In this document: positions 1-64,000 of the stretch, in pieces
Numbering within the stretch: the first letter of the stretch is position 1
Layout of the letters: each line of letters starts with the position of its first letter
Assembly (NCBI RefSeq): GCF_900446255.1
Contig: NZ_UIGI01000001.1
Location: 1,762,763 to 1,826,762 of the forward strand
Length of the DNA: 64,000 nt
From: Buttiauxella agrestis
GTDB taxonomy: Bacteria > Pseudomonadota > Gammaproteobacteria > Enterobacterales > Enterobacteriaceae
Reading direction: 5' to 3'
The notes under the pieces: generated by a model
Databases searched by the model: none
What the model was told of the DNA's origin: nothing
Seen by the model: the letters and a program-made list of their open reading frames with translations, nothing else
Made by a program: the position numbers and the translations under genes

Positions 1-48
1 GGGCTGGAGGAGAAAACAAGAAGCCTGCTAACAAACCTCTTCCCAGGT

Positions 49-81
49 CGGGTGGATGGCGCTATCGCTTATCCACCCTAT
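49..81. repeat. REP-like palindrome after ttrA
   Basis: Just downstream of the ttrA stop, GGGTGGAT (50-57) and ATCCACCC (71-78) form an inverted repeat around a GCGCTATCGCTT centre. This is the layout of enterobacterial REP/PU elements. It may stabilise the 3' end of ttrBCA mRNA or act in termination. No clear T-run follows. Confidence 0.6.
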
Positions 82-92
82 ACCTGCAAGGA

Positions 93-3000
93 TTAGATCC
101 GTTCAATTTTTGCCGGAAGTCCCTGTCTTACTGATGCCCCAGAAACCCAGTCCAGCCAGGTATTAGCGACCTTACGCGTGGGGTCGGCAAACCCCAGATA
201 GTTAAGGTTAATCCCGGCTTTGACTTTTTCATCCATCGGCAGGGCTTCACCGTCGAGATAATGCTGCGCCGCCCCCATTTCACGGTGCCCATAACCGTGC
301 TCAATGGCAATGACCCCTGGCATCACGCCGTGAAGCAAACTGATTTGTGCCACAGCGTGCCCGCCGGGTGTCGTAATTCGGACGGTGTCGCCATGCGCCA
401 GGCCGCAGCGCTTGCCCTCTTCTGGATTCAGCGCCACCAGGTTAGACGGTTTGACATGATGTAACCGTGGGATAACCGTAGAGGAGCTGGCCATGGTATT
501 GGATTTAAACGAAATCAGTTTCAGCGGCCACTGCTGCACAGGGAACATTTCGTCTACGGAGCGGCCGTCAGACAGTCGTGCAGGATACCAGGCCGGGCAG
601 CCGCTATAACGTTCCCCAGTGATCGCATGACGATGAGCGGCGACGTCTGCATTCCAGATTTGCAGCGGTTTCTGCCATAGATTGCCGACGCGGTTGTCCT
701 CTCGCCCGCTGCTGTCTGGCGCAAAACGCCCGCCCCGGGAATAGATGAACGCAACGCGACTGACCTCTTCTGGCTTTAGCGTTTGTTGCATCACGGGCAG
801 AATGCGTTGCACGCCGGTGAGTGCCACATCTTCTTGATTCGCCGCCGCGACAGGGGCTTTGCCCAGATACGCGATGTTGGCGGCAATACGCAGATAGTAG
901 TCTTCCGCACGGTTGAGTGGATAGCGGTTGCCTTGCGCATCGGTAATCGCATGGTCGCCAAAACCTGGCAATTCCAGGCGTTTTGCCACGGCGATGCAGA
1001 AGGCTTCCATCGAGATGGGTTGCCCATCGGCGGTTTGGCTGGTGGCTGAGGAAACGACAGGCCAGCGGGCAGTGGTGGCTTTGCTGGCGACACCCGCCCA
1101 CGGCGCGCTGAACCCCCAGCTCTCGAAGTTGTGCGTGTCCGGCACGATATAATCTGCCAGCGCAGTGGTTTCATTCATAAACGCGTCGATGGCGATAAAC
1201 AGCGGCAGGTTGTTAGGATCTTTGAGTTTTTCTTCCGCTACGGCCCGCAGCCCAGGGATGCCGTAAAACGGATTGGTCATATTGGAGATCCACGCTTTGA
1301 GCGGGTAAGGGTAGCCTTCCAGCGCGGAAGTGAGCAGCTCGGTCAGTTGCCCTGCCACAAACGGATACCATGGGGCTTTGGCCGGGAAGGGGGATTTCCC
1401 GGCGGCGACCTTATTCCGATACTCTTCTGACGATTCATAGGCCGTTTTGCTGCGCGCGATGCTCAATCCTTTCGGTTTAACCTTGCCGGGGAAGCTGTCC
1501 ATATTGTAGCGCGGGCCATCGACCGCTCCGTTGAATTTGCCGCCGCCCACAAACACGCCACCTTCCAGGCTGAGGTTGCCAATCAGCGCGTTGAGCATCA
1601 TGACGGCCCAGGCGTTGTAAAATCCGTTGCCCGCCATCATCCCGCCGTGGGTAATGACCGCGGCTTTGCGCCCGTGGCGGGTGAAGGCATCCGCCAGCGC
1701 GGCGATTTTCTCTTCCGGCACGCCGCACTGCTGGCTGTATTGTGCCAGCGTGAGTTTGTTGGCGGACTCTTTGAGTAACTGGAATCCGCTTTTCACGGTG
1801 ACGATATTTCCGTCAGCCAGCGTAACTTGCTGAGTCACAAACAACTGCGCGCGCTGGCAACGGTTGGCGGCAACTATCTGCGCGTTTTCATTCATCACAA
1901 CGGGAGAGCTTGCGCCATCAGCCACCAGATGCGCCAGCGTTAAATGCTGCCCGGCAAGCGGCGGGAGTTCATCGGTGATCACCAGATGTGAGGCGTTGGT
2001 CCAGCTTTTTTCACCGGCCAGCTGCATGGCTTGCGCATCAGGGGCGGCAAGGTAGTCTGCGTTGTAACGTTGTTTCTCGATGATCCAACGGATCATGCCC
2101 ATCGCCAGCGCTGAATCAGTACCAGGAATAACAGGCAGCCAGTGACCGCGATCGTCGGCCAGCACCGTAGTTAATGGCAGTGCCGGAGCGACGACAACAT
2201 ACTGGAAGTTATCGCGGACGCGGGCGCTGGAGAGTTGCCGGGCCTGGCGCTTAAAGGGGTTGCCGGACTGCGCCGGAGAGGTGCCCATAAACAGCGCAAA
2301 TTCAACGTGATCCCAGTCCGGTTTCACGTGTGGGTTTTTATCCAGGTCGCCCATCAGCGCACCAGAACCGGCGCGATAGGCCAGGCCGCAATAGGCACCG
2401 TGCGCACCGAAGTTTTTGCTGCCGAAACTGTTGAGCGCAAAACGGCGCAGGAACGTATCGCGTCCATCATCACCGGCATTGGTAACGAGTAATTGGTTGG
2501 TTTTCGGGCCGAATCCAGGGTGCTGCGGATCAATCGGTGTATCTGGGGCATGGATTGCGCGTAAACCTTCTACATGCCCCTCGCCAAACAGATCGCCGCC
2601 TTCCACGACTTCTTCAATCAATTGTTCAAAGCTGATGCGCTGCCATTTTCCTTCCCCACGTTTCCCCACGCGTTTCATCGGCTCCAGGATACGCAGCGGG
2701 CTGTACAGGCCTTCCATCATGGTTGCGCCACGGGCGCAGGCGGTGGATCGGGCGTCGAGACCGGTTTCTCCCGCAAGTTTCGCCATCGCCTCGGCAAACG
2801 GGACCGAGGCGCTAATGTGCTGTTCATGGGATAAAGGATGATAAGGGTTGCCAGCGATGCGCAGCACTTTCCCTTTTTCGCGGTCGACCCGAACGCGCAC
2901 GCCACACTGCGTCCAGCAGCCAAAGCATTGCGTCATCGAGATCACTTGTTGCGGATTTTGCTGCCAGTGTGGCTGGGCGTTAGCCTCAGGAATCAACGCA

Positions 3001-3158
3001 TTCCCGAAGATGCGATCGCGGGTTATCTTGCCGGAGGTTCCGTTTTGCAAACCGTCAATGGCACGCTTTGCGACATCCCGATAGCTCAGTCCGAACGTCA
3101 CCATCCCGCCGACGGCGAGGCCGACTTTAAGCCACTGACGACGAGTTAAATTAGCCAT
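93..3158 (-). CDS. ttrA: Tetrathionate reductase catalytic subunit A
   Basis: Molybdopterin (bis-MGD) catalytic subunit that reduces tetrathionate to thiosulfate on the periplasmic side of the membrane. The chosen ATG at 3158 gives 1021 residues and has AAGGAG nine bases upstream; a longer frame from 3182 lacks a better site. The N-terminus carries a twin-arginine signal (TRRQWLK followed by a hydrophobic stretch). A CxxCxxxC cluster (CFGCWTQC) near residue 80, with later spacing typical of the family, would bind a [4Fe-4S] centre. The start overlaps the ttrC stop by 8 bases, so the order ttrB-ttrC-ttrA is one operon. The length and order match Salmonella ttrBCA. Family and operon are recognised directly; substrate specificity is inferred from the ttrSR neighbours. 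Confidence 0.95.
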   Translation of the reverse strand: MANLTRRQWLKVGLAVGGMVTFGLSYRDVAKRAIDGLQNGTSGKITRDRIFGNALIPEANAQPHWQQNPQQVISMTQCFGCWTQCGVRVRVDREKGKVLRIAGNPYHPLSHEQHISASVPFAEAMAKLAGETGLDARSTACARGATMMEGLYSPLRILEPMKRVGKRGEGKWQRISFEQLIEEVVEGGDLFGEGHVEGLRAIHAPDTPIDPQHPGFGPKTNQLLVTNAGDDGRDTFLRRFALNSFGSKNFGAHGAYCGLAYRAGSGALMGDLDKNPHVKPDWDHVEFALFMGTSPAQSGNPFKRQARQLSSARVRDNFQYVVVAPALPLTTVLADDRGHWLPVIPGTDSALAMGMIRWIIEKQRYNADYLAAPDAQAMQLAGEKSWTNASHLVITDELPPLAGQHLTLAHLVADGASSPVVMNENAQIVAANRCQRAQLFVTQQVTLADGNIVTVKSGFQLLKESANKLTLAQYSQQCGVPEEKIAALADAFTRHGRKAAVITHGGMMAGNGFYNAWAVMMLNALIGNLSLEGGVFVGGGKFNGAVDGPRYNMDSFPGKVKPKGLSIARSKTAYESSEEYRNKVAAGKSPFPAKAPWYPFVAGQLTELLTSALEGYPYPLKAWISNMTNPFYGIPGLRAVAEEKLKDPNNLPLFIAIDAFMNETTALADYIVPDTHNFESWGFSAPWAGVASKATTARWPVVSSATSQTADGQPISMEAFCIAVAKRLELPGFGDHAITDAQGNRYPLNRAEDYYLRIAANIAYLGKAPVAAANQEDVALTGVQRILPVMQQTLKPEEVSRVAFIYSRGGRFAPDSSGREDNRVGNLWQKPLQIWNADVAAHRHAITGERYSGCPAWYPARLSDGRSVDEMFPVQQWPLKLISFKSNTMASSSTVIPRLHHVKPSNLVALNPEEGKRCGLAHGDTVRITTPGGHAVAQISLLHGVMPGVIAIEHGYGHREMGAAQHYLDGEALPMDEKVKAGINLNYLGFADPTRKVANTWLDWVSGASVRQGLPAKIERI

Positions 3159-4173
3159 GTTGCATTCTCCTTGCCAGACCATTTACGGTTTCACGAACAA
3201 TAATGAGCAGCGCTATCCACAAGCCAAAGGTGCCGAAGATGGCAAGCCAGCCATCGGGCCCTGCGGGTAGGGTGTAAGGGTTAAATTGCGCGTTAAATTT
3301 CGGCACGGTTTGCACCTGAATCAGTAAGGTCCAGCGCATCAGCCAGCACAACGCCATCGCGCTGAACGCCTGCAAAATACGTAACGGCGTGGATAACGGC
3401 TTAACCAATGCCACGCCGCTCATACCAAGAGATAAACACCAGAATACCGCCCAACCGGCCGCGTAGTATCTGGCGGAAGGGGCCACCGCAAGCCAGTCAC
3501 GAAGAGCGATGCCGGACAGTGTTTCGCCGCTGACCCAAAACGCGATGACGAGGGCAAGTAACCCCAGCGTCCAGAGTTGTCCGTGGGCCAGTTTTCGCTG
3601 TAGCGGCTGTTCACCCTGAAGCGAAACAACGAGCAGGGCAAAAAAGGTTTGCAGAGCACTAAGGAACATCACGACCGGAAACGCGTAGCTAAACCAGACA
3701 GGACGCGCCTGTACCACCGACACTTCACGACCGGTATAGACCAGCAATCCTACCGCGGTTAAGGCACTTGCCAGCGCCAGCCATTTCGTCACGCGGTAAC
3801 TTTTTTGTGTGAAGCGCTTGATTTGCTGGGCGAGAAACCACAATCCCAGGAACCCGGTGAACAGCGGCAGAAATAGTGCGCCCCAGGGCATCCACGACCA
3901 TGGTGTTGGATAAGCATAAAAATGCCAGAAGCGAGCGGTTTGGTGCAGATCTGCCGTTAGTGCCAGAGGGGCGGTGATCGCGCACGTTAAGGCAATCAGC
4001 AGCGTCAGGTTTTCCAGTTTTGCCGACTCGCTTTTGCGCCAGTGAAGCACGCAGGCAAACAAAGCGGCACAAGCGGCAATGCCGATGAAAAAGAAATATT
4101 GCACCGCCCAGGGAAGCCAACTGATGTCCTGCGGACGAGCCAGCACTTCCTCGATTAACAGAGAATGCGTCAT
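3151..4173 (-). CDS. ttrC: Tetrathionate reductase membrane subunit C
   Basis: NrfD-type integral membrane protein of 340 residues that oxidises menaquinol and passes electrons to TtrB and TtrA. The sequence shows about nine hydrophobic segments (for example around residues 24-45, 58-75, 94-115 and 309-328). The ATG follows directly on the ttrB stop codon (4174-4176) and has a strong AGGAGG site lying inside the end of ttrB, so translation is coupled. It anchors the periplasmic TtrAB pair. Confidence 0.94.
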   Translation of the reverse strand: MTHSLLIEEVLARPQDISWLPWAVQYFFFIGIAACAALFACVLHWRKSESAKLENLTLLIALTCAITAPLALTADLHQTARFWHFYAYPTPWSWMPWGALFLPLFTGFLGLWFLAQQIKRFTQKSYRVTKWLALASALTAVGLLVYTGREVSVVQARPVWFSYAFPVVMFLSALQTFFALLVVSLQGEQPLQRKLAHGQLWTLGLLALVIAFWVSGETLSGIALRDWLAVAPSARYYAAGWAVFWCLSLGMSGVALVKPLSTPLRILQAFSAMALCWLMRWTLLIQVQTVPKFNAQFNPYTLPAGPDGWLAIFGTFGLWIALLIIVRETVNGLARRMQHG

Positions 4174-4908
4174 TTAAACCTCCTGCCAGAGTGCGGGTTG
4201 AGCGCGGCCCATTAATGGGGTAACGAACGCCTCGTCCAGACCTAAATAGAAAACATGGGGTTGGGTGCCGCTCTCTGGTTTCAGCACTTTGATGGCATCA
4301 AAGTGCTCGTGGAGCATCTGCGTGATACGGCTGTTCGGATCCTTCAGGTCGCCGATGATACGTGCGCCGCCGACGCAGGACTCTACACAGGCGGGGAGTA
4401 ATCCCGCTTCCAGACGATGGACGCAGAAAGTGCACTTATCAGCAGTTTGGGTTTCGTGGTTGATAAAGCGCGCATCATAGGGGCAGGCCTGAACGCAATA
4501 GGCGCAGCCGACGCAACGTGTGTTGTCTACCACCACAATGCCGTCTTCCCGCTGAAACGTCGCCTGAACCGGGCAGACCGGGACGCAGGGCGGATTATCG
4601 CAATGGTTGCACAGGCGGGGCAGCAGCACGTTGGTGACGCTCGATTCGCCTTTCAGTTGCACCTGATATTGATTCACATGGGTGCGAAATTCGCCCTGCG
4701 GCGTCTGGTTTTCAATGGCACAACTGACCGTACAGGCCTGGCAGCCAACACAACGGCGCAGGTCGATAAGCATCGCATAACGATGGCGCGGGGAACCTTC
4801 ATGCCGCTCAGGGGAGAAGGGGAATTTTGCCTGAGCCAGTGGCACCAACGAGGCGCCCGCGCTCAGGATGCCCAACTGCTGGAGAAACTGCCGTTTGCTG
4901 CTGTCCAT
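4174..4908 (-). CDS. ttrB: Tetrathionate reductase iron-sulfur subunit B
   Basis: Four-cluster ferredoxin-like electron transfer subunit, 244 residues, linking TtrC to TtrA. Four cysteine groups are visible: CVGCQACTVSC, CNHCDNPPCVPVC, CVGCAYCVQAC and CTFC...ACVESC, the standard pattern of the DMSO-reductase beta-subunit family. The N-terminus has a Tat-like segment (KRQFLQQLG followed by small hydrophobic residues). The start at 4908 was chosen over an upstream in-frame ATG at 4941 because GGGAG lies 6-7 bases before it and the N-terminus then begins with the Tat motif. First gene of ttrBCA, divergent from ttrSR. Confidence 0.94.
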   Translation of the reverse strand: MDSSKRQFLQQLGILSAGASLVPLAQAKFPFSPERHEGSPRHRYAMLIDLRRCVGCQACTVSCAIENQTPQGEFRTHVNQYQVQLKGESSVTNVLLPRLCNHCDNPPCVPVCPVQATFQREDGIVVVDNTRCVGCAYCVQACPYDARFINHETQTADKCTFCVHRLEAGLLPACVESCVGGARIIGDLKDPNSRITQMLHEHFDAIKVLKPESGTQPHVFYLGLDEAFVTPLMGRAQPALWQEV

Positions 4909-5022
4909 ATTTTCTCCCGTTGTGACGCAACAACAAAACATAAGTCACGTCATTGATCGGCTTGTGATGTATAAAAAATGTCGATGATTTACAGTGTAAA
5001 AATCAGGGAGGGGGGACTCTAT

Positions 5023-5036
5023 TGTGGTTAACCACA
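5023..5036. promoter_or_regulatory. Perfect 14-bp palindrome in the ttrB/ttrS control region
   Basis: TGTGGTTAACCACA is a perfect dyad in the 178-bp gap between divergent ttrBCA and ttrSR. The position suggests an operator, most simply for the response regulator TtrR. The assignment to TtrR is inference. Confidence 0.5.
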
Positions 5037-5050
5037 TACCCGGCTTGTTG

Positions 5051-5064
5051 TTGATCTAAAACAA
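5051..5064. promoter_or_regulatory. FNR-like site upstream of ttrBCA/ttrSR
   Basis: TTGATCTAAAACAA matches the FNR consensus TTGAT-N4-ATCAA at nine of ten defined positions. Salmonella ttrBCA is known to need FNR (OxrA) as well as TtrR, so an anaerobic control site is expected in this gap. Confidence 0.5.
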
Positions 5065-5086
5065 CATAATTAACAGGGATTATTCA

Positions 5087-6868
5087 GTGAAAGGCATACC
5101 GATAAGACGCCTTGCGTTACTGATGTCAGCCATCATGATGAGTAGCGCGGCATGGGCGGGGTCATGGAACATTGGCATTCTGGCAATGCGCGGTGAGGTG
5201 CAGACGCGCAGCCACTGGCAACCGCTGGAAACGTTGCTCAATCAACAATTGCCTGGCGAACAGTTTCATATTCAACCGCTCGATCTGCACCAGATGCAGG
5301 AGGCGGTGAACCGTAAGACGGTTCAATTCGTGGTGACGAATCCGGCGCAGTTTGTGCAACTCAATAGCCATTCACCGCTGCGCTGGCTGGCCTCTTTGCG
5401 TTCTACTCGCGGCGGTAAAGCGGCGAGCAACGTTATCGGCAGTGTGATCCTGACCAGACGCGACAGCGGGATCACCTCCGTACACGATCTGATCGGTAAA
5501 ACGGTGGGCGCGATTGATGCGCAGGCTTTTGGTGGGTATTTGCTGGGGTATAAAGCGCTCAGTGATGCGGGTATTCGCCCGGAACGGGACTTACAGCTGC
5601 GTTTTACCGGCTTCCCGGCTGATGCCTTGCTGTATTTGTTACGCGAAAAAGCCGTTCAGGCGGCGATAGTCCCGGTTTGCCTGCTGGAAAATATGGATAA
5701 AGAAGGGCTTATCCATAAAGACGATTTTGTGGCGCTGTTAAACCATCCGGCTTCAATTCCCTGTTTAACCAGTACGCCGCTTTACCCGGACTGGTCTTTT
5801 GCGGCGCTGCCGATGGTCAGCGATGAACTGGCGGACAGTGTGACGCGGGTGCTGTTTAATTCGCCGGAAGCCGCACCTTTTCATTGGGGGGCTCCGGCTT
5901 CTACCAGCCAGGTCGAAACGCTGTTACATGATGTGCGCCAGCATCCGCAGCAGCGGCGTTTGTGGCTGGATGTCAAAAGCTGGTTGATTCAACACCAGCC
6001 GGCGATGGGTGGCGCGGCGCTGGTTCTGCTGTTGCTCTCGTTAAATTATATCTGGGTCATGCTACTTGTGCGGCGGCGTGGCCAGCAGTTAGAACGCAAT
6101 AATGTGCTGTTGCGCCAACAAGAACAGGCCCTGGAAACGGCAAGGCAAATGAGCGTCCTGGGTGAGATGACTTCCGGTTTTGCCCACGAACTGAATCAGC
6201 CGCTTTCCGCTATTCGCCATTATGCCGAAGGCTGCCTGATTCGCCTGGAGGCTCAGGATCGGCAGCATCCGCTGCTACCCGCCCTAAAAGAAATCGACAG
6301 CCAGGCACAACGTGGCGCCGATACGCTAAGCAATCTGCGCCACTGGGTGAGCCAGGCGCAGGGGAATCCGGCCATTATGCAGGAGTGGAGGCGAGTCAAC
6401 ATTCGTGAAGCGGTTGTACACGTCTGGCAATTATTGCGCATGGCGCAGGATTTTCCGGCAGTAACGCTGCAAATGGAGGGAAATCCCGAACTGGCTTTGC
6501 ATCTGCCGCCCGTGTTGCTTGAACAAGTGCTGACGAACCTTATCCTGAATGCCACTCAGGCAGGTGCGACAAAGGTGTGGGTTATGGCCGAACATCACGG
6601 CGGCGGGACGCGTATCACCTTACAGGATAACGCCGGAGGCATCGACGACGTGTTATTGCGCCAGGCCTTCCAACCCTTTATGACCACCCGCGAAGAGGGG
6701 ATGGGGTTAGGGCTGGTGATTTGCCAGCGGCTGGTCCGTTACGGCCAGGGAGAGATCGGTATCCTGAATCAAATCGCCCCGGATGGTCAGAAGGGTGTGG
6801 CGGTAGTGTTAGATTTTTCGCACACAGAGGAACAAAGTTGCGATGGCGATAATTCATCTGCTGGATGA
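5087..6868 (+). CDS. ttrS: Tetrathionate sensor histidine kinase
   Basis: Sensor kinase of 593 residues that detects tetrathionate in the periplasm and phosphorylates TtrR. It starts with GTG at 5087. A signal peptide-like segment (residues 8-25) precedes a PhnD-like periplasmic binding domain to about residue 290, then one membrane segment (about 305-328). The cytoplasmic part has a dimerisation/phosphoacceptor helix with His367 (FAHELNQPLSAIRH) and an HATPase domain with an N box (NLILNATQAG) and G boxes (DNAGGID, GMGLGLVIC). It overlaps ttrR by 26 bases. The organisation equals Salmonella TtrS. Confidence 0.94.
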   Translation: MKGIPIRRLALLMSAIMMSSAAWAGSWNIGILAMRGEVQTRSHWQPLETLLNQQLPGEQFHIQPLDLHQMQEAVNRKTVQFVVTNPAQFVQLNSHSPLRWLASLRSTRGGKAASNVIGSVILTRRDSGITSVHDLIGKTVGAIDAQAFGGYLLGYKALSDAGIRPERDLQLRFTGFPADALLYLLREKAVQAAIVPVCLLENMDKEGLIHKDDFVALLNHPASIPCLTSTPLYPDWSFAALPMVSDELADSVTRVLFNSPEAAPFHWGAPASTSQVETLLHDVRQHPQQRRLWLDVKSWLIQHQPAMGGAALVLLLLSLNYIWVMLLVRRRGQQLERNNVLLRQQEQALETARQMSVLGEMTSGFAHELNQPLSAIRHYAEGCLIRLEAQDRQHPLLPALKEIDSQAQRGADTLSNLRHWVSQAQGNPAIMQEWRRVNIREAVVHVWQLLRMAQDFPAVTLQMEGNPELALHLPPVLLEQVLTNLILNATQAGATKVWVMAEHHGGGTRITLQDNAGGIDDVLLRQAFQPFMTTREEGMGLGLVICQRLVRYGQGEIGILNQIAPDGQKGVAVVLDFSHTEEQSCDGDNSSAG

Positions 6869-7430
6869 CGATGTGGCAGTCACCAAAGCCTGCGCATTTT
6901 TGCTGGAAAGCTTAGGGTACGACGTGCGTTGCTGGAATGAAGGGGCGATGTTTTTGTCTCAGGCTGACCTGTACCAGACCGGAGTATTGTTGTTGGATAT
7001 GCGTATGCCAGTGATGGACGGGCAGGGCATACATGAAGAGATGCTGCGGCGCGGCAGCACGCTGGCGGTGGTGTTCCTGACGGGGCACGGCGATGTCCCC
7101 ATGGCGGTGGCGCAAATGAAACGCGGCGCCGTTGATTTTCTGCAAAAGCCCGTTGCGGCAAAACCCCTTCAGATTGCGCTGGAGCACGCGTTACGGGGTT
7201 CTGCCCAGGCGGTCGAGCGGCAAAAAATTGTCGCCTGCTATCAGCAACTCACCCCGAAAGAGCGGGAGCTGGCAGGGCTGGTGGCAAACGGATTGCTCAA
7301 CCGCGAGATTGCCGACAGCATGAATATTGCGGTGCGGACGGTGGAAGTCCATCGTGCCCGCGTGATGGAAAAGATGCAGGCAGGCAGCCTGGCAGAACTG
7401 GTGAACCGGTTGCAGCAGGTGCGGGAATGA
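6843..7430 (+). CDS. ttrR: Tetrathionate response regulator (FixJ type)
   Basis: Response regulator of 195 residues that activates ttrBCA. The receiver domain has the acidic pocket (LLDDD near residues 6-10), phospho-acceptor Asp52 (LLLDMRMPVMDG), Thr in FLTGHGD and Lys in FLQKPV. A LuxR/FixJ helix-turn-helix fills about residues 133-192 (TPKERELAGLVANGLLNREIA). The ATG at 6843 has AGAGGAA upstream inside the end of ttrS, so the two genes are coupled. Confidence 0.94.
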   Translation: MAIIHLLDDDVAVTKACAFLLESLGYDVRCWNEGAMFLSQADLYQTGVLLLDMRMPVMDGQGIHEEMLRRGSTLAVVFLTGHGDVPMAVAQMKRGAVDFLQKPVAAKPLQIALEHALRGSAQAVERQKIVACYQQLTPKERELAGLVANGLLNREIADSMNIAVRTVEVHRARVMEKMQAGSLAELVNRLQQVRE

Positions 7431-7523
7431 TTGGTGCGGTGGAAAAACAAAAAACTTAGTAGCTATACAACTACGCTGAGTTGCAGGGTAGTAAGGGTTA
7501 GTCACTTAACAAAGGTAATATTC

Positions 7524-7928
7524 ATGCACACACATCCGCTACGCCAGATCATTGAATCGTGCGACAGAGCGATCTCCGCTAAAGATTTTGACTCTCTGAT
7601 GGAAAATTATTCTGAAGATGCGGCTCTGGTGGTTAAGCCGGGTATGATCGTCAAAGGGAAAGATAATATCCGCAAAGCATTTATTGCCATCTCTGATTAT
7701 TTTCAGGATCAGCTCATCGTTGAACAGGGGGATATGCAGGTCATAGAAGGTGGCGGCAATGCGCTTGTTATCATGGAAACAGTGCTTCGTTTCCCCGATG
7801 GTAATAATGGAATAGTTGAAACAACGCGTCGTGCAACCTATGTATTTCGGCAGGAAAGTGATAGTCGTTGGCTTTGTACCATCGACAACTCTTATGGGAC
7901 TTCTCTTTTGGATGCTGATACAGCCTAA
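7524..7928 (+). CDS. SnoaL/DUF4440-like small protein
   Basis: Predicted 134-residue protein of the NTF2-like (SnoaL/DUF4440, SgcJ/EcaC-like) fold. The N-terminal helix and following pattern (IISAKDFDSLMENYSEDAALVVKPG-like, then GKDNIRKAF) and the C-terminal strand (RATYVFRQESDSRWLCTIDNSYG) are typical. These proteins may be small enzymes or ligand binders; no reaction can be assigned. The ATG at 7524 with AAAGGT upstream was preferred to the open frame beginning at 7431, whose first 31 residues look non-coding. Confidence 0.75.
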   Translation: MHTHPLRQIIESCDRAISAKDFDSLMENYSEDAALVVKPGMIVKGKDNIRKAFIAISDYFQDQLIVEQGDMQVIEGGGNALVIMETVLRFPDGNNGIVETTRRATYVFRQESDSRWLCTIDNSYGTSLLDADTA

Positions 7929-8154
7929 AATACGTTGCCTGAATGACAGCGGATTTGTATTTTTCAGGTACGACGTCTGCTCTTCACGGCCTACGGCTAT
8001 TGCGTTGATGGCTTCGTGCCAGAACCCTGTTTGGGCCGGTTTGTGCCAGGAGGGGACATCTGTACTTGGGGGAAATCCAGACGACAAATCGGGACCGATT
8101 GTGTTAAAAGAAAGTTTCTGGCCAGTTATGCCTGAAGTTTTAATAGGAGCAAAA

Positions 8155-8550
8155 ATGCGAACGCAGAAACGATGTATGGGATATGTAGCCATAGTGGTTG
8201 ATGACTATGACCGAGCAATTGAGTATTACACGGAAAAGCTGGGTTTTACCCTTGTTGAGGATATTCCACAGCCAGGAAAACGCTGGGTCGTCGTTTCCCC
8301 GAACCCAGAAAGCGATTGCAATCTTCTTCTGGCACGAGCTTCAAATGAGAGGCAGGAAGGTTTTATCGGCAACCAATGCGGCGGTAGGGTATTTCTTTTT
8401 CTCCAGACGGATGATTTCTGGCGCGATTACAACGCAATGAAATCAAAAGGCGTAGAGTTTTCTGAGGAACCTCGTGATGAAGTATACGGTACAGTTGTCG
8501 TATTTGAGGACCTTTACGGCAACCGCTGGGATCTTTATCAGAACAAGTAA
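8155..8550 (+). CDS. VOC family (glyoxalase-like) protein
   Basis: 131-residue protein of the vicinal oxygen chelate superfamily. The N-terminal beta-alpha-beta unit (GYVAIVVDDYDRAIEYYTEKLGF) and the C-terminal half ending VVFEDLYGNRWDLYQ are diagnostic of the glyoxalase/bleomycin resistance/dioxygenase fold. The substrate is unknown. The start at 8155 has TAGGAG upstream; the open frame continues upstream to 7816 but that part overlaps the previous gene and does not look coding. Confidence 0.82.
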   Translation: MRTQKRCMGYVAIVVDDYDRAIEYYTEKLGFTLVEDIPQPGKRWVVVSPNPESDCNLLLARASNERQEGFIGNQCGGRVFLFLQTDDFWRDYNAMKSKGVEFSEEPRDEVYGTVVVFEDLYGNRWDLYQNK

Positions 8551-8607
8551 GGCTAAACACTGTCTTCCGGATACTTTGTCAATATGTAGCCGGTAACCGC
8601 TGTTACT

Positions 8608-8629
8608 TCCGCTCCTCGCTCACAGCGGA
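8608..8629. repeat. Dispersed hairpin motif, copy A
   Basis: TCCGCT (8608-8613) and AGCGGA (8624-8629) flank a 10-base loop CCTCGCTCAC. The same layout recurs at 9302-9325 and, degenerate, at 10166-10186. It lies after a VOC gene and before the 3' end of the broken nucleotidyltransferase gene. Confidence 0.5.
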
Positions 8630-8680
8630 CTGTCAATCATATAAGAGAACCGCACTAGCAGGGATATTTGTATCTTGAGG

Positions 8681-9238
8681 TTATAAGGAAACGATGAGCT
8701 GTAACCTGGGATAACGTTCCAACCACTGCTTTGTAGTGACCCGTTGTTTAAAAGAGTCCAACTTTTCACGTTCAAATGCTGGAGTCGGTCGTAAGCGCAG
8801 TTCAAATAAGTCAGAAAGTCCATAAGGCGCAGTGATATCGAGACCTTCCTTCCCCAATCTGACAGCTACGGCCGTAGCTGTTTCAGGCCAGTGAAGTAAA
8901 GCATTTCCCGTTGAGGTATAGGGATGATCACCATTACGTTGATGCATTCTGGCTTGATTCTTCACCGACCAGTCTAACGAAGGTAATTGTTACTTTAGTT
9001 TGTCTTCCAGATAGCTATCATGGTCTGGGCTACAGTGCTCACAGTCAAACCAGACGACATCTACATCACCAGAAACAGGACTTAGCCCATACCCATGTAA
9101 GTGATCCCAGACAGCGTCTCGCACAAAACCCGCTCCAATCCAACCATCATTGAGATCCAGTGCTCGAACCACATATAGGATCTTCATTCTTACAGGGTCA
9201 TCTGACAATATTTTCTGCAATGACGTTTGGTATTCCAT
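8681..9238 (-). pseudogene. Nucleotidyltransferase family gene with one in-frame stop
   Basis: Two open frames in the same reading frame, separated only by a TAA at 8990-8992, together give a 185-codon gene of the NTP_transf_6 (DUF925) nucleotidyltransferase type. The first half has the GAGFVRDAVWDHLHG and GDVDVVWFD motifs (nucleotide-binding and metal-binding acids). The codons after the stop read QLPSLDWSVKNQARMH, then RNGDHPYTST and WPETATAVAVR, the conserved second half of the family. No frameshift is needed, so one base change explains the break. The start at 9238 follows AGGGGG. Downstream restart at a GTG (8965) would give only the C-terminal half. Confidence 0.8.
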
Positions 9239-9301
9239 TCGTACCCCCTGTTGGAAACAGTAATCCACTGGTGGAAATATTATCAGCATCCTCCTGTCCA
9301 T

Positions 9302-9366
9302 GTCCGTTCATCGCTCATAGCGGACTTTCTTCTCCGTAAATTAGTCCGCTCCGTACCAGGAGCGGA
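9302..9366. repeat. Dispersed hairpin motif copy B plus an adjacent perfect hairpin
   Basis: GTCCGTT (9302-9308) with AGCGGAC (9319-9325) is a second, slightly degenerate copy of the motif at 8608. Twenty bases on, TCCGCTCC (9345-9352) and GGAGCGGA (9359-9366) form a perfect 8-bp stem with a 6-base loop, built from the same words. Confidence 0.5.
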
Positions 9367-9940
9367 AGTTGCTAGTAGGTCGGTACAATGAGTAGCGGGA
9401 TATAGCACAGTCACTATCGCTGTTTATAAAAACATGTTTTAAAAAACAGTATTGACCGCAAATCTCAAGTGAGTAAATTAGTACTCAGCAGCACAATGAA
9501 AATGGTTAGTAAGTTAGTGAATAGAAAGAAGTTCTGGGAAAGCCATTTTGCTATACAGGCCACGAAGTTTGTTGTTTGGGATGTAGTTTGCTTTCAGGCC
9601 TTGTAGTGATTGTGCTGGTTCGCAAAATGGTAGTGTTAGCGCGACGATGTAAGGCCTTGTTTTTTTAGTTGATGCTGCCGGTTTCGTTTGTTTATGGTAA
9701 CCGTATCAGCAACGGGCAACGCATCAAAGAGTCTATGTCGCAATGGGGGATGTGCTTGTTTAGGTTGCCACGCTTAGGTTTTGAAAGCGCAGGCAGGTGT
9801 ATGACGAGATAAATTGAGGGAGGCTTTTTAGTATTAATGCCCAATATTATCTGTAGTAAACGGGTACATTTGAAAGCAGTATAAATAGCAGTATCATTTT
9901 ATTAAGTCCATTAATGTTAAATCTGAAGTCTGTAGTACCT

Positions 9941-9973
9941 TAAAAGCCCTGGCTGCAATGGTCAGGGCTTTTA
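9941..9973. terminator. Terminator-like hairpin without a neighbouring gene
   Basis: TAAAAGCCCTG (9941-9951) and CAGGGCTTTTA (9963-9973) form a perfect 11-bp stem with an 11-base loop. T-rich arms on both strands would allow bidirectional termination. No gene ends here, so it may be the relic of a lost gene or of a small RNA. Confidence 0.5.
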
Positions 9974-10165
9974 AGATTACTCCCCCCTGTGAATTGTAAG
10001 TTATCCCAACAAATCATTGATAAAACTAACCTTGCATAATGTTTCTTGCCACCCTGACCTGACCACCCACCAGATAACATCATTACAAATGACAGTCAGC
10101 TGATCCATGTGGCTGGCCTGAAAGAGACCCGCGAGAATTATTCTTCTCTTTTCCAGCTATTCGTT

Positions 10166-10186
10166 GTCCGTTCTTCACTCAAAGCT
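10166..10186. repeat. Dispersed hairpin motif, degenerate copy C
   Basis: GTCCGTTCTTCACTCAAAGC resembles copies A (8608) and B (9302) in its left arm and spacing, but the right arm has decayed. Confidence 0.3.
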
Positions 10187-10294
10187 GTGCCTGGATAATC
10201 CCATTGGGGACTGTGTTCCATAAGCGGAGGTTAGCGGGCGTTGCAAACATAGGAGTATGTGGTTCAACAGAGAGCCAGCCGATAGGCGAATTTT

Positions 10295-10768
10295 TCAGCC
10301 CGGTCTTTTTCCATTGATGTAAATATCAGGACGGGTAATGGTCCAAGCGTAATTTTCCCGATTTACGGGTTCATAGCCAAGCTTTTCATAAAGCCAGGGA
10401 GCGGTTGTTGTAAACAACATGACCCTACGAAGCTTGTCAAAACACGGGTGGTTATGAATGCATTCCATGAGCCATCTTCCGAGCCCGTCACCCTGATATT
10501 TCTCAAGTATGTAAACATCGCAGAGGTAAGCGAAGGTGGCATAGTCCGTTATCAACCGCGCGAATCCTATTTGGGATTCATTATGATAAATGCCAAAGTT
10601 AAGGCTGTTTTCTATTGATGCACAGACGATGTCCAGATCAATGCCTTTAGCCCACGTAGACCTCGTCAGATATTGATGGACAGCCTGTACATCGAGCATT
10701 GTTTTGTCTGTACTGACCAAATAGTCGTTCATTCGCCATTCGTGTATCGCTGAAATACTCATCTTCAT
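10295..10768 (-). CDS. GNAT family N-acetyltransferase
   Basis: Acetyl-CoA-dependent N-acetyltransferase of the GNAT fold, up to 157 residues. The central motif A is clear (LCDVYILEKYQGDGLGRWLMECI, with the Q/RxxGxG/A acetyl-CoA loop as YQGDGLG), followed by the C-terminal WLYEKLGYEPV motif. The substrate is unknown. The start is uncertain: ATG at 10768, at 10762 (better spaced from AGACAGG) or at 10732. It stands alone, with no operon partner. Confidence 0.8.
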   Translation of the reverse strand: MKMSISAIHEWRMNDYLVSTDKTMLDVQAVHQYLTRSTWAKGIDLDIVCASIENSLNFGIYHNESQIGFARLITDYATFAYLCDVYILEKYQGDGLGRWLMECIHNHPCFDKLRRVMLFTTTAPWLYEKLGYEPVNRENYAWTITRPDIYINGKRPG

Positions 10769-10977
10769 ACCTGTCTCTATGATGTCGTGAAATTAATTAA
10801 ATCCTTATTCGATGCGTTTCACATCTGGATGACGCTCGGTTGCGGCTTTATGGAAAATGTCACTCAGCAATCATTAAAAATGATTAATCAGTAAAAACTA
10901 TATATTTGAGCTTATCTTACTATGCGTCCAGACTGAATCCAGTCTCATTCACTCTTACTGGAAAACTGAGGTAAAAG

Positions 10978-11964
10978 ATGGTCCATAGAATCGATGTGCA
11001 TTCACACTTTCTGCCCGAACGCTACCGTGCAGCGCTTGCCATTGCAGGTCATTCGAAGCCATCGGGGATGCCTGCCATTCCGGAGTGGAGTGTTAATGAA
11101 CACCTTGAAATGATGGACCGCAACCAGATTGGCAGCGCTATCCTTTCTGTCTCAGCGCCAGGTGTCCATTTTGGTGACAACGCGGCTGCCCGTGACCTGG
11201 CCCGTTATGTGAATGAGGAAGGGGCAAAAGTCGCGCAGGGCAATCCCCGCCGTTTTGGTATGTTTGCCACATTACCGCTGCCTGATGTCGACAGTGCGCT
11301 CAATGAGCTGGACTATGCCTTCGATACGCTGAAAGCTGATGGGGTGGTACTGGAAAGTAATTTCCATGGTATCTATCTCGGCGATGCCCGATTCGATCCG
11401 GTGTTTGAGGAATTAAATCGCCGACACGCGAAGGTATTCATTCACCCGACTAACCCGCATTGCCCGTGCTGTCAGGTTCAGCCCAAGGGCGAAGACGCGG
11501 CATCACTTCCGCCAATCGGTTATCCATTCCCGATGATTGAATTTATGTTCGAAACCACGCGCGCGGTGTTCAATTTACTGCTTTCCGGGACGCTGAATCG
11601 CTTCCCAAATGTGCAAATTATCGTGCCGCATGCAGGTGCGACAATCCCGGTGCTGGCAGATCGGGTGGCGGGTATTTCTCCTGCGCTGGGTCTGCCGGAG
11701 GAGCTTGATGCATCGAAATTTATGGCTTCATTGCGCGGTATGTATTATGACCTGGCGGGATTCCCACTTCCGCGACAGCTTAAGTCCTTGCTGGAAATAG
11801 CCGATCCAAAACATATCTTGTACGGCAGTGATTATCCTTATACGCCGGAGGCGCTGGTCACCGCGCTTGCCAGACAACTTGACGATAGCTCCCTACTAAC
11901 GACTGAGCTACGGGCAGATTTTATGCGCAATAATGCACTTAATCTCTTCCCACGATTTGCTTAA
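10978..11964 (+). CDS. ACMSD-type amidohydrolase
   Basis: 328-residue metal-dependent hydrolase or decarboxylase of the amidohydrolase superfamily, COG2159 (aminocarboxymuconate semialdehyde decarboxylase-like). The metal ligands His8 and His10 lie in DVHSHFLP; later candidates are the histidine in KVFIHPTNP (about 159), in VPHAGATIP (about 220) and the aspartate in YGSDYPYTP (about 280). Family members decarboxylate or hydrolyse aromatic-derived or keto acids; the substrate here is not known. The ATG at 10978 has GAGG at a good distance. No catabolic operon adjoins it. Confidence 0.85.
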   Translation: MVHRIDVHSHFLPERYRAALAIAGHSKPSGMPAIPEWSVNEHLEMMDRNQIGSAILSVSAPGVHFGDNAAARDLARYVNEEGAKVAQGNPRRFGMFATLPLPDVDSALNELDYAFDTLKADGVVLESNFHGIYLGDARFDPVFEELNRRHAKVFIHPTNPHCPCCQVQPKGEDAASLPPIGYPFPMIEFMFETTRAVFNLLLSGTLNRFPNVQIIVPHAGATIPVLADRVAGISPALGLPEELDASKFMASLRGMYYDLAGFPLPRQLKSLLEIADPKHILYGSDYPYTPEALVTALARQLDDSSLLTTELRADFMRNNALNLFPRFA

Positions 11965-12197
11965 TGGCGCTTGCCTGGCTTTTTAGAGGGCATCTTTATA
12001 AATTCAGAATGGATGCGACAGGCGCAGACCATCAGGTCCTTCAACCTGACCGCTTCGTTCAAGAAGCGGTCACTGCTTATCCTCGAAGCCAGGGGGCATT
12101 GTAAGTCTGGTAAGCAACCCGCCATCTTCCTTAATTGTTCGAAATTGATACTCCGACTAACTGAGTCACCACGCCTACGATAGTCCAACGGACATTT

Positions 12198-12824
12198 TCA
12201 GTTTTTGATTTCCTTGAGGTGCTTGTAAACAGTGGCTCGTCCCATAGAGAGCACGTTAGCAATGTAGTCTGCGGAGTTTCTGACGGTGAATGCACCCTGG
12301 CGATAGAGTTCAGTCACCAGTTCTTTTTTCTGCTGGCGAGACAGAGTTGAAAGCGAAGTATTATTTTCATTCAGCCACTGATGGAGAAAAGTATTAATTT
12401 TTTCCTGCCAGTCATGTTTAAAAAGCTGGACGGGTTGTGGCTGCAAACGGTTAACAGACAGGAACATCTCCAGCGCATTTTTCGCATCATCAAGCAGTGT
12501 CGTGCTGAAATTGATGCAAAAAATATATTCGGCTTCACCTTCCACGTTTGCCCGGATACTCACCGAACGCATCTTCTTACCATCCCAGTTCAGCTTTTCA
12601 TAAGGGCCGGTCATGCTTTCAAGGTCATGAAGCGAAAGTTCTTCTAACCCAGCATCATCCCCGATGCTCCGTTTGGAAATATTATTGGCAAGCCAGGCAA
12701 TTTTACCGCTTTTAACGCTGTGTATAGCGACTTCTACCACCGGGTAAAATAGCGCGGCGATTCCATCTGCCATCGCTTTTAGCGTGGCAAACTGCTCATC
12801 TTTAATGCTTTTATTTTCGTTCAA
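12198..12824 (-). CDS. YheO/DauR-type transcriptional regulator
   Basis: 208-residue DNA-binding protein. Residues 1-115 match the YheO PAS-like domain (ALFYPVVEVAIHSVKSGKIAWLANNISKRSIGD) and residues 150-205 form the YheO-type helix-turn-helix (FTVRNSADYIANVLSMGRATVYKHLKEI). DauR of Pseudomonas, a member of this family, controls D-arginine catabolism. The start is a TTG at 12824, preceded by GGAAGGA. It lies 28 bases after the cyclodeaminase-like gene on the same strand and probably controls that operon. Confidence 0.85.
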   Translation of the reverse strand: MNENKSIKDEQFATLKAMADGIAALFYPVVEVAIHSVKSGKIAWLANNISKRSIGDDAGLEELSLHDLESMTGPYEKLNWDGKKMRSVSIRANVEGEAEYIFCINFSTTLLDDAKNALEMFLSVNRLQPQPVQLFKHDWQEKINTFLHQWLNENNTSLSTLSRQQKKELVTELYRQGAFTVRNSADYIANVLSMGRATVYKHLKEIKN

Positions 12825-12852
12825 ACTTTGATTCCTTCCGTCTGATAACCAT

Positions 12853-13797
12853 TTACGCTTTTAATTGCGCCAGAATGCTGGCTGAAATCTGCGCATCCTG
12901 CACGCCGAGCCCGGTCAGGTCGGCAATGGTAATATCAGCCTCACCACGGACATACTGTGAGCGATCTGACAGTAAACTACCCAGCTCAATGACCTTCGCA
13001 TTTGCGCAATTATCAACCGGTAAATGGCTAAGTTCGCCATATGCACCGCACTGCTTAAGAGAATCAGCCACAATACAATCGGCTTTTGCCATCAGTTTTG
13101 CGTCAAGCTCTTGCTTACCAGGGCCATCTGCACCCACGGCGGTGATATGTGTCCCAGGCTGAACCCACTCGGCAAGCACCAGGGGTTCGGTTGATGGCGT
13201 GGCGGTGACGATAACCGAAGCGCCGCTTGCGGCTTGCTGTTCGCGCGTCGTTGTAACCAGCTTAATATCGGTATCAGAAAGCTGCTCGCGGAATCGCGCA
13301 AGCGATGCTTCACTACGTCCCCAGACAATCACCTCACGGCAGGGAGTCAGTTCCAGAAGCTGGCGCAGTTGAAGCTCCGCCTGTAAGCCAGTGCCGAAGA
13401 TAGCAATCCGCTCTATGCACTCAGGAAGCAGCATTTCCGCGGCAATGCGTCCTGCCAGTGCGGTACGTACGCCAGTCAACCAACCATGATCGTCAAGAAG
13501 TACCAGGGGTTGTCCCGTTTGTGCCGAGAAAACCAGATTGAGCCCGTCATTGCTGGGCAATCCAAGGGAAGGATTGTTATAAAAACCGGTCGAGATTTTT
13601 ACACAGAAACTTTCGCTACCCTCAATCCAGGCGGATTTGATACAGCAGTCGCCTTCGGCTTGCGTGAAGGCAAACTGCTGGGCTGGTGGAAGCTGCACTC
13701 GCCCGGCGGAAAACGCTTCAAAACCCGCTTTCAGTCTGGTCAGCGCATCGTTTTGGTTAAATAGCGCTTTGATTTCTTCAGGGCCGATTATTTTCAT
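12853..13797 (-). CDS. Ornithine cyclodeaminase/mu-crystallin family protein
   Basis: 314-residue NAD(P)-binding protein of the OCD/mu-crystallin family, which contains ornithine cyclodeaminase, alanine dehydrogenase-like enzymes, ketimine reductases, EutC and the iminosuccinate reductase BhcD. The Rossmann motif IFGTGLQAELQLRQL lies near residues 122-140, and the active-site arginine and lysine regions (KISTGFYNN, LTGVRTALA) are present. The ATG at 13797 overlaps the stop of the upstream dehydratase gene as ATGA, so the two enzymes are translationally coupled. Because the partner is a serine/threonine dehydratase-like enzyme, reduction of an imino acid is a more likely role than ornithine cyclisation. 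This is inference. Confidence 0.85.
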   Translation of the reverse strand: MKIIGPEEIKALFNQNDALTRLKAGFEAFSAGRVQLPPAQQFAFTQAEGDCCIKSAWIEGSESFCVKISTGFYNNPSLGLPSNDGLNLVFSAQTGQPLVLLDDHGWLTGVRTALAGRIAAEMLLPECIERIAIFGTGLQAELQLRQLLELTPCREVIVWGRSEASLARFREQLSDTDIKLVTTTREQQAASGASVIVTATPSTEPLVLAEWVQPGTHITAVGADGPGKQELDAKLMAKADCIVADSLKQCGAYGELSHLPVDNCANAKVIELGSLLSDRSQYVRGEADITIADLTGLGVQDAQISASILAQLKA

Positions 13798-14759
13798 TTC
13801 ACCGCACCGGCGAATTTTTCCAGCGTGATATTTTTGCCACACAGTACCACTGCGACCCGCTTGCCGCGCCATTGCCCGGCCTGCTGCATAAAGGCTGCCA
13901 TCGCCACACCCGCCGCGCCTTCCACCATCCAGCGCTCATAACGGGCCAGGGTTTTCATCGCCGCTTTGATTTCTTCTTCGCTGACCAGCACACAGTCATC
14001 GACAACCGCCTGGCAGAGTGGGAAGGTGATTGTGCCGGGTTCCAGGCCGCCCGCCGTGCCGTCTGAAAGCGTATCGTGCTCTTCCGGCTCCACAATTTCG
14101 CCCGCCTGAAGTGAGGCGTACATCGCCACAGACGCTTCAGGCCAACAGGCCACAATGCGGGTTTCCGGTGACAGATGTTTCATTACCGCACCGATGCCGG
14201 AAATCAAACCACCACCGCCCACTGCGACAAAAATGGCATCCAGATTTTTTTCTGTTTCAAGCATCTCAAACGCGATGGTGCCTTGCCCGGCGATCACGTC
14301 TTCATCGTTGTAGGGTGAAACAAAGGTGATCCCTTCACGAGCCGCGGTTTCTGCCGCCTCCAGTTCAACACTGAGTGCGTCCTTTTCGACCATATTCACC
14401 GTTGCGCCGTACGCGCGAATAGCGTCAATCTTCAAAGGCGAAGCGGTGGCTGGCACAAAAACAGTAACCGGAACGCCTGCCATTGCCCCCGCCAGTGCCA
14501 TACCTTGCCCGTGATTACCCGAAGACGCCGTGATCACCCCCTGCGCCTTTTGTTCCGGGGTCAGCAGACGAATCTTGTTACTGGCGCCACGGAATTTAAA
14601 CGAGCCGGTGTGTTGCAGATGCTCACCCTTAAGAAACAGATCGCACCCGTACAGTGCCGAAAGCATGTGGCTGCGATCGAGCGGCGTTTTTCTGACCTGA
14701 GGGCGAAGCGCGGTATGCGCTTCCTGGCTGGCGGTAAAAAGTTTGAGTAGTTGTGACAT
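13794..14759 (-). CDS. PLP-dependent threonine/hydroxyamino acid dehydratase
   Basis: 321-residue fold-type II PLP enzyme of the threonine dehydratase/serine racemase family. The PLP lysine lies in TGSFKFRGA (near residue 54), the serine/asparagine phosphate-handling loop in SSGNHGQG, and the glycine loop in VAVGGGGLISG. It is of catabolic length, with no C-terminal regulatory ACT domain. Relatives include EutB (hydroxyectoine pathway), hydroxyaspartate dehydratases and BhcB. First gene of an operon with an OCD-like reductase and a YheO-type regulator. Exact substrate unknown. Confidence 0.87.
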   Translation of the reverse strand: MSQLLKLFTASQEAHTALRPQVRKTPLDRSHMLSALYGCDLFLKGEHLQHTGSFKFRGASNKIRLLTPEQKAQGVITASSGNHGQGMALAGAMAGVPVTVFVPATASPLKIDAIRAYGATVNMVEKDALSVELEAAETAAREGITFVSPYNDEDVIAGQGTIAFEMLETEKNLDAIFVAVGGGGLISGIGAVMKHLSPETRIVACWPEASVAMYASLQAGEIVEPEEHDTLSDGTAGGLEPGTITFPLCQAVVDDCVLVSEEEIKAAMKTLARYERWMVEGAAGVAMAAFMQQAGQWRGKRVAVVLCGKNITLEKFAGAVK

Positions 14760-14919
14760 AGTGACGTCCTGAATGTGTATTTATTATCTAATATAGACTT
14801 TTAGTACACATTGTCTATCGCCAATTTGTGTATTGCAGGACATCGAAAAGCGTTGTTAAGTCCGCACTGTATTCATTGTTGGGGAGTCGGTCTGCGTGGC
14901 TAAACAGTCCATAAAAAAA

Positions 14920-14939
14920 GGCCACCTATTCGGTGGCCT
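14920..14939 (-). terminator. Rho-independent terminator of ydfZ
   Basis: On the minus strand AGGCCACC and GGTGGCCT form an 8-bp stem with a 4-base loop, followed by seven T residues (14912-14919 read in reverse). It lies about 60 bases after the ydfZ stop. Confidence 0.8.
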
Positions 14940-15001
14940 CAAATAATGAGTTTTCAGGGTTATTTTATTTGTAAAATAACGTGCTAAATCGATATGCCCT
15001 A

Positions 15002-15205
15002 TCAGTGAAGTTCAAGTCTAACCAACTCCATCGGGCAGAACACACCTTCACAACCTTCGATTTCAACACATTCAGAACGACGAATTTGTTCGGCTGTTTT
15101 ACCTTCGCCGTGAATGGCCTTAATGACACCAGTCAGACCCTTATTGAAAACCATAACACGGCTGCCAGTTGCGATAGCGTTACGGTAGCAATCATAGGTC
15201 AACAT
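15002..15205 (-). CDS. ydfZ: YdfZ family protein (putative selenium-associated)
   Basis: 67-residue protein that aligns along its whole length with E. coli YdfZ (TYDxxRNAIxTGSRVMV, TAEQIRR, VEGCE, LxLVRL-like end). YdfZ has been linked to selenium binding, but its role is not settled. The third of three consecutive ATG codons (15205) fits the 67-residue family length and the spacing from AAAGGAGG. An FNR-like site lies upstream, in keeping with the known anaerobic induction of ydfZ. Confidence 0.88.
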   Translation of the reverse strand: MLTYDCYRNAIATGSRVMVFNKGLTGVIKAIHGEGKTAEQIRRSECVEIEGCEGVFCPMELVRLELH

Positions 15206-15282
15206 CATCATTCCTCCTTTTTGTTGTATCAAGATGAGATGATTTAACGGCAAATAAATAGCTCTGAATCGGCAAAAATGTT

Positions 15283-15296
15283 TTGAGCTAAGTCAA
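15283..15296 (-). promoter_or_regulatory. FNR-like site upstream of ydfZ
   Basis: On the minus strand TTGACTTAGCTCAA matches TTGAT-N4-ATCAA with one symmetrical change per half. It sits about 80 bases upstream of the ydfZ start and partly inside the 3' end of the AraC-type gene. Confidence 0.5.
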
Positions 15297-16288
15297 AATT
15301 TTATAAGTTTCAGCGGCTCAGGAAAAGACGGAAGTCGGTTGGAGTGCTTTATTGATGACTTCGCTTTAGTCGCAGTTCTTAGCCCTAACTGCTGGCGATA
15401 TTCTCCCGGAGTTACCCCTGCGAATCGCTTGAAGGCCCGGCCTAAAGTAATGCCTGAATCGTAGCCGACTCGCTCTGCAATATTTGTGAGAGTGAGCTGA
15501 GGATGTCGCAGTAAACAACGAGCGCGGTACATTCTCCAGTGCGTCAGATACTCCCCCGGCGTTTCCCCGGTGACGGCTTTAAAGTGAACGGCAAAAGACG
15601 AACGCGACATCCCCGCTTCTGAGGCCAGCATTTGCAGGCTCCAGGGTCTGGCGATGTCATTATGAATGCGTCTGACCACGCGGCCCAGCTTGCTATCAGC
15701 CAAGGCCGCAATCCAGCCTCGCTGCGTTTGTTCGCGTAAACAATGCGCTCTTATTGCCTGGACAAACATGACGTCCGCAAGTCGGCTGACGACTATGCGC
15801 GAGCCCAGATGTTGTTCGGCGGTTTCGATTGCCAGCAGCTTTAGCGTCGCTTCTAACAGCGGTGAACGGGTTGCATCTGCGGGGATCACCACGACGGAAG
15901 GGAGCATCGACAGCAGCGGTTCTGCGCCTGCGCTGTCAAAAGTAAAATAGCCACACAGAATATCGGCCACTTCGCCATCGCCTCCAAAACTGAGATCTTT
16001 GCCGGGGCATTGTGCAAAAACATCCTCGCACCAGCGCGTCGGAGTAGCGGGGTGATCCACCAGAGAAAACAGCGTCTGAGGCTGCACCAGAAAGCCATCA
16101 CCTTGTTGCAGCTCAATGGGATTTTCAATGCCCTCGGCAACCAGTAAGCCACGTCCGGAAACCATAAATCCAAAGCGAATCGAAGCACTTTTGACAAAGC
16201 TTATCCCCCAGGGGGCATGTGGCAAAAGGCGTGAATAGAGCGCGCTTTGCAGGTGCATTGCCGCGAATACATCGTCGAGAGGATCCAT
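15293..16288 (-). CDS. AraC family transcriptional regulator with cupin domain
   Basis: 331-residue regulator. The N-terminal half (about 10-190) is a cupin-type ligand domain of the AraC_binding/cupin_6 type (RFGFMVSGRGLLV, GDGFLVQPQ). The C-terminal part (about 210-310) holds two AraC helix-turn-helix motifs (WSLQMLASEAGMSRSSFAVHFKAVTGETPGEYL and LTNIAERVGYDSGITLGRAFKRF). It is divergent from an alcohol dehydrogenase gene 116 bases away, the usual layout for a regulator and its target. Confidence 0.88.
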   Translation of the reverse strand: MDPLDDVFAAMHLQSALYSRLLPHAPWGISFVKSASIRFGFMVSGRGLLVAEGIENPIELQQGDGFLVQPQTLFSLVDHPATPTRWCEDVFAQCPGKDLSFGGDGEVADILCGYFTFDSAGAEPLLSMLPSVVVIPADATRSPLLEATLKLLAIETAEQHLGSRIVVSRLADVMFVQAIRAHCLREQTQRGWIAALADSKLGRVVRRIHNDIARPWSLQMLASEAGMSRSSFAVHFKAVTGETPGEYLTHWRMYRARCLLRHPQLTLTNIAERVGYDSGITLGRAFKRFAGVTPGEYRQQLGLRTATKAKSSIKHSNRLPSFPEPLKLIKF

Positions 16289-16404
16289 TTCATACTCGCT
16301 TTTATGGACGTTAAGGCAGTAATAATGCGATTTCAGTCATTCTACGTCCAGCGAAAAAATTCTACTGTACAGCGACATGCTCAACTAATTTAAGTGAAAT
16401 CAAA

Positions 16405-17418
16405 ATGCAAAGTTATCGCCTTGAGAGTTTTGGAAGTCTGGACGGTTTGAAGAGGGTCGAAGAACAGCAACCTGTTCCTGGGCGCAATCAGGTTTTGATC
16501 AGAGTCCGCGCCTGTAGCCTTAATTATCGTGATCTGGCCATTGCGCACGGAACCAGCACTTTATCTCCCAGAGCCGGGCTAATCCCTTTATCGGACGGCG
16601 TGGGTGAGGTTGTTGCCACGGGCGATTGTGCGAGTCTGTTTAAAAATGGAGACAGGGTAGCAGGAACATTCTTTCCTTACTGGTTTGACGGCGCTTTGGA
16701 TAGCGCCGCTGGGCGCGGAACCTACGGTAATCAGGCGGATGGCTGGCTAACGTCATATAAGGTGGTTGACGAAGGATCGCTGGTGTCGATACCTGATTAC
16801 CTGAGCTGGGAGCAGGCTGCGACCCTCCCTTGCGCGGCGATTACGGCGTGGAACAGCCTTCAACAGTCGCGCCCGATACGGCCAGGTGAAACGGTACTGA
16901 CGCAGGGTACTGGCGGTGTGTCACTGTTTGCCGTGCAGTTCGCCAAAATCATGGGCGCACGGGTGATTGCACTCACTTCAAATGATGCAAAAGCCCAGCT
17001 CTTGTCTACTCTTGGAGCCGATCATGTCATCAATTATCAACGGCATCCCGACTGGTCAGTTAAAGTGTGCGAACTGACTCAAGGGCAGGGGGTTGAACGG
17101 GTCGTTGAAATCGGTGGGCCGGGCACGTTAAACCAGTCTTTACTTTCGACGGCACCAGGAGGTGAAATTGCCCTGCTGGGATTTGTTGCCAATGGAGATA
17201 AGTCTATAGATTTTATGACACTGTTTAAAAGTGGAGCCACTGTTAGACCTTTCAGTGTCGGCAGTCGCGAGGATTTTATCGCTATGAATCGCACACTGAA
17301 TATGAGTCAGCTTCAGCCAGTAATTGATAAAGTCTTTAAGTTTGAAAATGCGATTGAAGCCTGGCGCTATTTTGATAGCCGACAGCAGATCGGCAAAGTG
17401 GTTATCTCGATGAATTGA
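16405..17418 (+). CDS. Zinc-independent NAD(P)-dependent alcohol dehydrogenase-like (MDR) protein
   Basis: 337-residue medium-chain dehydrogenase/reductase. The catalytic domain starts MQSYRLESFGSLDGLKRVEE; the usual zinc-binding GVCxSD motif is replaced by SLNYRDLAIAHG, so it resembles the zinc-free quinone oxidoreductase-like branch. The nucleotide-binding region has TQGTGGVSLFAVQFAKIMGARVIAL near residues 170-195. The substrate is unknown. It is probably the target of the divergent AraC-type regulator. Confidence 0.86.
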   Translation: MQSYRLESFGSLDGLKRVEEQQPVPGRNQVLIRVRACSLNYRDLAIAHGTSTLSPRAGLIPLSDGVGEVVATGDCASLFKNGDRVAGTFFPYWFDGALDSAAGRGTYGNQADGWLTSYKVVDEGSLVSIPDYLSWEQAATLPCAAITAWNSLQQSRPIRPGETVLTQGTGGVSLFAVQFAKIMGARVIALTSNDAKAQLLSTLGADHVINYQRHPDWSVKVCELTQGQGVERVVEIGGPGTLNQSLLSTAPGGEIALLGFVANGDKSIDFMTLFKSGATVRPFSVGSREDFIAMNRTLNMSQLQPVIDKVFKFENAIEAWRYFDSRQQIGKVVISMN

Positions 17419-17443
17419 TGTTGCGAAATAAGGTGGCATGGCT

Positions 17444-17492
17444 CAGTCCGGGCAATGATTTGGGTTATCTGGCGATTGCCCAACCCGGACTG
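17444..17492. terminator. Large hairpin between converging genes
   Basis: CAGTCCGGGCAAT (17444-17456) pairs with the segment ending ATTGCC..CCCGGACTG (17475-17492); the outer nine bases match perfectly. It lies between the dehydrogenase and the mesD stop and could act on both strands. It may also be a REP-type element. Confidence 0.55.
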
Positions 17493-17525
17493 TGTTTATT
17501 CGATGATCTACATTTGGCGATGTTA

Positions 17526-18554
17526 TTAAGCCGAGAGTTCTCTGCGGACGATTTCTGCGCCTGCACTTAAAGCACTCAACTTGCCTCGTGCTACCTGGCG
17601 AGGTAAAGGGGTCATGCCGCAGTTGGTGCTAGGATAGAGCTTGTCGGCGTCGACAAACTGTAGTGCTTTACGCAAAGTATTCGCGACTTCTTCTGGTGTC
17701 TCAATAATATGGGTTGCTACGTCAATGGCGCCGACCATGACTTTTTTCCCTCGAATGAGTTCAATGAGGTCCATTGGTACTCGAGAATTCTGACATTCCA
17801 GTGAAATTATATCGATGGCAGACGCCTGCAATTTGGGGAAAAACTCCTCATATTGCCGCCATTCCGAACCCAGCGTCTTTTTCCAGTCTGTATTGGCTTT
17901 GATGCCGTAACCGTAGCAAATATGTACGGCCGTTTCACATTTAAGCCCTTCAACGGCTCTTTCTAACGCAGCAATTCCCCAGTCATTCACCTCGTCAAAA
18001 AATACATTAAATGCAGGTTCATCAAACTGGATAATATCAACGCCAGCCGCCTCTAATTCTCTGGCTTCTTGATTAAGAATTTTGGCAAATTCCCAGGCGA
18101 GTTTCTCGCGGCTTTTATAATGGCTATCATAAAGCGTATCGATCATGGTCATCGGACCCGGCAACGCCCATTTAATGGGTTGCTTTGTTTGCTGACGTAA
18201 AAACTTAGCATCTTCAACGAAAACAGGCTTCTGGCGAGAAACAGGGCCAACAACAGTGGGTACACTCGCATCGTAGCGATTGCGAATTTTAACAATCTCA
18301 CGCTTCTCAAAATCAACGCCGCTGAGGTGTTCAATAAATGTCGTGACAAAGTGCTGACGCGTTTGCTCGCCGTCGCTGACGATATCAATCCCGGCATGTA
18401 GCTGATCTTCCAGGCACAAACGTAGAGCATCTTGTTTGCCCTCAACTAATTCATCACCTTGTAGTTTCCAGGGAGACCAAAGCGTTTCAGGTTGTGCAAG
18501 CCAGGACGGTTTAGGCAAACTGCCCGCAGTCGAAGTGGGTAATAATATTTTCAT
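17526..18554 (-). CDS. mesD: Folate-independent methionine synthase (core-MetE type)
   Basis: 342-residue protein corresponding to the C-terminal catalytic half of MetE without its folate-binding N-terminal half. It keeps the TIM-barrel and zinc-binding features: an early TAGSLPKP, DGEQTRQHF, FDEPAFNVF, HICYGYG (His and Cys ligands) and a late cysteine in PSTNCGMTPLP. Core-MetE proteins of the MesD type, found next to a DUF1852 protein (MesX), have been shown in Acinetobacter to make methionine without folate or vitamin B12. The gene lies 26 bases after mesX in the same direction. Confidence 0.87.
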   Translation of the reverse strand: MKILLPTSTAGSLPKPSWLAQPETLWSPWKLQGDELVEGKQDALRLCLEDQLHAGIDIVSDGEQTRQHFVTTFIEHLSGVDFEKREIVKIRNRYDASVPTVVGPVSRQKPVFVEDAKFLRQQTKQPIKWALPGPMTMIDTLYDSHYKSREKLAWEFAKILNQEARELEAAGVDIIQFDEPAFNVFFDEVNDWGIAALERAVEGLKCETAVHICYGYGIKANTDWKKTLGSEWRQYEEFFPKLQASAIDIISLECQNSRVPMDLIELIRGKKVMVGAIDVATHIIETPEEVANTLRKALQFVDADKLYPSTNCGMTPLPRQVARGKLSALSAGAEIVRRELSA

Positions 18555-18580
18555 AATAAATAACCTTAATTTTTTGATAA

Positions 18581-19558
18581 TCAGTGAGCGTAATTAGCAG
18601 ACCATTTTTCAAGAATAGTTTGGTATGGTTTGATGAAGTTCTCTTCTGTAAACTTTCCCTGCTCAATAGCTAGCTGGCTACGTTCTTCTCGATCATAAAC
18701 AATTTGAGTTAGTGAATAATCCTGTTGATTCAGGCTCGGTTGATAGATTTTACCGGCGGTAGAATTAGCATTGTAAATCTCAGGCCGATAAATTTTTTGG
18801 AAAGTCTCCATTGTACTAATAGTCCCGATCAGCTCAAGATTCGTATAGTCGCTCGTCAAATCGCCTGCAAAATAAAAGGCTAAGGGCGCAACGCTATTTG
18901 GTGGCATAAAATAGCGAGCCTGCAACCCCATTTTATTGAAATAGTGATCGGTCATGGACGACTCATCTTGCTGATATTCCACACCCAATACCGGATGATG
19001 ATTTTCAGTGCGATGATAAGTGTTTTTACTGGACACGCTCAGGCATATCACTGGTGATTTATTAAAGCGTTCCTTGTAAGCGCTTGAGTTAATAAAGCAT
19101 TTGAATAGATTTCCATGCAAATCACCAAAATTCTCTGGCGTGCTAAACCCGGCATTGTTCTTGTTGTGCTCTAACAGCAAGACGCTAAAGTCATAATCCC
19201 GGACGTAAGAGGAAAAATTATTCCCAACAATACCTTCAATACGCTCGTGAGTTTTTTGATCGACAATATTGGTTTTTAATATTTCAATCAATGGGAAGGT
19301 GTCGCCTTTACCTTCAACATCCATCTCCACGGAAATGATTTCAAGTTCGACGCCATAACGATCGCCTTGTGGATTATCCCAATGCGCCAGAGAATTGAAA
19401 CGGTCGTCAATCATTTTTAAGGTATTGCGCAAATTCTCCTGGCGCTTATGACCTCTGGCTAAATTAGCAAAGTTGGTCGTGATGCGCGTATTTTCGGATG
19501 GGTTGTAATTCTCATCGAAAGAAATGCTTTTAATCGTAAATTTAAATTCTGTATTCAT
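18581..19558 (-). CDS. mesX: MesX, DUF1852 partner of methionine synthase MesD
   Basis: 325-residue protein of the DUF1852 family, recognised from its N-terminus (FKFTIKSISFDENYNPSENTRITTNFANLARG) and from its constant partner, the core-MetE protein encoded downstream. In Acinetobacter MesX is needed together with MesD for methionine synthesis; the biochemical role, perhaps supply of the methyl donor, is unsettled. No domain of known chemistry is evident to me. The ATG at 19558 begins the conserved sequence; the ribosome-binding site is weak (AGGATACCC, rather far). An open frame extends 22 codons upstream. Confidence 0.86.
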   Translation of the reverse strand: MNTEFKFTIKSISFDENYNPSENTRITTNFANLARGHKRQENLRNTLKMIDDRFNSLAHWDNPQGDRYGVELEIISVEMDVEGKGDTFPLIEILKTNIVDQKTHERIEGIVGNNFSSYVRDYDFSVLLLEHNKNNAGFSTPENFGDLHGNLFKCFINSSAYKERFNKSPVICLSVSSKNTYHRTENHHPVLGVEYQQDESSMTDHYFNKMGLQARYFMPPNSVAPLAFYFAGDLTSDYTNLELIGTISTMETFQKIYRPEIYNANSTAGKIYQPSLNQQDYSLTQIVYDREERSQLAIEQGKFTEENFIKPYQTILEKWSANYAH

Positions 19559-19717
19559 CGCGATTGGGTATCCTAATTTCTGATAAGACCTGAATTTATT
19601 TTTTGCTTTTTCAGCATGACCCAATTTTCTTTTCAGGTTTCTTAACCAGTAGTCTTCATATTGTCTGTAACTGATTGCAGTAGGATATTTATGCCAGAGT
19701 CACTGATTGAGTAAAAG

Positions 19718-19750
19718 TGATTAAATTTCAGAGAACATGAGAGAATTTCA
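19718..19750 (-). promoter_or_regulatory. Tandem MetR-like boxes upstream of mesX
   Basis: Two 13-mers, TGAAATTTAATCA (19718-19730) and TGAAATTCTCTCA (19738-19750) on the minus strand, each match the MetR box TGAA-N5-TTCA with one mismatch. They are exactly 20 bp apart, two helical turns, 160-190 bp before the mesX start. The second lies inside a longer dyad, GAACATG (19733-19739) with CATGTTC (19749-19755). Binding by MetR is inference. Confidence 0.45.
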
Positions 19751-19807
19751 TGTTCAGGTGAACGCGTCCTGTTGGCAGAAGGTCAACCGCTGGCGACGAA
19801 AACGAAA

Positions 19808-19835
19808 AAGCCCGCTTAGTTTCCTAAGCGGGCTT
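19808..19835. terminator. Terminator of tRNA-Asn copy 1
   Basis: AAGCCCGCTTAG and CTAAGCGGGCTT form a 12-bp stem with a 4-base loop. On the minus strand a T-run follows, right after the tRNA 3' end. Confidence 0.85.
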
Positions 19836-19843
19836 CTTAAATT

Positions 19844-19919
19844 TGGCTCCTCTGACTGGACTCGAACCAGTGACATACGGATTAACAGTCCGCCGTTCTA
19901 CCGACTGAACTACAGAGGA
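19844..19919 (-). tRNA. tRNA-Asn (GUU)
   Basis: 76-nt tRNA on the minus strand. The acceptor arms TCCTCTG and CAGAGGA pair, the anticodon loop CTGTTAATC carries GTT, the T-arm has GGTTCGAGTCC, and CCA is encoded. Identical in sequence to copy 2 at 26722-26797 and to the enterobacterial asnT/U/V/W genes. Confidence 0.97.
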
Positions 19920-20108
19920 ATCGGTTAACGGGGCGCATATTAGCGATGCCATCATGGCTTGTCAAAGCCTGTCATCAACTCGCGGGTTCGTTTGCTGATA
20001 AAACAGACAAACGCGGCGTTTCACGCGTGCAGACAGTTCTTTACAGCACATTTGTTGCCAAACCGGCACGACTGGCTAAGATATGCGGTTCAATGACGCG
20101 AGGGTTTC

Positions 20109-20474
20109 ATGCTTAAACGGCAGCAGTTGGCAAAGTGGTTTTTATTTCTGGCATGTCTGGTGGTGCTTGTCTGCACGGCCCAGCGCATGGCGGGAATGCA
20201 CGCCTTGCAAATGAAAATCGCCGAAAACGTCATGCTCTCGCAAAATAGTGTCTCTGACATTGATGAAGCCGCGTCAGTGACGCCGTGCGAATTAAGCGCA
20301 AAATCATTGCTTGCCGCACCTCCTGTTTTGTTCGAAGGCGCGCTGTTTGTTTTCAGTCTGCTCCTCACACTTCTTGCGCCACTGCTGGCGACATCTTCCT
20401 CCGTCACACCGGTTCGGGAGTTTTCCTCGCCCACGCTCCGGGTACATCTGCGATTCTGCGTCTTCCGTGAATGA
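20109..20474 (+). CDS. scsA: Suppressor of copper sensitivity protein ScsA
   Basis: 121-residue protein that heads the scs operon, as in Salmonella. It has an N-terminal membrane segment (WFLFLACLVVLVCTAQ) and a second hydrophobic region near residues 78-96, so it is probably membrane-bound. Its biochemical role is poorly known. The identity rests on size, position before scsBCD, and the shared hydrophobic layout. Confidence 0.82.
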   Translation: MLKRQQLAKWFLFLACLVVLVCTAQRMAGMHALQMKIAENVMLSQNSVSDIDEAASVTPCELSAKSLLAAPPVLFEGALFVFSLLLTLLAPLLATSSSVTPVREFSSPTLRVHLRFCVFRE

Positions 20475-20523
20475 AACGTCGGCTGTTTAACACAGTTCGA
20501 TAATTCATATACGGAGAAAAAAT

Positions 20524-22407
20524 ATGTTGAGTCTTTTCAGGCAGGCGTTGCTCTGTCTTTTATTGCTATGGCACCCATTTTCATGGGCGGCGCAGGCAGG
20601 CTGGCTTCAGTCTGCTGAGAATGATCATGCCAGCGTCAGGTTACGTGCGGATACCTCCGGGGCTGGGAAAACCCAGTTTTTACTGGATGTAAAACTCGAA
20701 GAGGGCTGGAAAACATACTGGCGATCGCCCGGCGACGGCGGTGTCGCGCCGACGATTAGCTGGCACGAGCCGGTAAAATCGGCCCAGTGGTTTTGGCCTG
20801 TTCCACAGCGTTTTGATGTGGGCGGAATCACCACCCAGGGTTATCACAATGAAGTGAGCATTCCGATGCGGCTAGACGGCGAAATCCCGGCGAAAATTGC
20901 TGGCGTGTTGACGCTCTCGACCTGCAAAGATGTTTGCCTGCTGACGGATTACCCTTTTGAAATCACCCCCACTCAAGGTGATGCGACATTTACACATGAC
21001 TACGCACAAGCGATGGGTAAAGTCCCGCTTGCCGACGGGCTGACGGACAATCTGATTGCCGGATATCACAATGCTGAACTGGTGGTGCAGGCCACTCGCG
21101 CGGCTGGCTGGCAGAAACCCGAACTATTTCTCGATATGCCGGAAGACGCCAGTTTTGGGAAGCCAAAGTATCGTGTAGATGGCGAAAAGCTGTGGGCAAC
21201 GATACCGGTGAGCGATGGCTGGGATGGCGCCGGGCCAGATCTGCGCGGGCGTCATCTTTCACTGGTTATCGCTGATAACGGTGTTGCACAGCAAAGCCAG
21301 GTTACGATAGCCGATGCGCCAGTTACGCCACCTGCCAGTGGCGATTTTGTGTTGTGGCAGGTTTTGCTGTTGGCGTTGCTGGGCGGTTTTATTCTCAACC
21401 TGATGCCTTGCGTTCTGCCGGTTTTGGGGATGAAACTCGGCTCGGTATTGCTGGCGGATAAGCAGGATCAACGCGTGATCCGCAAGCAATTCCTCGCCTC
21501 GTTTGCCGGGATTATGGTTTCGTTTATGGCGCTGGCATTGTTAATGACGGTACTGCGTTTGACGAATCAGGCTGTGGGCTGGGGCATTCAGTTCCAGAAT
21601 GTCTGGTTTATCGGCTTTATGGCCGCCGTGATGCTGATTTTTAGCGCCAACCTGTTTGGGCTGTTCGAGTTCCGACTTTCATCTAATGTCACCACCAAAC
21701 TTGCGACTCACGGTGGCAAGGGCATCAGCGGTCATTTCTGGCAGGGCGCACTGGCGACGTTACTGGCGACGCCGTGTAGCGCACCGTTCCTTGGCACTGC
21801 CGTCGCCGTTGCGCTGGGGGCATCGCTGCCTACGCTTTGGGGGATCTTCCTCGCGCTTGGCGTAGGCATGAGCTTGCCGTGGCTGTTAATTGCCGCCCGC
21901 CCATCGCTTGCATTACGCCTGCCTAAACCTGGACGCTGGATGAACTGGCTGCGCCGGATACTGGCAGTGATGATGCTTGGCTCGGCGTTGTGGCTGGTGA
22001 GTCTGTTATCCGTGCATTTTGGCTCATCGACAAAACCCGCAGCGCAAGAAAATATCCCCTGGCAGCCGCTCACTGAACAGGCGATTACGGACGCGCTGGC
22101 GCAAAATAAACGCGTGTTTATTGATGTCACCGCAGACTGGTGCATTACCTGCAAAATTAATAAGTTAAACGTACTTTCCCGTGACGACGTGCAGGCGGCA
22201 TTGCAGCAACCTGATGTGGTTGCGCTGCGCGGTGACTGGACGCTCCCTTCAAAAGATATCACTGCATTTCTCAAACAGCGCGGGCAGGCCGGGGTGCCGT
22301 ACAACCAGATTTATGGTCCCGCATTCCCCGAAGGAAAACCGCTGCCAACACTGCTGACGCGTGACGCTGTGCTCAATACGCTAAACGATGCGAAAGGAAT
22401 GAAATAA
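20524..22407 (+). CDS. scsB: Membrane thiol-disulfide reductase ScsB (DsbD-like)
   Basis: 627-residue inner membrane protein that moves reducing power from cytoplasmic thioredoxin to periplasmic partners, chiefly ScsC. After a signal sequence, an N-terminal periplasmic domain contains STCKDVCLLTDYPF with a CxxxC pair (near residue 137). Membrane segments carry the DsbD-type cysteines in NLMPCVLP and ATPCSAPF. The C-terminal thioredoxin-like domain has DWCITCK. The start follows GGAG. The TAA overlaps the scsC ATG by one base. Confidence 0.92.
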   Translation: MLSLFRQALLCLLLLWHPFSWAAQAGWLQSAENDHASVRLRADTSGAGKTQFLLDVKLEEGWKTYWRSPGDGGVAPTISWHEPVKSAQWFWPVPQRFDVGGITTQGYHNEVSIPMRLDGEIPAKIAGVLTLSTCKDVCLLTDYPFEITPTQGDATFTHDYAQAMGKVPLADGLTDNLIAGYHNAELVVQATRAAGWQKPELFLDMPEDASFGKPKYRVDGEKLWATIPVSDGWDGAGPDLRGRHLSLVIADNGVAQQSQVTIADAPVTPPASGDFVLWQVLLLALLGGFILNLMPCVLPVLGMKLGSVLLADKQDQRVIRKQFLASFAGIMVSFMALALLMTVLRLTNQAVGWGIQFQNVWFIGFMAAVMLIFSANLFGLFEFRLSSNVTTKLATHGGKGISGHFWQGALATLLATPCSAPFLGTAVAVALGASLPTLWGIFLALGVGMSLPWLLIAARPSLALRLPKPGRWMNWLRRILAVMMLGSALWLVSLLSVHFGSSTKPAAQENIPWQPLTEQAITDALAQNKRVFIDVTADWCITCKINKLNVLSRDDVQAALQQPDVVALRGDWTLPSKDITAFLKQRGQAGVPYNQIYGPAFPEGKPLPTLLTRDAVLNTLNDAKGMK

Positions 22408-23018
22408 TGAAAATGATCATGACGATGCTGCTGTTAGTGGCAGCGACTTTTGGCGCGAATGCCGCAGAGCCAACGAATGAAGAGCAAGTGCAACAAATGA
22501 TTTATCAGGCGTTGTATCACGATCCTGCCAGCCCACGGATTGGGGCGGCATCCCCGAAACTCACTATTATTTCATTCACGGATTACAACTGCCCATATTG
22601 CAAAAAGTTTGACCCGATGCTGGAGAAAATTGTTGAGAAATACCCTGATGTTGCAGTCATTTTCAAGCTGCTGCCGTTTCGTGGTGAATCGTCTTCTCTG
22701 GCATCCCGCGTGGCGTTGACGACCTGGCGTGAGCATCCGCAGCAGTTCCTGGCTTTGCACCACAGTTTGATGTCGAAAACCGGGAATCACACCGCCGCCA
22801 CCATTGATGCGGCGGTGGCTAAAAGCGGTGCAACAGCGGTCAAGCCTGATGAACTGAGCCGGGAAACGCTGAATCTCAATCTGCAACTGGCGCGTGTGGT
22901 TGGGGTTCAGGGCACGCCGGCAACTCTGGTTGGCGATACGCTGCTGGCCGGCGCTGTGCCGTGGGACTCACTTGAGGAACTGGTGAAAGAAAAACGGGAA
23001 CAGGCCAATGAAAAGTAA
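22407..23018 (+). CDS. scsC: Periplasmic disulfide isomerase-like protein ScsC
   Basis: 203-residue secreted thioredoxin-fold protein of the DsbA/DsbG type. The signal peptide (to about ANAAE, residue 20) is followed by SFTDYNCPYCKKF with a CPYC active site near residue 68 and the cis-proline loop GVQGTPATLV near residue 170. In Salmonella and Proteus ScsC works with ScsB in copper and redox stress tolerance. It overlaps scsD by 11 bases. Confidence 0.92.
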   Translation: MKMIMTMLLLVAATFGANAAEPTNEEQVQQMIYQALYHDPASPRIGAASPKLTIISFTDYNCPYCKKFDPMLEKIVEKYPDVAVIFKLLPFRGESSSLASRVALTTWREHPQQFLALHHSLMSKTGNHTAATIDAAVAKSGATAVKPDELSRETLNLNLQLARVVGVQGTPATLVGDTLLAGAVPWDSLEELVKEKREQANEK

Positions 23019-23511
23019 GCTCAGGCGTTGGGGGAAAGAAGCGCTGGTGATGGTGGTGATTTTTATCACCATCGTGGTGCTGATGGATTTGTGGCGGGCG
23101 CCAAAGATGCCCTCAACCTTTGACAGCACGCCGCTTCATACGCTGGATGGCAATTCCGTGACGTTAAGTACATTAAGCGAAGAACGCCCGCTGTTACTCT
23201 ACTTTTGGGCCAGTTGGTGCGGCGTTTGCCGTTACACAACGCCTTCGGTCACGCAGTTGGCGGAGGAGGGCGAAAACGTCATGACTATCGCACTGCGCTC
23301 CGGTGCGGCCGTCGATGTTTCGCGCTGGCTTGAGCAGAAAAAAGTTCAGCTGCCGGTAGTGAATGACGCTTCTGGCGAGCTATCCCGCAACTGGCAGATT
23401 GGCGTCACACCGACATTGGTGGTGCTATATAAAGGTGAAGTGGTTTCTTCGACTACCGGCTGGACAACGTATTGGGGAATGAAGGCGCGGCTTTGGTGGG
23501 CGGCCTTTTGA
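23008..23511 (+). CDS. scsD: Membrane-tethered thioredoxin-like protein ScsD
   Basis: 167-residue thioredoxin-like protein with one N-terminal membrane anchor (residues 12-28) and a periplasmic domain with WASWCGVCRYTTP (WCGVC active site) and the cis-proline loop GVTPTLVV. It belongs to the TlpA-like group. Last gene of scsABCD; its stop lies only ten bases before the NtrC-like site of nac. Confidence 0.9.
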   Translation: MKSKLRRWGKEALVMVVIFITIVVLMDLWRAPKMPSTFDSTPLHTLDGNSVTLSTLSEERPLLLYFWASWCGVCRYTTPSVTQLAEEGENVMTIALRSGAAVDVSRWLEQKKVQLPVVNDASGELSRNWQIGVTPTLVVLYKGEVVSSTTGWTTYWGMKARLWWAAF

Positions 23512-23520
23512 TCCTGTGAA

Positions 23521-23545
23521 TTTGCGCACCGTAATGGTGCGCAAA
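23521..23545. promoter_or_regulatory. NtrC binding site upstream of nac
   Basis: TTTGCGCACC and GGTGCGCAAA are perfect 10-bp arms around GTAAT. The core GCACC-N5-GGTGC is the NtrC (NRI) consensus. It is about 115 bp upstream of the sigma-54 promoter of nac, a typical enhancer distance. It could also serve as the end of the scs transcript, but it has no T-run. Confidence 0.82.
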
Positions 23546-23659
23546 TACCTCTTATGGGGCATAAGAGAACCGCTGTTTCAATCCCATTTTTCTCGTTATT
23601 AAATCACTTTCTCTTATTATCCAGCTTGTTAGCGCATCTGGTCGGATGTTTCTCAAAAG

Positions 23660-23675
23660 TGGCAAGCATATTGCA
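23660..23675 (+). promoter_or_regulatory. Sigma-54 promoter of nac
   Basis: TGGCAAGCATATTGCA has GG at 23661-23662 and GC at 23673-23674 with exactly ten bases between, the -24/-12 layout. It lies 57 bases before the nac start. Nac is known to be sigma-54 and NtrC dependent. Confidence 0.88.
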
Positions 23676-23732
23676 ATTCTTAGAGAGACATCACTGCCGA
23701 GACTGGCGTTGGCATTCCGTGTAGGAGGCAAA

Positions 23733-24650
23733 ATGAATTTAAGACGACTGAAGTACTTCGTAAAAATCGTCGATATTGGTAGCCTGACTCAGGCCGCAGA
23801 AGTGCTGCATATTGCGCAGCCCGCGCTGAGTCAACAGGTCGCTACCCTTGAAGGTGAAATGGATCAGCAGCTGTTAATTCGCACCAAACGCGGCGTAACG
23901 CCAACAGAAGCAGGGAAAATCCTGTATACCCATGCGCGGACCATTCTGCGCCAGTGCGAACAGGCGCAGCTTGCCGTTTGCAATGTGGGCCAAACTTTAG
24001 GCGGGCAGGTTTCTATCGGACTTGCGCCTGGCACTGCGGCTTCATCTATCACCATGCCTCTATTACAGGCAGTACGTGCGGAATTACCCGACGTACTGGT
24101 CTATCTGCATGAGAACAGTAGTTCTGTCCTGAATGACAAGCTGTTAAGCGGCCAGCTTGACATGGCGGTCTTGTATGACCGTTCTCCAACGGCGGGCATC
24201 ACCAGCCAACCGTTACTCAAAGAGGAGTTGTTTCTTGTCGGCACCCGCGACTGTCCAGGTCAGACAGTCGATCTCGCTGCGGTGGCCGAAATGAACCTAT
24301 TCCTGCCGCGTGACTACAGCGCTGTGCGTAAACGGGTTGATGAAGCGTTTTCGCTGCGCCGCCTGACGGCAAAAATTACCGGTGAGATTGATTCTATTTC
24401 GACGCTGACCGCCGCGATTGCCAGTGGCATGGGCGTGACCGTGTTGCCAGAGTCCGCCGCGCGATCGCTTGTGAGTTCGGCAAATGGCTGGATGGCGCGG
24501 ATCACCAGCCCGTCGTTGAATTTACCGCTTTCGGTTAATGTGTCCGCCCGCACGTCGTTATCGCCGCAAGCGCAGGCCGTTAAAGACATTTTAATGTCGC
24601 TGGTGGTTCGTCCGACGCAGGAAAGCCGCGAGTTGTTACTGGTCGGCTAA
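23733..24650 (+). CDS. nac: LysR-type nitrogen assimilation regulator Nac
   Basis: 305-residue LysR-type regulator that, under nitrogen limitation, links NtrC control to sigma-70 promoters. The N-terminal winged helix (LRRLKYFVKIVDIGSLTQAAEVLHIAQPALSQQVATLEGE) is near identical to enterobacterial Nac, followed by the effector-like domain. The start at 23733 gives the standard Nac length and has GTAGGAGG upstream; the open frame extends to 23646 but begins within the promoter. Downstream cbl is in the same direction. Confidence 0.93.
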   Translation: MNLRRLKYFVKIVDIGSLTQAAEVLHIAQPALSQQVATLEGEMDQQLLIRTKRGVTPTEAGKILYTHARTILRQCEQAQLAVCNVGQTLGGQVSIGLAPGTAASSITMPLLQAVRAELPDVLVYLHENSSSVLNDKLLSGQLDMAVLYDRSPTAGITSQPLLKEELFLVGTRDCPGQTVDLAAVAEMNLFLPRDYSAVRKRVDEAFSLRRLTAKITGEIDSISTLTAAIASGMGVTVLPESAARSLVSSANGWMARITSPSLNLPLSVNVSARTSLSPQAQAVKDILMSLVVRPTQESRELLLVG

Positions 24651-24755
24651 TTAGGCTTATGTCTAAATCGAATAAGTTGCTGGTTTTTATTATTTGTTAT
24701 ATCCGGGTTGCCACTTTAACAATAGTGTAAAGAACGGTCATGCCCCGGGGGCAAT

Positions 24756-25700
24756 GTGAACTTCCAGCAACTTAAAATTATCCGCGAAGCGGCACGGCGG
24801 GACTACAATCTCACCGAAGTCGCTAATATGCTTTTCACTTCGCAATCGGGCGTCAGCCGTCATATTCGTGAGCTGGAAGAAGAACTCGGTATCGAGATTT
24901 TCATCCGTCGGGGCAAGCGTTTATTAGGCATGACGGAACCGGGCAAAGCACTGCTGGTGATTGCGGAACGCATCCTCAATGAAGCCAGCAACGTGCGCCG
25001 CCTGGCCGATGTCTTTACTAATGACGCCAGCGGCGTGCTCACGATTGCCACTACCCATACCCAGGCGCGTTACAGCTTACCGTCGGTGATTAAATCTTTC
25101 AGAGCGCTGTTTCCAGAAGTGCGGCTTGAGCTGATTCAGGGAACGCCGCAGGAAATAGAAACGCTTTTGCATAACGGTACGGCAGATATTGGCATTGCCA
25201 GTGAGCGCCTGAGCACCGATCCTTTAGTTGTCGCTTATCCCTGGTTTCGTTGGTATCACACGTTGCTGGTGCCGCGCGGCCATCCATTGATTCATGCTAA
25301 TCCTCTTACGCTAGACGATATCAGCCGCTGGCCGATTATTACCTATCGCCAGGGGATCACCGGACGAGCGCGCATAGACGAGGCTTTTTCTCGCCGGGGT
25401 TTAACGCCCGATATCGTTTTGAGCGCGCAGGATTCCGACGTGGTGAAAACTTACGTTGAGCTGGGATTGGGCATCGGTCTGGTGGCGTTTCAGGCAAGCG
25501 GCGATGACGGGGAGTTAGTCAGGCTCGACACCCGGCATTTGTTTGATGCCAACACGGTATGGTTGGGCCTCAAACGTGGGCAGTTGCAGCGCAATTACGT
25601 CTGGCGTTTTATCGAGTTATGTAACCCGGAGCTTTCCGTTGCCGATATTAAACGCCTTGCGCTCGAGCCAGAAGAAACGGTACTGGATTATGAAATCTGA
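24756..25700 (+). CDS. cbl: LysR-type sulfur regulator Cbl
   Basis: 314-residue LysR-type regulator, paralogue of CysB, that activates sulfonate-sulfur genes (ssu, tau) when sulfate is scarce. The N-terminus MNFQQLKIIREAARRDYNLTEVANMLFTSQSGVSRHI is typical. It starts at GTG 24756; a nearby ATG at 24754 is out of frame. It follows nac by 105 bases, as in E. coli, and may be read in part from the nac promoter. Confidence 0.94.
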   Translation: MNFQQLKIIREAARRDYNLTEVANMLFTSQSGVSRHIRELEEELGIEIFIRRGKRLLGMTEPGKALLVIAERILNEASNVRRLADVFTNDASGVLTIATTHTQARYSLPSVIKSFRALFPEVRLELIQGTPQEIETLLHNGTADIGIASERLSTDPLVVAYPWFRWYHTLLVPRGHPLIHANPLTLDDISRWPIITYRQGITGRARIDEAFSRRGLTPDIVLSAQDSDVVKTYVELGLGIGLVAFQASGDDGELVRLDTRHLFDANTVWLGLKRGQLQRNYVWRFIELCNPELSVADIKRLALEPEETVLDYEI

Positions 25701-25761
25701 CGAAAGCTTAACGGAGGGTTATATTTAACCTATACACATCACGTCAGATACCAGGGAAATT

Positions 25762-26676
25762 ATGATCCGTTTGTCCTCGCTTGCCCTGGTGCTTGCTGCC
25801 GTTACTCATAGCGCACTGGCGGTGACCTATATGCTTCCGCCAGAGGGTAGCCGCCTGGTCGGGGCACCGTTGACCATCTCCGTTCCGGAAGGGAATACTC
25901 AGCCGCTGGAGTATTTTGCTGCGCTTTACGGACAGGGTTTTAGCAATATGCTGGAGGCTAATCCAGGTGTTGATCCTTTCCTGCCAAAAGCCGGAACTCA
26001 GTTGACCATTCCGCAGCAAATGATTCTGCCGGATACCGTCCGCCAGGGCATCGTGATTAACGTCGCTGAAATGCGGCTTTACTACTACCCGGAAGAGAGC
26101 AACACGGTGGAGATTTTGCCGATTGGTATAGGTCAGGCCGGGCGCGAAACTCCGCGTAACTGGGTGACGAGAGTGGAGCGTAAGCAGGAAGCTCCCGCCT
26201 GGACACCAACCGCGAATACCCGACGCGAGTATGCGAAAGAGGGCAAAACCCTGCCAGCATTCGTGCCGCCGGGCGAAGATAACCCGATGGGGCTATATGC
26301 GATTTATATCGGCAAGCTGTACGCCATTCACGGTACTAACGCCAACTTTGGTATCGGCCTGCGTGTGAGTCAGGGCTGCATTCGTCTGCGTAAAGACGAC
26401 ATTAAATATCTGTTTGATAATGTCCCGGTAGGGACGCGGGTGCAGCTGATTGACCAGCCGGTGAAAACAACCGTCGAGCCAGACGGGCGGAGCTGGCTGG
26501 AAGTACATGAGCCGTTGTCGCGTAACCGCGCGGAGTATGAGTCTGACAAAAAAGTTCCGCTGCCAATGACGTCGGCATTGAACAATGTCACGCAAGGTTC
26601 TGGCGTGGATGCCAGCGTGGTGAGTGCAGCACTGACCCGCCGTTCCGGAATGCCGGTGCTGATTAGTTCTGAATGA
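25762..26676 (+). CDS. ldtA: L,D-transpeptidase LdtA (ErfK)
   Basis: 304-residue periplasmic L,D-transpeptidase that attaches Braun lipoprotein to peptidoglycan. It has a signal peptide ([20 protein letters not shown]), a LysM-like region ([33 protein letters not shown], residues 50-95) and a YkuD catalytic domain with HGTN (about 192) and SQGCIRL (about 208) holding the active cysteine. The stop is ten bases before the bidirectional terminator shared with the convergent tRNA-Asn. Confidence 0.92.
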
Positions 26677-26685
26677 GAAAGCAAA

Positions 26686-26713
26686 AAGCCCGCTTAGTTT
26701 CCTAAGCGGGCTT
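26686..26713. terminator. Terminator shared by ldtA and tRNA-Asn copy 2
   Basis: The same 12-bp stem (AAGCCCGCTTAG/CTAAGCGGGCTT) as at 19808. It lies between converging ldtA and tRNA-Asn, and its A- and T-rich flanks would serve both strands. Confidence 0.85.
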
Positions 26714-26721
26714 CTTAAATT

Positions 26722-26797
26722 TGGCTCCTCTGACTGGACTCGAACCAGTGACATACGGATTAACAGTCCGCCGTTCTACCGACTGAACTACAGAGGA
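26722..26797 (-). tRNA. tRNA-Asn (GUU)
   Basis: 76-nt tRNA with anticodon GTT and encoded CCA, identical to the copy at 19844-19919. In E. coli the equivalent asnT lies next to mtfA. Confidence 0.97.
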
Positions 26798-26897
26798 ATC
26801 GTTTGAACGAGGCAAATAGTATCGTGACGTTCAAAAAGAGTCAACGACAAAAATAACGCATTGATTCAAATGATTAAATTAAATCCAGATTGTCGAA

Positions 26898-27695
26898 TTA
26901 ATGCACCGTATTTCCACTGGATGCTGCTGTATTTTCACTCTCCCGCAAGCGTAACAACGGGTTCTGACCATAAAACTGGCAAAACCGTTGATAAAGTGAT
27001 GGGAAGCGTGGCGCGAATAGCTCAGGCGCACTGAAAAAATACTCTGACAACACGGCAAAACACTCAGCCGGTTCAGACGCAGCGTAGGCATCAATGCTGG
27101 CGGCGTTTTCACCCACCATGTCAATCTCATCCTGAATATTGCTCATGGCAGCATGGAGATCGTGTTCCCAGCCTGCGACCTCGCGTAACGCTATCAACGG
27201 AATGCCGCTGGCACGATCGCCATTGCGCATATCCAGTTTATGAGCCACTTCATGGAACACCAGGTTAAAACCGGAGGCGTCAAAAGAGTCCTGCACATCC
27301 AGCCAGTTCAGGACAATCGGGCCTTGCTGCCAGCTTTGCCCGGATTGCACAACGCGCTGGTTATGCACCAGGCCAATATCATCTTCCCATTCATCATCGA
27401 CAACAAATGGGGCAGGGTAGATGAGGATCTCGTGAAAACCGTCCAGCCACTCAATACCCAGTTCAAGTATGGGCAGGCAGAACAGAAGCGCGATACGCGC
27501 GCTTTTCAGCTCATCAAGCTCAAAACCCTGCAAAGGCACCAGGCGTTTTTGCTGCAAAAAACGATCGGCCAGTCGAACCAGTTTTTCTTGCTCGGCATGG
27601 GTGAGTGTTGCCAGAACTGGAATAGCTAAAGCCTGCTCCCACGGCAATGCCGTGACAGCGGATGAATCACTTGATTTCCAGGGCCACTTAATCAT
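26898..27695 (-). CDS. mtfA: Mlc-titrating factor MtfA (zinc peptidase)
   Basis: 265-residue cytoplasmic protein that binds the repressor Mlc and so affects ptsG; it also has metallopeptidase activity. The zinc motif HEVAHKLD (HExxH) lies near residues 149-156 with a downstream glutamate region ([15 protein letters not shown]). The start at 27695 gives exactly the E. coli length; the frame runs seven codons further upstream. Position next to tRNA-Asn is as in E. coli. Confidence 0.92.
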
Positions 27696-27983
27696 GTTGT
27701 TCGCTCGCAAAGTCATCTCTTGAACGGAAAACTACTATACCGTGACTGTGAAAGTGCCGCACTAATGTGGCACATGGCCGCGACCAGAACAGGTCCGCCT
27801 GAGAAGCCGATTATCGCGCTTTCTCTGTGACATTATTCAACCACTTACTGGCTTTTCGTTCAACGACGCGAGTCACAGGTTGATGCGAGAGAGGTAAATT
27901 ATTTCATTTGAGAATAATTTGATGGGAATTATATGTTTTTGTTATGGAATTAAAGTGGCTATTTGCGGAAGGTTAAAAGCAAA
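27696..27983. other. Intergenic region between mtfA and the porin terminator
   Basis: No gene is seen. It holds the mtfA promoter region and a weak long-range dyad (CTGTGAC near 27826 and GTCACAG near 27870) that I cannot assign. Confidence 0.4.
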
Positions 27984-28005
27984 AAAGCCTGCTTGCGCAG
28001 GCTTT
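27984..28005 (-). terminator. Terminator of the porin gene
   Basis: On the minus strand AAAGCCTGC and GCAGGCTTT pair around a 4-base loop, followed by a T-run. It lies about 30 bases after the porin stop codon. Confidence 0.85.
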
Positions 28006-28035
28006 AGAATTAACAAGCAACCATAGTAATCGAGA

Positions 28036-29178
28036 TTAGAACTGGTAAACCAAGCCAACACCTACAACGTCATCGGTGGAGATGCCGTTAGCTTTGTAGA
28101 AGGAGTCATCGTTATCCAGCAGGTTGATTTTGTAATCAACGTAGGTAGAGAAGTTTTTGTTGAAGTAGAAGTAAGAGCCAACAGAAACGTATTTAACCAG
28201 GTCTTTGTCATTCCAGTCGCTGTTATTAGAAACATCAGCCATCAAGTCCTTACCTTTAGATTGCAGGTAAGAAATCTCTGGGCGCAGGCCGAAGTCGAAC
28301 TGGTATTGCGCAGTCACTTCAAAGTTTTGAGTTTTGTTAGCAATACCGTAACTGCCGAATGGTGTCATGTTGCGAGTTTCAGCATACATAGCAGCCAGAT
28401 AAATATCGTTGGCGTCATACTTCAAACCTACGGTCCACACATCAGCAGTATCACCACCCGCCATCAGCGCGCCAGCACTACGAGCTTGCTCATTGGTACG
28501 GTCAGATGAAGCATATGCAGCGCCTGCACTGAAGCCCATGCCGAAATCATAAACTGTTGAAAGACCCCAGCCATCGCCATTCTGGAAGCGAACATCGCGG
28601 CCGTTGTTGGTGCCTTCCTGGTCTTCGTTTGCATTGGTACTTTCGTTATTGCCCTGATACTGCACAGCAAAACTCAAGCCTTCGACCTGGCCGAAGAAGT
28701 CGCTGTTACGGTAAGTGGCAACGCCGTTTGCACGGCCGGTCATAAAGTTGTCAGTCCAGGTGTAGGAGTCGCCACCGAACACTGGCAGCATATCTGTCCA
28801 GGCTTCAACGTCGTAGACCACGCCGTAGTTACGGCCATAATCAAATGAGCCGTAATCGCCAAATTTTAAACCAGCAAATGCCAGACGCGTAAATGCGCTA
28901 TTGCTGTTATCACCATCCTCGGTGTTATTAGCGAACATTTTGTATTCCCACTGACCATAACCCGTCAGTTCGGAAGTAATCTGTGTTTCACCTTTAAAGC
29001 CGATCTGGGTATAGGTACCGTCGCCGTCATTTCTGGCGTCGTCAGAGAACGTGTGACGAGCATCAACCTTGCCGTACAAATCGACTTTATTACCATCTTT
29101 ATTATAAATTTCTGCAGCGTTTGCAGCGCCCATTGCCAATAAAGCGGGAATCACTAATGCCAGTGCTGTTCTTTTCAT
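28036..29178 (-). CDS. ompS1: OmpC/OmpF-family general porin (OmpS1-like)
   Basis: 380-residue trimeric outer membrane porin. It has a signal peptide cut after AANA, mature start [23 protein letters not shown], 16-strand pattern with the constriction-loop motif PVFGGDSY, and C-terminal aromatic VGVGLVYQF for BamA recognition. Position beside drpB/yedJ/dcm corresponds to ompS1 (ompS) of Salmonella and to the broken yedS of E. coli. Sequence alone does not separate it fully from OmpC or OmpN, so the symbol rests on synteny. The long AT-rich upstream region suggests H-NS/OmpR-type silencing. Confidence 0.82.
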
Positions 29179-29678
29179 TTATCTATTCCTTTAAATCATA
29201 ATTATTATGAATGATGGGTTATTTAACGCCCTCAATAACCGCAATAATCTTATTACAGGTAGTTCCATTTATTTATAATTAAACATGTAACCGTGTTATT
29301 TGAAATAAGACAAAATGTTTCCTGATGATCTTTATGTATCTGATTGAAATTAATGGTTTAAATCTAATTTTAGGATGTGTCTGATATTTTTTATGCATAG
29401 TTGGAGAGATATGAATATAAAAATATAATTTATTTTAAAAGTTACTTTTTCACCCGGAGTGATTTATTTTTTATCTGAACTTTGAATTTGATTTTTTATA
29501 TTTAAGTTACGCTTTATAATTAATGTATCAGGTGTTAAATATTAATTTAACGCACGCCTGAATAATAATCAGATAGGGTTTTATTGTTAACGTTATGATA
29601 ATCAACATTATATGTTACATTTTTTAAGATTATTCCTAATAAAAAAGAGAATCCAGGGCTGTCAAAAAACGGCAAAAA
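29179..29678. other. AT-rich control region of the porin gene
   Basis: About 500 bases, very AT-rich, with no gene. Runs of A and T suit curved, H-NS-bound DNA, as known for ompS1 of Salmonella. Individual OmpR or LeuO sites cannot be called with confidence. Confidence 0.45.
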
Positions 29679-29694
29679 TGTGATAAAAATCACA
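29679..29694. promoter_or_regulatory. CRP site upstream of the drpB-like gene
   Basis: TGTGATAAAAATCACA has both perfect CRP half-sites (TGTGA-N6-TCACA). It is 53 bases upstream of the drpB-like start and about 500 bases from the porin gene. Confidence 0.75.
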
Positions 29695-29746
29695 CCAGGA
29701 AGATGGGATTCCATCGAAGAACAAAAGCTAAACAATTGAGAGAGTT

Positions 29747-29995
29747 ATGTCAGACGTTATGGATGCGAAACCAACCCGTACACCGGGTGGTAAATTGGCG
29801 CTGTGGTTGTTCTATGGATTCTGCCTGTATACGGTTTGGTCAGTATTACGATATTTTTGGGTGGTCAGTGATGTCACCGACGGCGATATGGGCTCGCTGG
29901 GTGGAAAACTGCTCGGTGCTTTGATGGGACTTTTGGTTCTTGGCTCCGTGGCGGCGCTATTAGGTTGGCTTGCCTGGTATACGCGCGCCCGGTAA
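29747..29995 (+). CDS. drpB: Small membrane protein, DrpB/YedR-like
   Basis: 82-residue protein with two membrane segments (about 17-37 and 55-75: LALWLFYGFCLYTVWSVLRYF and GALMGLLVLGSVAALLGWL). It occupies the position of E. coli yedR (drpB), between the porin gene and yedJ; DrpB is a non-essential cell-division protein. The assignment depends mainly on position and topology. The ATG has GAGAG upstream. Confidence 0.65.
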   Translation: MSDVMDAKPTRTPGGKLALWLFYGFCLYTVWSVLRYFWVVSDVTDGDMGSLGGKLLGALMGLLVLGSVAALLGWLAWYTRAR

Positions 29996-30098
29996 ATAAA
30001 TCGTGCCAAAGTGGATTGTTGTCGGCGTTGAACTTGCTAATTTTGTGATCCTGTACTCATATTAAGTACCGGGTCCAGCTGCGAAGTAAGGAGTACGT

Positions 30099-30803
30099 AT
30101 GCCGATAGCCCACTGGCAAGCGCGTTTTGAAGAGTATTTGCAACACAACTGGTTGCAGGACGATAAAGCCCATGACGTGGCTCATTTTCGTCGCGTATGG
30201 AAAACGTCACAACAGATTATGGAAACGACAGAAGCGGATCGCTTAGTCGTACTAACCGCCTGCTATTTCCATGACATCGTCAATTTGCCGAAGAACCATC
30301 CAGAACGGCATCTGGCATCTACCCAGGCCGCGCAAGAGACATTACGCATTCTGGACACCACTTTCCCTGATTTCCCGCACCATTTATATGATTCGGTGGC
30401 TCACGCCGTGCGTGCGCATAGTTTTAGCGCCGGAATCGTTCCTCAAACCCTTGAAGCAAAAATCGTGCAGGATGCAGACCGCCTTGAGTCATTAGGGGCG
30501 ATTGGCCTGGCGCGCGTTTTCTACACTTCTGGCGCACTCGGGCGCCCTCTGTTTGATAGCGAAGACCCGCTGGCTAACGGGCGTGAGCTTGATGACGCCA
30601 CTTACGCCCTGGATCATTTCCAGAAAAAGCTCCTGAAATTACCAGAGACTATGCAAACCGAGGCGGGGCGAGTGCTTGCCCGTTATAACGCCGATTTTTT
30701 AGTGAGTTACATGGCTAAGTTGTGTGCTGAACTGAAAGGCGATTACTGCGGTATTGAGCAAGAAGTCATGCAGCAATTTTCATCCCAGAAACATTCCTCA
30801 TAA
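30099..30803 (+). CDS. yedJ: HD-domain phosphohydrolase YedJ
   Basis: 234-residue cytoplasmic metal-dependent phosphohydrolase of the HD superfamily. The metal ligands are visible as H...HD...[23 protein letters not shown] and later [13 protein letters not shown]. The substrate is not established. ATG at 30099 has TAAGGAG upstream. It precedes dcm as in E. coli and Salmonella. Confidence 0.9.
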
Positions 30804-30912
30804 AAACGTCGTATTAAGAGAAAAGGGATGCCCGCGATACTGGCGGGCCGATCTCATTCTCTCTGGGTCAAATCAGTGATAGAGTGACACTCTTTTTTCC
30901 CGAATATGGTTC

Positions 30913-32325
30913 ATGATGAACGACTTCGACGCGATTGCCGAACAACTCTCTCAACAATCTCTGCGCCAGCAACAACAGCAACTGGAAGAAGACTCTGCGT
31001 TAGTGTCCCGCATTCTGGAAATTTATGACCAGAAAACCGTGGCGCATCATTTGCGTCAGGTCAGCGGTGACTGGACTCGTGAATCGCTCAATCGTTGGGT
31101 TAACCGAAAATCATCCCCGCGTGTGCTGACCGCCGCCGAAAATGAAATGCTGCAAAATATGTTGCCGCCACCTCCTGCTCATCACGGGAAATATGCATTT
31201 AAATTCGTTGATTTGTTTGCCGGAATTGGCGGGATTCGCAGCGGGTTTGAAGCGATTGGCGGGCAATGCGTCTTTACCAGCGAATGGAACAAACATGCGG
31301 TGCGTACCTATAAAGCCAACTGGTATTGCAACCCGGAAAGCCATCAATTTAACCAGGATATCCGCGATGTCACACTGAGTAATCGTGACGATGTCAGCGA
31401 TGAACAAGCCGCCGCGCATATTCAGTCAACCATGCCGGATCACGATGTCCTGCTGGCGGGATTCCCATGCCAGCCATTTTCACTGGCCGGGGTGTCAAAG
31501 AAAAATGCTTTAGGCCGCGCACATGGTTTTGCCTGTGAAACGCAAGGCACCTTGTTTTTCGATGTCGCTCGCATTATTGATGCAAAACGCCCGGCTATTT
31601 TTGTCCTGGAGAACGTTAAAAATTTAAAAAGCCACGATAAAGGCAATACTTTCCGCATCATTATGGAGACGCTCGATAGCCTGGGTTATGAGGTGGCAGA
31701 TGCAGCGATAATGGGTGCGGGTGATCCAAAGATTATCGACGGTAAAAATTTCCTGCCGCAGCATCGTGAGCGCATTGTGCTGGTAGGTTTCCGTCGCGAT
31801 CTCAATCTACATAAAGAATTCACACTCACGAAGATCAATGAACTGTATCCGCAACGCCGCCCGACGTTTGGTGAATTATTGGACCCGACTGTTGATGCGA
31901 AATACATTCTGACCCCGACGCTATGGAAGTACCTTTATTATTACGCCAAAAAACACCAGGCGAAGGGCAATGGTTTTGGCTACGGTCTGGTAGACCCGAC
32001 AAATCCGGCGAGTGTCGCACGCACGTTGTCCGCCCGATATTACAAAGACGGCGCTGAAATTCTCATCGATCGTGGCTGGGATAAATCGCTCGGTGAAGAA
32101 GATTTTGATAATGCTGATAACCAGTTGCGTCGTCCGCGCCGTTTAACGCCGCGTGAATGCGCGCGCTTAATGGGTTTTGAAGCAGTGCAGGGGAATTCCT
32201 TCCGTATTCCAGTATCGGATACACAGGCTTATCGGCAGTTTGGTAATTCAGTGGTGGTGCCTGCATTTGCGGCGGTTGCCAAATTACTGGAGCCCACAAT
32301 TAAACTCGCCGCTAAAAAGCGTTAA
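30913..32325 (+). CDS. dcm: DNA-cytosine methyltransferase Dcm
   Basis: 470-residue C5 methyltransferase that modifies the inner cytosine of CCWGG. Conserved motifs appear in order: [15 protein letters not shown] (I), [11 protein letters not shown] with the catalytic cysteine (IV), FVLENVKNL (VI), [13 protein letters not shown] (VIII), the target recognition region, and [11 protein letters not shown] (X). The N-terminal 80 residues differ most from E. coli Dcm. Two adjacent ATG codons are possible starts. The usual overlap with vsr is missing here, because another gene lies between. Confidence 0.95.
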
Positions 32326-32340
32326 CCAGTTTTGTGATTA

Positions 32341-32383
32341 ATTAATGGGGCGTGTAGGGCTAACGCCAACTCGACCCATTAAT
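32341..32383. terminator. Inverted repeat between dcm and the secreted-protein gene
   Basis: ATTAATGGG (32341-32349) and CCCATTAAT (32375-32383) are perfect 9-bp arms. Lying between two convergent genes, it probably ends both transcripts. Confidence 0.5.
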
Positions 32384-32384
32384 C

Positions 32385-32903
32385 TCAATTTCCACGCTTT
32401 AAACTATTTTTCTCAATGCTGATGCCATAACGCGCAGTCATAATACCGGTCTGGAACTCCATCGTTTTGATTTGCGCATAAGCGTCACTATCGTCTTTCG
32501 CTTCCATGTCCAATAATTGTGCACTCAGTGCCTTAACTAACTGGTCGCTATTACCTTTGCGCTCATAGTCAGCGCCTTCGAGGCAGGAGATGGCAGCCAG
32601 TCGGTCAAATAGTTGCAAATCCTCAGACAGAAAGGCTGTTTCGGTGACTTTCGTCCCGGTCATATGTGACCAATGACGGAGGATTTCGCCCCGAAACTGC
32701 TTTGGTGCAACGGTTTTGCAACTTTTAACCACGTCGGAACCGAGATTCGAGCTTTGCAAAGACGTCACAGATTCACCCTTCGATACCGCCTTCCAACTTG
32801 AGACGTAATTCTGGGTGATATTATTTTCCGCTTTAACGGCGTTACTATTGAATATGCCACTCAGCAGTAATACTGGAATAAATAATGTTTGATGTTTTTT
32901 CAT
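32385..32903 (-). CDS. Secreted hypothetical protein between dcm and vsr
   Basis: 172-residue protein I do not recognise. A signal peptide is clear (MKKHQTLFIPVLLLSGIFNSNAVKA, cut before ENNIT). The mature part of about 147 residues has two cysteines (VVKSCKTVAP and AAISCLEGAD), which could form a disulfide, and is mostly helical. Its strand is opposite to dcm and vsr, and it separates two genes that normally overlap. A periplasmic role is inferred from the signal peptide. A lysozyme-inhibitor or Rap-like immunity fold is possible but not shown. Confidence 0.7.
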   Translation of the reverse strand: MKKHQTLFIPVLLLSGIFNSNAVKAENNITQNYVSSWKAVSKGESVTSLQSSNLGSDVVKSCKTVAPKQFRGEILRHWSHMTGTKVTETAFLSEDLQLFDRLAAISCLEGADYERKGNSDQLVKALSAQLLDMEAKDDSDAYAQIKTMEFQTGIMTARYGISIEKNSLKRGN

Positions 32904-33200
32904 TTTTTTCTTAAACAGGCATCAATGATGACGGGGTTTTTACATGTTCACAAATTAATGTCATTGATGTTAACAATTGAAATTTATCTGCTGCATAATA
33001 AAGCTTTCTGAATATAGAGTGCCATTTTACATTCGCTGAGAAAAGTTGAAATTATTACAAGTGCAAATGCGCAATGACTAATTAATAAGGCATTACTAAT
33101 TGATACAGTATGTTAGAAGAAACAGGAGTTTTGACTAATAGCCAAAAAAATACATAATTAGTTTTCCTGCGACTGATCGATATTTTATTGGAGGGAGTTA

Positions 33201-33701
33201 ATGGTCGATGTACACAGTAAAGCCGTACGCAGCAAAAATATGCGTGCCATTGCGACTCGCGACACGGCCATTGAAAAGCGACTCGCGGGCTTATTAACGG
33301 AGTGCGGGTTTTCCTTTCGGGTTCAGGATACAACCCTGGCAGGGCGGCCCGATTTTGTCATTGATGAACACTATTGTGTTATCTTCGCTCACGGCTGTTT
33401 CTGGCACCATCATCACTGTTATCTCTTCAAGGTTCCCGCCACGCGTACCGAGTTCTGGCTGGAAAAAATCGGCAAAAATGTCGAGCGTGATAAACGCGAT
33501 ATCCAGCGTTTATTAAGTGAAGGCTGGCGAGTCTTGCTGGTGTGGGAATGTGGCCTGCGTGGGCGAGTAAAACTCAGCGATAGCGATTTGGCTGAACGGT
33601 TAGAAGAGTGGATTTGCGGCGGCGGAAATTATGCGCAAATTGATAGTCAGGGGATCCGGTCGATAGATGAAAACGGGTGGCAAGCGCCACCCGAAAACTG
33701 A
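33201..33701 (+). CDS. vsr: Very short patch repair endonuclease Vsr
   Basis: 166-residue endonuclease that nicks beside T:G mismatches formed by deamination of Dcm-methylated cytosine. The N-terminus HSKAVRSKNMRAIATRDTAIEKRLAGLL, the catalytic RPDFVIDE, and the zinc-site segment HGCFWHHHHCYLFKVPATRTEFW match the family. ATG at 33201 has TTGGAGGG upstream and needs its own promoter, since dcm is 875 bases away. Its stop abuts that of convergent yedA. Confidence 0.95.
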   Translation: MVDVHSKAVRSKNMRAIATRDTAIEKRLAGLLTECGFSFRVQDTTLAGRPDFVIDEHYCVIFAHGCFWHHHHCYLFKVPATRTEFWLEKIGKNVERDKRDIQRLLSEGWRVLLVWECGLRGRVKLSDSDLAERLEEWICGGGNYAQIDSQGIRSIDENGWQAPPEN

Positions 33702-34619
33702 TTACTTCTCTGCCTCACACGCCGTCACTACCGGCTTTGGGGGCAACAGATATTTCCCCAGCGTGACCAGCACAACGGCAAAAATAATCACCCCAAGCGC
33801 CAGCCATTCGACAGGTGACAAACTCTCCCCGGCAAATCCGGTTCCCAGCAATACCGCAACTACCGGGTTGACGTAGGCGTAGCTGGTTGCCACCGCAGGT
33901 GCCACATTACGAATCAGATACATATAAGCGCTGATGGCAATGATCGAACCGAATAAAGAGAGATAAGCTACGGCCATAAAACCAGCTGGTGTCGGCATGG
34001 CGGTCAGACGCTCCCCGGTTAGCGCAGAAGCAGCCAGCAGCACAATGCCAGCTGCGAGCATTTCCACCGCACCGGCCATCAGTCCTGTTGGCAATTCAAT
34101 GCGCGAACCGTATACCGAACCGAATGCCCAACTCAGTGAGCCTATCAGAATCAACAGCGCCCCCCACGGATTGCCGCTCAGGTTTCCGCCGCTGTTGAGC
34201 AGCACGATGCCGCCCAGACCAACGGCGATGCCCAGCCATTCCAGTTTACGGGTTTGAATGCCGAACAAACGACTAAAGCACAAGGTGAAGAGGGGAACGG
34301 TGGCGACCATCACGGCCGCAATACCGGAAGGTACATGCTGGTGTTCTGCGACAGTCACAAAACCGTTGCCGACTGCCAGCAACAACACGCCAATCAATGC
34401 GGCGTTAAGCATGGGGCGCAGGGCAGGTAATTTGTGTCCACGTAATAACAAAACGCTCATCAGCAACACACCGGCGACCATAAATCGCACGCCCGCCATC
34501 ATAAACGGCGGCCAGCTCTTCACGCCGATGGCGATGGCAAAATAAGTAGAACCCCAGATGATATATAACGCAAAAAGTGCAGCAACCAGCGGCAACAATT
34601 GACCCGAACGAACGCGCAT
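33702..34619 (-). CDS. yedA: EamA/DMT family transporter YedA
   Basis: 305-residue inner membrane protein with ten predicted membrane segments in two EamA repeats (LLPLVAALFALYIIWGSTYFAI at the start; WGALLILIGSLSWAFGSVYGSR opening the second). It is a drug/metabolite transporter family exporter of unknown physiological substrate. Position and sequence match E. coli yedA. Confidence 0.93.
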   Translation of the reverse strand: MRVRSGQLLPLVAALFALYIIWGSTYFAIAIGVKSWPPFMMAGVRFMVAGVLLMSVLLLRGHKLPALRPMLNAALIGVLLLAVGNGFVTVAEHQHVPSGIAAVMVATVPLFTLCFSRLFGIQTRKLEWLGIAVGLGGIVLLNSGGNLSGNPWGALLILIGSLSWAFGSVYGSRIELPTGLMAGAVEMLAAGIVLLAASALTGERLTAMPTPAGFMAVAYLSLFGSIIAISAYMYLIRNVAPAVATSYAYVNPVVAVLLGTGFAGESLSPVEWLALGVIIFAVVLVTLGKYLLPPKPVVTACEAEK

Positions 34620-34794
34620 ACTTCCTCACGACAAATTAGCGATAAGACTAATAGTTAACGTCAAAAGTATCTTTCTTGCGAGGTTTTTACTTGTTTAAAA
34701 AATGTTAATTTTTATTGACATAGGGCTTCGTTTTTCCCAGGGCGATTTTTGTTCCATACTGTCAGGCAGACAAACAAAAAAGGATGTTCATTAA

Positions 34795-35709
34795 ATGGCT
34801 GGAAGTAGCTTATTGACGTTGCTGGATGATATCGCAACCTTGCTGGACGATATTTCAATGATGGGGAAACTGGCGGCAAAGAAAACCGCCGGGGTATTGG
34901 GCGATGATTTATCGCTCAACGCGCAACAAGTTTCAGGCGTGAGAGCCAATCGGGAACTCCCCGTGGTCTGGCGAGTGGCGAAAGGGTCGTTTCTCAATAA
35001 ACTGATCCTCGTGCCTCTGGCTCTGATTATCAGTGCCTTTGCGCCATGGGCTATCACGCCTTTATTGATGATTGGTGGTGCATTTCTTTGTTATGAAGGC
35101 GTGGAGAAGGTCATGCACACTCTGTATGCGCGCAAACATAAAGAAACGCCTGAAGAACGGCAAAAACGCCTGGATGAGATAGCCGCTCAGGACCCAATGG
35201 TTTATGAAGGCGATAAAGTAAAAGGCGCGATTCGCACCGACTTTATTCTTTCGGCTGAGATTATCGCCATCACGTTAGGCATCGTGGCGCAGGCACCGCT
35301 CCTCAATCAGGTGCTGGTATTGTCCGGGATAGCGATTGTGGTTACGGTCGGCGTGTATGGCATCGTGGGGATTATCGTGAAACTCGATGATCTGGGCTTC
35401 TGGCTGGTCGAGAAGACCTCGGTTATCGCGCGCGGTATCGGAAAAGGATTATTGGTGCTCGCACCCTGGCTGATGAAGTTTTTGTCAGTGGTGGGCACGC
35501 TGGCGATGTTTTTAGTCGGCGGTGGCATTCTGGTTCACGGCATTCCGGTTCTCCATCATGCCATTGAAAACTGGACCGGGCAGATGGGCGGCGCGGTTCA
35601 TTTACTGGGGCCAACCGTGGCGAATCTGGTGATTGGTTTTATCATCGGCGCGATTGTGCTGGCAGTGGTTAATGGTATCGGGCGTCTGCGCGGCAGCACA
35701 GTTCACTAA
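34795..35709 (+). CDS. yedI: DUF808 membrane protein YedI
   Basis: 304-residue membrane protein. The N-terminus [38 protein letters not shown] is the DUF808 signature, followed by several hydrophobic segments. The function is unknown. ATG at 34795 follows AAAAGGATG. Synteny with E. coli yedI-yodC-dgcQ is kept. Confidence 0.93.
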
Positions 35710-35800
35710 CTATTTGCGACAATTTGCTTGTTTCGCCAGGCAAAATCCCAGGACCTTGTCTATAACTGTAGAAGTTTTCACCCTGATACAGGAGGCGGTT

Positions 35801-35980
35801 ATGGTCTTTGTGGTCAGCGATGAAGTCCAACCTAAGAATGGTGGCCCAAGGATGATTGTTACCGGGTTTTCCAGCGGTATGGTGGAGTGTCGTTGGTATG
35901 ATGGATATGGTGTTCAGCGTGAGGCTTTCCGAGAGGATGATCTTGCCCCACTGGTAACAGGGGGCAGCCCGCAAGGATAA
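35801..35980 (+). CDS. yodC: Small protein YodC (DUF2158)
   Basis: 59-residue protein matching E. coli YodC across its length (GGPRMIVTGFSSGMVECRWYDGYGVQREAF). Function unknown. The start at 35801 has ACAGGAGG eight bases upstream; the frame stays open upstream into yedI, but that part overlaps yedI and is not coding. Confidence 0.9.
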   Translation: MVFVVSDEVQPKNGGPRMIVTGFSSGMVECRWYDGYGVQREAFREDDLAPLVTGGSPQG

Positions 35981-35985
35981 CCCTG

Positions 35986-36016
35986 AATCGCCCGGTCAAT
36001 GACCGGGCGATTTTAT
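35986..36016 (+). terminator. Terminator of yodC
   Basis: AATCGCCCGGTCA (35986-35998) and TGACCGGGCGATT (36000-36012) form a long stem with a minimal loop, followed by TTTATTTT. Confidence 0.9.
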
Positions 36017-36194
36017 TTTCAGATGTCCGTGCATTTTGATAGTAATATAGTTTCCATGAATATATTTACCCTTAGCGATAATCCTGAGTGTTAATGTATT
36101 ATTTCTCGATTGAATAACCGTCCATGTCGGCTAAATCAGGGATTGGGCTGGGGTAAATGGCTTCTGGGTGATAGCGGTTTCAGGGAGTGTGTCA

Positions 36195-37874
36195 GTGTTT
36201 GACAATGCAATTCAACGCGTGATAAGCCGCTTTAAAAATCCGCAGAAGGTCGTTAACCTTTGTTTTATCGTGGTGTTTATATTTTCAACGGTACTGACCT
36301 GGCGTGAAGCCGTCGTGCTTGAAGGGGCGTACGTTGCCAATCAGCGCAACAGCCTTGATAGCGTCGCCACGTTGCTTGATAGACAGTTGCAGCACAATAT
36401 CGATAATCTCCTGTTTTATCGCAACAGTATGCTTTACGCGCTGCAATCGCCCATTTCTACTGATAAAACCCGCAAAACTCTCGCCGATTTTGATTCGTTA
36501 CGCACTCAGCCTTACTGGCAACTGCGCCTCGATTTAAACCGTAGCCTGCCGATGAACGGTGTCTCCGATGAATTTGTGAATAATAGTCCATTGCTTGATC
36601 GTGACGAGCAGACGATTCACACGGAATTAAGCTCGGCACTGGAACTGAGCTACTTCATGCGTCTGTCACACCAGACGCAAACGCTCGCGCAGCGAATGTT
36701 CTATGCATCGCGCAGCGGATTTTTCCTGACCAGCACGCCGCCGTCGAACGATCCTCAAATCGTCGCGTTGTACTATCGCCTGGTCGCGCAGCCGTATTTT
36801 TCCTCGCAATCCCCGGAAAACAACCCCAAGCGGGAATTGAAATGGACACACACTTTCAACCCTGATATGTCTTCCGGGCAAATTATCACGGCAGCCATTC
36901 CTCTGGATTACAATGGCCGTTGGTATGGTGTTCTGGCGCTCGATTACCCGATTGATTCGCTTCATAACTTTCTGCGACAGGCCCACAATAATGAACAGCA
37001 TGAAGGCACAGTTCTTCTGTACGATAACGAGCTAAACCCTATCGCCACTTCGGCACAAAGTTTGCCCAGGCACCCATTGTTTACCGCGCCGCAACTGGCA
37101 CGCATTGCCAGTGTAGTGACGGCGGCAAAGCAGGGGGCGCAGGGTGAATTGCGTATGGATAGCCGTTTTATCACCTGGGCGAAACTTAACAATTACGATG
37201 GTCTGCTGATAAAAGTTCACACGCTGGAAGAGGGCGTTCAGGGCGAGTTTGGCCGCATCAGCGTGGTGCTGAGTGTGTTGTGGCTGCTTTCCACACTGAT
37301 GCTGTTCGTTTCATGGGTAGTGATTCGTCACCTGGTCAGCAATATGTTTAGCCTGCAACAAACCCTGACCTGGCGGGCAAACTACGACACCTTAACGCGC
37401 TTATATAACCGTGGGGCTTTCTTCGAGGTGGCAAGTAAATTGTCGCAAGAGTGTCAGCAGCAGGGGCAGCCGTTCTCTGTTATCCAGATGGATCTCGACC
37501 TGTTTAAAAGCATCAATGACCGCTACGGGCACAGTAGCGGCGACAAAGTTCTGGCGCACGCGGCAGCCATGTTGAGCGACGCTTTCAGGCAGGGCGATGT
37601 TGCCGGGCGAGTGGGTGGGGAAGAGTTCTGCATCGTCCTGCCGGACACGTCGCTTGAAGAGGCCACTAAGGTCGCCGAGCGCATCAGGGTGCGCATCAAC
37701 AGCAAAGAGCTACTGTTAAAACAAGGCAGCACGGTCCGGATCAGCGCTTCATTTGGCGTCAGCAGCGCATTTGAATTTAATGATTACGATTTTGAGCGCC
37801 TGCAATCTTACGCCGATCATCGTTTGTATAAAGCTAAACAAGACGGGCGCAATCGGGTCTGTAATACCGATTAA
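36195..37874 (+). CDS. dgcQ: Membrane-bound diguanylate cyclase DgcQ (YedQ)
   Basis: Diguanylate cyclase of about 559 residues that makes cyclic di-GMP. Two membrane segments (about 22-40 and 355-375) enclose a periplasmic sensor domain of the CHASE7 type. The C-terminal GGDEF domain has RVGGEEF as active site and RQGD five residues earlier as the inhibitory I-site. GTG at 36195 has GGGAG seven bases upstream and fits the family length; a GTG at 36168 is an alternative. In E. coli DgcQ affects cellulose output. Position matches yedQ. Confidence 0.92.
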   Translation: MFDNAIQRVISRFKNPQKVVNLCFIVVFIFSTVLTWREAVVLEGAYVANQRNSLDSVATLLDRQLQHNIDNLLFYRNSMLYALQSPISTDKTRKTLADFDSLRTQPYWQLRLDLNRSLPMNGVSDEFVNNSPLLDRDEQTIHTELSSALELSYFMRLSHQTQTLAQRMFYASRSGFFLTSTPPSNDPQIVALYYRLVAQPYFSSQSPENNPKRELKWTHTFNPDMSSGQIITAAIPLDYNGRWYGVLALDYPIDSLHNFLRQAHNNEQHEGTVLLYDNELNPIATSAQSLPRHPLFTAPQLARIASVVTAAKQGAQGELRMDSRFITWAKLNNYDGLLIKVHTLEEGVQGEFGRISVVLSVLWLLSTLMLFVSWVVIRHLVSNMFSLQQTLTWRANYDTLTRLYNRGAFFEVASKLSQECQQQGQPFSVIQMDLDLFKSINDRYGHSSGDKVLAHAAAMLSDAFRQGDVAGRVGGEEFCIVLPDTSLEEATKVAERIRVRINSKELLLKQGSTVRISASFGVSSAFEFNDYDFERLQSYADHRLYKAKQDGRNRVCNTD

Positions 37875-37877
37875 TCT

Positions 37878-38699
37878 TCATGATGATTTAGCGGTAATAA
37901 AGTGGTCCAGGCCTTCTTTCCAGCCTTCAGGGCCATAATGCTGGCTGCGGTAAACCCGCTGGGGATTATCCTTTTGCAACGTCACTGCCTGTCGGCTGTA
38001 GCCTTTTACAATCACCGCGTAATCGACAGCATCGAGCAATAACGCATCGCTCGGGCTGTCGCCAAGCCCGATGGTAATGCGTGCTTTTCCTTCGCGCTGC
38101 TGAAATTGTTGTTGTAGCCAATGAATCGCTTTATCTTTGCCCGCTTGCATATCCAGCACGTGCCAGAATCGCCCACCTTGTAGCAGCATTAAACCGAGTG
38201 TGGCGAGTTGGTCACTAAACGCCGTCATCATTTCCTCGCTATCACGCCAGATTAATGTCTCCGAGGCTTCGCTAAGTTTCGCCAGGCTCGCCTGTTTGCG
38301 CGTCAGACCTGTCAGTTCGCAAAGCGTGTTCTCATCGACATCGGCGAAACAGGTAAATTTAAAGCCATATTTCTGGCGCAGTTTATCCAGCACGGATAGC
38401 AGTTCTTCGTGGCTAATTCCGGTAAGCAGGCGAGGGTAGTCATCGCTATCGCTCCAGCGGGAATCCAGTTGAATAACGGCGCCGTTCTCGGCAATAAAGG
38501 CTTGTCCTGTCAAAGAAAGTTCGTCCTGCCAGGCCAGAATCTCAGCGGCGCTTTTCGCGCTGCATAAAATTAACGGGATATCATGTTGGCGCAAAACACT
38601 GATCCACGGGCTTGCCGCTTCCCAACGGTAGGAATGATGTTCCAGCAACGTTCCATCAAGATCGGAAATGATTAACAGCGGATCGTGCAAATGCGGCAT
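37878..38699 (-). CDS. yedP: Mannosyl-3-phosphoglycerate phosphatase-like HAD protein YedP
   Basis: 273-residue HAD-superfamily phosphatase of the MPGP type. The nucleophile motif ISDLDGTLLEHHSY is at residues 10-23, and the late motif GLGDSPSDALLLDAVDYAVIVKG gives the metal-binding aspartates. The start at 38699 has AGGAGA upstream; an ATG seven codons earlier overlaps that site. Whether it acts on mannosylglycerate metabolites in enterobacteria is uncertain. Convergent with dgcQ, three bases apart. Confidence 0.9.
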   Translation of the reverse strand: MPHLHDPLLIISDLDGTLLEHHSYRWEAASPWISVLRQHDIPLILCSAKSAAEILAWQDELSLTGQAFIAENGAVIQLDSRWSDSDDYPRLLTGISHEELLSVLDKLRQKYGFKFTCFADVDENTLCELTGLTRKQASLAKLSEASETLIWRDSEEMMTAFSDQLATLGLMLLQGGRFWHVLDMQAGKDKAIHWLQQQFQQREGKARITIGLGDSPSDALLLDAVDYAVIVKGYSRQAVTLQKDNPQRVYRSQHYGPEGWKEGLDHFITAKSS

Positions 38700-38912
38700 G
38701 GCGCTTCTCCTAAAATTCAAAAATTAAGATCCCCGTGGTTAGGAATGCTCTCAATTAAATAATTTCTTAATCATTAATAGGTATACAGCCAACCCCTGAG
38801 AAGCCACTGACCATACGGTGTCGCGGCGATTTTTATCTCACGCTTATTCCAAATCTAAATATTCATATCGTGAATATTTCATTGTTTTGAAATAAATCTG
38901 AGGTAAGGTGAA

Positions 38913-39003
38913 CGCACATCAGATTTCCTGGTGTAACGAATTTTTCAAGTGCTTCTTGCGAACGCAAGCTTCATCCCGGCATTAATACTGCCGGGATTCT
39001 TTT
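38913..39003 (+). ncRNA. dsrA: Small regulatory RNA DsrA
   Basis: About 91 nt, with long identities to E. coli DsrA (CACATCAGATTTCCTGG, GTAACGAATTTTT, AAGTGCTTCTTG). The middle hairpin reads CTTGCG-AA-CGCAAG instead of CTTGCTTAAGCAAG, and the terminator stem ATCCCGGCA/TGCCGGGAT replaces the E. coli stem, so the changes keep pairing. DsrA works with Hfq to activate rpoS and repress hns translation. It lies beside yodD and dsrB as in E. coli. Confidence 0.92.
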
Positions 39004-39025
39004 ACCCTTCGTACTTTGGGTAATT

Positions 39026-39241
39026 CTAACGATTCACTTCATTGACACTAAAATCGTGAATATCCAACTCAAAGGCTTCCGCCAGTTCAGAGTAGGTGTG
39101 CCATGTGCGTCCATCAATACTTGCCCGTTGCGGGTCATCGCCAGAACGTGTCACTTCGCTTTCGCTTATCTCATTGATGGCCGCCAGGAGCGCATCAACA
39201 TCGATACGCTGCGTTTCATTAAGGTCTTTCGCGGTCTTCAT
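39026..39241 (-). CDS. yodD: Stress-related small protein YodD
   Basis: 71-residue protein aligning with E. coli YodD (VDALLAAINEISESEV in the middle and ELAEAFELDIHDFSVNEVNR at the end). It is linked to peroxide and acid stress in E. coli; the molecular role is unknown. Divergent from dsrB, 145 bases away. Confidence 0.9.
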   Translation of the reverse strand: MKTAKDLNETQRIDVDALLAAINEISESEVTRSGDDPQRASIDGRTWHTYSELAEAFELDIHDFSVNEVNR

Positions 39242-39385
39242 GCCGTAGTCCTCCGGGGAGTACCCAGTGTAAGTCCCGTTATCAAGTATAGTCGTTTAAC
39301 AAAATGCTCAAGGCGGCACATCATCCGATGCGAATGAGTCGTTTTTGATCTAAACTGGCTGCAAAGAAACCGGAGGACTTTTGTT

Positions 39386-39574
39386 ATGAATATCAACGAT
39401 CGCGTCACAGTAAAAACCGATGGTGGTCCGCGTCGGCCAGGCGTGGTGTTAACCGTCGAGCAATTTAGCGAAGGGACGATGTATCTGGTCTCGCTCGAAG
39501 AGTATCCGCTGGGGATCTGGTTCTTTAATGAATCAGGGCATCCGGACGGCATTTTTGTGGAAAAAACGGCCTGA
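39386..39574 (+). CDS. dsrB: Small protein DsrB
   Basis: 62-residue protein nearly identical to E. coli DsrB ([36 protein letters not shown]). In E. coli it is RpoS-dependent; function unknown. The ATG has CGGAGG upstream. Confidence 0.93.
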
Positions 39575-39633
39575 TGATTCTCCCTCATCCTACGCCAGAT
39601 ATGGGCGAGGGTGAGGGGACTTAAATTTAATGC

Positions 39634-40257
39634 TTAACGTAAGTTCACAAAAATACCATTGGTCACGTTATCAGTCAGACGCACCACGTGATAAATCACC
39701 TGTTTGTTATGCGTCTTTATCTTTCGCTTTATATTCCCTTTATGCGATGACACCGTTTTAGCTTTAATATTCATCTGGTCAGATATTTGAATAGTGCCTT
39801 GCCCGGACATCCACATTTTCAACATACTGGACTCAGTACGACTCAATGATAACGTGGGTAAATTAATATGGCCGATGCAATGCGCATTTTTTGCTAAATA
39901 TTCAGAAAGTATTTCGTCCAGTGATTCTGGTTTTATCGATTTAGAACTGATCAGTAAATTGCTACGCACTAAGAGATATTCATCGAAATGAATATTTGCA
40001 ATTGCCATAAAGACTAAAAATAAAGTGCTGGGATGCTGATTAATGATCTGCTTAATTCGTTCACTGCTTTGAGCATCATGAATAAAACAGTCTTCATTAA
40101 TAAACACCACATTGGGTGTCTGAGACTCGCAGGCCTGCGCCAGCTCTTCGATAGTCTCCACGTTGGTCATCTGTCGTTTTCGGATGCCACGGCTGGTTAA
40201 ATATCCCGTTAATCCCAGCCGGGTATAACTGCATAAATCCATAATGATCGTTGACAT
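39634..40257 (-). CDS. rcsA: Capsule regulator RcsA
   Basis: 207-residue LuxR-type co-activator that binds with RcsB to colanic acid and other targets and helps repress flhDC. The N-terminus [20 protein letters not shown] is typical, and the C-terminal helix-turn-helix covers about 135-195 ([42 protein letters not shown]). It is a Lon substrate in E. coli. DsrA, which relieves H-NS silencing of rcsA, is encoded about 650 bases away. Confidence 0.94.
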
Positions 40258-40331
40258 AACATCCCCCCCCTTTTTACCCGCGAAGTATTTTTAGGCATAA
40301 CAACTATCCAGTAAAGTTATGTATAATTTGC

Positions 40332-40345
40332 TAAGAAACTTCTCA
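40332..40345. promoter_or_regulatory. Candidate RcsAB box upstream of rcsA
   Basis: TAAGAAACTTCTCA resembles the RcsAB box TAAGAATATTCCTA. It is 75-90 bases upstream of the rcsA start, where autoactivation would need it. Confidence 0.5.
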
Positions 40346-40473
40346 AAGTAAAGTGAATGTTCGATTATGTGAGATAAGTAAATGCATATAAGCCGCGCCG
40401 GATATATCCTGGTGGATGTCGCACAACAAAGCTTTTAGGAATATCCTCAATAAGCGGCACAAACTGTATGGGA

Positions 40474-41259
40474 TTAATTTGCGGGAATTTCACTCACAAT
40501 ATCGGCGAGTAAATTAAAGACTTCACTAAATAAGTGTTCAGTGAAGGGAGCCATTAAAGGAATTAATGCCGTCATCACCAACATACCGATGGCGAGCGTC
40601 AGCGGGAAACCGATCACAAATACCGAAAGCTGGGGCGACATACGGTTGAGCAAACCGAGCGCAATGTTGAGCGTCAGCAGTAAAGTAATCAGCGGTAATG
40701 CCAGCATTAATCCATTGAGGAAGATTAAACCACCTGCCCGTGTCAGCGCCATAAACGCGTTGCTGTTTATCGGATTGCCGCCAATCGGCAGGGTGTGAAA
40801 AGTATCGACCAGCATTGAAATCAGCCATAAATGACCGTTAAACACCAGAAACAGCAGCATCGCCAGCATATCCATAAAACGGGCGAGTACCGGCATATTC
40901 AGGCGACTTCCGGGGTCGAAGAAGGTGGCGAAAGAGAGTCCCATTTGCAAACCAATAATTTCGCCGGCGGTGCGTACCGCAGCAAAAGCAAACTGCATGG
41001 TGAAGCCCAGCGCGATACCAATCAGGATTTGCTGCGCGGCGAGCCAAAAGCCTGCTGCCGAGAAAATCGTCACGTCTGTTGCGGGAAGCGTCGGGGCCAC
41101 AAGCCAGGTAATCATCAGCGCGAGGCCAATTTTGACTTTTTTAGAGATAGCCCGCTCGCTTAAAATTGGGGCGGTAGAAATTAAAGCCAGAATACGCAGA
41201 AAAGGCCAGAAGCCCATGCTCAATAGAGTGAGCCACTGGCTGCTATCAATATGAATCAT
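40474..41259 (-). CDS. fliR: Flagellar export protein FliR
   Basis: 261-residue membrane protein of the flagellar type III export gate (FliPQR core). Several hydrophobic segments are seen, with the family region [27 protein letters not shown]. The start overlaps the fliQ stop by four bases. Last gene of the long fliF-fliR operon; rcsA follows in the same direction after 216 bases. Confidence 0.95.
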
Positions 41260-41525
41260 CCAATGTTCATCGGAATATTCGTTAGCAGTGTGCGCATATA
41301 ATCCAGCAGCAGATTAAGCATCCACGGCCCTGCAACGATAATAGTGACAAACACCGCCAGAATTTTTGGAATAAACGACAGCGTCATTTCGTTTATCTGC
41401 GTGGCAGCCTGCAACATACTGATCACCAGACCCGTTACCAACGCCACCATTAACAGCGGAGCAGCGAGCGCCAGAGCCACTTTCATGGCTTCGGTGCCCA
41501 TCATCATGACCGACTCAGGAGTCAT
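41256..41525 (-). CDS. fliQ: Flagellar export protein FliQ
   Basis: 89-residue protein with two membrane helices (about 15-38 and 50-72), part of the export gate. The N-terminus [24 protein letters not shown] is typical. It lies between fliP and fliR and overlaps fliR by four bases. Confidence 0.95.
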
Positions 41526-41536
41526 CTTTTTCCCCT

Positions 41537-42277
41537 CTAACTGTAGAAACTTTGCGCCAGTGACCCAACCAGCAACTGCCAGCCATCCACCAACACAAAC
41601 AGCATTAATTTAAAGGGCAGGGCAATGGTTGCCGGTGGCACCATCATCATCCCCAACGCCATCAACACGCTGGCAATGACCAGGTCGATAATCAAAAACG
41701 GGATGAATACTGTAAAGCCAATCTGGAAAGCCGTTTTCAGCTCGCTGGTGACATATGCCGGAAGCAAAATGCGCATCGGCACGACTTCTGGCCCTTCCAG
41801 CGGCGGCGTATTAGCGAGACGGGCAAACAACGCCAGGTCCGCTTCACGGGTTTGGCGCAGCATGAATTCGCGCAGCGGTTGAGAGCCTTTTTCAATGGCT
41901 TCATCCATCTGGATTTTATTTTCGCTAAACGGCTGATAGGCATCGGTATAAATTTTGTCGAATACCGGAGCCATAATGAAAAAGGTCAAAAACAGCGCAA
42001 GGCCAAGTAACACCTGGTTTGGCGGTGCGGACGGCGTACCCAGCGCACTGCGCAGCAGGCCAAACACAATAATGATGCGCGTGAAGCTGGTCATCATCAG
42101 CAAAATGGCCGGTAAAAACGTCAGCGAAGTAATAAAGACTAATGTCTGAACCGGCAGCGTCCAGCTCTGGCCGCCGTTAGACATCGGTTGGCTAATAAGA
42201 CCCGGAAGTTGAGCAAACGCGCCAGGCATCAGGAACAGCAAGCCAAGTAACGAGAAGGGGAGCCAGCGTTTCATCAA
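41537..42277 (-). CDS. fliP: Flagellar export protein FliP
   Basis: 246-residue gate protein with a cleavable signal peptide (to about AFA, residue 22), then segments such as [30 protein letters not shown] and the C-terminal [28 protein letters not shown]. It forms the core of the export channel with FliQ and FliR. It overlaps fliO by four bases. Confidence 0.95.
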
Positions 42278-42681
42278 TCTTTCCCTTTACGTTTAAGCAT
42301 GCTTTTCATCTGGCTAGTTTTCATCAGACTGTTTTTCATTAATTCGCGGAAATCAGCAGATTGCGCAGGCGCAACGGTTTCGCTCACCGTTGCGGCGGCT
42401 AGCGTGTGCAGATGGGTGATTTGCCCGGCAGTCACCCCAAGCACCAGGCGAGCATCCTGCACATCGACAATCACCACACGCTCACGCGCTCCCACACTGC
42501 AACTGGCACTCACTTTCATCTCTTTGCTGGAGCCGGTTTTCGGCGCAAAACCAAAACGTTTCGCTACCCAGGCGGCGAGCAGAATAAAAACGATAATTGT
42601 CGTTAACGCGCCGCTGACTTGCACCAGCGGAGAGCTGTTGCTGGCAGCGGTCTGCGGCTGTACGGTAGCCTGGGTTTTCAT
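42274..42681 (-). CDS. fliO: Flagellar protein FliO
   Basis: 135-residue bitopic membrane protein that assists FliP assembly. One membrane segment (about 25-42, [20 protein letters not shown]) is followed by a basic cytoplasmic domain ending in a lysine- and methionine-rich tail. The sequence varies between genera, and position between fliN and fliP supports the call. Confidence 0.9.
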
Positions 42682-42685
42682 CGAA

Positions 42686-43099
42686 TTAACGGCTCAGACG
42701 ACGCATACGTTCTGATGGCGTAATGATATCGGTGATACGCACACCGTATTTATCCGCCACCACCACGACTTCACCCTGAGCAATCAGATAACCGTTGATC
42801 AGGATATCCAGCGGCTCGCCCGCTAAACCGTCGAGCGCCACCACTGAACCTTGCGATAAACGCAGCAGTTCTTTAATGGTCATGCGCGTGCGACCCAGCT
42901 CAACCGTCAACTTGACGGGAATATCCATAATCAGGTCGATGTCCTGCATCGCGCCTGCAATGTCATTGCCTTCAAGCGCACGGAAGACGCTGTCTGCGGT
43001 GCTCTTGTTGGTTGAGACTTTTTGTTCGTTTAGCGCATCAGCCCACAGATCGTCCACGGAGCCTGCATTGTCGTCGGACGGTTGATTAATATCACTCAT
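42686..43099 (-). CDS. fliN: Flagellar motor switch protein FliN
   Basis: 137-residue C-ring protein. The SpoA (surface presentation) domain is clear in residues 55-130 (MDIPVKLTVELGRTRMTIKELLRLSQGSVVALDGLAGEPLDILING). It docks FliH-FliI export complexes and forms the lower C-ring with FliM. It overlaps fliM by four bases. Confidence 0.95.
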   Translation of the reverse strand: MSDINQPSDDNAGSVDDLWADALNEQKVSTNKSTADSVFRALEGNDIAGAMQDIDLIMDIPVKLTVELGRTRMTIKELLRLSQGSVVALDGLAGEPLDILINGYLIAQGEVVVVADKYGVRITDIITPSERMRRLSR

Positions 43100-44100
43100 T
43101 TGGGCTGTTCCTCGTTCAGCGAATTCAGTATCGGGTTGATCAAATGTTCGACGCGCAAAGCGTACTGGCCGTTAAGCGTGCCGTACTGACTGGTCAGCAC
43201 CGGAACACCGTCAACATGCGCCAGAATCCGGTCCGGTTTATCAATCGGCAGCACGTCACCAGGTTTCAATTTTAAAATTTGCGACAGACGCAGCGGAATG
43301 TCGGCAAAGTTGGCTATCAGCTCAAGCTCAGAATGCTGAACCTGGCGCACCAGCGTATCGCGCCAGCTTTGGTCTTCCTGACGGGAGTTTTCCAGCGGCG
43401 GGTTCACCAACAGCTCACGCAGCGGTTCAATCATGCTAAACGGCAGGCAGATATTAAACTCGCCGGTCAGGTTGCCGATTTCCACATGGAACGGCGTGTT
43501 CACCACAATGTCGTTCGGCGAGGTGGTGATGTTGGTAAATTTGACCTGCATTTCGGAACGCACATATTCCACTTCCAGTGGATAAATGGCTTTCCAGGCA
43601 TCGCTGTAAGATTCCAGTGCCAGCTTCAACATGCGATTAATCACGCGCTGCTCGGTGTGGGTAAATTCCCGGCCTTCCACTTTGGTCGGGAATCGGCCGT
43701 CGCCACCAAACAGGTTGTCCACCGCGATAAACACCAGGCTTGGCGAAAACACGAACAGGCCAGTGCCGCGCAGCGGTTTCAGATGCATCAGGTTGAGGTT
43801 GGTAGGAACCGGCAGGTTACGGGCAAACTCGTGGTATGGCTGAATGCGAATCGCCCCGACGGTAATATCCGGGCTACGGCGCAATAAGTTAAACAACCCC
43901 ATGCGGAACTGACGGGCAAAACGCTCGTTGATAATCTCCAGTGCCTGAAGGCGTTCACGCACCACGCGGCGCTGGGTATTAGGGTCATAAGGACGAATGT
44001 CGGTTTCGTTAACGACACTGGTCTTGGGTTCGTCGGAAGTATCACTGTCGCCATTTAATAGCGCGTCAATTTCTGCCTGAGAAAGAATGCTATCGCCCAT
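43096..44100 (-). CDS. fliM: Flagellar motor switch protein FliM
   Basis: 334-residue switch protein. It has the N-terminal CheY-P binding peptide (SILSQAEIDALLNG), a middle CheC-like domain with the FliG-binding GGxG region (LFGGDGRFPT) and a C-terminal SpoA domain. The operon order fliL-fliM-fliN is standard; it starts four bases after fliL. Confidence 0.96.
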   Translation of the reverse strand: MGDSILSQAEIDALLNGDSDTSDEPKTSVVNETDIRPYDPNTQRRVVRERLQALEIINERFARQFRMGLFNLLRRSPDITVGAIRIQPYHEFARNLPVPTNLNLMHLKPLRGTGLFVFSPSLVFIAVDNLFGGDGRFPTKVEGREFTHTEQRVINRMLKLALESYSDAWKAIYPLEVEYVRSEMQVKFTNITTSPNDIVVNTPFHVEIGNLTGEFNICLPFSMIEPLRELLVNPPLENSRQEDQSWRDTLVRQVQHSELELIANFADIPLRLSQILKLKPGDVLPIDKPDRILAHVDGVPVLTSQYGTLNGQYALRVEHLINPILNSLNEEQPK

Positions 44101-44104
44101 AGGA

Positions 44105-44572
44105 TTATCGCAAAATGAAAGCGGTATACAGCACGTCGCTGACTACCTGCTGAGGTTGCCCGGCGACGAGCGGCGGAGCGAGCGTATTTTTGATAGCTTC
44201 AACCAGCTTCTGTTTACCTTCGTCGGTTGCCAGAGCAGCACCATCCTGGCGGGAAAACAGCAGCAGCAAGCGGCTGCGGACTTCAGGGAGGAATTCGCTC
44301 AGACGCTGGCGTGTCGCGTCATCTTTCAGACGCAACGTGACGCCGATGTACAACACGCGGTCAGCATCACCGAGGTTAACAGTGAAGGTATCCAACGCAT
44401 AAAACACCGGCGCGGGTGGGGGTTCAGGCGCTTTCACCTGAGCAGACGCGGGCTGTTGCTGCATACGCCAGTAGCTGTAACCGGCGGTTGCACACGCGGC
44501 AAGGGTAATCAGGACCAGTAACGGCATCCAGATGGAGCGCTTGCGGCCTTTTGGCAAAGCGTTGTCAGTCAT
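44105..44572 (-). CDS. fliL: Flagellar basal body protein FliL
   Basis: 155-residue single-pass inner membrane protein associated with the stator. The membrane segment ([23 protein letters not shown]) precedes a periplasmic stomatin-like domain ([28 protein letters not shown]). The start at 44572 matches E. coli MTDYAISK; ATG at 44581 is a close alternative with better ribosome-binding-site proximity. Confidence 0.93.
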
Positions 44573-44697
44573 AAAACGCATCTTTCCTGTATTCGGTACT
44601 GCATATGGGTTGATTATCCCGTGTCGCCGGGCGTTCAAAGCCCCGAAAACACGTGATATTTGTCGCTATCTTTCTCGTTTAGCTTAGGGAGCGTTTC

Positions 44698-45912
44698 TCA
44701 GGCGAAAATATCCACCGCGTTATTACCCGAGGCTAAACGCTGTACGCTGGCTGGAACGGCGAGGGATTCGGCGTCACCGCCCATTGAAGGGAAACTGCCG
44801 CCAGAGCGTTGAGTTTGCTGCTGTTGCTGGCCCGATTGCTGTTGCTGCTGCCCGGCAAAACTCTCGCTGCTGATATTGCTCTGCCCAAGTTCAATCCCGC
44901 TTTCTGCCAGCGCAATACGCAGGTTAGGCAATGTGGCTTCCAGCGCCGCGCGCACATGGCTGTGCGCTGAAACCATCTGCAACTGCGCCTGGTTATCATC
45001 CAGTTTCATGCTGATTTGAATCTGGCCTAAGTCCTCAGGATGCAGACGTAACTCGGCAGTTTGCTGACCCTGACGGGTAAACAATGTGATGTGCTGGCTC
45101 ACCGCCTGCTGCCACTCCTGGCTACCGAGTTGGGCGCTAATTTGTGGTGCGACAGGCACTGCGATTTGTGTGCTGGCAGGCGTCGCTATGGTTGCGGTGC
45201 TAAACGCGGGCGTTGCGAGTGTCGACGAGGCCGGGCTGGTGTTATTCGCGGCGGCGTCGCGGCTACTATTTTCCGCGTTATTCAGGGTGAATGATTTCGC
45301 ATCGACAAGCGGCTCGTTGGTCGACGGTGCGCTTTTCGCGCTCACTTGGCTCTCCAGCGCCACAGCTTTATCGGCAACGGTTGCTGGCGTGCGGGCATCA
45401 CTGGTTAAGGTGTTTTTTATGCCACTTGCGCCGAGTAACGTATTGAGGCTAACGGAAGCATCGCTATCCGCATCAGGCTGAACATTCAGTGTGCTCGCGG
45501 TGGGTGTTTGCTGTGGGAGCATGGCGAACAGGGCGCTCAACGCCTGCATATCGGCAGTGCTCAACGTGTGCGTTTGTTCACTTTGCGCATCGACCTGGGC
45601 CGTTTTATCTTCCGCACCTGTTTTCTTAACATTGGCGAGCAGGGCCGATAATGCTTCAGGCGTGTCGAGGTTATCTAACAGCGAGGCGAGCGTGGCTTTT
45701 TCATCGGCAGCAGCGCCTTTGCCGGTGGCTTTGTTGAGCGCGGCTTCGAGCGACACGGTTTTACCGTCTGCCAGTGAAAGTTCGCCAGGCAGGGCTTTGC
45801 CGAGCAGACTCAGAAAATCTTCGCTGAAACCTTTATCGCCTGCCGTAACGCCGCCGGAAGCCGTTGTAGAGGTGGCGACATCTGGAGAAGTGATCATCAG
45901 GGGCTGCATCAT
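44698..45912 (-). CDS. fliK: Flagellar hook-length control protein FliK
   Basis: 404-residue ruler protein that sets hook length and switches export specificity. The long N-terminal and middle part is rich in Ala, Thr, Ser and Asp with low complexity. The conserved C-terminal domain starts near 285 (TAELRLHPEDLGQIQISMKLDDNQAQLQMVS) and is followed by a glutamine-rich stretch around 352-366. It overlaps fliJ by one base. Confidence 0.94.
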   Translation of the reverse strand: MMQPLMITSPDVATSTTASGGVTAGDKGFSEDFLSLLGKALPGELSLADGKTVSLEAALNKATGKGAAADEKATLASLLDNLDTPEALSALLANVKKTGAEDKTAQVDAQSEQTHTLSTADMQALSALFAMLPQQTPTASTLNVQPDADSDASVSLNTLLGASGIKNTLTSDARTPATVADKAVALESQVSAKSAPSTNEPLVDAKSFTLNNAENSSRDAAANNTSPASSTLATPAFSTATIATPASTQIAVPVAPQISAQLGSQEWQQAVSQHITLFTRQGQQTAELRLHPEDLGQIQISMKLDDNQAQLQMVSAHSHVRAALEATLPNLRIALAESGIELGQSNISSESFAGQQQQQSGQQQQQTQRSGGSFPSMGGDAESLAVPASVQRLASGNNAVDIFA

Positions 45913-46355
45913 TATTCTGGTTTCCTCAGTGTTGCCCGCTGGGCATATTCATCCATCAGTTTTTGGTCCAGTTTGTTTTCAGCCAGTAACACCTGAGCGG
46001 TTTTTCGCTCCTGCAACGTGCGCCAGGCCTGCAATCTTTTCTGTTTCTCTTGCCACAAGTTCAACGCCTGACTGACCTTGTTATTCCACTGCATCAACTG
46101 CTGGCGGTGCTGGTCGATAGCTTTTTCCAGGGTTTGAATAAACTGCTGATAATTCTGCCAACGGTTACTGGCGATCCCCTGGCTCATGCTGTCATTGAGA
46201 CTGGAACTGTACTCAAACTGATAGTTAATCAGCATGTTGAGCTGTTCTTCTGCCTGCTGGCAGCCGCGGCGCATTTCCCCTAAGCGTACTGCCGCATCTT
46301 CGACCTCTTTTTCGGCGAGATCATGAAGCGTATCGAGTGCTGTGCTTTGGTTCAT
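45912..46355 (-). CDS. fliJ: Flagellar export chaperone FliJ
   Basis: 147-residue, almost wholly coiled-coil protein that fits in the FliI ATPase ring as a central stalk. Heptad-like patterns fill residues 8-135 ([31 protein letters not shown]). It is separated from fliI by 60 bases that hold a REP element, whereas most neighbouring genes in this operon touch or overlap. Confidence 0.94.
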
Positions 46356-46376
46356 AGTGACTCCTGTCGAGCTTTT

Positions 46377-46408
46377 GTCGGATGACGCTAGCGCTTATCC
46401 GACCTACG
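46377..46408. repeat. REP element between fliI and fliJ
   Basis: GTCGGATGACGCTAGCGCTTATCCGACCTACG has the REP/PU shape: GTCGGAT pairs with ATCCGAC around a GCGCT-rich centre, followed by CTACG. It lies inside the fliF-fliR operon. Confidence 0.75.
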
Positions 46409-46415
46409 AATTCGA

Positions 46416-47777
46416 TCAAACCGTCGGGAAAATAATCTCTAATGACTGACAAGCCTCTTCCCAGCCGCTGCGCTCAAAAATCCCTTGCTGCAAAAATGCT
46501 TCCAGTTGCGGCCATAACACAATCGCTTTATCAAGCTGCGGATCGCTGCCTTTCGCATACGCCCCGACGCTGACTAAATCGCGGTTACGCTGGAAACTGG
46601 ATAACAACTGTTTGAAATGGCGGACTCGCGCGTAATGCTGATCGGTAATCAATGACGTCATGGCGCGACTGATTGACGCTTCAATGTCGATTGCCGGGTA
46701 ATGGCCTGCTTCCGCCAGACGGCGTGATAAAACGATATGACCATCGAGAATCGCACGCGCCGAGTCGGCAATCGGATCTTGCTGATCGTCGCCTTCCGTC
46801 AGAACGGTATAAAACGCGGTAATCGAACCGCCGCCAGAAATGCCGTTACCCGCGCGTTCGACCAGCGCCGGAAGTTTGGCAAACACGGAAGGCGGATAAC
46901 CTTTGGTTGCAGGAGGTTCACCAATAGCGAGAGCGATTTCGCGCTGCGCCATCGCGTAGCGGGTGAGGGAGTCCATAATCAGCAATACGTGCTGACCGCG
47001 ATCGCGGAAATCTTCCGCAATACGGGTGGCGTAAGCGGCACCCTGCATACGTAATAACGGTGAAACATCCGCAGGTGCGGCAATGACTACCGAGCGAGCA
47101 CGGCCTTCAGGGCCAAGAATGTTTTCGATAAAATCTTTAACTTCGCGGCCACGCTCGCCAATCAAACCCACCACAATGACATCGGCCTGGGTATAGCGCG
47201 CCATCATGCCCAACAACACGCTTTTCCCGACGCCGGAACCAGCGAACAGGCCCATACGCTGCCCACGACCGACCGTCAGCAGCGCGTTAATCGGGCGCAC
47301 GCCGACGTCCAGAACATGTTCGATGGGGGTTCGTTGCAGCGGGTTAAACGGTGCCGCACCCAGCGCACCCATAGTGATGGTTTCGGGCGCGGGAAGGCTG
47401 TCGAGCGGACGACCGCTGCCGTCAAGCACGCGTCCGAGTAGCGCAGGGCCGAGTGGTAACTGTTTGCCGCTGTGTAAACCGCCCTCGCTGGTGGCACGGG
47501 CATAAACGCGTGCGCCAGGTAAAATGCCTTCAACTTCTTCAAGCGGCATCAGGAACAGTCTTTGGCCGTTAAAACCGACCACTTCACATTCAATATCGCG
47601 GGAGTGCTGCTCGATAATACAGGTCGCGCCCAGCGGCAATTGCAGGCCTGTGGCTTCCAGCACCAGGCCGGTCGCACGGGTCAATCGACCATAACGGCGC
47701 ACCGTCGGTAACTGCGACATCTTCGCTTCGAAAGTGTCGAGAGAGGTGAGCCAGCGTGTTAAACGGGCAGTCATCAC
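46416..47777 (-). CDS. fliI: Flagellum-specific ATPase FliI
   Basis: 453-residue ATPase homologous to the F1 beta subunit; it powers loading of the flagellar export gate. Walker A is [15 protein letters not shown] (near 172-186), Walker B is [15 protein letters not shown] (near 258), and the N-terminal domain binds FliH. Two successive ATG codons (47777 and 47774) are possible starts; the first overlaps the fliH stop. Confidence 0.96.
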
Positions 47778-48475
47778 AACACTCCAGGGGCTGCGAGGCG
47801 GCAGAGTTCCTGCCAGCGCGTGGCAACACTGGCGTCGAGATCGCCTTCGTCGGCAGAGACTTTACAACCGCCCTGATGCAGACTCGGATCGCCGCGTAAG
47901 CGCCAGCCATGCAGGCTCAGTGTGGCACCCAACATCTCTTCCACGCGGCCTAAATCATCCGGGTGTACCCGCAGTTGCGGTTTGCCGCTGAACAGGGGTT
48001 CTTGTTGCAGCAAGGTCTGAATCTGTTTAATCAACGCGTTGTTATCAATGCCTTTGGTTTCGCCAATCACCTGGCGTGCCGCTTCCAGCGCCATTTGCAT
48101 CAAACGCGAAGCGATCACGCTATCGAGGGCATCGAGCGTGTACTGGAATTCGCTAACCAGTTGCTGCATTCGCGCATGCACTGGGGCTTGCTGCTGTTTG
48201 GCCTCAGCAAGCCCTTGATCAAGGCCTTGCTGCAAGCCGATTTTGCGGCCTTCTTCCACGCCTGCTTTTTGACCTTCGGCGTAGCCCGCCTGATAACCTT
48301 GTTCATGAGCCTGCATTTGCATTTGCGCAAGCTGCTGCTGCAAGTCGGGTGCACTTTCCTGCGGATGTTCGCCTTCTTCTGGTTCAGCGTCAGACGGAAA
48401 CAGCGGCTCGAAGCTTTGCGAAGGCGGAGCCAGGTCGTCTGGCGTCCAGATTTTCCATGGCAGCCCGTTAGACAT
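47774..48475 (-). CDS. fliH: Flagellar assembly protein FliH
   Basis: 233-residue regulator of FliI. It begins [17 protein letters not shown], as in E. coli, so the start is set at 48475, which overlaps fliG by eight bases. The middle shows the family's repeated GxxxG pattern ([21 protein letters not shown], residues 82-102), and the C-terminal domain contacts FliI. Confidence 0.94.
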
Positions 48476-49460
48476 AAGTATCCTCGCTGGTGCCAATCAC
48501 CATCTCGCCGGTTTCTGCCAGACGACGAACAATCAGCAGAATAGCTTTCTGTTCGTTTTCCACCTGAGACAAGCGAACCGGGCCACGGTTGGAAAGATCG
48601 TCGCGCAGAATATCTGCCGCACGTTGCGACATGTTGCGCAGGAACTTCTCGCGCAGCGGCTGTTCGGCACCTTTGAGGGCGATAAGCAGCGACTCGGACT
48701 CCACTTCCTGAAGCAGGCGCTGGATGCTGCGGTCGTCGACTTCCACCAGGTTTTCGAACAGGAACATTTCGTCGATAATTTTTTGTGCCAGTTCGCCGTC
48801 GAAATCGCGTACGGCAGAGATAACCGCTTCTTCCTGCTGAGTTTTCATCAGGTTGATAATCTCGGCTGCGGTTCTTACGCCGCCCATTTTGCTGCGCTTG
48901 AGGTTCTGGCCGTCGAGCAGGTTGTTGAGCACTTCGGTCAATTCGGCCAACGCTGCCGGTTGAACACCGCCGAAGGTGGCGATACGTAGCATTACGTCGT
49001 GGCGCAAACGCTCGTCGAACAGCGCCAGAATATCGGCCGCCTGGCCACGTTTGAGGTGTACCAAAATAGTGGCGATAATCTGCGGGTGCTCGTCGCGAAT
49101 AAGATCCGCAGCACTTTGCGGCTCCATAAAGTTGAGCGTTTCCATGCCCGAGGTGGTTTCGCGAGTTTCCAGAATGTCTTCCAGCAAGCTCGATGCTCGC
49201 TCTTCGCCCAGCGCTTTGATCAACACCGAACGCAGGTAGTCGTTGGCGTTAATCGACAGCGCCGCATACTGTTCGGCTTCTTGCTCGAATTCGGCCAGGA
49301 CTTCGGTTAACTGTTTATTGGAAATCTGGCGAATGCTGGCCATTGCCGCACTGAGATGCTGGACTTCACGCGGGCTAAGGTGCTTAAACACCTCCGCCGC
49401 ACGGTCTTCACCAATGGTCATCAACAGAATTGCGCTTTTCTCTGTTCCGCTAATACTCAT
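48468..49460 (-). CDS. fliG: Flagellar motor switch protein FliG
   Basis: 330-residue rotor protein that interacts with MotA. The N-terminal domain binds FliF; the middle has the EHPQ motif ([14 protein letters not shown]); the C-terminal domain carries the charged residues of the torque helix ([22 protein letters not shown]). It overlaps fliF by four bases. Confidence 0.96.
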
Positions 49461-51136
49461 AGTTCGTTACTCATCCATTGGCGTATCACCAGCGCAACCA
49501 CGCGCGGATCGTTATCAGACATCTCGCGAATGCGTTGGCTCATCACTTCAGCGCTAAGCTTTTGATTCATTTTGCGTTGCTGCTGTTGCTCATCTTTCGT
49601 CAGGCGGACTGAAACAGCATCTTCTCCTTCAACTTGCTGGCGTTTGGCTTCCACTTGCGCCTGCTGCACCGCATCTTTACGCTGGACGAGCGGACGAACC
49701 ACTTTGCGCCACAGCAGCCAGGCAACAATCAGCACCACCAACCAACGGCCCGCCGACATCAACATTTCGAAGAAGGCTTGTTGCTTCCAGAACGGCAGTT
49801 CGTTGCTGGTTTCTTCGGTTGCGCTAAACGGTGAATTCACCACGTTGAGCGTGTCGCCGCGCTTATCGGAGTAGCCCATCGCTTCGCGCGTCAGGTTCTC
49901 AATTTGCTTCATCTGATCGGCGGTCAACGGCAAAGGTTTGCCATCCGACAACTGGCGGTAGTTCACCACCACTGCCACAGAAAGGCGCTGCACATCGCCA
50001 GTGTTCAGCTTGGTGTGGCGAATGGTGCGGTCCACTTCGTAGTTGGTGGTTTCGTCACGCTGGGTGTTGCTCGAACCGGTCTGACCTGAAGTCGAAGTCG
50101 ATTGGTTCTGCGGCTGCGCATTCGCCGCATTATTTTGCGGTGGCGTAGAAATTGGCGCGTTATTTGGCGGAGCGGGTTGGTTGGACAGCGCACCCGGCAC
50201 GCCGCCTGGGTTACGGCCATTCACTTGCTCGCTTTGGTTTAACTGGCGTGAACGCACCGCCGACTGAGACGGATCGCTGTTCGGGCGATACTGCTCCTCA
50301 GTCTGTTCTTTATTGGAGAAATCAATCTGTGCGGTGACCTGCGCGTGAACATTCCCGCTACCAACAATGGGCGCAAGAATGGTTTCAATGCGGCGCTGGA
50401 AGCGGTTTTCGACATCCATCGCATATTTCAGCTGTGCGTCGTTCAGGTCACGCCCGGCAGTATTGGACTGCGTGAGCAGATGACCGCCTTGATCCACAAG
50501 TGTGACATTGCCCGGCGGCAAACCGGCAACCGCGCTGGAAACCATATGCACGACCGCGCTGATTTGCCCTTCATCCAATGCGCGACCAGGTTCGAGACTC
50601 AGCGTGACGGAAGCAGAAGGGGATTTTTGTTCGCGGACGAATAAAGAAGGTTTTGGCATCGCAAGATGCACACGCGCCGTTTTGACCGGGCCGAGGGTTT
50701 CGATGGTGCGCGCCAGTTCACCTTCCAGCGCACGCTGATAGTTCACTTGCTCGCTAAACTGGCTGATGCCGAATTTTTCCTGGTCCAGCAATTCAAAGCC
50801 GACCGCTCCGCCTTTTGGCAACCCTTGCTGGGCGAGGCGCAGACGCAAGTCATAGACTTTATCGGCGGGGACTTCAATCGCACTGCCGTTATCCGAGAAG
50901 CGATAAGGCACGTTCATTTGAGTCAATTGCGTGACGATGGCACCACCGTCCTGATCCGCCAGATTGCTGTAAAGCACTTTATAATCAGGCGCTTTTGCCC
51001 AGAGTACGAGGGCCATAATAATGGCGATAGTCGCGGCGCCCGCAACCATCAGTGGGATTTTAGGATTTGCGCGAATGCGGGTCAGCCACTCCTGGGTTTT
51101 GTTTTGTGGCGTTTGTGCCTGGCCAGCTGCGGTCAT
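49457..51136 (-). CDS. fliF: Flagellar MS-ring protein FliF
   Basis: 559-residue protein that forms the MS ring. Two membrane segments (about 30-48 and 450-470) enclose the YscJ/FliF domains ([18 protein letters not shown]) and a long Asn/Gln/Pro/Ser-rich loop (about 300-360). The C-terminus binds FliG. First gene of the minus-strand operon, divergent from fliE with a 230-base shared control region where the FlhDC class 2 promoters should lie. Confidence 0.96.
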
Positions 51137-51366
51137 TGAGCACCTCTCAGCTGAACGTAGACATCATTTTTAATATAAAGAGTGAACAAAACGAGCTCCC
51201 GGTTCGACAACCACAACAAAAGTTCCACATAGATGGCAACGTCATTATTTTCTTTTACAAAAATTTCGATGGCTGAATTAGCTCTATTTATTGACGCTAT
51301 TTACCGCCTTTATCCTATTGACAAGGTGTTAATCTTGCCGCGTTAAAAATTACTGGGGCAGGGCAA

Positions 51367-51678
51367 ATGGCAATTCAGGGTATCGAAGGCGTACTTCAGC
51401 AGTTGCAGGCCACTGCACTGTCGGCGGGGAATCCGGTTCAAAATGTCGAGCCAAAAGTTAGCTTTGCCGGTGAATTACAGGCAGCGCTTGGCCGCATCAG
51501 CGAGACACAATCCGCTGCCCGTACCCAGGCTGAAAACTTTGCCATCGGCAAACCCGGCGTTGCGCTCAATGATGTGATGGTCGATCTGCAAAAATCTTCA
51601 GTTTCATTGCAGATGGGCATTCAGGTGCGTAATAAGCTGGTATCGGCGTATCAAGAAGTGATGAACATGCAGGTTTAA
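51367..51678 (+). CDS. fliE: Flagellar hook-basal body protein FliE
   Basis: 103-residue export-gate/rod junction protein. It matches the family throughout ([22 protein letters not shown], and the C-terminal [26 protein letters not shown]). Single-gene unit divergent from fliF. Its stop codon overlaps the first base of the ERIC element that follows. Confidence 0.95.
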
Positions 51679-51804
51679 ATTCCCTTCATACTTGAAGCGG
51701 CCTCTGCGTTAGCTACGTTCGCGCACCCAAATCACTTACTTTAGTAAGCTCATTGGGATTTACTCTCTTGCCGCCTTGATGCAGCTCCAATTATTTTGGG
51801 AATT
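51678..51804. repeat. ERIC element (127 bp)
   Basis: A full-length ERIC repeat of exactly 127 bp, with terminal inverted repeats AATTCCC and GGGAATT. The centre contains CACTTACTTTAGTAAG and other segments matching the two classic ERIC primer sites with a few changes. It starts on the last base of the fliE stop codon. Confidence 0.88.
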
Positions 51805-51929
51805 GTGGTGCTCATTTTCTGCAATAACTAAAATTTGAAACCGCCTCAAATAACAGCAAGCCACTGAAACACTGGCGGGCTAAGTGCTTTAATGCGAAAA
51901 TTATTTTTTCTCCGCAGTCGGGATAGATG

Positions 51930-52343
51930 ATGAAGAAGATTGCATTATTGACAGTGTTGCTGGCGTTAAGCGGCTGTGTGCAAGTTGATGATTACCGCGA
52001 AGTGGTGAAAACCCCAGCGCCTGCCGGGCTTGCGGGTTACTGGCAGTCCGAAGGGCCGCAAAGTGAGATGGTCAGCCCAGAGGCGATAGCGACTCTGGTT
52101 GTCACCAAAGATGGCGACACGCTGGATTGCCGCCAGTGGCAGCGAGTTATCGCTCTGCCTGGCAAACTGACTCAACGCTCAGACGATTTTTATAACGTGA
52201 CGAATAAACGCGAAGTTTATAGCGTCGAGCGTGAAGGCGACACGTTGGAATACGCGGGCATGACGCTGAAACGTGTTGATCGCCCAACGCAAGAATGCGC
52301 CGATTATTTGCAGAAAACCCCGCTGCAGAGCAAATTACCGTAA
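51930..52343 (+). CDS. yedD: Lipoprotein YedD
   Basis: 137-residue predicted lipoprotein. The lipobox LSGC lies near residue 14-17, followed by VQVDDYREVVKTPAPAGLAGYW and GDTLDCRQWQRVIALPGKL, matching E. coli YedD. Function unknown. ATG at 51927 directly before is an alternative start. It keeps its E. coli position between fliE and amyA. Confidence 0.92.
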   Translation: MKKIALLTVLLALSGCVQVDDYREVVKTPAPAGLAGYWQSEGPQSEMVSPEAIATLVVTKDGDTLDCRQWQRVIALPGKLTQRSDDFYNVTNKREVYSVEREGDTLEYAGMTLKRVDRPTQECADYLQKTPLQSKLP

Positions 52344-52353
52344 GCGATAAATT

Positions 52354-52376
52354 CCCTCTCCTTGAACCGGAGAGGG
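52354..52376. terminator. Terminator-like hairpin between yedD and amyA
   Basis: CCCTCTCC (52354-52361) and GGAGAGGG (52369-52376) form a perfect 8-bp stem between convergent yedD and amyA. Confidence 0.65.
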
Positions 52377-52390
52377 GTTAATCGGCAACG

Positions 52391-53878
52391 CTACAACGCC
52401 TCTTCTATCACCCAAACACTCACGCTGCCACCGTTACAGGCAAACGTTGCGCTGCCGTTTTCATCGGTAGTGACGGTTTCTTCGCGGTTGCCTAAATAAT
52501 CCCGCCAGTTTTTGCCGCCGTAGTTATCACCAAGGGTGATGACTTTTTCGCCATCGTCGCCATTCGATAACACTACCACGCAACCCGGATACTCTTCCGT
52601 GCCGCTGCGGCTAAAAGCGATGCAATTGGGGTGGTTAAAATAGAGCGTTTGCACGCCGTGAGCGAAAAGTTCACGGGCATGAATCAGGTCGTCGAGCTGT
52701 TCGATAACTGGCATGTCGATGTGATACGTTTCGCCATCGCCACCTTCATCGTCGTAACTGGCGCCAAATAAATCCGGGTAAAACACGCTGGGTACACCGT
52801 TTTCACGTAATAAAATCAGTGCATAAGCCAGCGGTTTGAACCACGGTTCAACCGGGGCTTCGAGGGATTGCAACGGTTGCGTGTCGTGGTTGGCGACCAG
52901 CGTCACCGCATGGAACGGGTCGGCTTCGACCAGCGTGCCGGTGAATATTTGGCTCATGTCGTATTCACGACCTTGCTTAGATGCCTGGTGGAATTTCATT
53001 TGTAGCGGGGCATCAAATAGCATCGTTTGGCCGTCAACCTGGGCGATGTACTCCTGAAGTTTATCCACTTCGTGGGACCAGTATTCAGCCACGATAAACA
53101 GCGGTTGTTCAGCCACTTCCTGAACGTGCTCAATCCACTCTTTATAGAACCAGGCCGGAATGTGTTTGACCGCATCCAGGCGGAAACCGTTACAGCCCGT
53201 TTCTTCCATCACCCAGCGCGCCCAGTATTTTAGCTCTTCCGTCACGGCGTGGTTTCGAAAGTCGATATTCTCGCCCATTAAATAGTCGAAATTACCCAGT
53301 TCGTCATCCACCTGGTCATTCCAGCCGTCGCCGGTGTAGTCATTAATGATTTTGAAAATGCCGTCTTCGTGAGGATTTTCGATATGGTCAACACCGCTAA
53401 AGCATTTGTAATCCCAGATAAATTGCGAATACTTCCCGGCGCGGACGGGGAAGGTGTAGCGCGTCCAGGCTTCGCATTCGATAACTTCGTCGTCAATTTC
53501 ATTACGGTTTTCTTCATTGACGCGGTTAACGCGAACCTGCTCTTTTTCGTCGGCCCCCATTTTGTGGTTCAGCACCACATCAAGTACCACGGCGATGCCA
53601 TTTTCTTTTAAGGCTTTTATCGCGGCCTGCAATTGCGCTTTGTCGCCGTATTTGGTGGCAACCGATCCTTTTTGGTCAAACTCACCCAGGTCGAATAAAT
53701 CGTAAACATCGTAGCCGACCGAGTAGCCGCCAGAGCTACCTTTATAGGCTGGTGGGAGCCAGACCATATTGACGCCGATGTCGTTGAGCGTTGCTGCACG
53801 TTCGGCAACTTCCGCCCACAGCTTGCCGCCACCGGGGTAATACCAATGGAAAAATTGCAAAAGGGTTGGGTTTTTCAT
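52391..53878 (-). CDS. amyA: Cytoplasmic alpha-amylase AmyA
   Basis: 495-residue glycoside hydrolase family 13 enzyme acting on maltodextrins in the cytoplasm; no signal peptide. Conserved regions: [12 protein letters not shown] (I), [11 protein letters not shown] with the nucleophile aspartate (II), [10 protein letters not shown] with the acid/base glutamate (III), and [13 protein letters not shown] (IV). The ATG at 53878 gives exactly the E. coli length; a GTG three codons earlier is also in frame. Confidence 0.95.
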
Positions 53879-53980
53879 CGAGTCCACGCTCCAGGAGTCA
53901 TTTAGCTGACTTCTGGAGTATGGAAGATTTTAAGCGGAACAGAGAATTAGTTACTGAGGCTTGCGCTGTGTGAAGCAAAA

Positions 53981-54343
53981 TTATTGCGGTGCGTCCGGCA
54001 CCAGCAACTGGCCAGATAAATGTCCGTAAGTGTGATTCAGCGTTTGCTGGCGCGATGACTGGCCGATAAGCGAACTCAGTTCGTCCAGACGCTGCTGTAA
54101 AAGGCTTTTTAGCGCCTGCTCATTTGCCAGAATTTGCTCGAGGTTCTGCTGCAACATATCCTGCACGCTTTTCGCCGTCCCCGGAGGGATAGGGTTGGCG
54201 TTGAGCATTTCGATACCTTGCAGGTAAGCCATCTCCTGTTCCAGCAATAAATCCCACTCGCCGCGCTCAGCCAGCTCAAGCAATGACTGGCTGAGCAGAA
54301 CCACGTTCTGCCAGCGGCTGATCAGTTCTACATACGGAGACAT
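53981..54343 (-). CDS. fliT: Flagellar export chaperone FliT
   Basis: 120-residue helical chaperone for FliD that also inhibits FlhDC. It begins [30 protein letters not shown], as in enterobacterial FliT. It overlaps the fliS stop by one base and ends the fliDST operon. Confidence 0.93.
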
Positions 54344-54750
54344 TAGGCAGGCTCCCGCGCAGCATTCAGAGGTGAAATCTGTTTCCAGGCATCGGCAATG
54401 TTGGTTAATAGCCCTTCGACTTCCTCTATTAATTCAACATCATTGCGTAGGTTAGCCAGCATCAGACGGCGAATCATATAGTCATACAGAGACGATAAAT
54501 TCTCCGCGATTTCGCCACCTTGTTCGTTATCCAGACCCGCTTTCAGGCCATTATCGATAATGTTGATGGCTTTACTCAGTGCTTCCCCTTTCGCGGCCAG
54601 CTCTCCTTGCTGCATAAACAAGCGAGTTCTGACCAGGGCGCTTAATGCTCCATCAAAAAGCAAAACAATCAGTTGATGAGGACTCGCGCTCATCACGGCG
54701 CTTTCCACACCAATCTGAGCATATGCTTGTGTACCTCGCGCGCTGTACAT
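54343..54750 (-). CDS. fliS: Flagellin chaperone FliS
   Basis: 135-residue helical chaperone that binds the C-terminus of FliC before export. The N-terminus [35 protein letters not shown] is near universal. It lies 15 bases after fliD. Since FliS holds flagellin in the cytoplasm, it may matter for flagellin modification by the nearby island. Confidence 0.95.
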
Positions 54751-54765
54751 AATTACCTCTTGTTA

Positions 54766-56166
54766 TCAGGTACTGCTGGATGAGAATTGTTGGGTCAGAT
54801 AATTGCTGGTGTTGTTCAGCTTGCTCATTAAGGTATCGAGTTGGGTAAACTGAGCTTTGTAGCGGGCGATGGTGTCATCAATGCTGGAGCTGACCGCCAG
54901 GTACTGTTTTGTCAGGCTTTTCAGCGTGCTGTTAATGCTGGTGGTGGCACTGTTAATCATGCCGCCATCGGCAAGATAGCCTTTCACTAACGTTGCGGTG
55001 GTGGTAGTGATACCTGTTGTTTTTCCATCGCCGACCAATAACTGCTGAGTTGCCACAGAATTGCTGGTTAGTGCTTTGCCCAATTTGTCGTTATCGATGG
55101 TTAACTTGCCCGTTTTAGAGTCCTGAGTGATGCCAATTTGCGATAACGTGCTGAAAGTCGAACCGGTAGAAGTGGTGGAGAACTGTGAACGAATACCTGC
55201 CTGAATCGTACGAATGTTACTGTCACCCAGCAGCACGCCGTTACCGGAACTTTGGTCGGCACCTGCATCAACAGCAGTGTACTTAGTCAGCGTGTCGAAG
55301 GTATCCAGCATTGAGTTATAAGCATCGACCCATGATTTTATTGCCGAGGTCGCTTTGTCGTTACTTTTCGTGACGGTCACAGTCGCGTTAGTGACTTCTT
55401 TACTCAACGATAAAGTCACACCCTCAGGGGTATCTTTAACGGTATTACTGGCACTTTCTACTTCGATATTATTGATAGTCAGCAGGGCATTTTTGGCCGG
55501 GATCGTCTCTTTCAGCCCCCCTGTAGCCGTTGCAGAATCATAACCAATCAAATCGTTAAGTTGGGTATCGCCCGTGACGCTGACGGTCAGCGCATTATCA
55601 ACACCGGTTTCTGCAGATGAAATAACCAACTGGTATTCGCCAGCTTTATTTTTGATGACGCTTGCAGACACGCCACTGTCGGCGGTGTTGATAGCATCGC
55701 GAATTCCATTAAGAGAGGTTTGATCGTCGCTGAGTTTGATTTCCAGCGGCTTTTCACGACCCGGCTGGTTGATGACCAGCGTGCGATCGGTTGCAGACAC
55801 CGTGCTTTGTTTGTCTGTGGCACTGGTCGAGCCTGCTGTTGCTAATGACTGAGCCTGAGCGAGCTGTGTCACGCTAATCGTGTATTTCCCTGCTGCGGCG
55901 CCCGCAGCGGTGGAAACGGCTAAATCTGGGGTACTGCTTGTGGCGTTACTGCTTTTAAACAGTTTTGCATCATTAAGAGCTGTGTTGGCTGTCTGGAATT
56001 TTTCGATTGCGCTCTTAAGTGTGCCGTAAGCAGTCAGTTTTGCGCTATAGCTAGATTGCTGCGCACTAATTGGAGTTAATCGTCCTTTTTCTGCCGTGGT
56101 TAAATTGGTTAACAATGTATCCAGTGGCAGGTTAGAGCCAATCCCTAATGAAGAAACGCTAGCCAT
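54766..56166 (-). CDS. fliD: Flagellar filament cap protein FliD
   Basis: 466-residue cap protein that promotes flagellin polymerisation. The conserved N-terminus is ASVSSLGIGSNLPLDTLLTNLTTAEKGRLTPI, the C-terminus forms the coiled-coil leg (about 400-460), and the middle is variable. First gene of fliDST, with a sigma-28 promoter just upstream. Confidence 0.95.
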   Translation of the reverse strand: MASVSSLGIGSNLPLDTLLTNLTTAEKGRLTPISAQQSSYSAKLTAYGTLKSAIEKFQTANTALNDAKLFKSSNATSSTPDLAVSTAAGAAAGKYTISVTQLAQAQSLATAGSTSATDKQSTVSATDRTLVINQPGREKPLEIKLSDDQTSLNGIRDAINTADSGVSASVIKNKAGEYQLVISSAETGVDNALTVSVTGDTQLNDLIGYDSATATGGLKETIPAKNALLTINNIEVESASNTVKDTPEGVTLSLSKEVTNATVTVTKSNDKATSAIKSWVDAYNSMLDTFDTLTKYTAVDAGADQSSGNGVLLGDSNIRTIQAGIRSQFSTTSTGSTFSTLSQIGITQDSKTGKLTIDNDKLGKALTSNSVATQQLLVGDGKTTGITTTTATLVKGYLADGGMINSATTSINSTLKSLTKQYLAVSSSIDDTIARYKAQFTQLDTLMSKLNNTSNYLTQQFSSSST

Positions 56167-56204
56167 TATTATTCCCTTTTTGTTACTAACAATTATTCAC
56201 GTTG

Positions 56205-56231
56205 GTATCGGCACTTTAGCGGCAAAGTTTA
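56205..56231 (-). promoter_or_regulatory. Sigma-28 (FliA) promoter of fliDST
   Basis: On the minus strand TAAA (56231-56228), exactly 15 bases, then GCCGATAC (56212-56205). This fits the FliA consensus TAAA-N15-GCCGATAA with one mismatch. Confidence 0.88.
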
Positions 56232-56314
56232 ATGATATTTGTATGAACTTAATGGCGAGAATAATGAAGGCGTTGCGGGTTATTTCTGCGGCTAGTGAAA
56301 AACTAAAATATTTC

Positions 56315-56341
56315 TAAAGTTCAAAAATAGTGTGCCGATAC
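56315..56341 (+). promoter_or_regulatory. Sigma-28 (FliA) promoter of fliC
   Basis: TAAAGTT (from 56315) and GCCGATAC (56334-56341), with 15 bases between TAAA and GCCGATAC. This is a near-perfect class 3 flagellar promoter 68 bases upstream of fliC. Confidence 0.92.
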
Positions 56342-56408
56342 ATGGTAGACGGTGAGAAACCGCGGGCAACAGCCCAACCACAAAATGTGAATTGATAAGG
56401 ATAAAATC

Positions 56409-57686
56409 ATGGCACAAGTTATCAACACTAACAGCCTGTCGCTGTTGACCCAAAACAATCTGAACAAATCTCAGTCTTCTCTGGGCACTGCTATTGAGCG
56501 TTTGTCTTCTGGTCTGCGTATCAACAGCGCCAAAGACGATGCGGCAGGTCAGGCAATTGCTAACCGCTTCACGTCTAACATCAAAGGTCTGACTCAGGCT
56601 TCTCGTAACGCCAACGACGGTATTTCCGTTGCGCAAACAACTGAAGGCTCACTGAGCGAAATCAACAACAACTTACAACGTATCCGTGAGCTGTCTGTAC
56701 AGGCTTCTACCGGTTCTAACTCTGGTACTGACCTGAGCTCCATCCAGGACGAAATCACTTCCCGTCTGGCTGAAATCGACCGTGTATCTGGTCAGACTCA
56801 GTTCAACGGCGTGAAAGTACTGGCTAACGACACCTCAATGAAAATTCAGGTTGGCGCTAACGATGGCGAAACCATCAGTATCGATCTGCAAAAAATTGAC
56901 TCTTCTACACTGGGTCTGAACGGTTTCTCTGTTTCTGGCAACGCACTGAAAACCAGCGCACCGATCACTCAGGTGGGTTCTGCCGGTAATCTGAAAGATG
57001 TTGATTTGAGCACTGTTGCTACCAAACTGGGTGTTGATGCTGGCACTCTGCAACTGAAAAACGTTCAGACTTCAACTGGCGCAAGCACTGGTACATACGT
57101 TGTTAGCTCTGGTAGCGACAACTACGCAGTATCTGTTGACGATGCAACAGGTAAAGTGACGCTTAACACTAGCGATGTCAGCTACTCTGACAGCAAAAAC
57201 GGTGTTACCACCGGTTCTATGTCTGCACAGCTGGTTAAAGTGGGCACAGATTCAAACGGCAATGCACAGGGTTATGTGACTGTTCAGGGTAAAAACTACA
57301 ATGCGGCAGCTGGTGCTATCTCTAACTCCGGCGCAACTGCGGCGACAGGCGCAAGCAATGTGGGCGATATCGCTAATAAATCAAATGCTGCGCTGTTCTC
57401 TGGTGCGGCTTCTGTTGATCCATTAGCAACTATCGACGCCGCTATCGCGAAAGTTGATAAATTCCGTAGCTCCCTGGGTGCGGTCCAAAACCGTCTGGAT
57501 TCTGCTATCACCAACCTGAACAACACCAGCGGCAATCTGTCTTCTGCACAGTCCCGTATTCAGGATGCTGACTACGCGACCGAAGTTTCTAACATGTCAC
57601 GTGCACAGATTCTGCAACAAGCAGGTACTTCTGTTCTGGCACAGGCAAACCAGGTTCCACAGAACGTTCTGTCTCTGCTGCGTTAA
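56409..57686 (+). CDS. fliC: Flagellin FliC
   Basis: 425-residue filament subunit. The conserved D0/D1 parts are intact at both ends (AQVINTNSLSLLTQNNLNKSQ at the start; VSNMSRAQILQQAGTSVLAQ and QVPQNVLSLLR at the end), including the TLR5 segment around 85-100 (LQRIRELSVQ). The central D2/D3 part (about 170-335) is short and rich in Ser, Thr, Gly, Asn and Lys, which would offer many O-glycosylation sites. Downstream genes suggest that it is glycosylated; this is inference. Confidence 0.97.
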   Translation: MAQVINTNSLSLLTQNNLNKSQSSLGTAIERLSSGLRINSAKDDAAGQAIANRFTSNIKGLTQASRNANDGISVAQTTEGSLSEINNNLQRIRELSVQASTGSNSGTDLSSIQDEITSRLAEIDRVSGQTQFNGVKVLANDTSMKIQVGANDGETISIDLQKIDSSTLGLNGFSVSGNALKTSAPITQVGSAGNLKDVDLSTVATKLGVDAGTLQLKNVQTSTGASTGTYVVSSGSDNYAVSVDDATGKVTLNTSDVSYSDSKNGVTTGSMSAQLVKVGTDSNGNAQGYVTVQGKNYNAAAGAISNSGATAATGASNVGDIANKSNAALFSGAASVDPLATIDAAIAKVDKFRSSLGAVQNRLDSAITNLNNTSGNLSSAQSRIQDADYATEVSNMSRAQILQQAGTSVLAQANQVPQNVLSLLR

Positions 57687-57702
57687 TCGGTTTTCGATAT
57701 AC

Positions 57703-57734
57703 AAAGCCAATCCTTCGGGGTTGGCTTTTTTTTT
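57703..57734 (+). terminator. Terminator of fliC
   Basis: AAAGCCAATCC and GGGTTGGCTTT form a stem capped by a TTCG tetraloop, followed by a long T-run. It separates fliC from the modification island, which must have its own promoter or rely on readthrough. Confidence 0.92.
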
Positions 57735-57758
57735 GCCTGATAAAAGTAAGGGGATAGC

Positions 57759-60700
57759 TTGAATAACCCCCTTGCACAGGCTGTTTTCTGCGAATTGCCT
57801 GAAAGAAATATTGTTAACGTAAGGCTGATTTGCCGTTTCTCTCAACAGGATATTCCCGTGGCTCATATCGCTGATACCGAAGCTGTCGCTCTGTCGACAA
57901 CGACCCAACATGGTTCACCTCAACTTGATAACTATGCCGCACCTCAGCATCTGCGCGCCGTTGCCCACTTATACGGCATTACGGCCCCCGATCTGAAAAA
58001 TGCCCGGGTTCTGGTGCTAGGTTGCGAAAGCGGAATAAATTTAATTCCCTTTGCAAGTGCCTGGCAGGGGGCTTCAGTTATCGGAATTGATATAGATGCT
58101 GATGCTATCAGCCGCGGACAGCATTGCATTTCTTCGGCGGGAATCGGCAACCTGGAATTATATTGCCTGCAACTCAATGAACTCTTAGCCAGTTTACCTG
58201 GCGAGCAGGATTACATTATTTTGCAGGGTATTTTTACGCTGTTGGATAACCCAACCCGTGAATCACTGCTGGCATATTGCCGCCAGCATTTGAGTCCTGA
58301 CGGCATTATCGCGATTAAATGGCCAACCTATCCGGGAGCAAAAACCAGCGAAACTCTCCGCGATGCGATGTTATTGCACAGCAGCCTTGCAACAACTCAG
58401 CAAGAAATAACCGCCAGTGCACGCGCAGTGGCAACCTGGCTTGAGCTGGGAATGAGCAAACAAAACCTGCAGCGTCTAAGCCTCGCTCCCTTGATTGATG
58501 AAGTTAATCAAAATAGCGATAGTGAACTGGCACTTAAGTATCTCTCTGGCCTGAATGAAGCAAACTATCTGGTGGACTTTAACGCCATGGTTGAGCGAAA
58601 CGGTTTGGCCTATGTGGGCGATGCGCATCCGTGGACTGAAATAGCGGATTTTTACGGCTCCGATGTGGCGCAGTTGCATAAAACAATTTGCCCGGTAGCT
58701 AACAAAGTAGTGCAACAACAGTACCTGGACTTTGCGACCAACCGTGCTGAACGCTTCAGTTTGCTGGCGGCTGCCAGTCGGCAAGGAGAAATTCTTGCAG
58801 CACCTGATAAACAAAAACTTAAAGAATTGAATTGGGCTGGCAATTTCCAGCGGCTTTTTGGTGATAAAAATGGCCCGGAAAACGCCCACTTTACGCCGCA
58901 GGGAGATCTGCTTCGTACCGAGGATGAGCTGACGCTACAAGCCCTAGACCTATTGGGTGATGCCTGGCCATTAAGTTTAAGCTTCGAACAATTGGTGTTT
59001 CATACCACCAAACCGGAAAGCGATGATGCTAACCACGCTGATCGCATGCTGAACGTTCTCTATTCGCTATTCCGTAAAGGTTCTGAAAGCTTGTTGTATT
59101 GCTTTGGGGCTTGTCCTTATAGTCTTAGCGAAAATAACACCTTAAAACCACTTTCTGGGCTTGTTGAAATGAACCACCCGGAAATAGTTTCGCCGCTTGG
59201 TTTTAATTTGTGGTATCAGTCTATTCCTCTGGATCTTGCGGAATATCAATTATTAAGCAGCGATCCACGGTGTATCAATCCAGAAACTTTGCCGCTGCTC
59301 GATGCATTGCGCCGTAAAGGAATGATGACTGGCTCGCCGCGTGCCTGGCAAAAACTAATGCAGGCGGTGATTGGTCTGCAGGATCCAAACAATATTATCG
59401 CCTATGTAAATAGCCTGATGCTATTTACCCATTATGGAATGGAGACTCGCTTTCAGATAACGAATGCCGCATTGGTGAGTGATATTGCTCGCAAGAAACA
59501 TCCCGGTTATTCATCATTCCCGGCGCTGGATAGCCGAATTGAAAAGCGAGCGAGCCAACTGTTAAATCAGGGGCGCTATAACGAGGCCTGTGATTATTTA
59601 GCCACTCTTGCACAAGAGCAAACTAATAATCCGCATCTGTTGCACCGCCTGGCACAAGTCTATTTTAAACTTTCATGTTATGACGATGCCTTGCGTACTT
59701 TCGCATTAGCGTTTTCATTAGAGTCTAGCTCCTGGGCAATGTATTACGACTATACCTTGTTGCTTGGGAAGCTAAGACATTACTGGTATGCGGAAAAGTT
59801 GAGTCGCTATTGTTTACGATTTAATCATCGCCCAACCATGATATGGTTACAACTTTCTGAGTTATATCAGGAAGATAAAAACTATAAACTGGCAGAAGTT
59901 TGTATCCGTAAGGCGCTGGAGGTCGAGCCATCAAACAGTAATGCACTTTCAAGCATGGCGACGTTACTGAGTTCGCAGTCGAAAATTGTTGATGCAGTTA
60001 GCTGGATGCGCAAAGCCTGCGAAAGCGCGCCTGCTGAATTCACTTATTTCACTAACTACTTGTTTGGTCTTTCTCACTCACCGGATATTACCCCGGAGTG
60101 TTTCTTTAGTGAGCACCAAAAATATGGGCGTATGGCCAGCCGCTGGGCGAAACAGCAGAACGTGACTTTTTCTCATCACAATGAAAAAGACCCAGCCCGT
60201 AAATTACGTGTCGGGTTTGTTTCTGGTGACTTCGGTAATCATCCGGTGACTAACTTTATTCGCCCAATGTGGGATGCTCTGGATCAGGATAAATTTGCAC
60301 TTTATGCCTGGCAGACCTCCCCGTTGAATGATGTGATGACACTTCAACTCAAACGCACCGCAACCGCTTGGTCCGATGCCAAAAGCATCAGCAATATCGA
60401 GCTGGCAAAAGAAATCCATGCGGCTGAAATTGATATTCTGATCGACCTTTCCGGGCACACCGACCATAACCGTTTACCGGCCTTTGCCTTGAAACCGGCG
60501 CCTGTTTCTATGTCGTTTATCGGCTACCCAGGAACCACCGGACTTAGCGAAATGGATTATGTCATTGTCCATAACAAACTTGCACAGCCGGGACTGTTGG
60601 AAAAACAGTTCACCGAAGAACTGATCTACATGCCGTTTAGTAAGCAGTTTGAGCCAGTGGATAACGCACCAGACATCAAACCATTGCCTGCGCTAAGCAA

Positions 60701-61310
60701 CGGTTATTTCACCTATGCGAGCTTTAACCGCCCGAGCAAATTAAACGATGTTGTGCTGGAAACCTGGGCAAAAATTCTCACAGCACAGCCGGACGCCAGG
60801 TTACTGATTGGCTTTATGTTGGGTTCGGACTTAATTGCTGAAATTAATAACAAAATGCTCGGATGGGGCGTGCTGCCGCAACAGCTTATCTTCCGCGAAA
60901 GGACTCAGCTTTCAACTTATCTTGATATGCATAATGAAGTCGATCTGCTGCTCGATTGCTTCCCATATACCGGCGGAACCACGACCAACTATGCCTTGTG
61001 GATGGGCGTGCCTACCTTAACGCTAGCCGGGGAAACTCTTGTTTCGCGCCAGGGCGTGGCCAATATGTGCCAGTTCGGCCTGGATGAATTTGTGGTCAAC
61101 TCTATCGATGAATATGTCGAAAAAGCACTGGCGTTCAGCAAAGACCTAAAAATGCTAGATGATTTACGGGCAACGATGCGCGTGCGAATCGAGTCGATGG
61201 GTGATTCAACAATTTCCCCTGCCTGGTATTTAGAACAAACGCTGCGCAAAGCCTGGGAAATATATTGTGAAACCGGTGGAGCCGAAGGTTTTGTTGTCCC
61301 GGAAAATTGA
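57759..61310 (+). CDS. Methyltransferase-TPR-OGT/SPINDLY-type glycosyltransferase fusion
   Basis: A 1183-residue three-part protein. (a) A class I SAM-dependent methyltransferase domain (about 50-200: VLVLGCESGINLIPFA as motif I, GIDIDADAI as motif II), followed by a region like the methyltransferase regulatory domain (to about 330: LSGLNEANYLVDFNAMVERNGLAYVGDA). (b) TPR-like helical repeats, about 600-770. (c) A C-terminal SPINDLY/OGT-type GT41 domain (about 815-1165) with SGDFGNHPV (catalytic-site histidine), DLSGHTDHNRLPAFALKPAP, GYPGTTG, FNRPSKL (donor-phosphate lysine) and GGTTTNYALWMG...GETLVSR. The start is TTG at 57759 with AAGGGG before it; a GTG at 57858 is an alternative. Probable role: transfer of a sugar to flagellin Ser/Thr, with methylation of the sugar. 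Role inferred from position and domains. Confidence 0.85.
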   Translation: MNNPLAQAVFCELPERNIVNVRLICRFSQQDIPVAHIADTEAVALSTTTQHGSPQLDNYAAPQHLRAVAHLYGITAPDLKNARVLVLGCESGINLIPFASAWQGASVIGIDIDADAISRGQHCISSAGIGNLELYCLQLNELLASLPGEQDYIILQGIFTLLDNPTRESLLAYCRQHLSPDGIIAIKWPTYPGAKTSETLRDAMLLHSSLATTQQEITASARAVATWLELGMSKQNLQRLSLAPLIDEVNQNSDSELALKYLSGLNEANYLVDFNAMVERNGLAYVGDAHPWTEIADFYGSDVAQLHKTICPVANKVVQQQYLDFATNRAERFSLLAAASRQGEILAAPDKQKLKELNWAGNFQRLFGDKNGPENAHFTPQGDLLRTEDELTLQALDLLGDAWPLSLSFEQLVFHTTKPESDDANHADRMLNVLYSLFRKGSESLLYCFGACPYSLSENNTLKPLSGLVEMNHPEIVSPLGFNLWYQSIPLDLAEYQLLSSDPRCINPETLPLLDALRRKGMMTGSPRAWQKLMQAVIGLQDPNNIIAYVNSLMLFTHYGMETRFQITNAALVSDIARKKHPGYSSFPALDSRIEKRASQLLNQGRYNEACDYLATLAQEQTNNPHLLHRLAQVYFKLSCYDDALRTFALAFSLESSSWAMYYDYTLLLGKLRHYWYAEKLSRYCLRFNHRPTMIWLQLSELYQEDKNYKLAEVCIRKALEVEPSNSNALSSMATLLSSQSKIVDAVSWMRKACESAPAEFTYFTNYLFGLSHSPDITPECFFSEHQKYGRMASRWAKQQNVTFSHHNEKDPARKLRVGFVSGDFGNHPVTNFIRPMWDALDQDKFALYAWQTSPLNDVMTLQLKRTATAWSDAKSISNIELAKEIHAAEIDILIDLSGHTDHNRLPAFALKPAPVSMSFIGYPGTTGLSEMDYVIVHNKLAQPGLLEKQFTEELIYMPFSKQFEPVDNAPDIKPLPALSNGYFTYASFNRPSKLNDVVLETWAKILTAQPDARLLIGFMLGSDLIAEINNKMLGWGVLPQQLIFRERTQLSTYLDMHNEVDLLLDCFPYTGGTTTNYALWMGVPTLTLAGETLVSRQGVANMCQFGLDEFVVNSIDEYVEKALAFSKDLKMLDDLRATMRVRIESMGDSTISPAWYLEQTLRKAWEIYCETGGAEGFVVPEN

Positions 61311-61315
61311 TATCG

Positions 61316-61361
61316 CGCTAATTAGCGCAACTCGTAGCGTAGATGGTTGCGTTAATTGGCG
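61316..61361 (+). promoter_or_regulatory. Long RNA hairpin between the fusion gene and the aminotransferase gene
   Basis: CGCTAATTAGCGCAAC (61316-61331) and GTTGCGTTAATTGGCG (61346-61361) would pair over 16 bp with two G-U pairs and a 14-base loop. The left arm itself contains the perfect dyad GCGCTAATTAGCGC (61315-61328). No T-run follows, so it may be a processing, stability or attenuation element rather than a simple terminator. Confidence 0.5.
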
Positions 61362-61456
61362 TAGAAAAAGGGCTGTGTTTAGCTCATTAGCCAATCCTAA
61401 ACAAATTATTATTGGCACACTGCTGTAGTCAGATGGAAACCTTCAAGGGGATTAAC

Positions 61457-62620
61457 GTGAAAGACAATATTTATGTAACCAGCCCATTACTACCTCCTCT
61501 TGAAGAGTTTATTCCTTATCTGGAACAGATTTGGCAGAACAAACAACTCACCAACGCTGGCCCTTTTCACCAGCAACTGGAACAAGCATTAGCCGATTAT
61601 CTCGGTGTTGAACATTTATGTTTATTTGCCAACGGAACACTCGCGCTGCTGACGGCGTTTCAAACGCTACGTGTTACCGGTGAAGTCATCACAACGCCTT
61701 ATTCTTTTGTCGCCACATCCCACAGCCTTTTATGGAATGGTCTGACGCCGGTATTTGCCGATATTGATCCGCAAACTTTTAACCTTGATCCTGACAAAAT
61801 CGAGGCGCTGATAACCCCGCAAACCTCAGCTATTTTGCCAGTGCATTGTTATGGTATTCCTTGCGATACCGACAAAATCCAGCGCATAGCAGATACTTAC
61901 GGCCTGAAGGTTATTTACGATGCAGCTCATGCTTTCGGCGTAAAACAAAATGGCACCAGCATCCTGAATTGTGGTGACCTTTCGGTGTTGAGCTTCCATG
62001 CGACTAAAGTATTTAATACCTTTGAGGGCGGGGCGATAATATGCCCGGATGCAAAAACCAAACAGCGTATTGATTATTTAAAAAACTTCGGTTTCGCTGA
62101 TGAAACGGTAGTTATGGCTCCAGGGATAAATGCCAAAATGAATGAGGTACAGGCATCGTTTGGAATGTTGCAATTACAGTATATTGATACAGCGCTTAAC
62201 GATCGCGCAGAAATATACCGTTACTATGTCGAATTAATTCAGTCGGAATTACCTGAAGTTGAGTTTTTGGCACCGCCAGAAAACGTTGAGTGGAATTACG
62301 CCTATTTCCCGGTGATGATTCGCCCTGGGCTCGCCGCGACAAGAGATGGCGTTTATCAAGCACTACGCCAGCAGAATATCTTTACGCGTCGTTATTTCTT
62401 CCCCCTTATCAGCTCATTCTCTATGTACCGCCATTTGCCTTCGGCCAAAATTGAAGGCTTACAAGTGGCAGATGCTGCCTCACAGGCGGTGCTGTGCTTA
62501 CCGATTTATCCTGGCCTTAGCCGTGCCGATCAGGAAAGAATTATCACGATTATGGCATCAAGCTTACGACCGCAAAAATCACCAGCGTTATCGCCTGAAC
62601 TTAATTTATTAAGCGCATAG
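61457..62620 (+). CDS. DegT/DnrJ/EryC1 (VioA-like) sugar aminotransferase
   Basis: 387-residue PLP-dependent aminotransferase acting on nucleotide-linked keto-deoxy sugars. The N-terminus VTSPLLPPLEEFIPYLEQIW, the internal aldimine lysine Lys184 in SFHATKVFNTFEGG, and YDAAHAFGV (PLP-binding aspartate) are standard for the family. The opening resembles VioA-type enzymes that make dTDP-4-amino-4,6-dideoxyglucose, but the exact sugar cannot be fixed. GTG at 61457 was chosen because AAGGGG precedes it; the frame extends 15 codons upstream. Second gene of the island. Confidence 0.88.
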   Translation: MKDNIYVTSPLLPPLEEFIPYLEQIWQNKQLTNAGPFHQQLEQALADYLGVEHLCLFANGTLALLTAFQTLRVTGEVITTPYSFVATSHSLLWNGLTPVFADIDPQTFNLDPDKIEALITPQTSAILPVHCYGIPCDTDKIQRIADTYGLKVIYDAAHAFGVKQNGTSILNCGDLSVLSFHATKVFNTFEGGAIICPDAKTKQRIDYLKNFGFADETVVMAPGINAKMNEVQASFGMLQLQYIDTALNDRAEIYRYYVELIQSELPEVEFLAPPENVEWNYAYFPVMIRPGLAATRDGVYQALRQQNIFTRRYFFPLISSFSMYRHLPSAKIEGLQVADAASQAVLCLPIYPGLSRADQERIITIMASSLRPQKSPALSPELNLLSA

Positions 62621-62637
62621 AATAGAGTGGTTTAGGT

Positions 62638-63336
62638 ATGAAGATTGCCATTATGCAACCCTATTTTTTTCCTTACATTGGCTATTTTCAGCTGATGGCG
62701 GTGGTGGATACTTTCGTAGTTTATGACAACATAAAGTACACCAAAAAAGGATGGATAAATCGTAACCGTATGCTGAGCAATGGCCAGGATGCGACATTTA
62801 GTTTGCCACTAAAAAAAGCATCGGATTCACTTTGCATCGTCGACCGCGAGCTATCACCTGAGTTTGATAAGCAAAAATTACTCAATCAAATTCGTGGTGC
62901 TTACGCTAAAGCCCCTTATTTCCAAGATATTTTTCCCCATATTGAAACTATCGTGAATTACCCTGCGGGGAATCTTTTCGATTATCTGTATCACTCCATA
63001 CGCAAAATAGCGGCGCTTCTCGAGCTAAAAACAAAATTCGTTATCTCTTCTTCACTGCCCGTTGATTCGACATTAAAAGGCCAGGATAAAGTTCTGTCCA
63101 TTTGCCGTGCATTAGATGCTCAAAGTTATATCAATGCGATTGGTGGTAGAGAGCTTTACAGCAAGGAAGATTTTTCCCAACAGGGTATTTCCCTGAGTTT
63201 TATCCAATCCGATGCGTTTGAATATCCTCAGTTTGGTTCTTCTTTTGTGCCCTGGTTGTCGATTCTCGATGTGTTGATGTTTAACTCCCTTGATGCGGTG
63301 TGTCACCGCATCAGGCATAACTACTCTCTGGTATAA
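62638..63336 (+). CDS. WbqC-like family protein
   Basis: 232-residue protein of the WbqC family (MKIAIMQPYFFPYIGYFQLM, DTFVVYDNIKYTKKGWINRNRM). The family is found in O-antigen and glycan clusters, usually beside DegT-type aminotransferases; the biochemical role is unproven, with N-acylation of an amino sugar one proposal. It starts 17 bases after the aminotransferase gene, and its stop abuts the next ATG. Confidence 0.88.
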   Translation: MKIAIMQPYFFPYIGYFQLMAVVDTFVVYDNIKYTKKGWINRNRMLSNGQDATFSLPLKKASDSLCIVDRELSPEFDKQKLLNQIRGAYAKAPYFQDIFPHIETIVNYPAGNLFDYLYHSIRKIAALLELKTKFVISSSLPVDSTLKGQDKVLSICRALDAQSYINAIGGRELYSKEDFSQQGISLSFIQSDAFEYPQFGSSFVPWLSILDVLMFNSLDAVCHRIRHNYSLV

Positions 63337-64000
63337 ATGATGTTCCATTGGAAAAAGCTCGGGAAAGTATTTACCCCGCAAAAGGTGACTGGTCGCCCGT
63401 GGCTTAATGCGTTCGCTCAAGCCCCTGCAACGCTGATTTTTGATGATTTTATTCGGGTCTATTTTTCATGCCGACCTGCTGCTGACGCAGCGGGTCAGTA
63501 TGTGAGTTACTCCGCATGGGTGGATCTTGACCGCAAGAATTTGCTCAATGTGCTCAGGGTTTCTGAGCAGCCAATTCTTCCACTTGGAGAATATGGGGAG
63601 TTCGATGAATTCGGAACTTATCCGGTGTCAGTGGCCCGTGACGGCGATAAAGTTCGGGCCTGGTATGCGGGCTGGACGCGTTGTGAATCGGTGCCTTTTA
63701 ATGTTGCCATCGGCACCGCTATTAGCGAAGACAACGGCGTAAGTTTTAAAAGAACGGGTTGCGGCCCGGTCATTAGCTATTCACCTGATGAACCGTTTGT
63801 GATGAGCGGCCCGAAAATTCGCCGTTTCGGTGAGCAGTGGCAGCTGTTTTATATCGCAGGACGCAAGTGGAAGTTGGTCGAAGGACGGGCGGAGCCAGTA
63901 TACAAAATCAGAATGGCAACCTCCGATGATGGGCTGCACTGGCAAAAGCTTAACCGAGATTTGATTGCTAGCCGTATTGAAGAAGATGAAGCTCAGGCAA
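63337..64000 (+). CDS. Sugar-hydrolase-like (beta-propeller) protein, partial
   Basis: An open frame of 221 codons that runs off the right edge; the 3' part is outside the window. It starts ATGATG directly after the WbqC-like stop (63334-63336). The sequence (LIFDDFIRVYFSCRP, VDLDRKNLLNVLRVSEQPIL, YPVSVARDGDKVRAWYAGWTR, SGPKIRRFGEQWQLFYIAGRKW, RMATSDDGLHWQ) has the repeating blade pattern of five-bladed beta-propeller glycosidase-like proteins (GH32/43/130-related). Activity is unknown. It is very probably part of the same island transcript. Confidence 0.8.
   Translation, partial: MMFHWKKLGKVFTPQKVTGRPWLNAFAQAPATLIFDDFIRVYFSCRPAADAAGQYVSYSAWVDLDRKNLLNVLRVSEQPILPLGEYGEFDEFGTYPVSVARDGDKVRAWYAGWTRCESVPFNVAIGTAISEDNGVSFKRTGCGPVISYSPDEPFVMSGPKIRRFGEQWQLFYIAGRKWKLVEGRAEPVYKIRMATSDDGLHWQKLNRDLIASRIEEDEAQA

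Follow-up and report, generated by a model that had tools for sequence, protein, structure and literature searches.

The window, a stretch of 64,000 nucleotides from Buttiauxella agrestis, contains the flagellin gene fliC, the divergent genes fliD, fliS, and fliT, and an insert directly 3' of fliC. Behind an intrinsic-terminator-like hairpin, the insert carries four genes on the fliC strand: a methyltransferase-GT41 fusion, a DegT-type aminotransferase, a WbqC family protein, and the start of a propeller protein (Table 1). A sequence-only reading had described four co-directional genes behind fliC and its terminator, and the open reading frames and the hairpin agree with it, as do profile matches with the identities it assigned (Glyco_transf_41, 1e-43; MethyTransf_Reg, 4e-16; DegT_DnrJ_EryC1, 2e-97; WbqC, 2e-71). 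The tight spacing it reported holds for the last two gaps, of 17 and 0 bases, but not for the gap between fusion and DegT, which spans 101–146 bases according to which DegT start is used. Within the window, the island has a G+C content of 46.4%, versus 50.8% upstream of it.

Table 1. Positions of features at the fliC locus within the window.
Feature	Positions	Strand	Description
Sigma-28-like box of fliD	56205..56231	-	2 mismatches to consensus
Sigma-28-like promoter box of fliC	56315..56341	+	2 mismatches to consensus
fliC flagellin	56409..57686	+	425 aa, presumed acceptor; Flagellin_N 2e-42, Flagellin_C 4e-33
Intrinsic-terminator-like hairpin after fliC	57703..57728	+	11 pairs, then T-run
Fusion protein	57858..61310	+	1150 aa: methyltransferase, MethyTransf_Reg, middle region, TPR, GT41
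Protein-lysine-methyltransferase-like part of fusion	57924..58769	+	residues 23-304; PDB 5doo, 5dnk
GT41 (OGT/SPY-like) part of fusion	60165..61271	+	PDB 5djs, SPINDLY 7y4i, OGT
DegT-type sugar aminotransferase	61433..62620	+	PF01041 2e-97; nearest PDB chain 2po3
WbqC family protein	62638..63336	+	PF08889 2e-71, alignment A1
First propeller protein (GH130/GH32-like)	63337..63999	+	cut by window end

Sigma-28-like boxes were scored against a typed sigma-28 consensus. The window holds three matches versus 0.61 expected, a count reached in 2 of 100 shuffles; besides the fliC and fliD boxes, the third lies at 40499. Downstream of fliC, the window scan found no box of the island's own with three or fewer mismatches. 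The terminator sequence resembles its counterparts in Buttiauxella sp. B2 (locus L001) and at locus L002 and differs from those of congeners with an empty site. Unmodified FliC without its Met has a calculated mass of 43,283 Da. In the middle region of the protein, the FliCs of the window and B2 do not clearly differ in Lys or Ser/Thr content from those of ten congeners lacking the island, and the idea that this flagellin is adapted as a target was rejected.

The fusion protein begins at a GTG codon at 57858 rather than at the TTG at 57759 proposed earlier, because the stretch upstream of 57858, conserved in Buttiauxella sp. B2, is out of frame there, whereas the GTG, behind AGGA, is common to both genes. 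A conserved leader before the fusion was considered and dropped: the window and B2 look alike by eye, L002 only weakly so, and the other 27 of 30 sequences do not. The C-terminal part adopts the TPR-then-GT41 arrangement (PF13844 at 1e-43, plus TPR hits), and its solved relatives are, by name, protein glycosyltransferases. The GT41 active-site residues H795 and K961, which in our alignment correspond to OGT H498 and K842, are identical in 30 of 30 aligned fusions. This alignment (A3) omits the split fusion of genome G315, locus L092, the L001 duplicates L003 and L093, and the L061 duplicates L004 and L014.

The N-terminal part of the fusion (residues 23–304) matches the protein-lysine methyltransferases PKMT2 (5doo) at 1e-33 and PKMT1 (5dnk) at 2e-30 and is accompanied by the PF10119 (MethyTransf_Reg) regulatory/dimerisation part. 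The AdoMet residues D102 and H146, as named for RpPKMT1 (PMC11784438), were placed through the fusion-PKMT alignment. At the D102-like position 25 of 30 fusions, the window's among them, carry D, and at the H146-like position 18 of 30 carry H; the window has Q at the latter, and the other fusions without H have Q, N, R, E, G, or P. All 30 keep both Q and D of the QYxDF motif. Residues 305–575 match no PDB chain, and PKMT middle and C-terminal winged-helix domains in the fusion were rejected on that result. The Pfam domain PKMT_2nd was likewise not found in the fusion; it is present in the stand-alone relative at L095.

The DegT reading frame opens at 61412, and its start is ATG 61433 or GTG 61457, the latter behind AAGGGG. 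The protein matches 11 NCBIfam families, in every case below cut-off; the best-scoring is the DesI/VioA-type family TIGR04427, at 283 bits versus a curated cut-off of 650, so that these matches do not fix the substrate or the C3 or C4 position. The first propeller is 90% identical to a 321-aa gene of Buttiauxella sp. B2. As cut in the window it has no Pfam hit, and a further profile search gave weak GH32/GH130-type matches; Pfam GH hits of the full-length B2 protein lie under gathering scores. A profile of 22 propeller relatives matches part of PDB 7fip (6e-10) and part of 9fj8 (7e-8). The EDPR-motif Asp seen in both structures is absent, all 22 propellers having S, L, or C where it would align.

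The complete island is seen in Buttiauxella sp. B2, where fusion, DegT, WbqC, two propellers, a GNAT, and a methyltransferase are followed by fliA, so that the whole lies between fliC and fliA. No sign of an end had been noted in the window; that appearance arises because the window edge cuts the island, which in B2 stops after seven genes, before fliA. The window island presumably continues in the same way. GT41 is the sole glycosyltransferase recognised in the B2 island. Among 12 Buttiauxella genomes, fliC and fliA are adjacent in ten, one carries this island, and one carries a 1159-aa GT2-type gene. Megablast of the island against E. coli gave no match among 20,395 records. RmlB-type enzymes occur in 4 of 4 genomes searched and also in 14 of 14 controls (over cut-off in ten), so their presence only shows that substrate is at hand.

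Fusion genes across enterobacteria keep company with flagellin. The survey matched 36 genomes, and the 26 that carry a fusion, whether full-length or split, were fetched, giving 27 loci; the ten with only distant GT41 matches were excluded from these counts. At 25 of the 27 loci the fusion gene lies 3' of a flagellin gene and on its strand, in some cases about 1.7 kb away, and one of the remaining two adjoins flagellar export genes. A DegT gene is present in 24 of 27. In one of the excluded genomes (G269, locus L092), a GT41 gene stands behind two flagellin genes.

The six genes from DegT to methyltransferase also occur outside the enterobacterial islands, in the same order, at seven loci (L132, L133, L134, L135, L136, L138, and L140): one on a plasmid of Rhizobium, one on a plasmid of Tateyamaria, and the rest in five other genomes of Pseudomonadota. 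Ten cassette loci lie outside enterobacterial islands, eight from a propeller survey plus L132 and L133. That survey gave 23 positive genomes, 15 of them with a single, more distant propeller, of which five were fetched. Neighbouring glycosyltransferases vary among GT41, GT61, and GT2 enzymes: GtrA and GT2 genes accompany the cassette in L135 and GT61 genes in L133 and L139. Within the fetched stretches of the ten loci, flagellin is near the cassette only in L134, and the cassette is thus not flagellin-specific. L140 has rmlA and rmlB after the cassette, above NCBIfam cut-offs, and L136 has rmlC about 2 kb away on the opposite strand. L141 has a Formyl_trans_N gene adjoining the propellers, with no cassette-type GNAT detected there, as expected if an acyl group goes onto the amine; the encoded protein also comes close to PurN, at 128.6 bits with a cut-off of 150.1. 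An FdtA/QdtA-type gene in L133 and an FnlA-like gene in L139, both below cut-off and some kb away, make other donors possible. Among the five fetched single-propeller genomes, relatives of GT41, WbqC, methyltransferase, and DegT lie close by in G833 (L142), though in a different order, and flagellin genes occur within about 4 kb in G782 (L146).

The viosamine island of Pseudomonas syringae presumably has a gene set and transferases unlike those of Buttiauxella. Its genes make the modified viosamine carried by flagellin (PMC3927599). Closer systems are the flagellin glycosylation islands (FGIs) described in 2016 by De Maayer and Cowan in 307 of 2,000 Enterobacteriaceae strains, with 42 types of island, often with GT41-methyltransferase fusions and DegT enzymes, which bear out the earlier expectation that such islands occupy this place in the family (PMC4875605). 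The Buttiauxella island shares their fliC-fliA insertion, GT41 plus methyltransferase domain, DegT, lower G+C, and patchy distribution. In that paper WbqC is unnamed in the main text, propeller or glycosylase genes are unnamed in section 4, and Buttiauxella is scored 0 of 2. The gene set had been called distinctive, which holds only as to its rarity, since the fliA-fliC insert of Dickeya zeae WH1 is reported with nearly the same set (PMC9650423). By its published description, that seven-gene insert includes a methyltransferase, a glycosylase, WbqC, DegT, a methyltransferase-regulatory-domain protein, and two hypothetical proteins, and section 23 of the paper lists them without functional interpretation.

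Dickeya dadantii 3937 has an island at the fliA-fliC site with an OGT-type transferase and a nucleotide-sugar transaminase, as in Buttiauxella (PMC6637903). It is reported to modify FliC: the wild-type protein has a mass of 32,170 Da, and two mutants for glycosyltransferases of the island gave 28,890 and 31,034 Da. Unlike the Buttiauxella island, that of D. dadantii has a second glycosyltransferase, for which a disaccharide was proposed, and carbamoyl-phosphate-synthase-like and oxidoreductase genes.

The Buttiauxella locus is best read as an island for flagellin glycosylation at the fliC-fliA hotspot, a reading to which we give a probability of roughly 0.7, with two modules: the GT41 fusion and a six-gene cassette for a decorated dTDP-4-amino-4,6-dideoxyhexose. 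Its place and gene types, the D. dadantii masses, and the 25 of 27 fusion loci support the modification of flagellin already proposed by the sequence-only reading. The amino-deoxy sugar it foresaw, perhaps acylated and methylated, fits DegT together with the GNAT and methyltransferase of B2. The fusion is predicted to act in the cytoplasm before export, moving a sugar from a nucleotide donor to Ser/Thr of FliC. Of the second module, DegT, WbqC, and part of propeller 1 fall within the window. An RmlB/RffG-type enzyme encoded elsewhere in the genome would supply dTDP-4-keto-6-deoxyglucose, DegT would aminate it to dTDP-4-amino-4,6-dideoxyhexose, the GNAT would acylate the amine, and and the cassette methyltransferase would add a methyl group, while WbqC and the propellers may help make or attach a substituent. 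The genes, their order, homologies, and position, the empty site in most congeners, and the recurring cassette are observed directly; the donor, the stereochemistry, the step order, the acceptor residues, and these last roles are inferred. The simplest product would be one decorated monosaccharide per site because the island has one recognised glycosyltransferase.

What the methyltransferase half of the fusion does is a separate matter. That it acts on the sugar, or is a mere scaffold in some members, and never touches lysine is close to an even bet, though slightly on the losing side. The AdoMet-site residues vary across fusions, FGI methyltransferases are treated in print as glycan modifiers (PMC4875605), and stand-alone relatives lack nearby flagellin in the class survey; yet the closest solved relatives are protein-lysine methyltransferases, and the cassette already has a separate methyltransferase. 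Their resemblance to the front half makes a dual modification possible, in which this half methylates flagellin lysines and GT41 glycosylates Ser/Thr, but we consider this unlikely. Besides the PKMT1/2 matches, the frequent D102-like and H146-like residues, and the invariant Q and D of QYxDF, it is favoured by a stand-alone relative in G050 that adjoins four flagellin genes and by Acinetobacter KmtA, which methylates a surface fibre (PMC11784438). Rickettsia PKMT1/2 and KmtA share with the fusion a methyltransferase plus regulatory/dimerisation part; they are stand-alone enzymes acting on outer-membrane proteins, unlike the fusion, which includes TPR and GT41 parts and in which no winged helix is recognised at the C-terminus. 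Against lysine methylation stand the substitutions at the H146-like position, including the window's Q, the unmatched residues 305–575, the discussion of these domains under glycan methylation (PMC4875605), and the occurrence of a flagellin gene at 0 of 35 stand-alone PF10119 loci, which cover 36 places in 27 of 274 class genomes, some on short contigs, the genomes being counted irrespective of flagellation. A general link between stand-alone PF10119 proteins and flagellin was rejected on this count, leaving G050, from a different search, as an isolated case; the relative in G058 (L094) has no flagellin within the fetched 20 kb.

It is very improbable that the genes serve lipopolysaccharide, capsule, or another polysaccharide and lie beside fliC by chance: the GtrA, GT2, and GT61 neighbours of the cassette and the association of WbqC with O-antigen clusters or a possible O-antigen role (PMC5532660, PMC5507510, PMC7848895) fit such a function, but chance placement is rejected because 25 of 27 fusion loci have a co-directional upstream flagellin gene, with one other beside flagellar export genes, and the sole glycosyltransferase of the B2 island has protein glycosyltransferases as its named solved relatives, while FliC itself is changed in the D. 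dadantii mutants (PMC6637903).

Alongside the flagellin glycosylation reading, the modularity of the cassette is apparently a new element. Its genes for making the sugar look like a ready-made set, found also in distant bacteria beside different glycosyltransferases. A broader proposal, which as a whole we regard as rather improbable, is that a portable cassette found across Pseudomonadota classes makes a new decorated dTDP-4-amino-4,6-dideoxyhexose and is plugged into the host's own transferase, GT41 for flagellin and GT61 or GT2 for other targets. The two propellers, without the EDPR Asp, would then be biosynthetic proteins of glycosidase/phosphorylase ancestry, and the enterobacterial GT41-PKMT-like fusion may both methylate and glycosylate flagellin.

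These results add Buttiauxella, negative in the 2016 survey, to the genera with FGIs, and an island that was anonymous becomes a pathway open to testing. The recurrence of the cassette offers a function-by-context handle on WbqC and the propeller pair, and because these six genes recur next to transferases of several kinds, both a rhizobial glycan and enterobacterial flagellin are places to look for their product. How flagellin may be modified is a further question, raised by the half of the enterobacterial GT41 fusions that resembles lysine methyltransferases.

The four ORFs that the sequence-only reading placed after fliC are real, with significant profile matches, and the last of them extends past the window edge. 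The start proposed there for the first, which encodes the fusion of a methyltransferase front to a TPR-GT41 back, was too early; the window and Buttiauxella sp. B2 have a GTG start in common, and the sequence 5′ of it is conserved between the two, yet in a different frame.

Features of the window around fliC and the start of the island
Feature	Position	Remark
fliD, fliS, fliT		divergent from fliC, on its other side
fliC	56409-57686	terminator-like hairpin at its end
Terminator-like hairpin after fliC	57703-57728	
Fusion gene	57858-61310 (+)	1150 aa; GTG start
DegT aminotransferase gene	61433 or 61457 (probable start)	

Of the genomes compared, G001 is closest to the window, with 20% of sampled 31-letter words in common. 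The nearest island is that of Buttiauxella sp. B2 (L001), whose fusion is 79% identical to the window's, with FliD and FliC at 92% and 90%. It is complete, comprising the fusion, DegT, WbqC, GH130/GH32-like propellers 1 (321 aa) and 2 (322 aa), a GNAT, and a class I methyltransferase, after which come fliA and fliZ (assigned by reading translations). The copy in G006 (L093) was counted as the same island, the compared genes being 100% identical. Among 12 genus genomes, fliC and fliA lie about 170 bases apart in 10, this island is present in one (G006), and in one (G012) its place is taken by a lone 1159-aa gene containing two GT2 stretches. This G012 insert (L089, 10433-13912) represents another type of island within the genus. 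The post-fliC terminator of the window and L001 is like that of Enterobacter sp. kpr-6 (L002) and unlike that of congeners with an empty site, while the L001 DNA 3′ of the island matches congeners, which suggests that the terminator arrived with the insert. One congener also carries a second FliA-like gene (G002:C30:103238-103945, 54% identical), possibly part of a second flagellar system.

Fusion matches at E 1e-30 or better occur in 36 of 295 genomes of the family survey. Neighborhoods were counted at 27 loci, from the 26 genomes in which the fusion is full-length or split; the fusion is downstream of and co-directional with flagellin at 25, with some gaps of about 1.7 kb. The exceptions are L065 (G288, 10655-17833), where it lies beside FliP, FliR-type, and chemoreceptor genes with no flagellin gene in the examined stretch, and L091, where it is on the opposite strand, 2.7 kb from flagellin. 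DegT accompanies the fusion at 24 of the 27 loci, WbqC at five, and the propeller pair at one. The enterobacterial island of G315 (L074) has a split fusion (two ORFs, 10974-14428), an extra ORF separating DegT from WbqC, and only a remnant of GNAT, but is otherwise similar. Two tandem fusion genes follow two flagellin genes in G033 (L061, 8712-15774). In L095 of G050, a PKMT-like methyltransferase that stands alone (9280-10917, minus strand; domains PF10119 and PKMT_2nd) is directly upstream of, and divergent from, a four-flagellin-gene array.

The back part of the fusion matches bacterial, plant SPINDLY, and animal OGT-type GT41 structures. Its transferase looks active, since the residues aligned with those we take to be OGT H498 and K842 are invariant across 30 fusions. 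Residues 23-304 have matches among Rickettsia protein-lysine methyltransferases (5doo at 1e-33, 5dnk at 2e-30); for the middle, residues 305-575, no PDB chain matches. Placed through alignment to PKMT chains, and named after AdoMet-site residues in the accessible part of PMC11784438, a source on KmtA, the D102-like residue is Asp in 25 of the 30 fusions and the H146-like residue is His in 18; the latter is Gln in the window.

Within the family the propeller is rarely seen: one of 295 genomes has it (G315; G006 is outside that sample). It matches in 31 of 72,556 plasmid records, 17 of these at 60-80% identity. Rhizobium leguminosarum pRlvE (L132), the sole Rhizobium plasmid examined for gene order, reads DegT, WbqC, glycosylase, hypothetical, GNAT, methyltransferase, glycosyltransferase; its WbqC is split by an IS3-family transposase gene (12039-13936), the rest of the cassette is complete, and no flagellin lies in the 29-kb stretch examined. 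T. omphalii pDOK1-4-1 (L133) has the same order, then a GT61 gene.

In the phylum survey, propeller matches occur in 23 of 398 genomes, eight with a tandem pair. All six cassette genes keep the same order at five of these eight loci (L134, L135, L136, L138, and L140). In L139 the order is kept, though two ORFs are inserted and the GNAT is of a different kind, L137 shows only WbqC, the propeller pair, and GNAT, and L141 is rearranged, lacks a cassette-type GNAT at the locus, and has a formyltransferase gene adjoining the propeller pair. In L134 and L138 the cassette's partner is a TPR-GT41 that lacks a methyltransferase domain; it is GT61 in L139 and L133, and GT2 in L132, L135, L136, and L140. 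In L134, cassette and GT41 have relatives of flagellin and fliD to one side of them and fliF and fliG to the other; in L140, rmlA and rmlB, both above curated cut-offs, follow the cassette. ORFs of 363 and 364 aa, alike at their N-termini, lie 3′ of the cassette methyltransferase in L134 (7434-8525) and L139 (7322-8413). L146 (G782) has one distant relative of the propeller, separated by no more than about 4 kb from relatives of flagellin and fliD. Literature searches confined to open-licence papers turned up none in which the cassette is described as a unit.

The nearest solved relative of DegT is 2po3 (PDB name 4-dehydrase), which we take to be DesI; its best NCBIfam model is DesI, with a score below cut-off. 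Because rmlAB adjoins one cassette and rmlC lies about 2 kb from another, its likeliest substrate would be dTDP-4-keto-6-deoxyglucose, yielding a 4-amino-4,6-dideoxyhexose. An RmlB-type enzyme exceeds cut-off in all four genomes searched, including G006, and the family also matches in 14 of 14 controls, so its presence indicates no more than that the substrate is available. The L141 formyltransferase, which scores below the PurN cut-off, argues by its position that the acyl group would be placed onto the amine of the sugar. The propellers keep acidic D90 and E218 in 22 of 22 sequences and have Ser, Leu, or Cys at the slot of the EDPR Asp of GH130 chains 7fip and 9fj8, making ordinary phosphorolysis or hydrolysis doubtful; our guess is that they help to attach the substituent by binding or transfer. 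In the portions available of PMC5532660, PMC5507510, PMC7848895, and PMC10434189 (cited jointly), WbqC is reported from O-antigen-type clusters and adjoins a DegT gene in B. thetaiotaomicron.

The window island belongs to an already known kind, and a near-twin gene set has been published. As far as the consulted text of PMC4875605 goes, flagellin glycosylation islands (FGIs) of 42 types occur in 307 of 2,000 strains, with GT41 in 198 strains, methyltransferase domains in all GT41 types but one, aminotransferases in 242 strains, and Buttiauxella at 0 of 2 for an FGI. The consulted sections of PMC6637903 describe six genes between fliA and fliC in D. dadantii and FliC masses of 32,170, 31,034, and 28,890 Da, and state that motility was unaffected (data not shown there); an excerpt of PMC9650423 describes the insert of D. 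zeae WH1, which is the near-twin. Whereas a disaccharide is proposed for D. dadantii, one sugar per site is simplest for the L001 island, where only one glycosyltransferase is recognized. Two points read from sequence are worth following: the recurrence across classes of a portable cassette of sugar genes, and the likeness of the front half of the fusion to protein-lysine methyltransferases.
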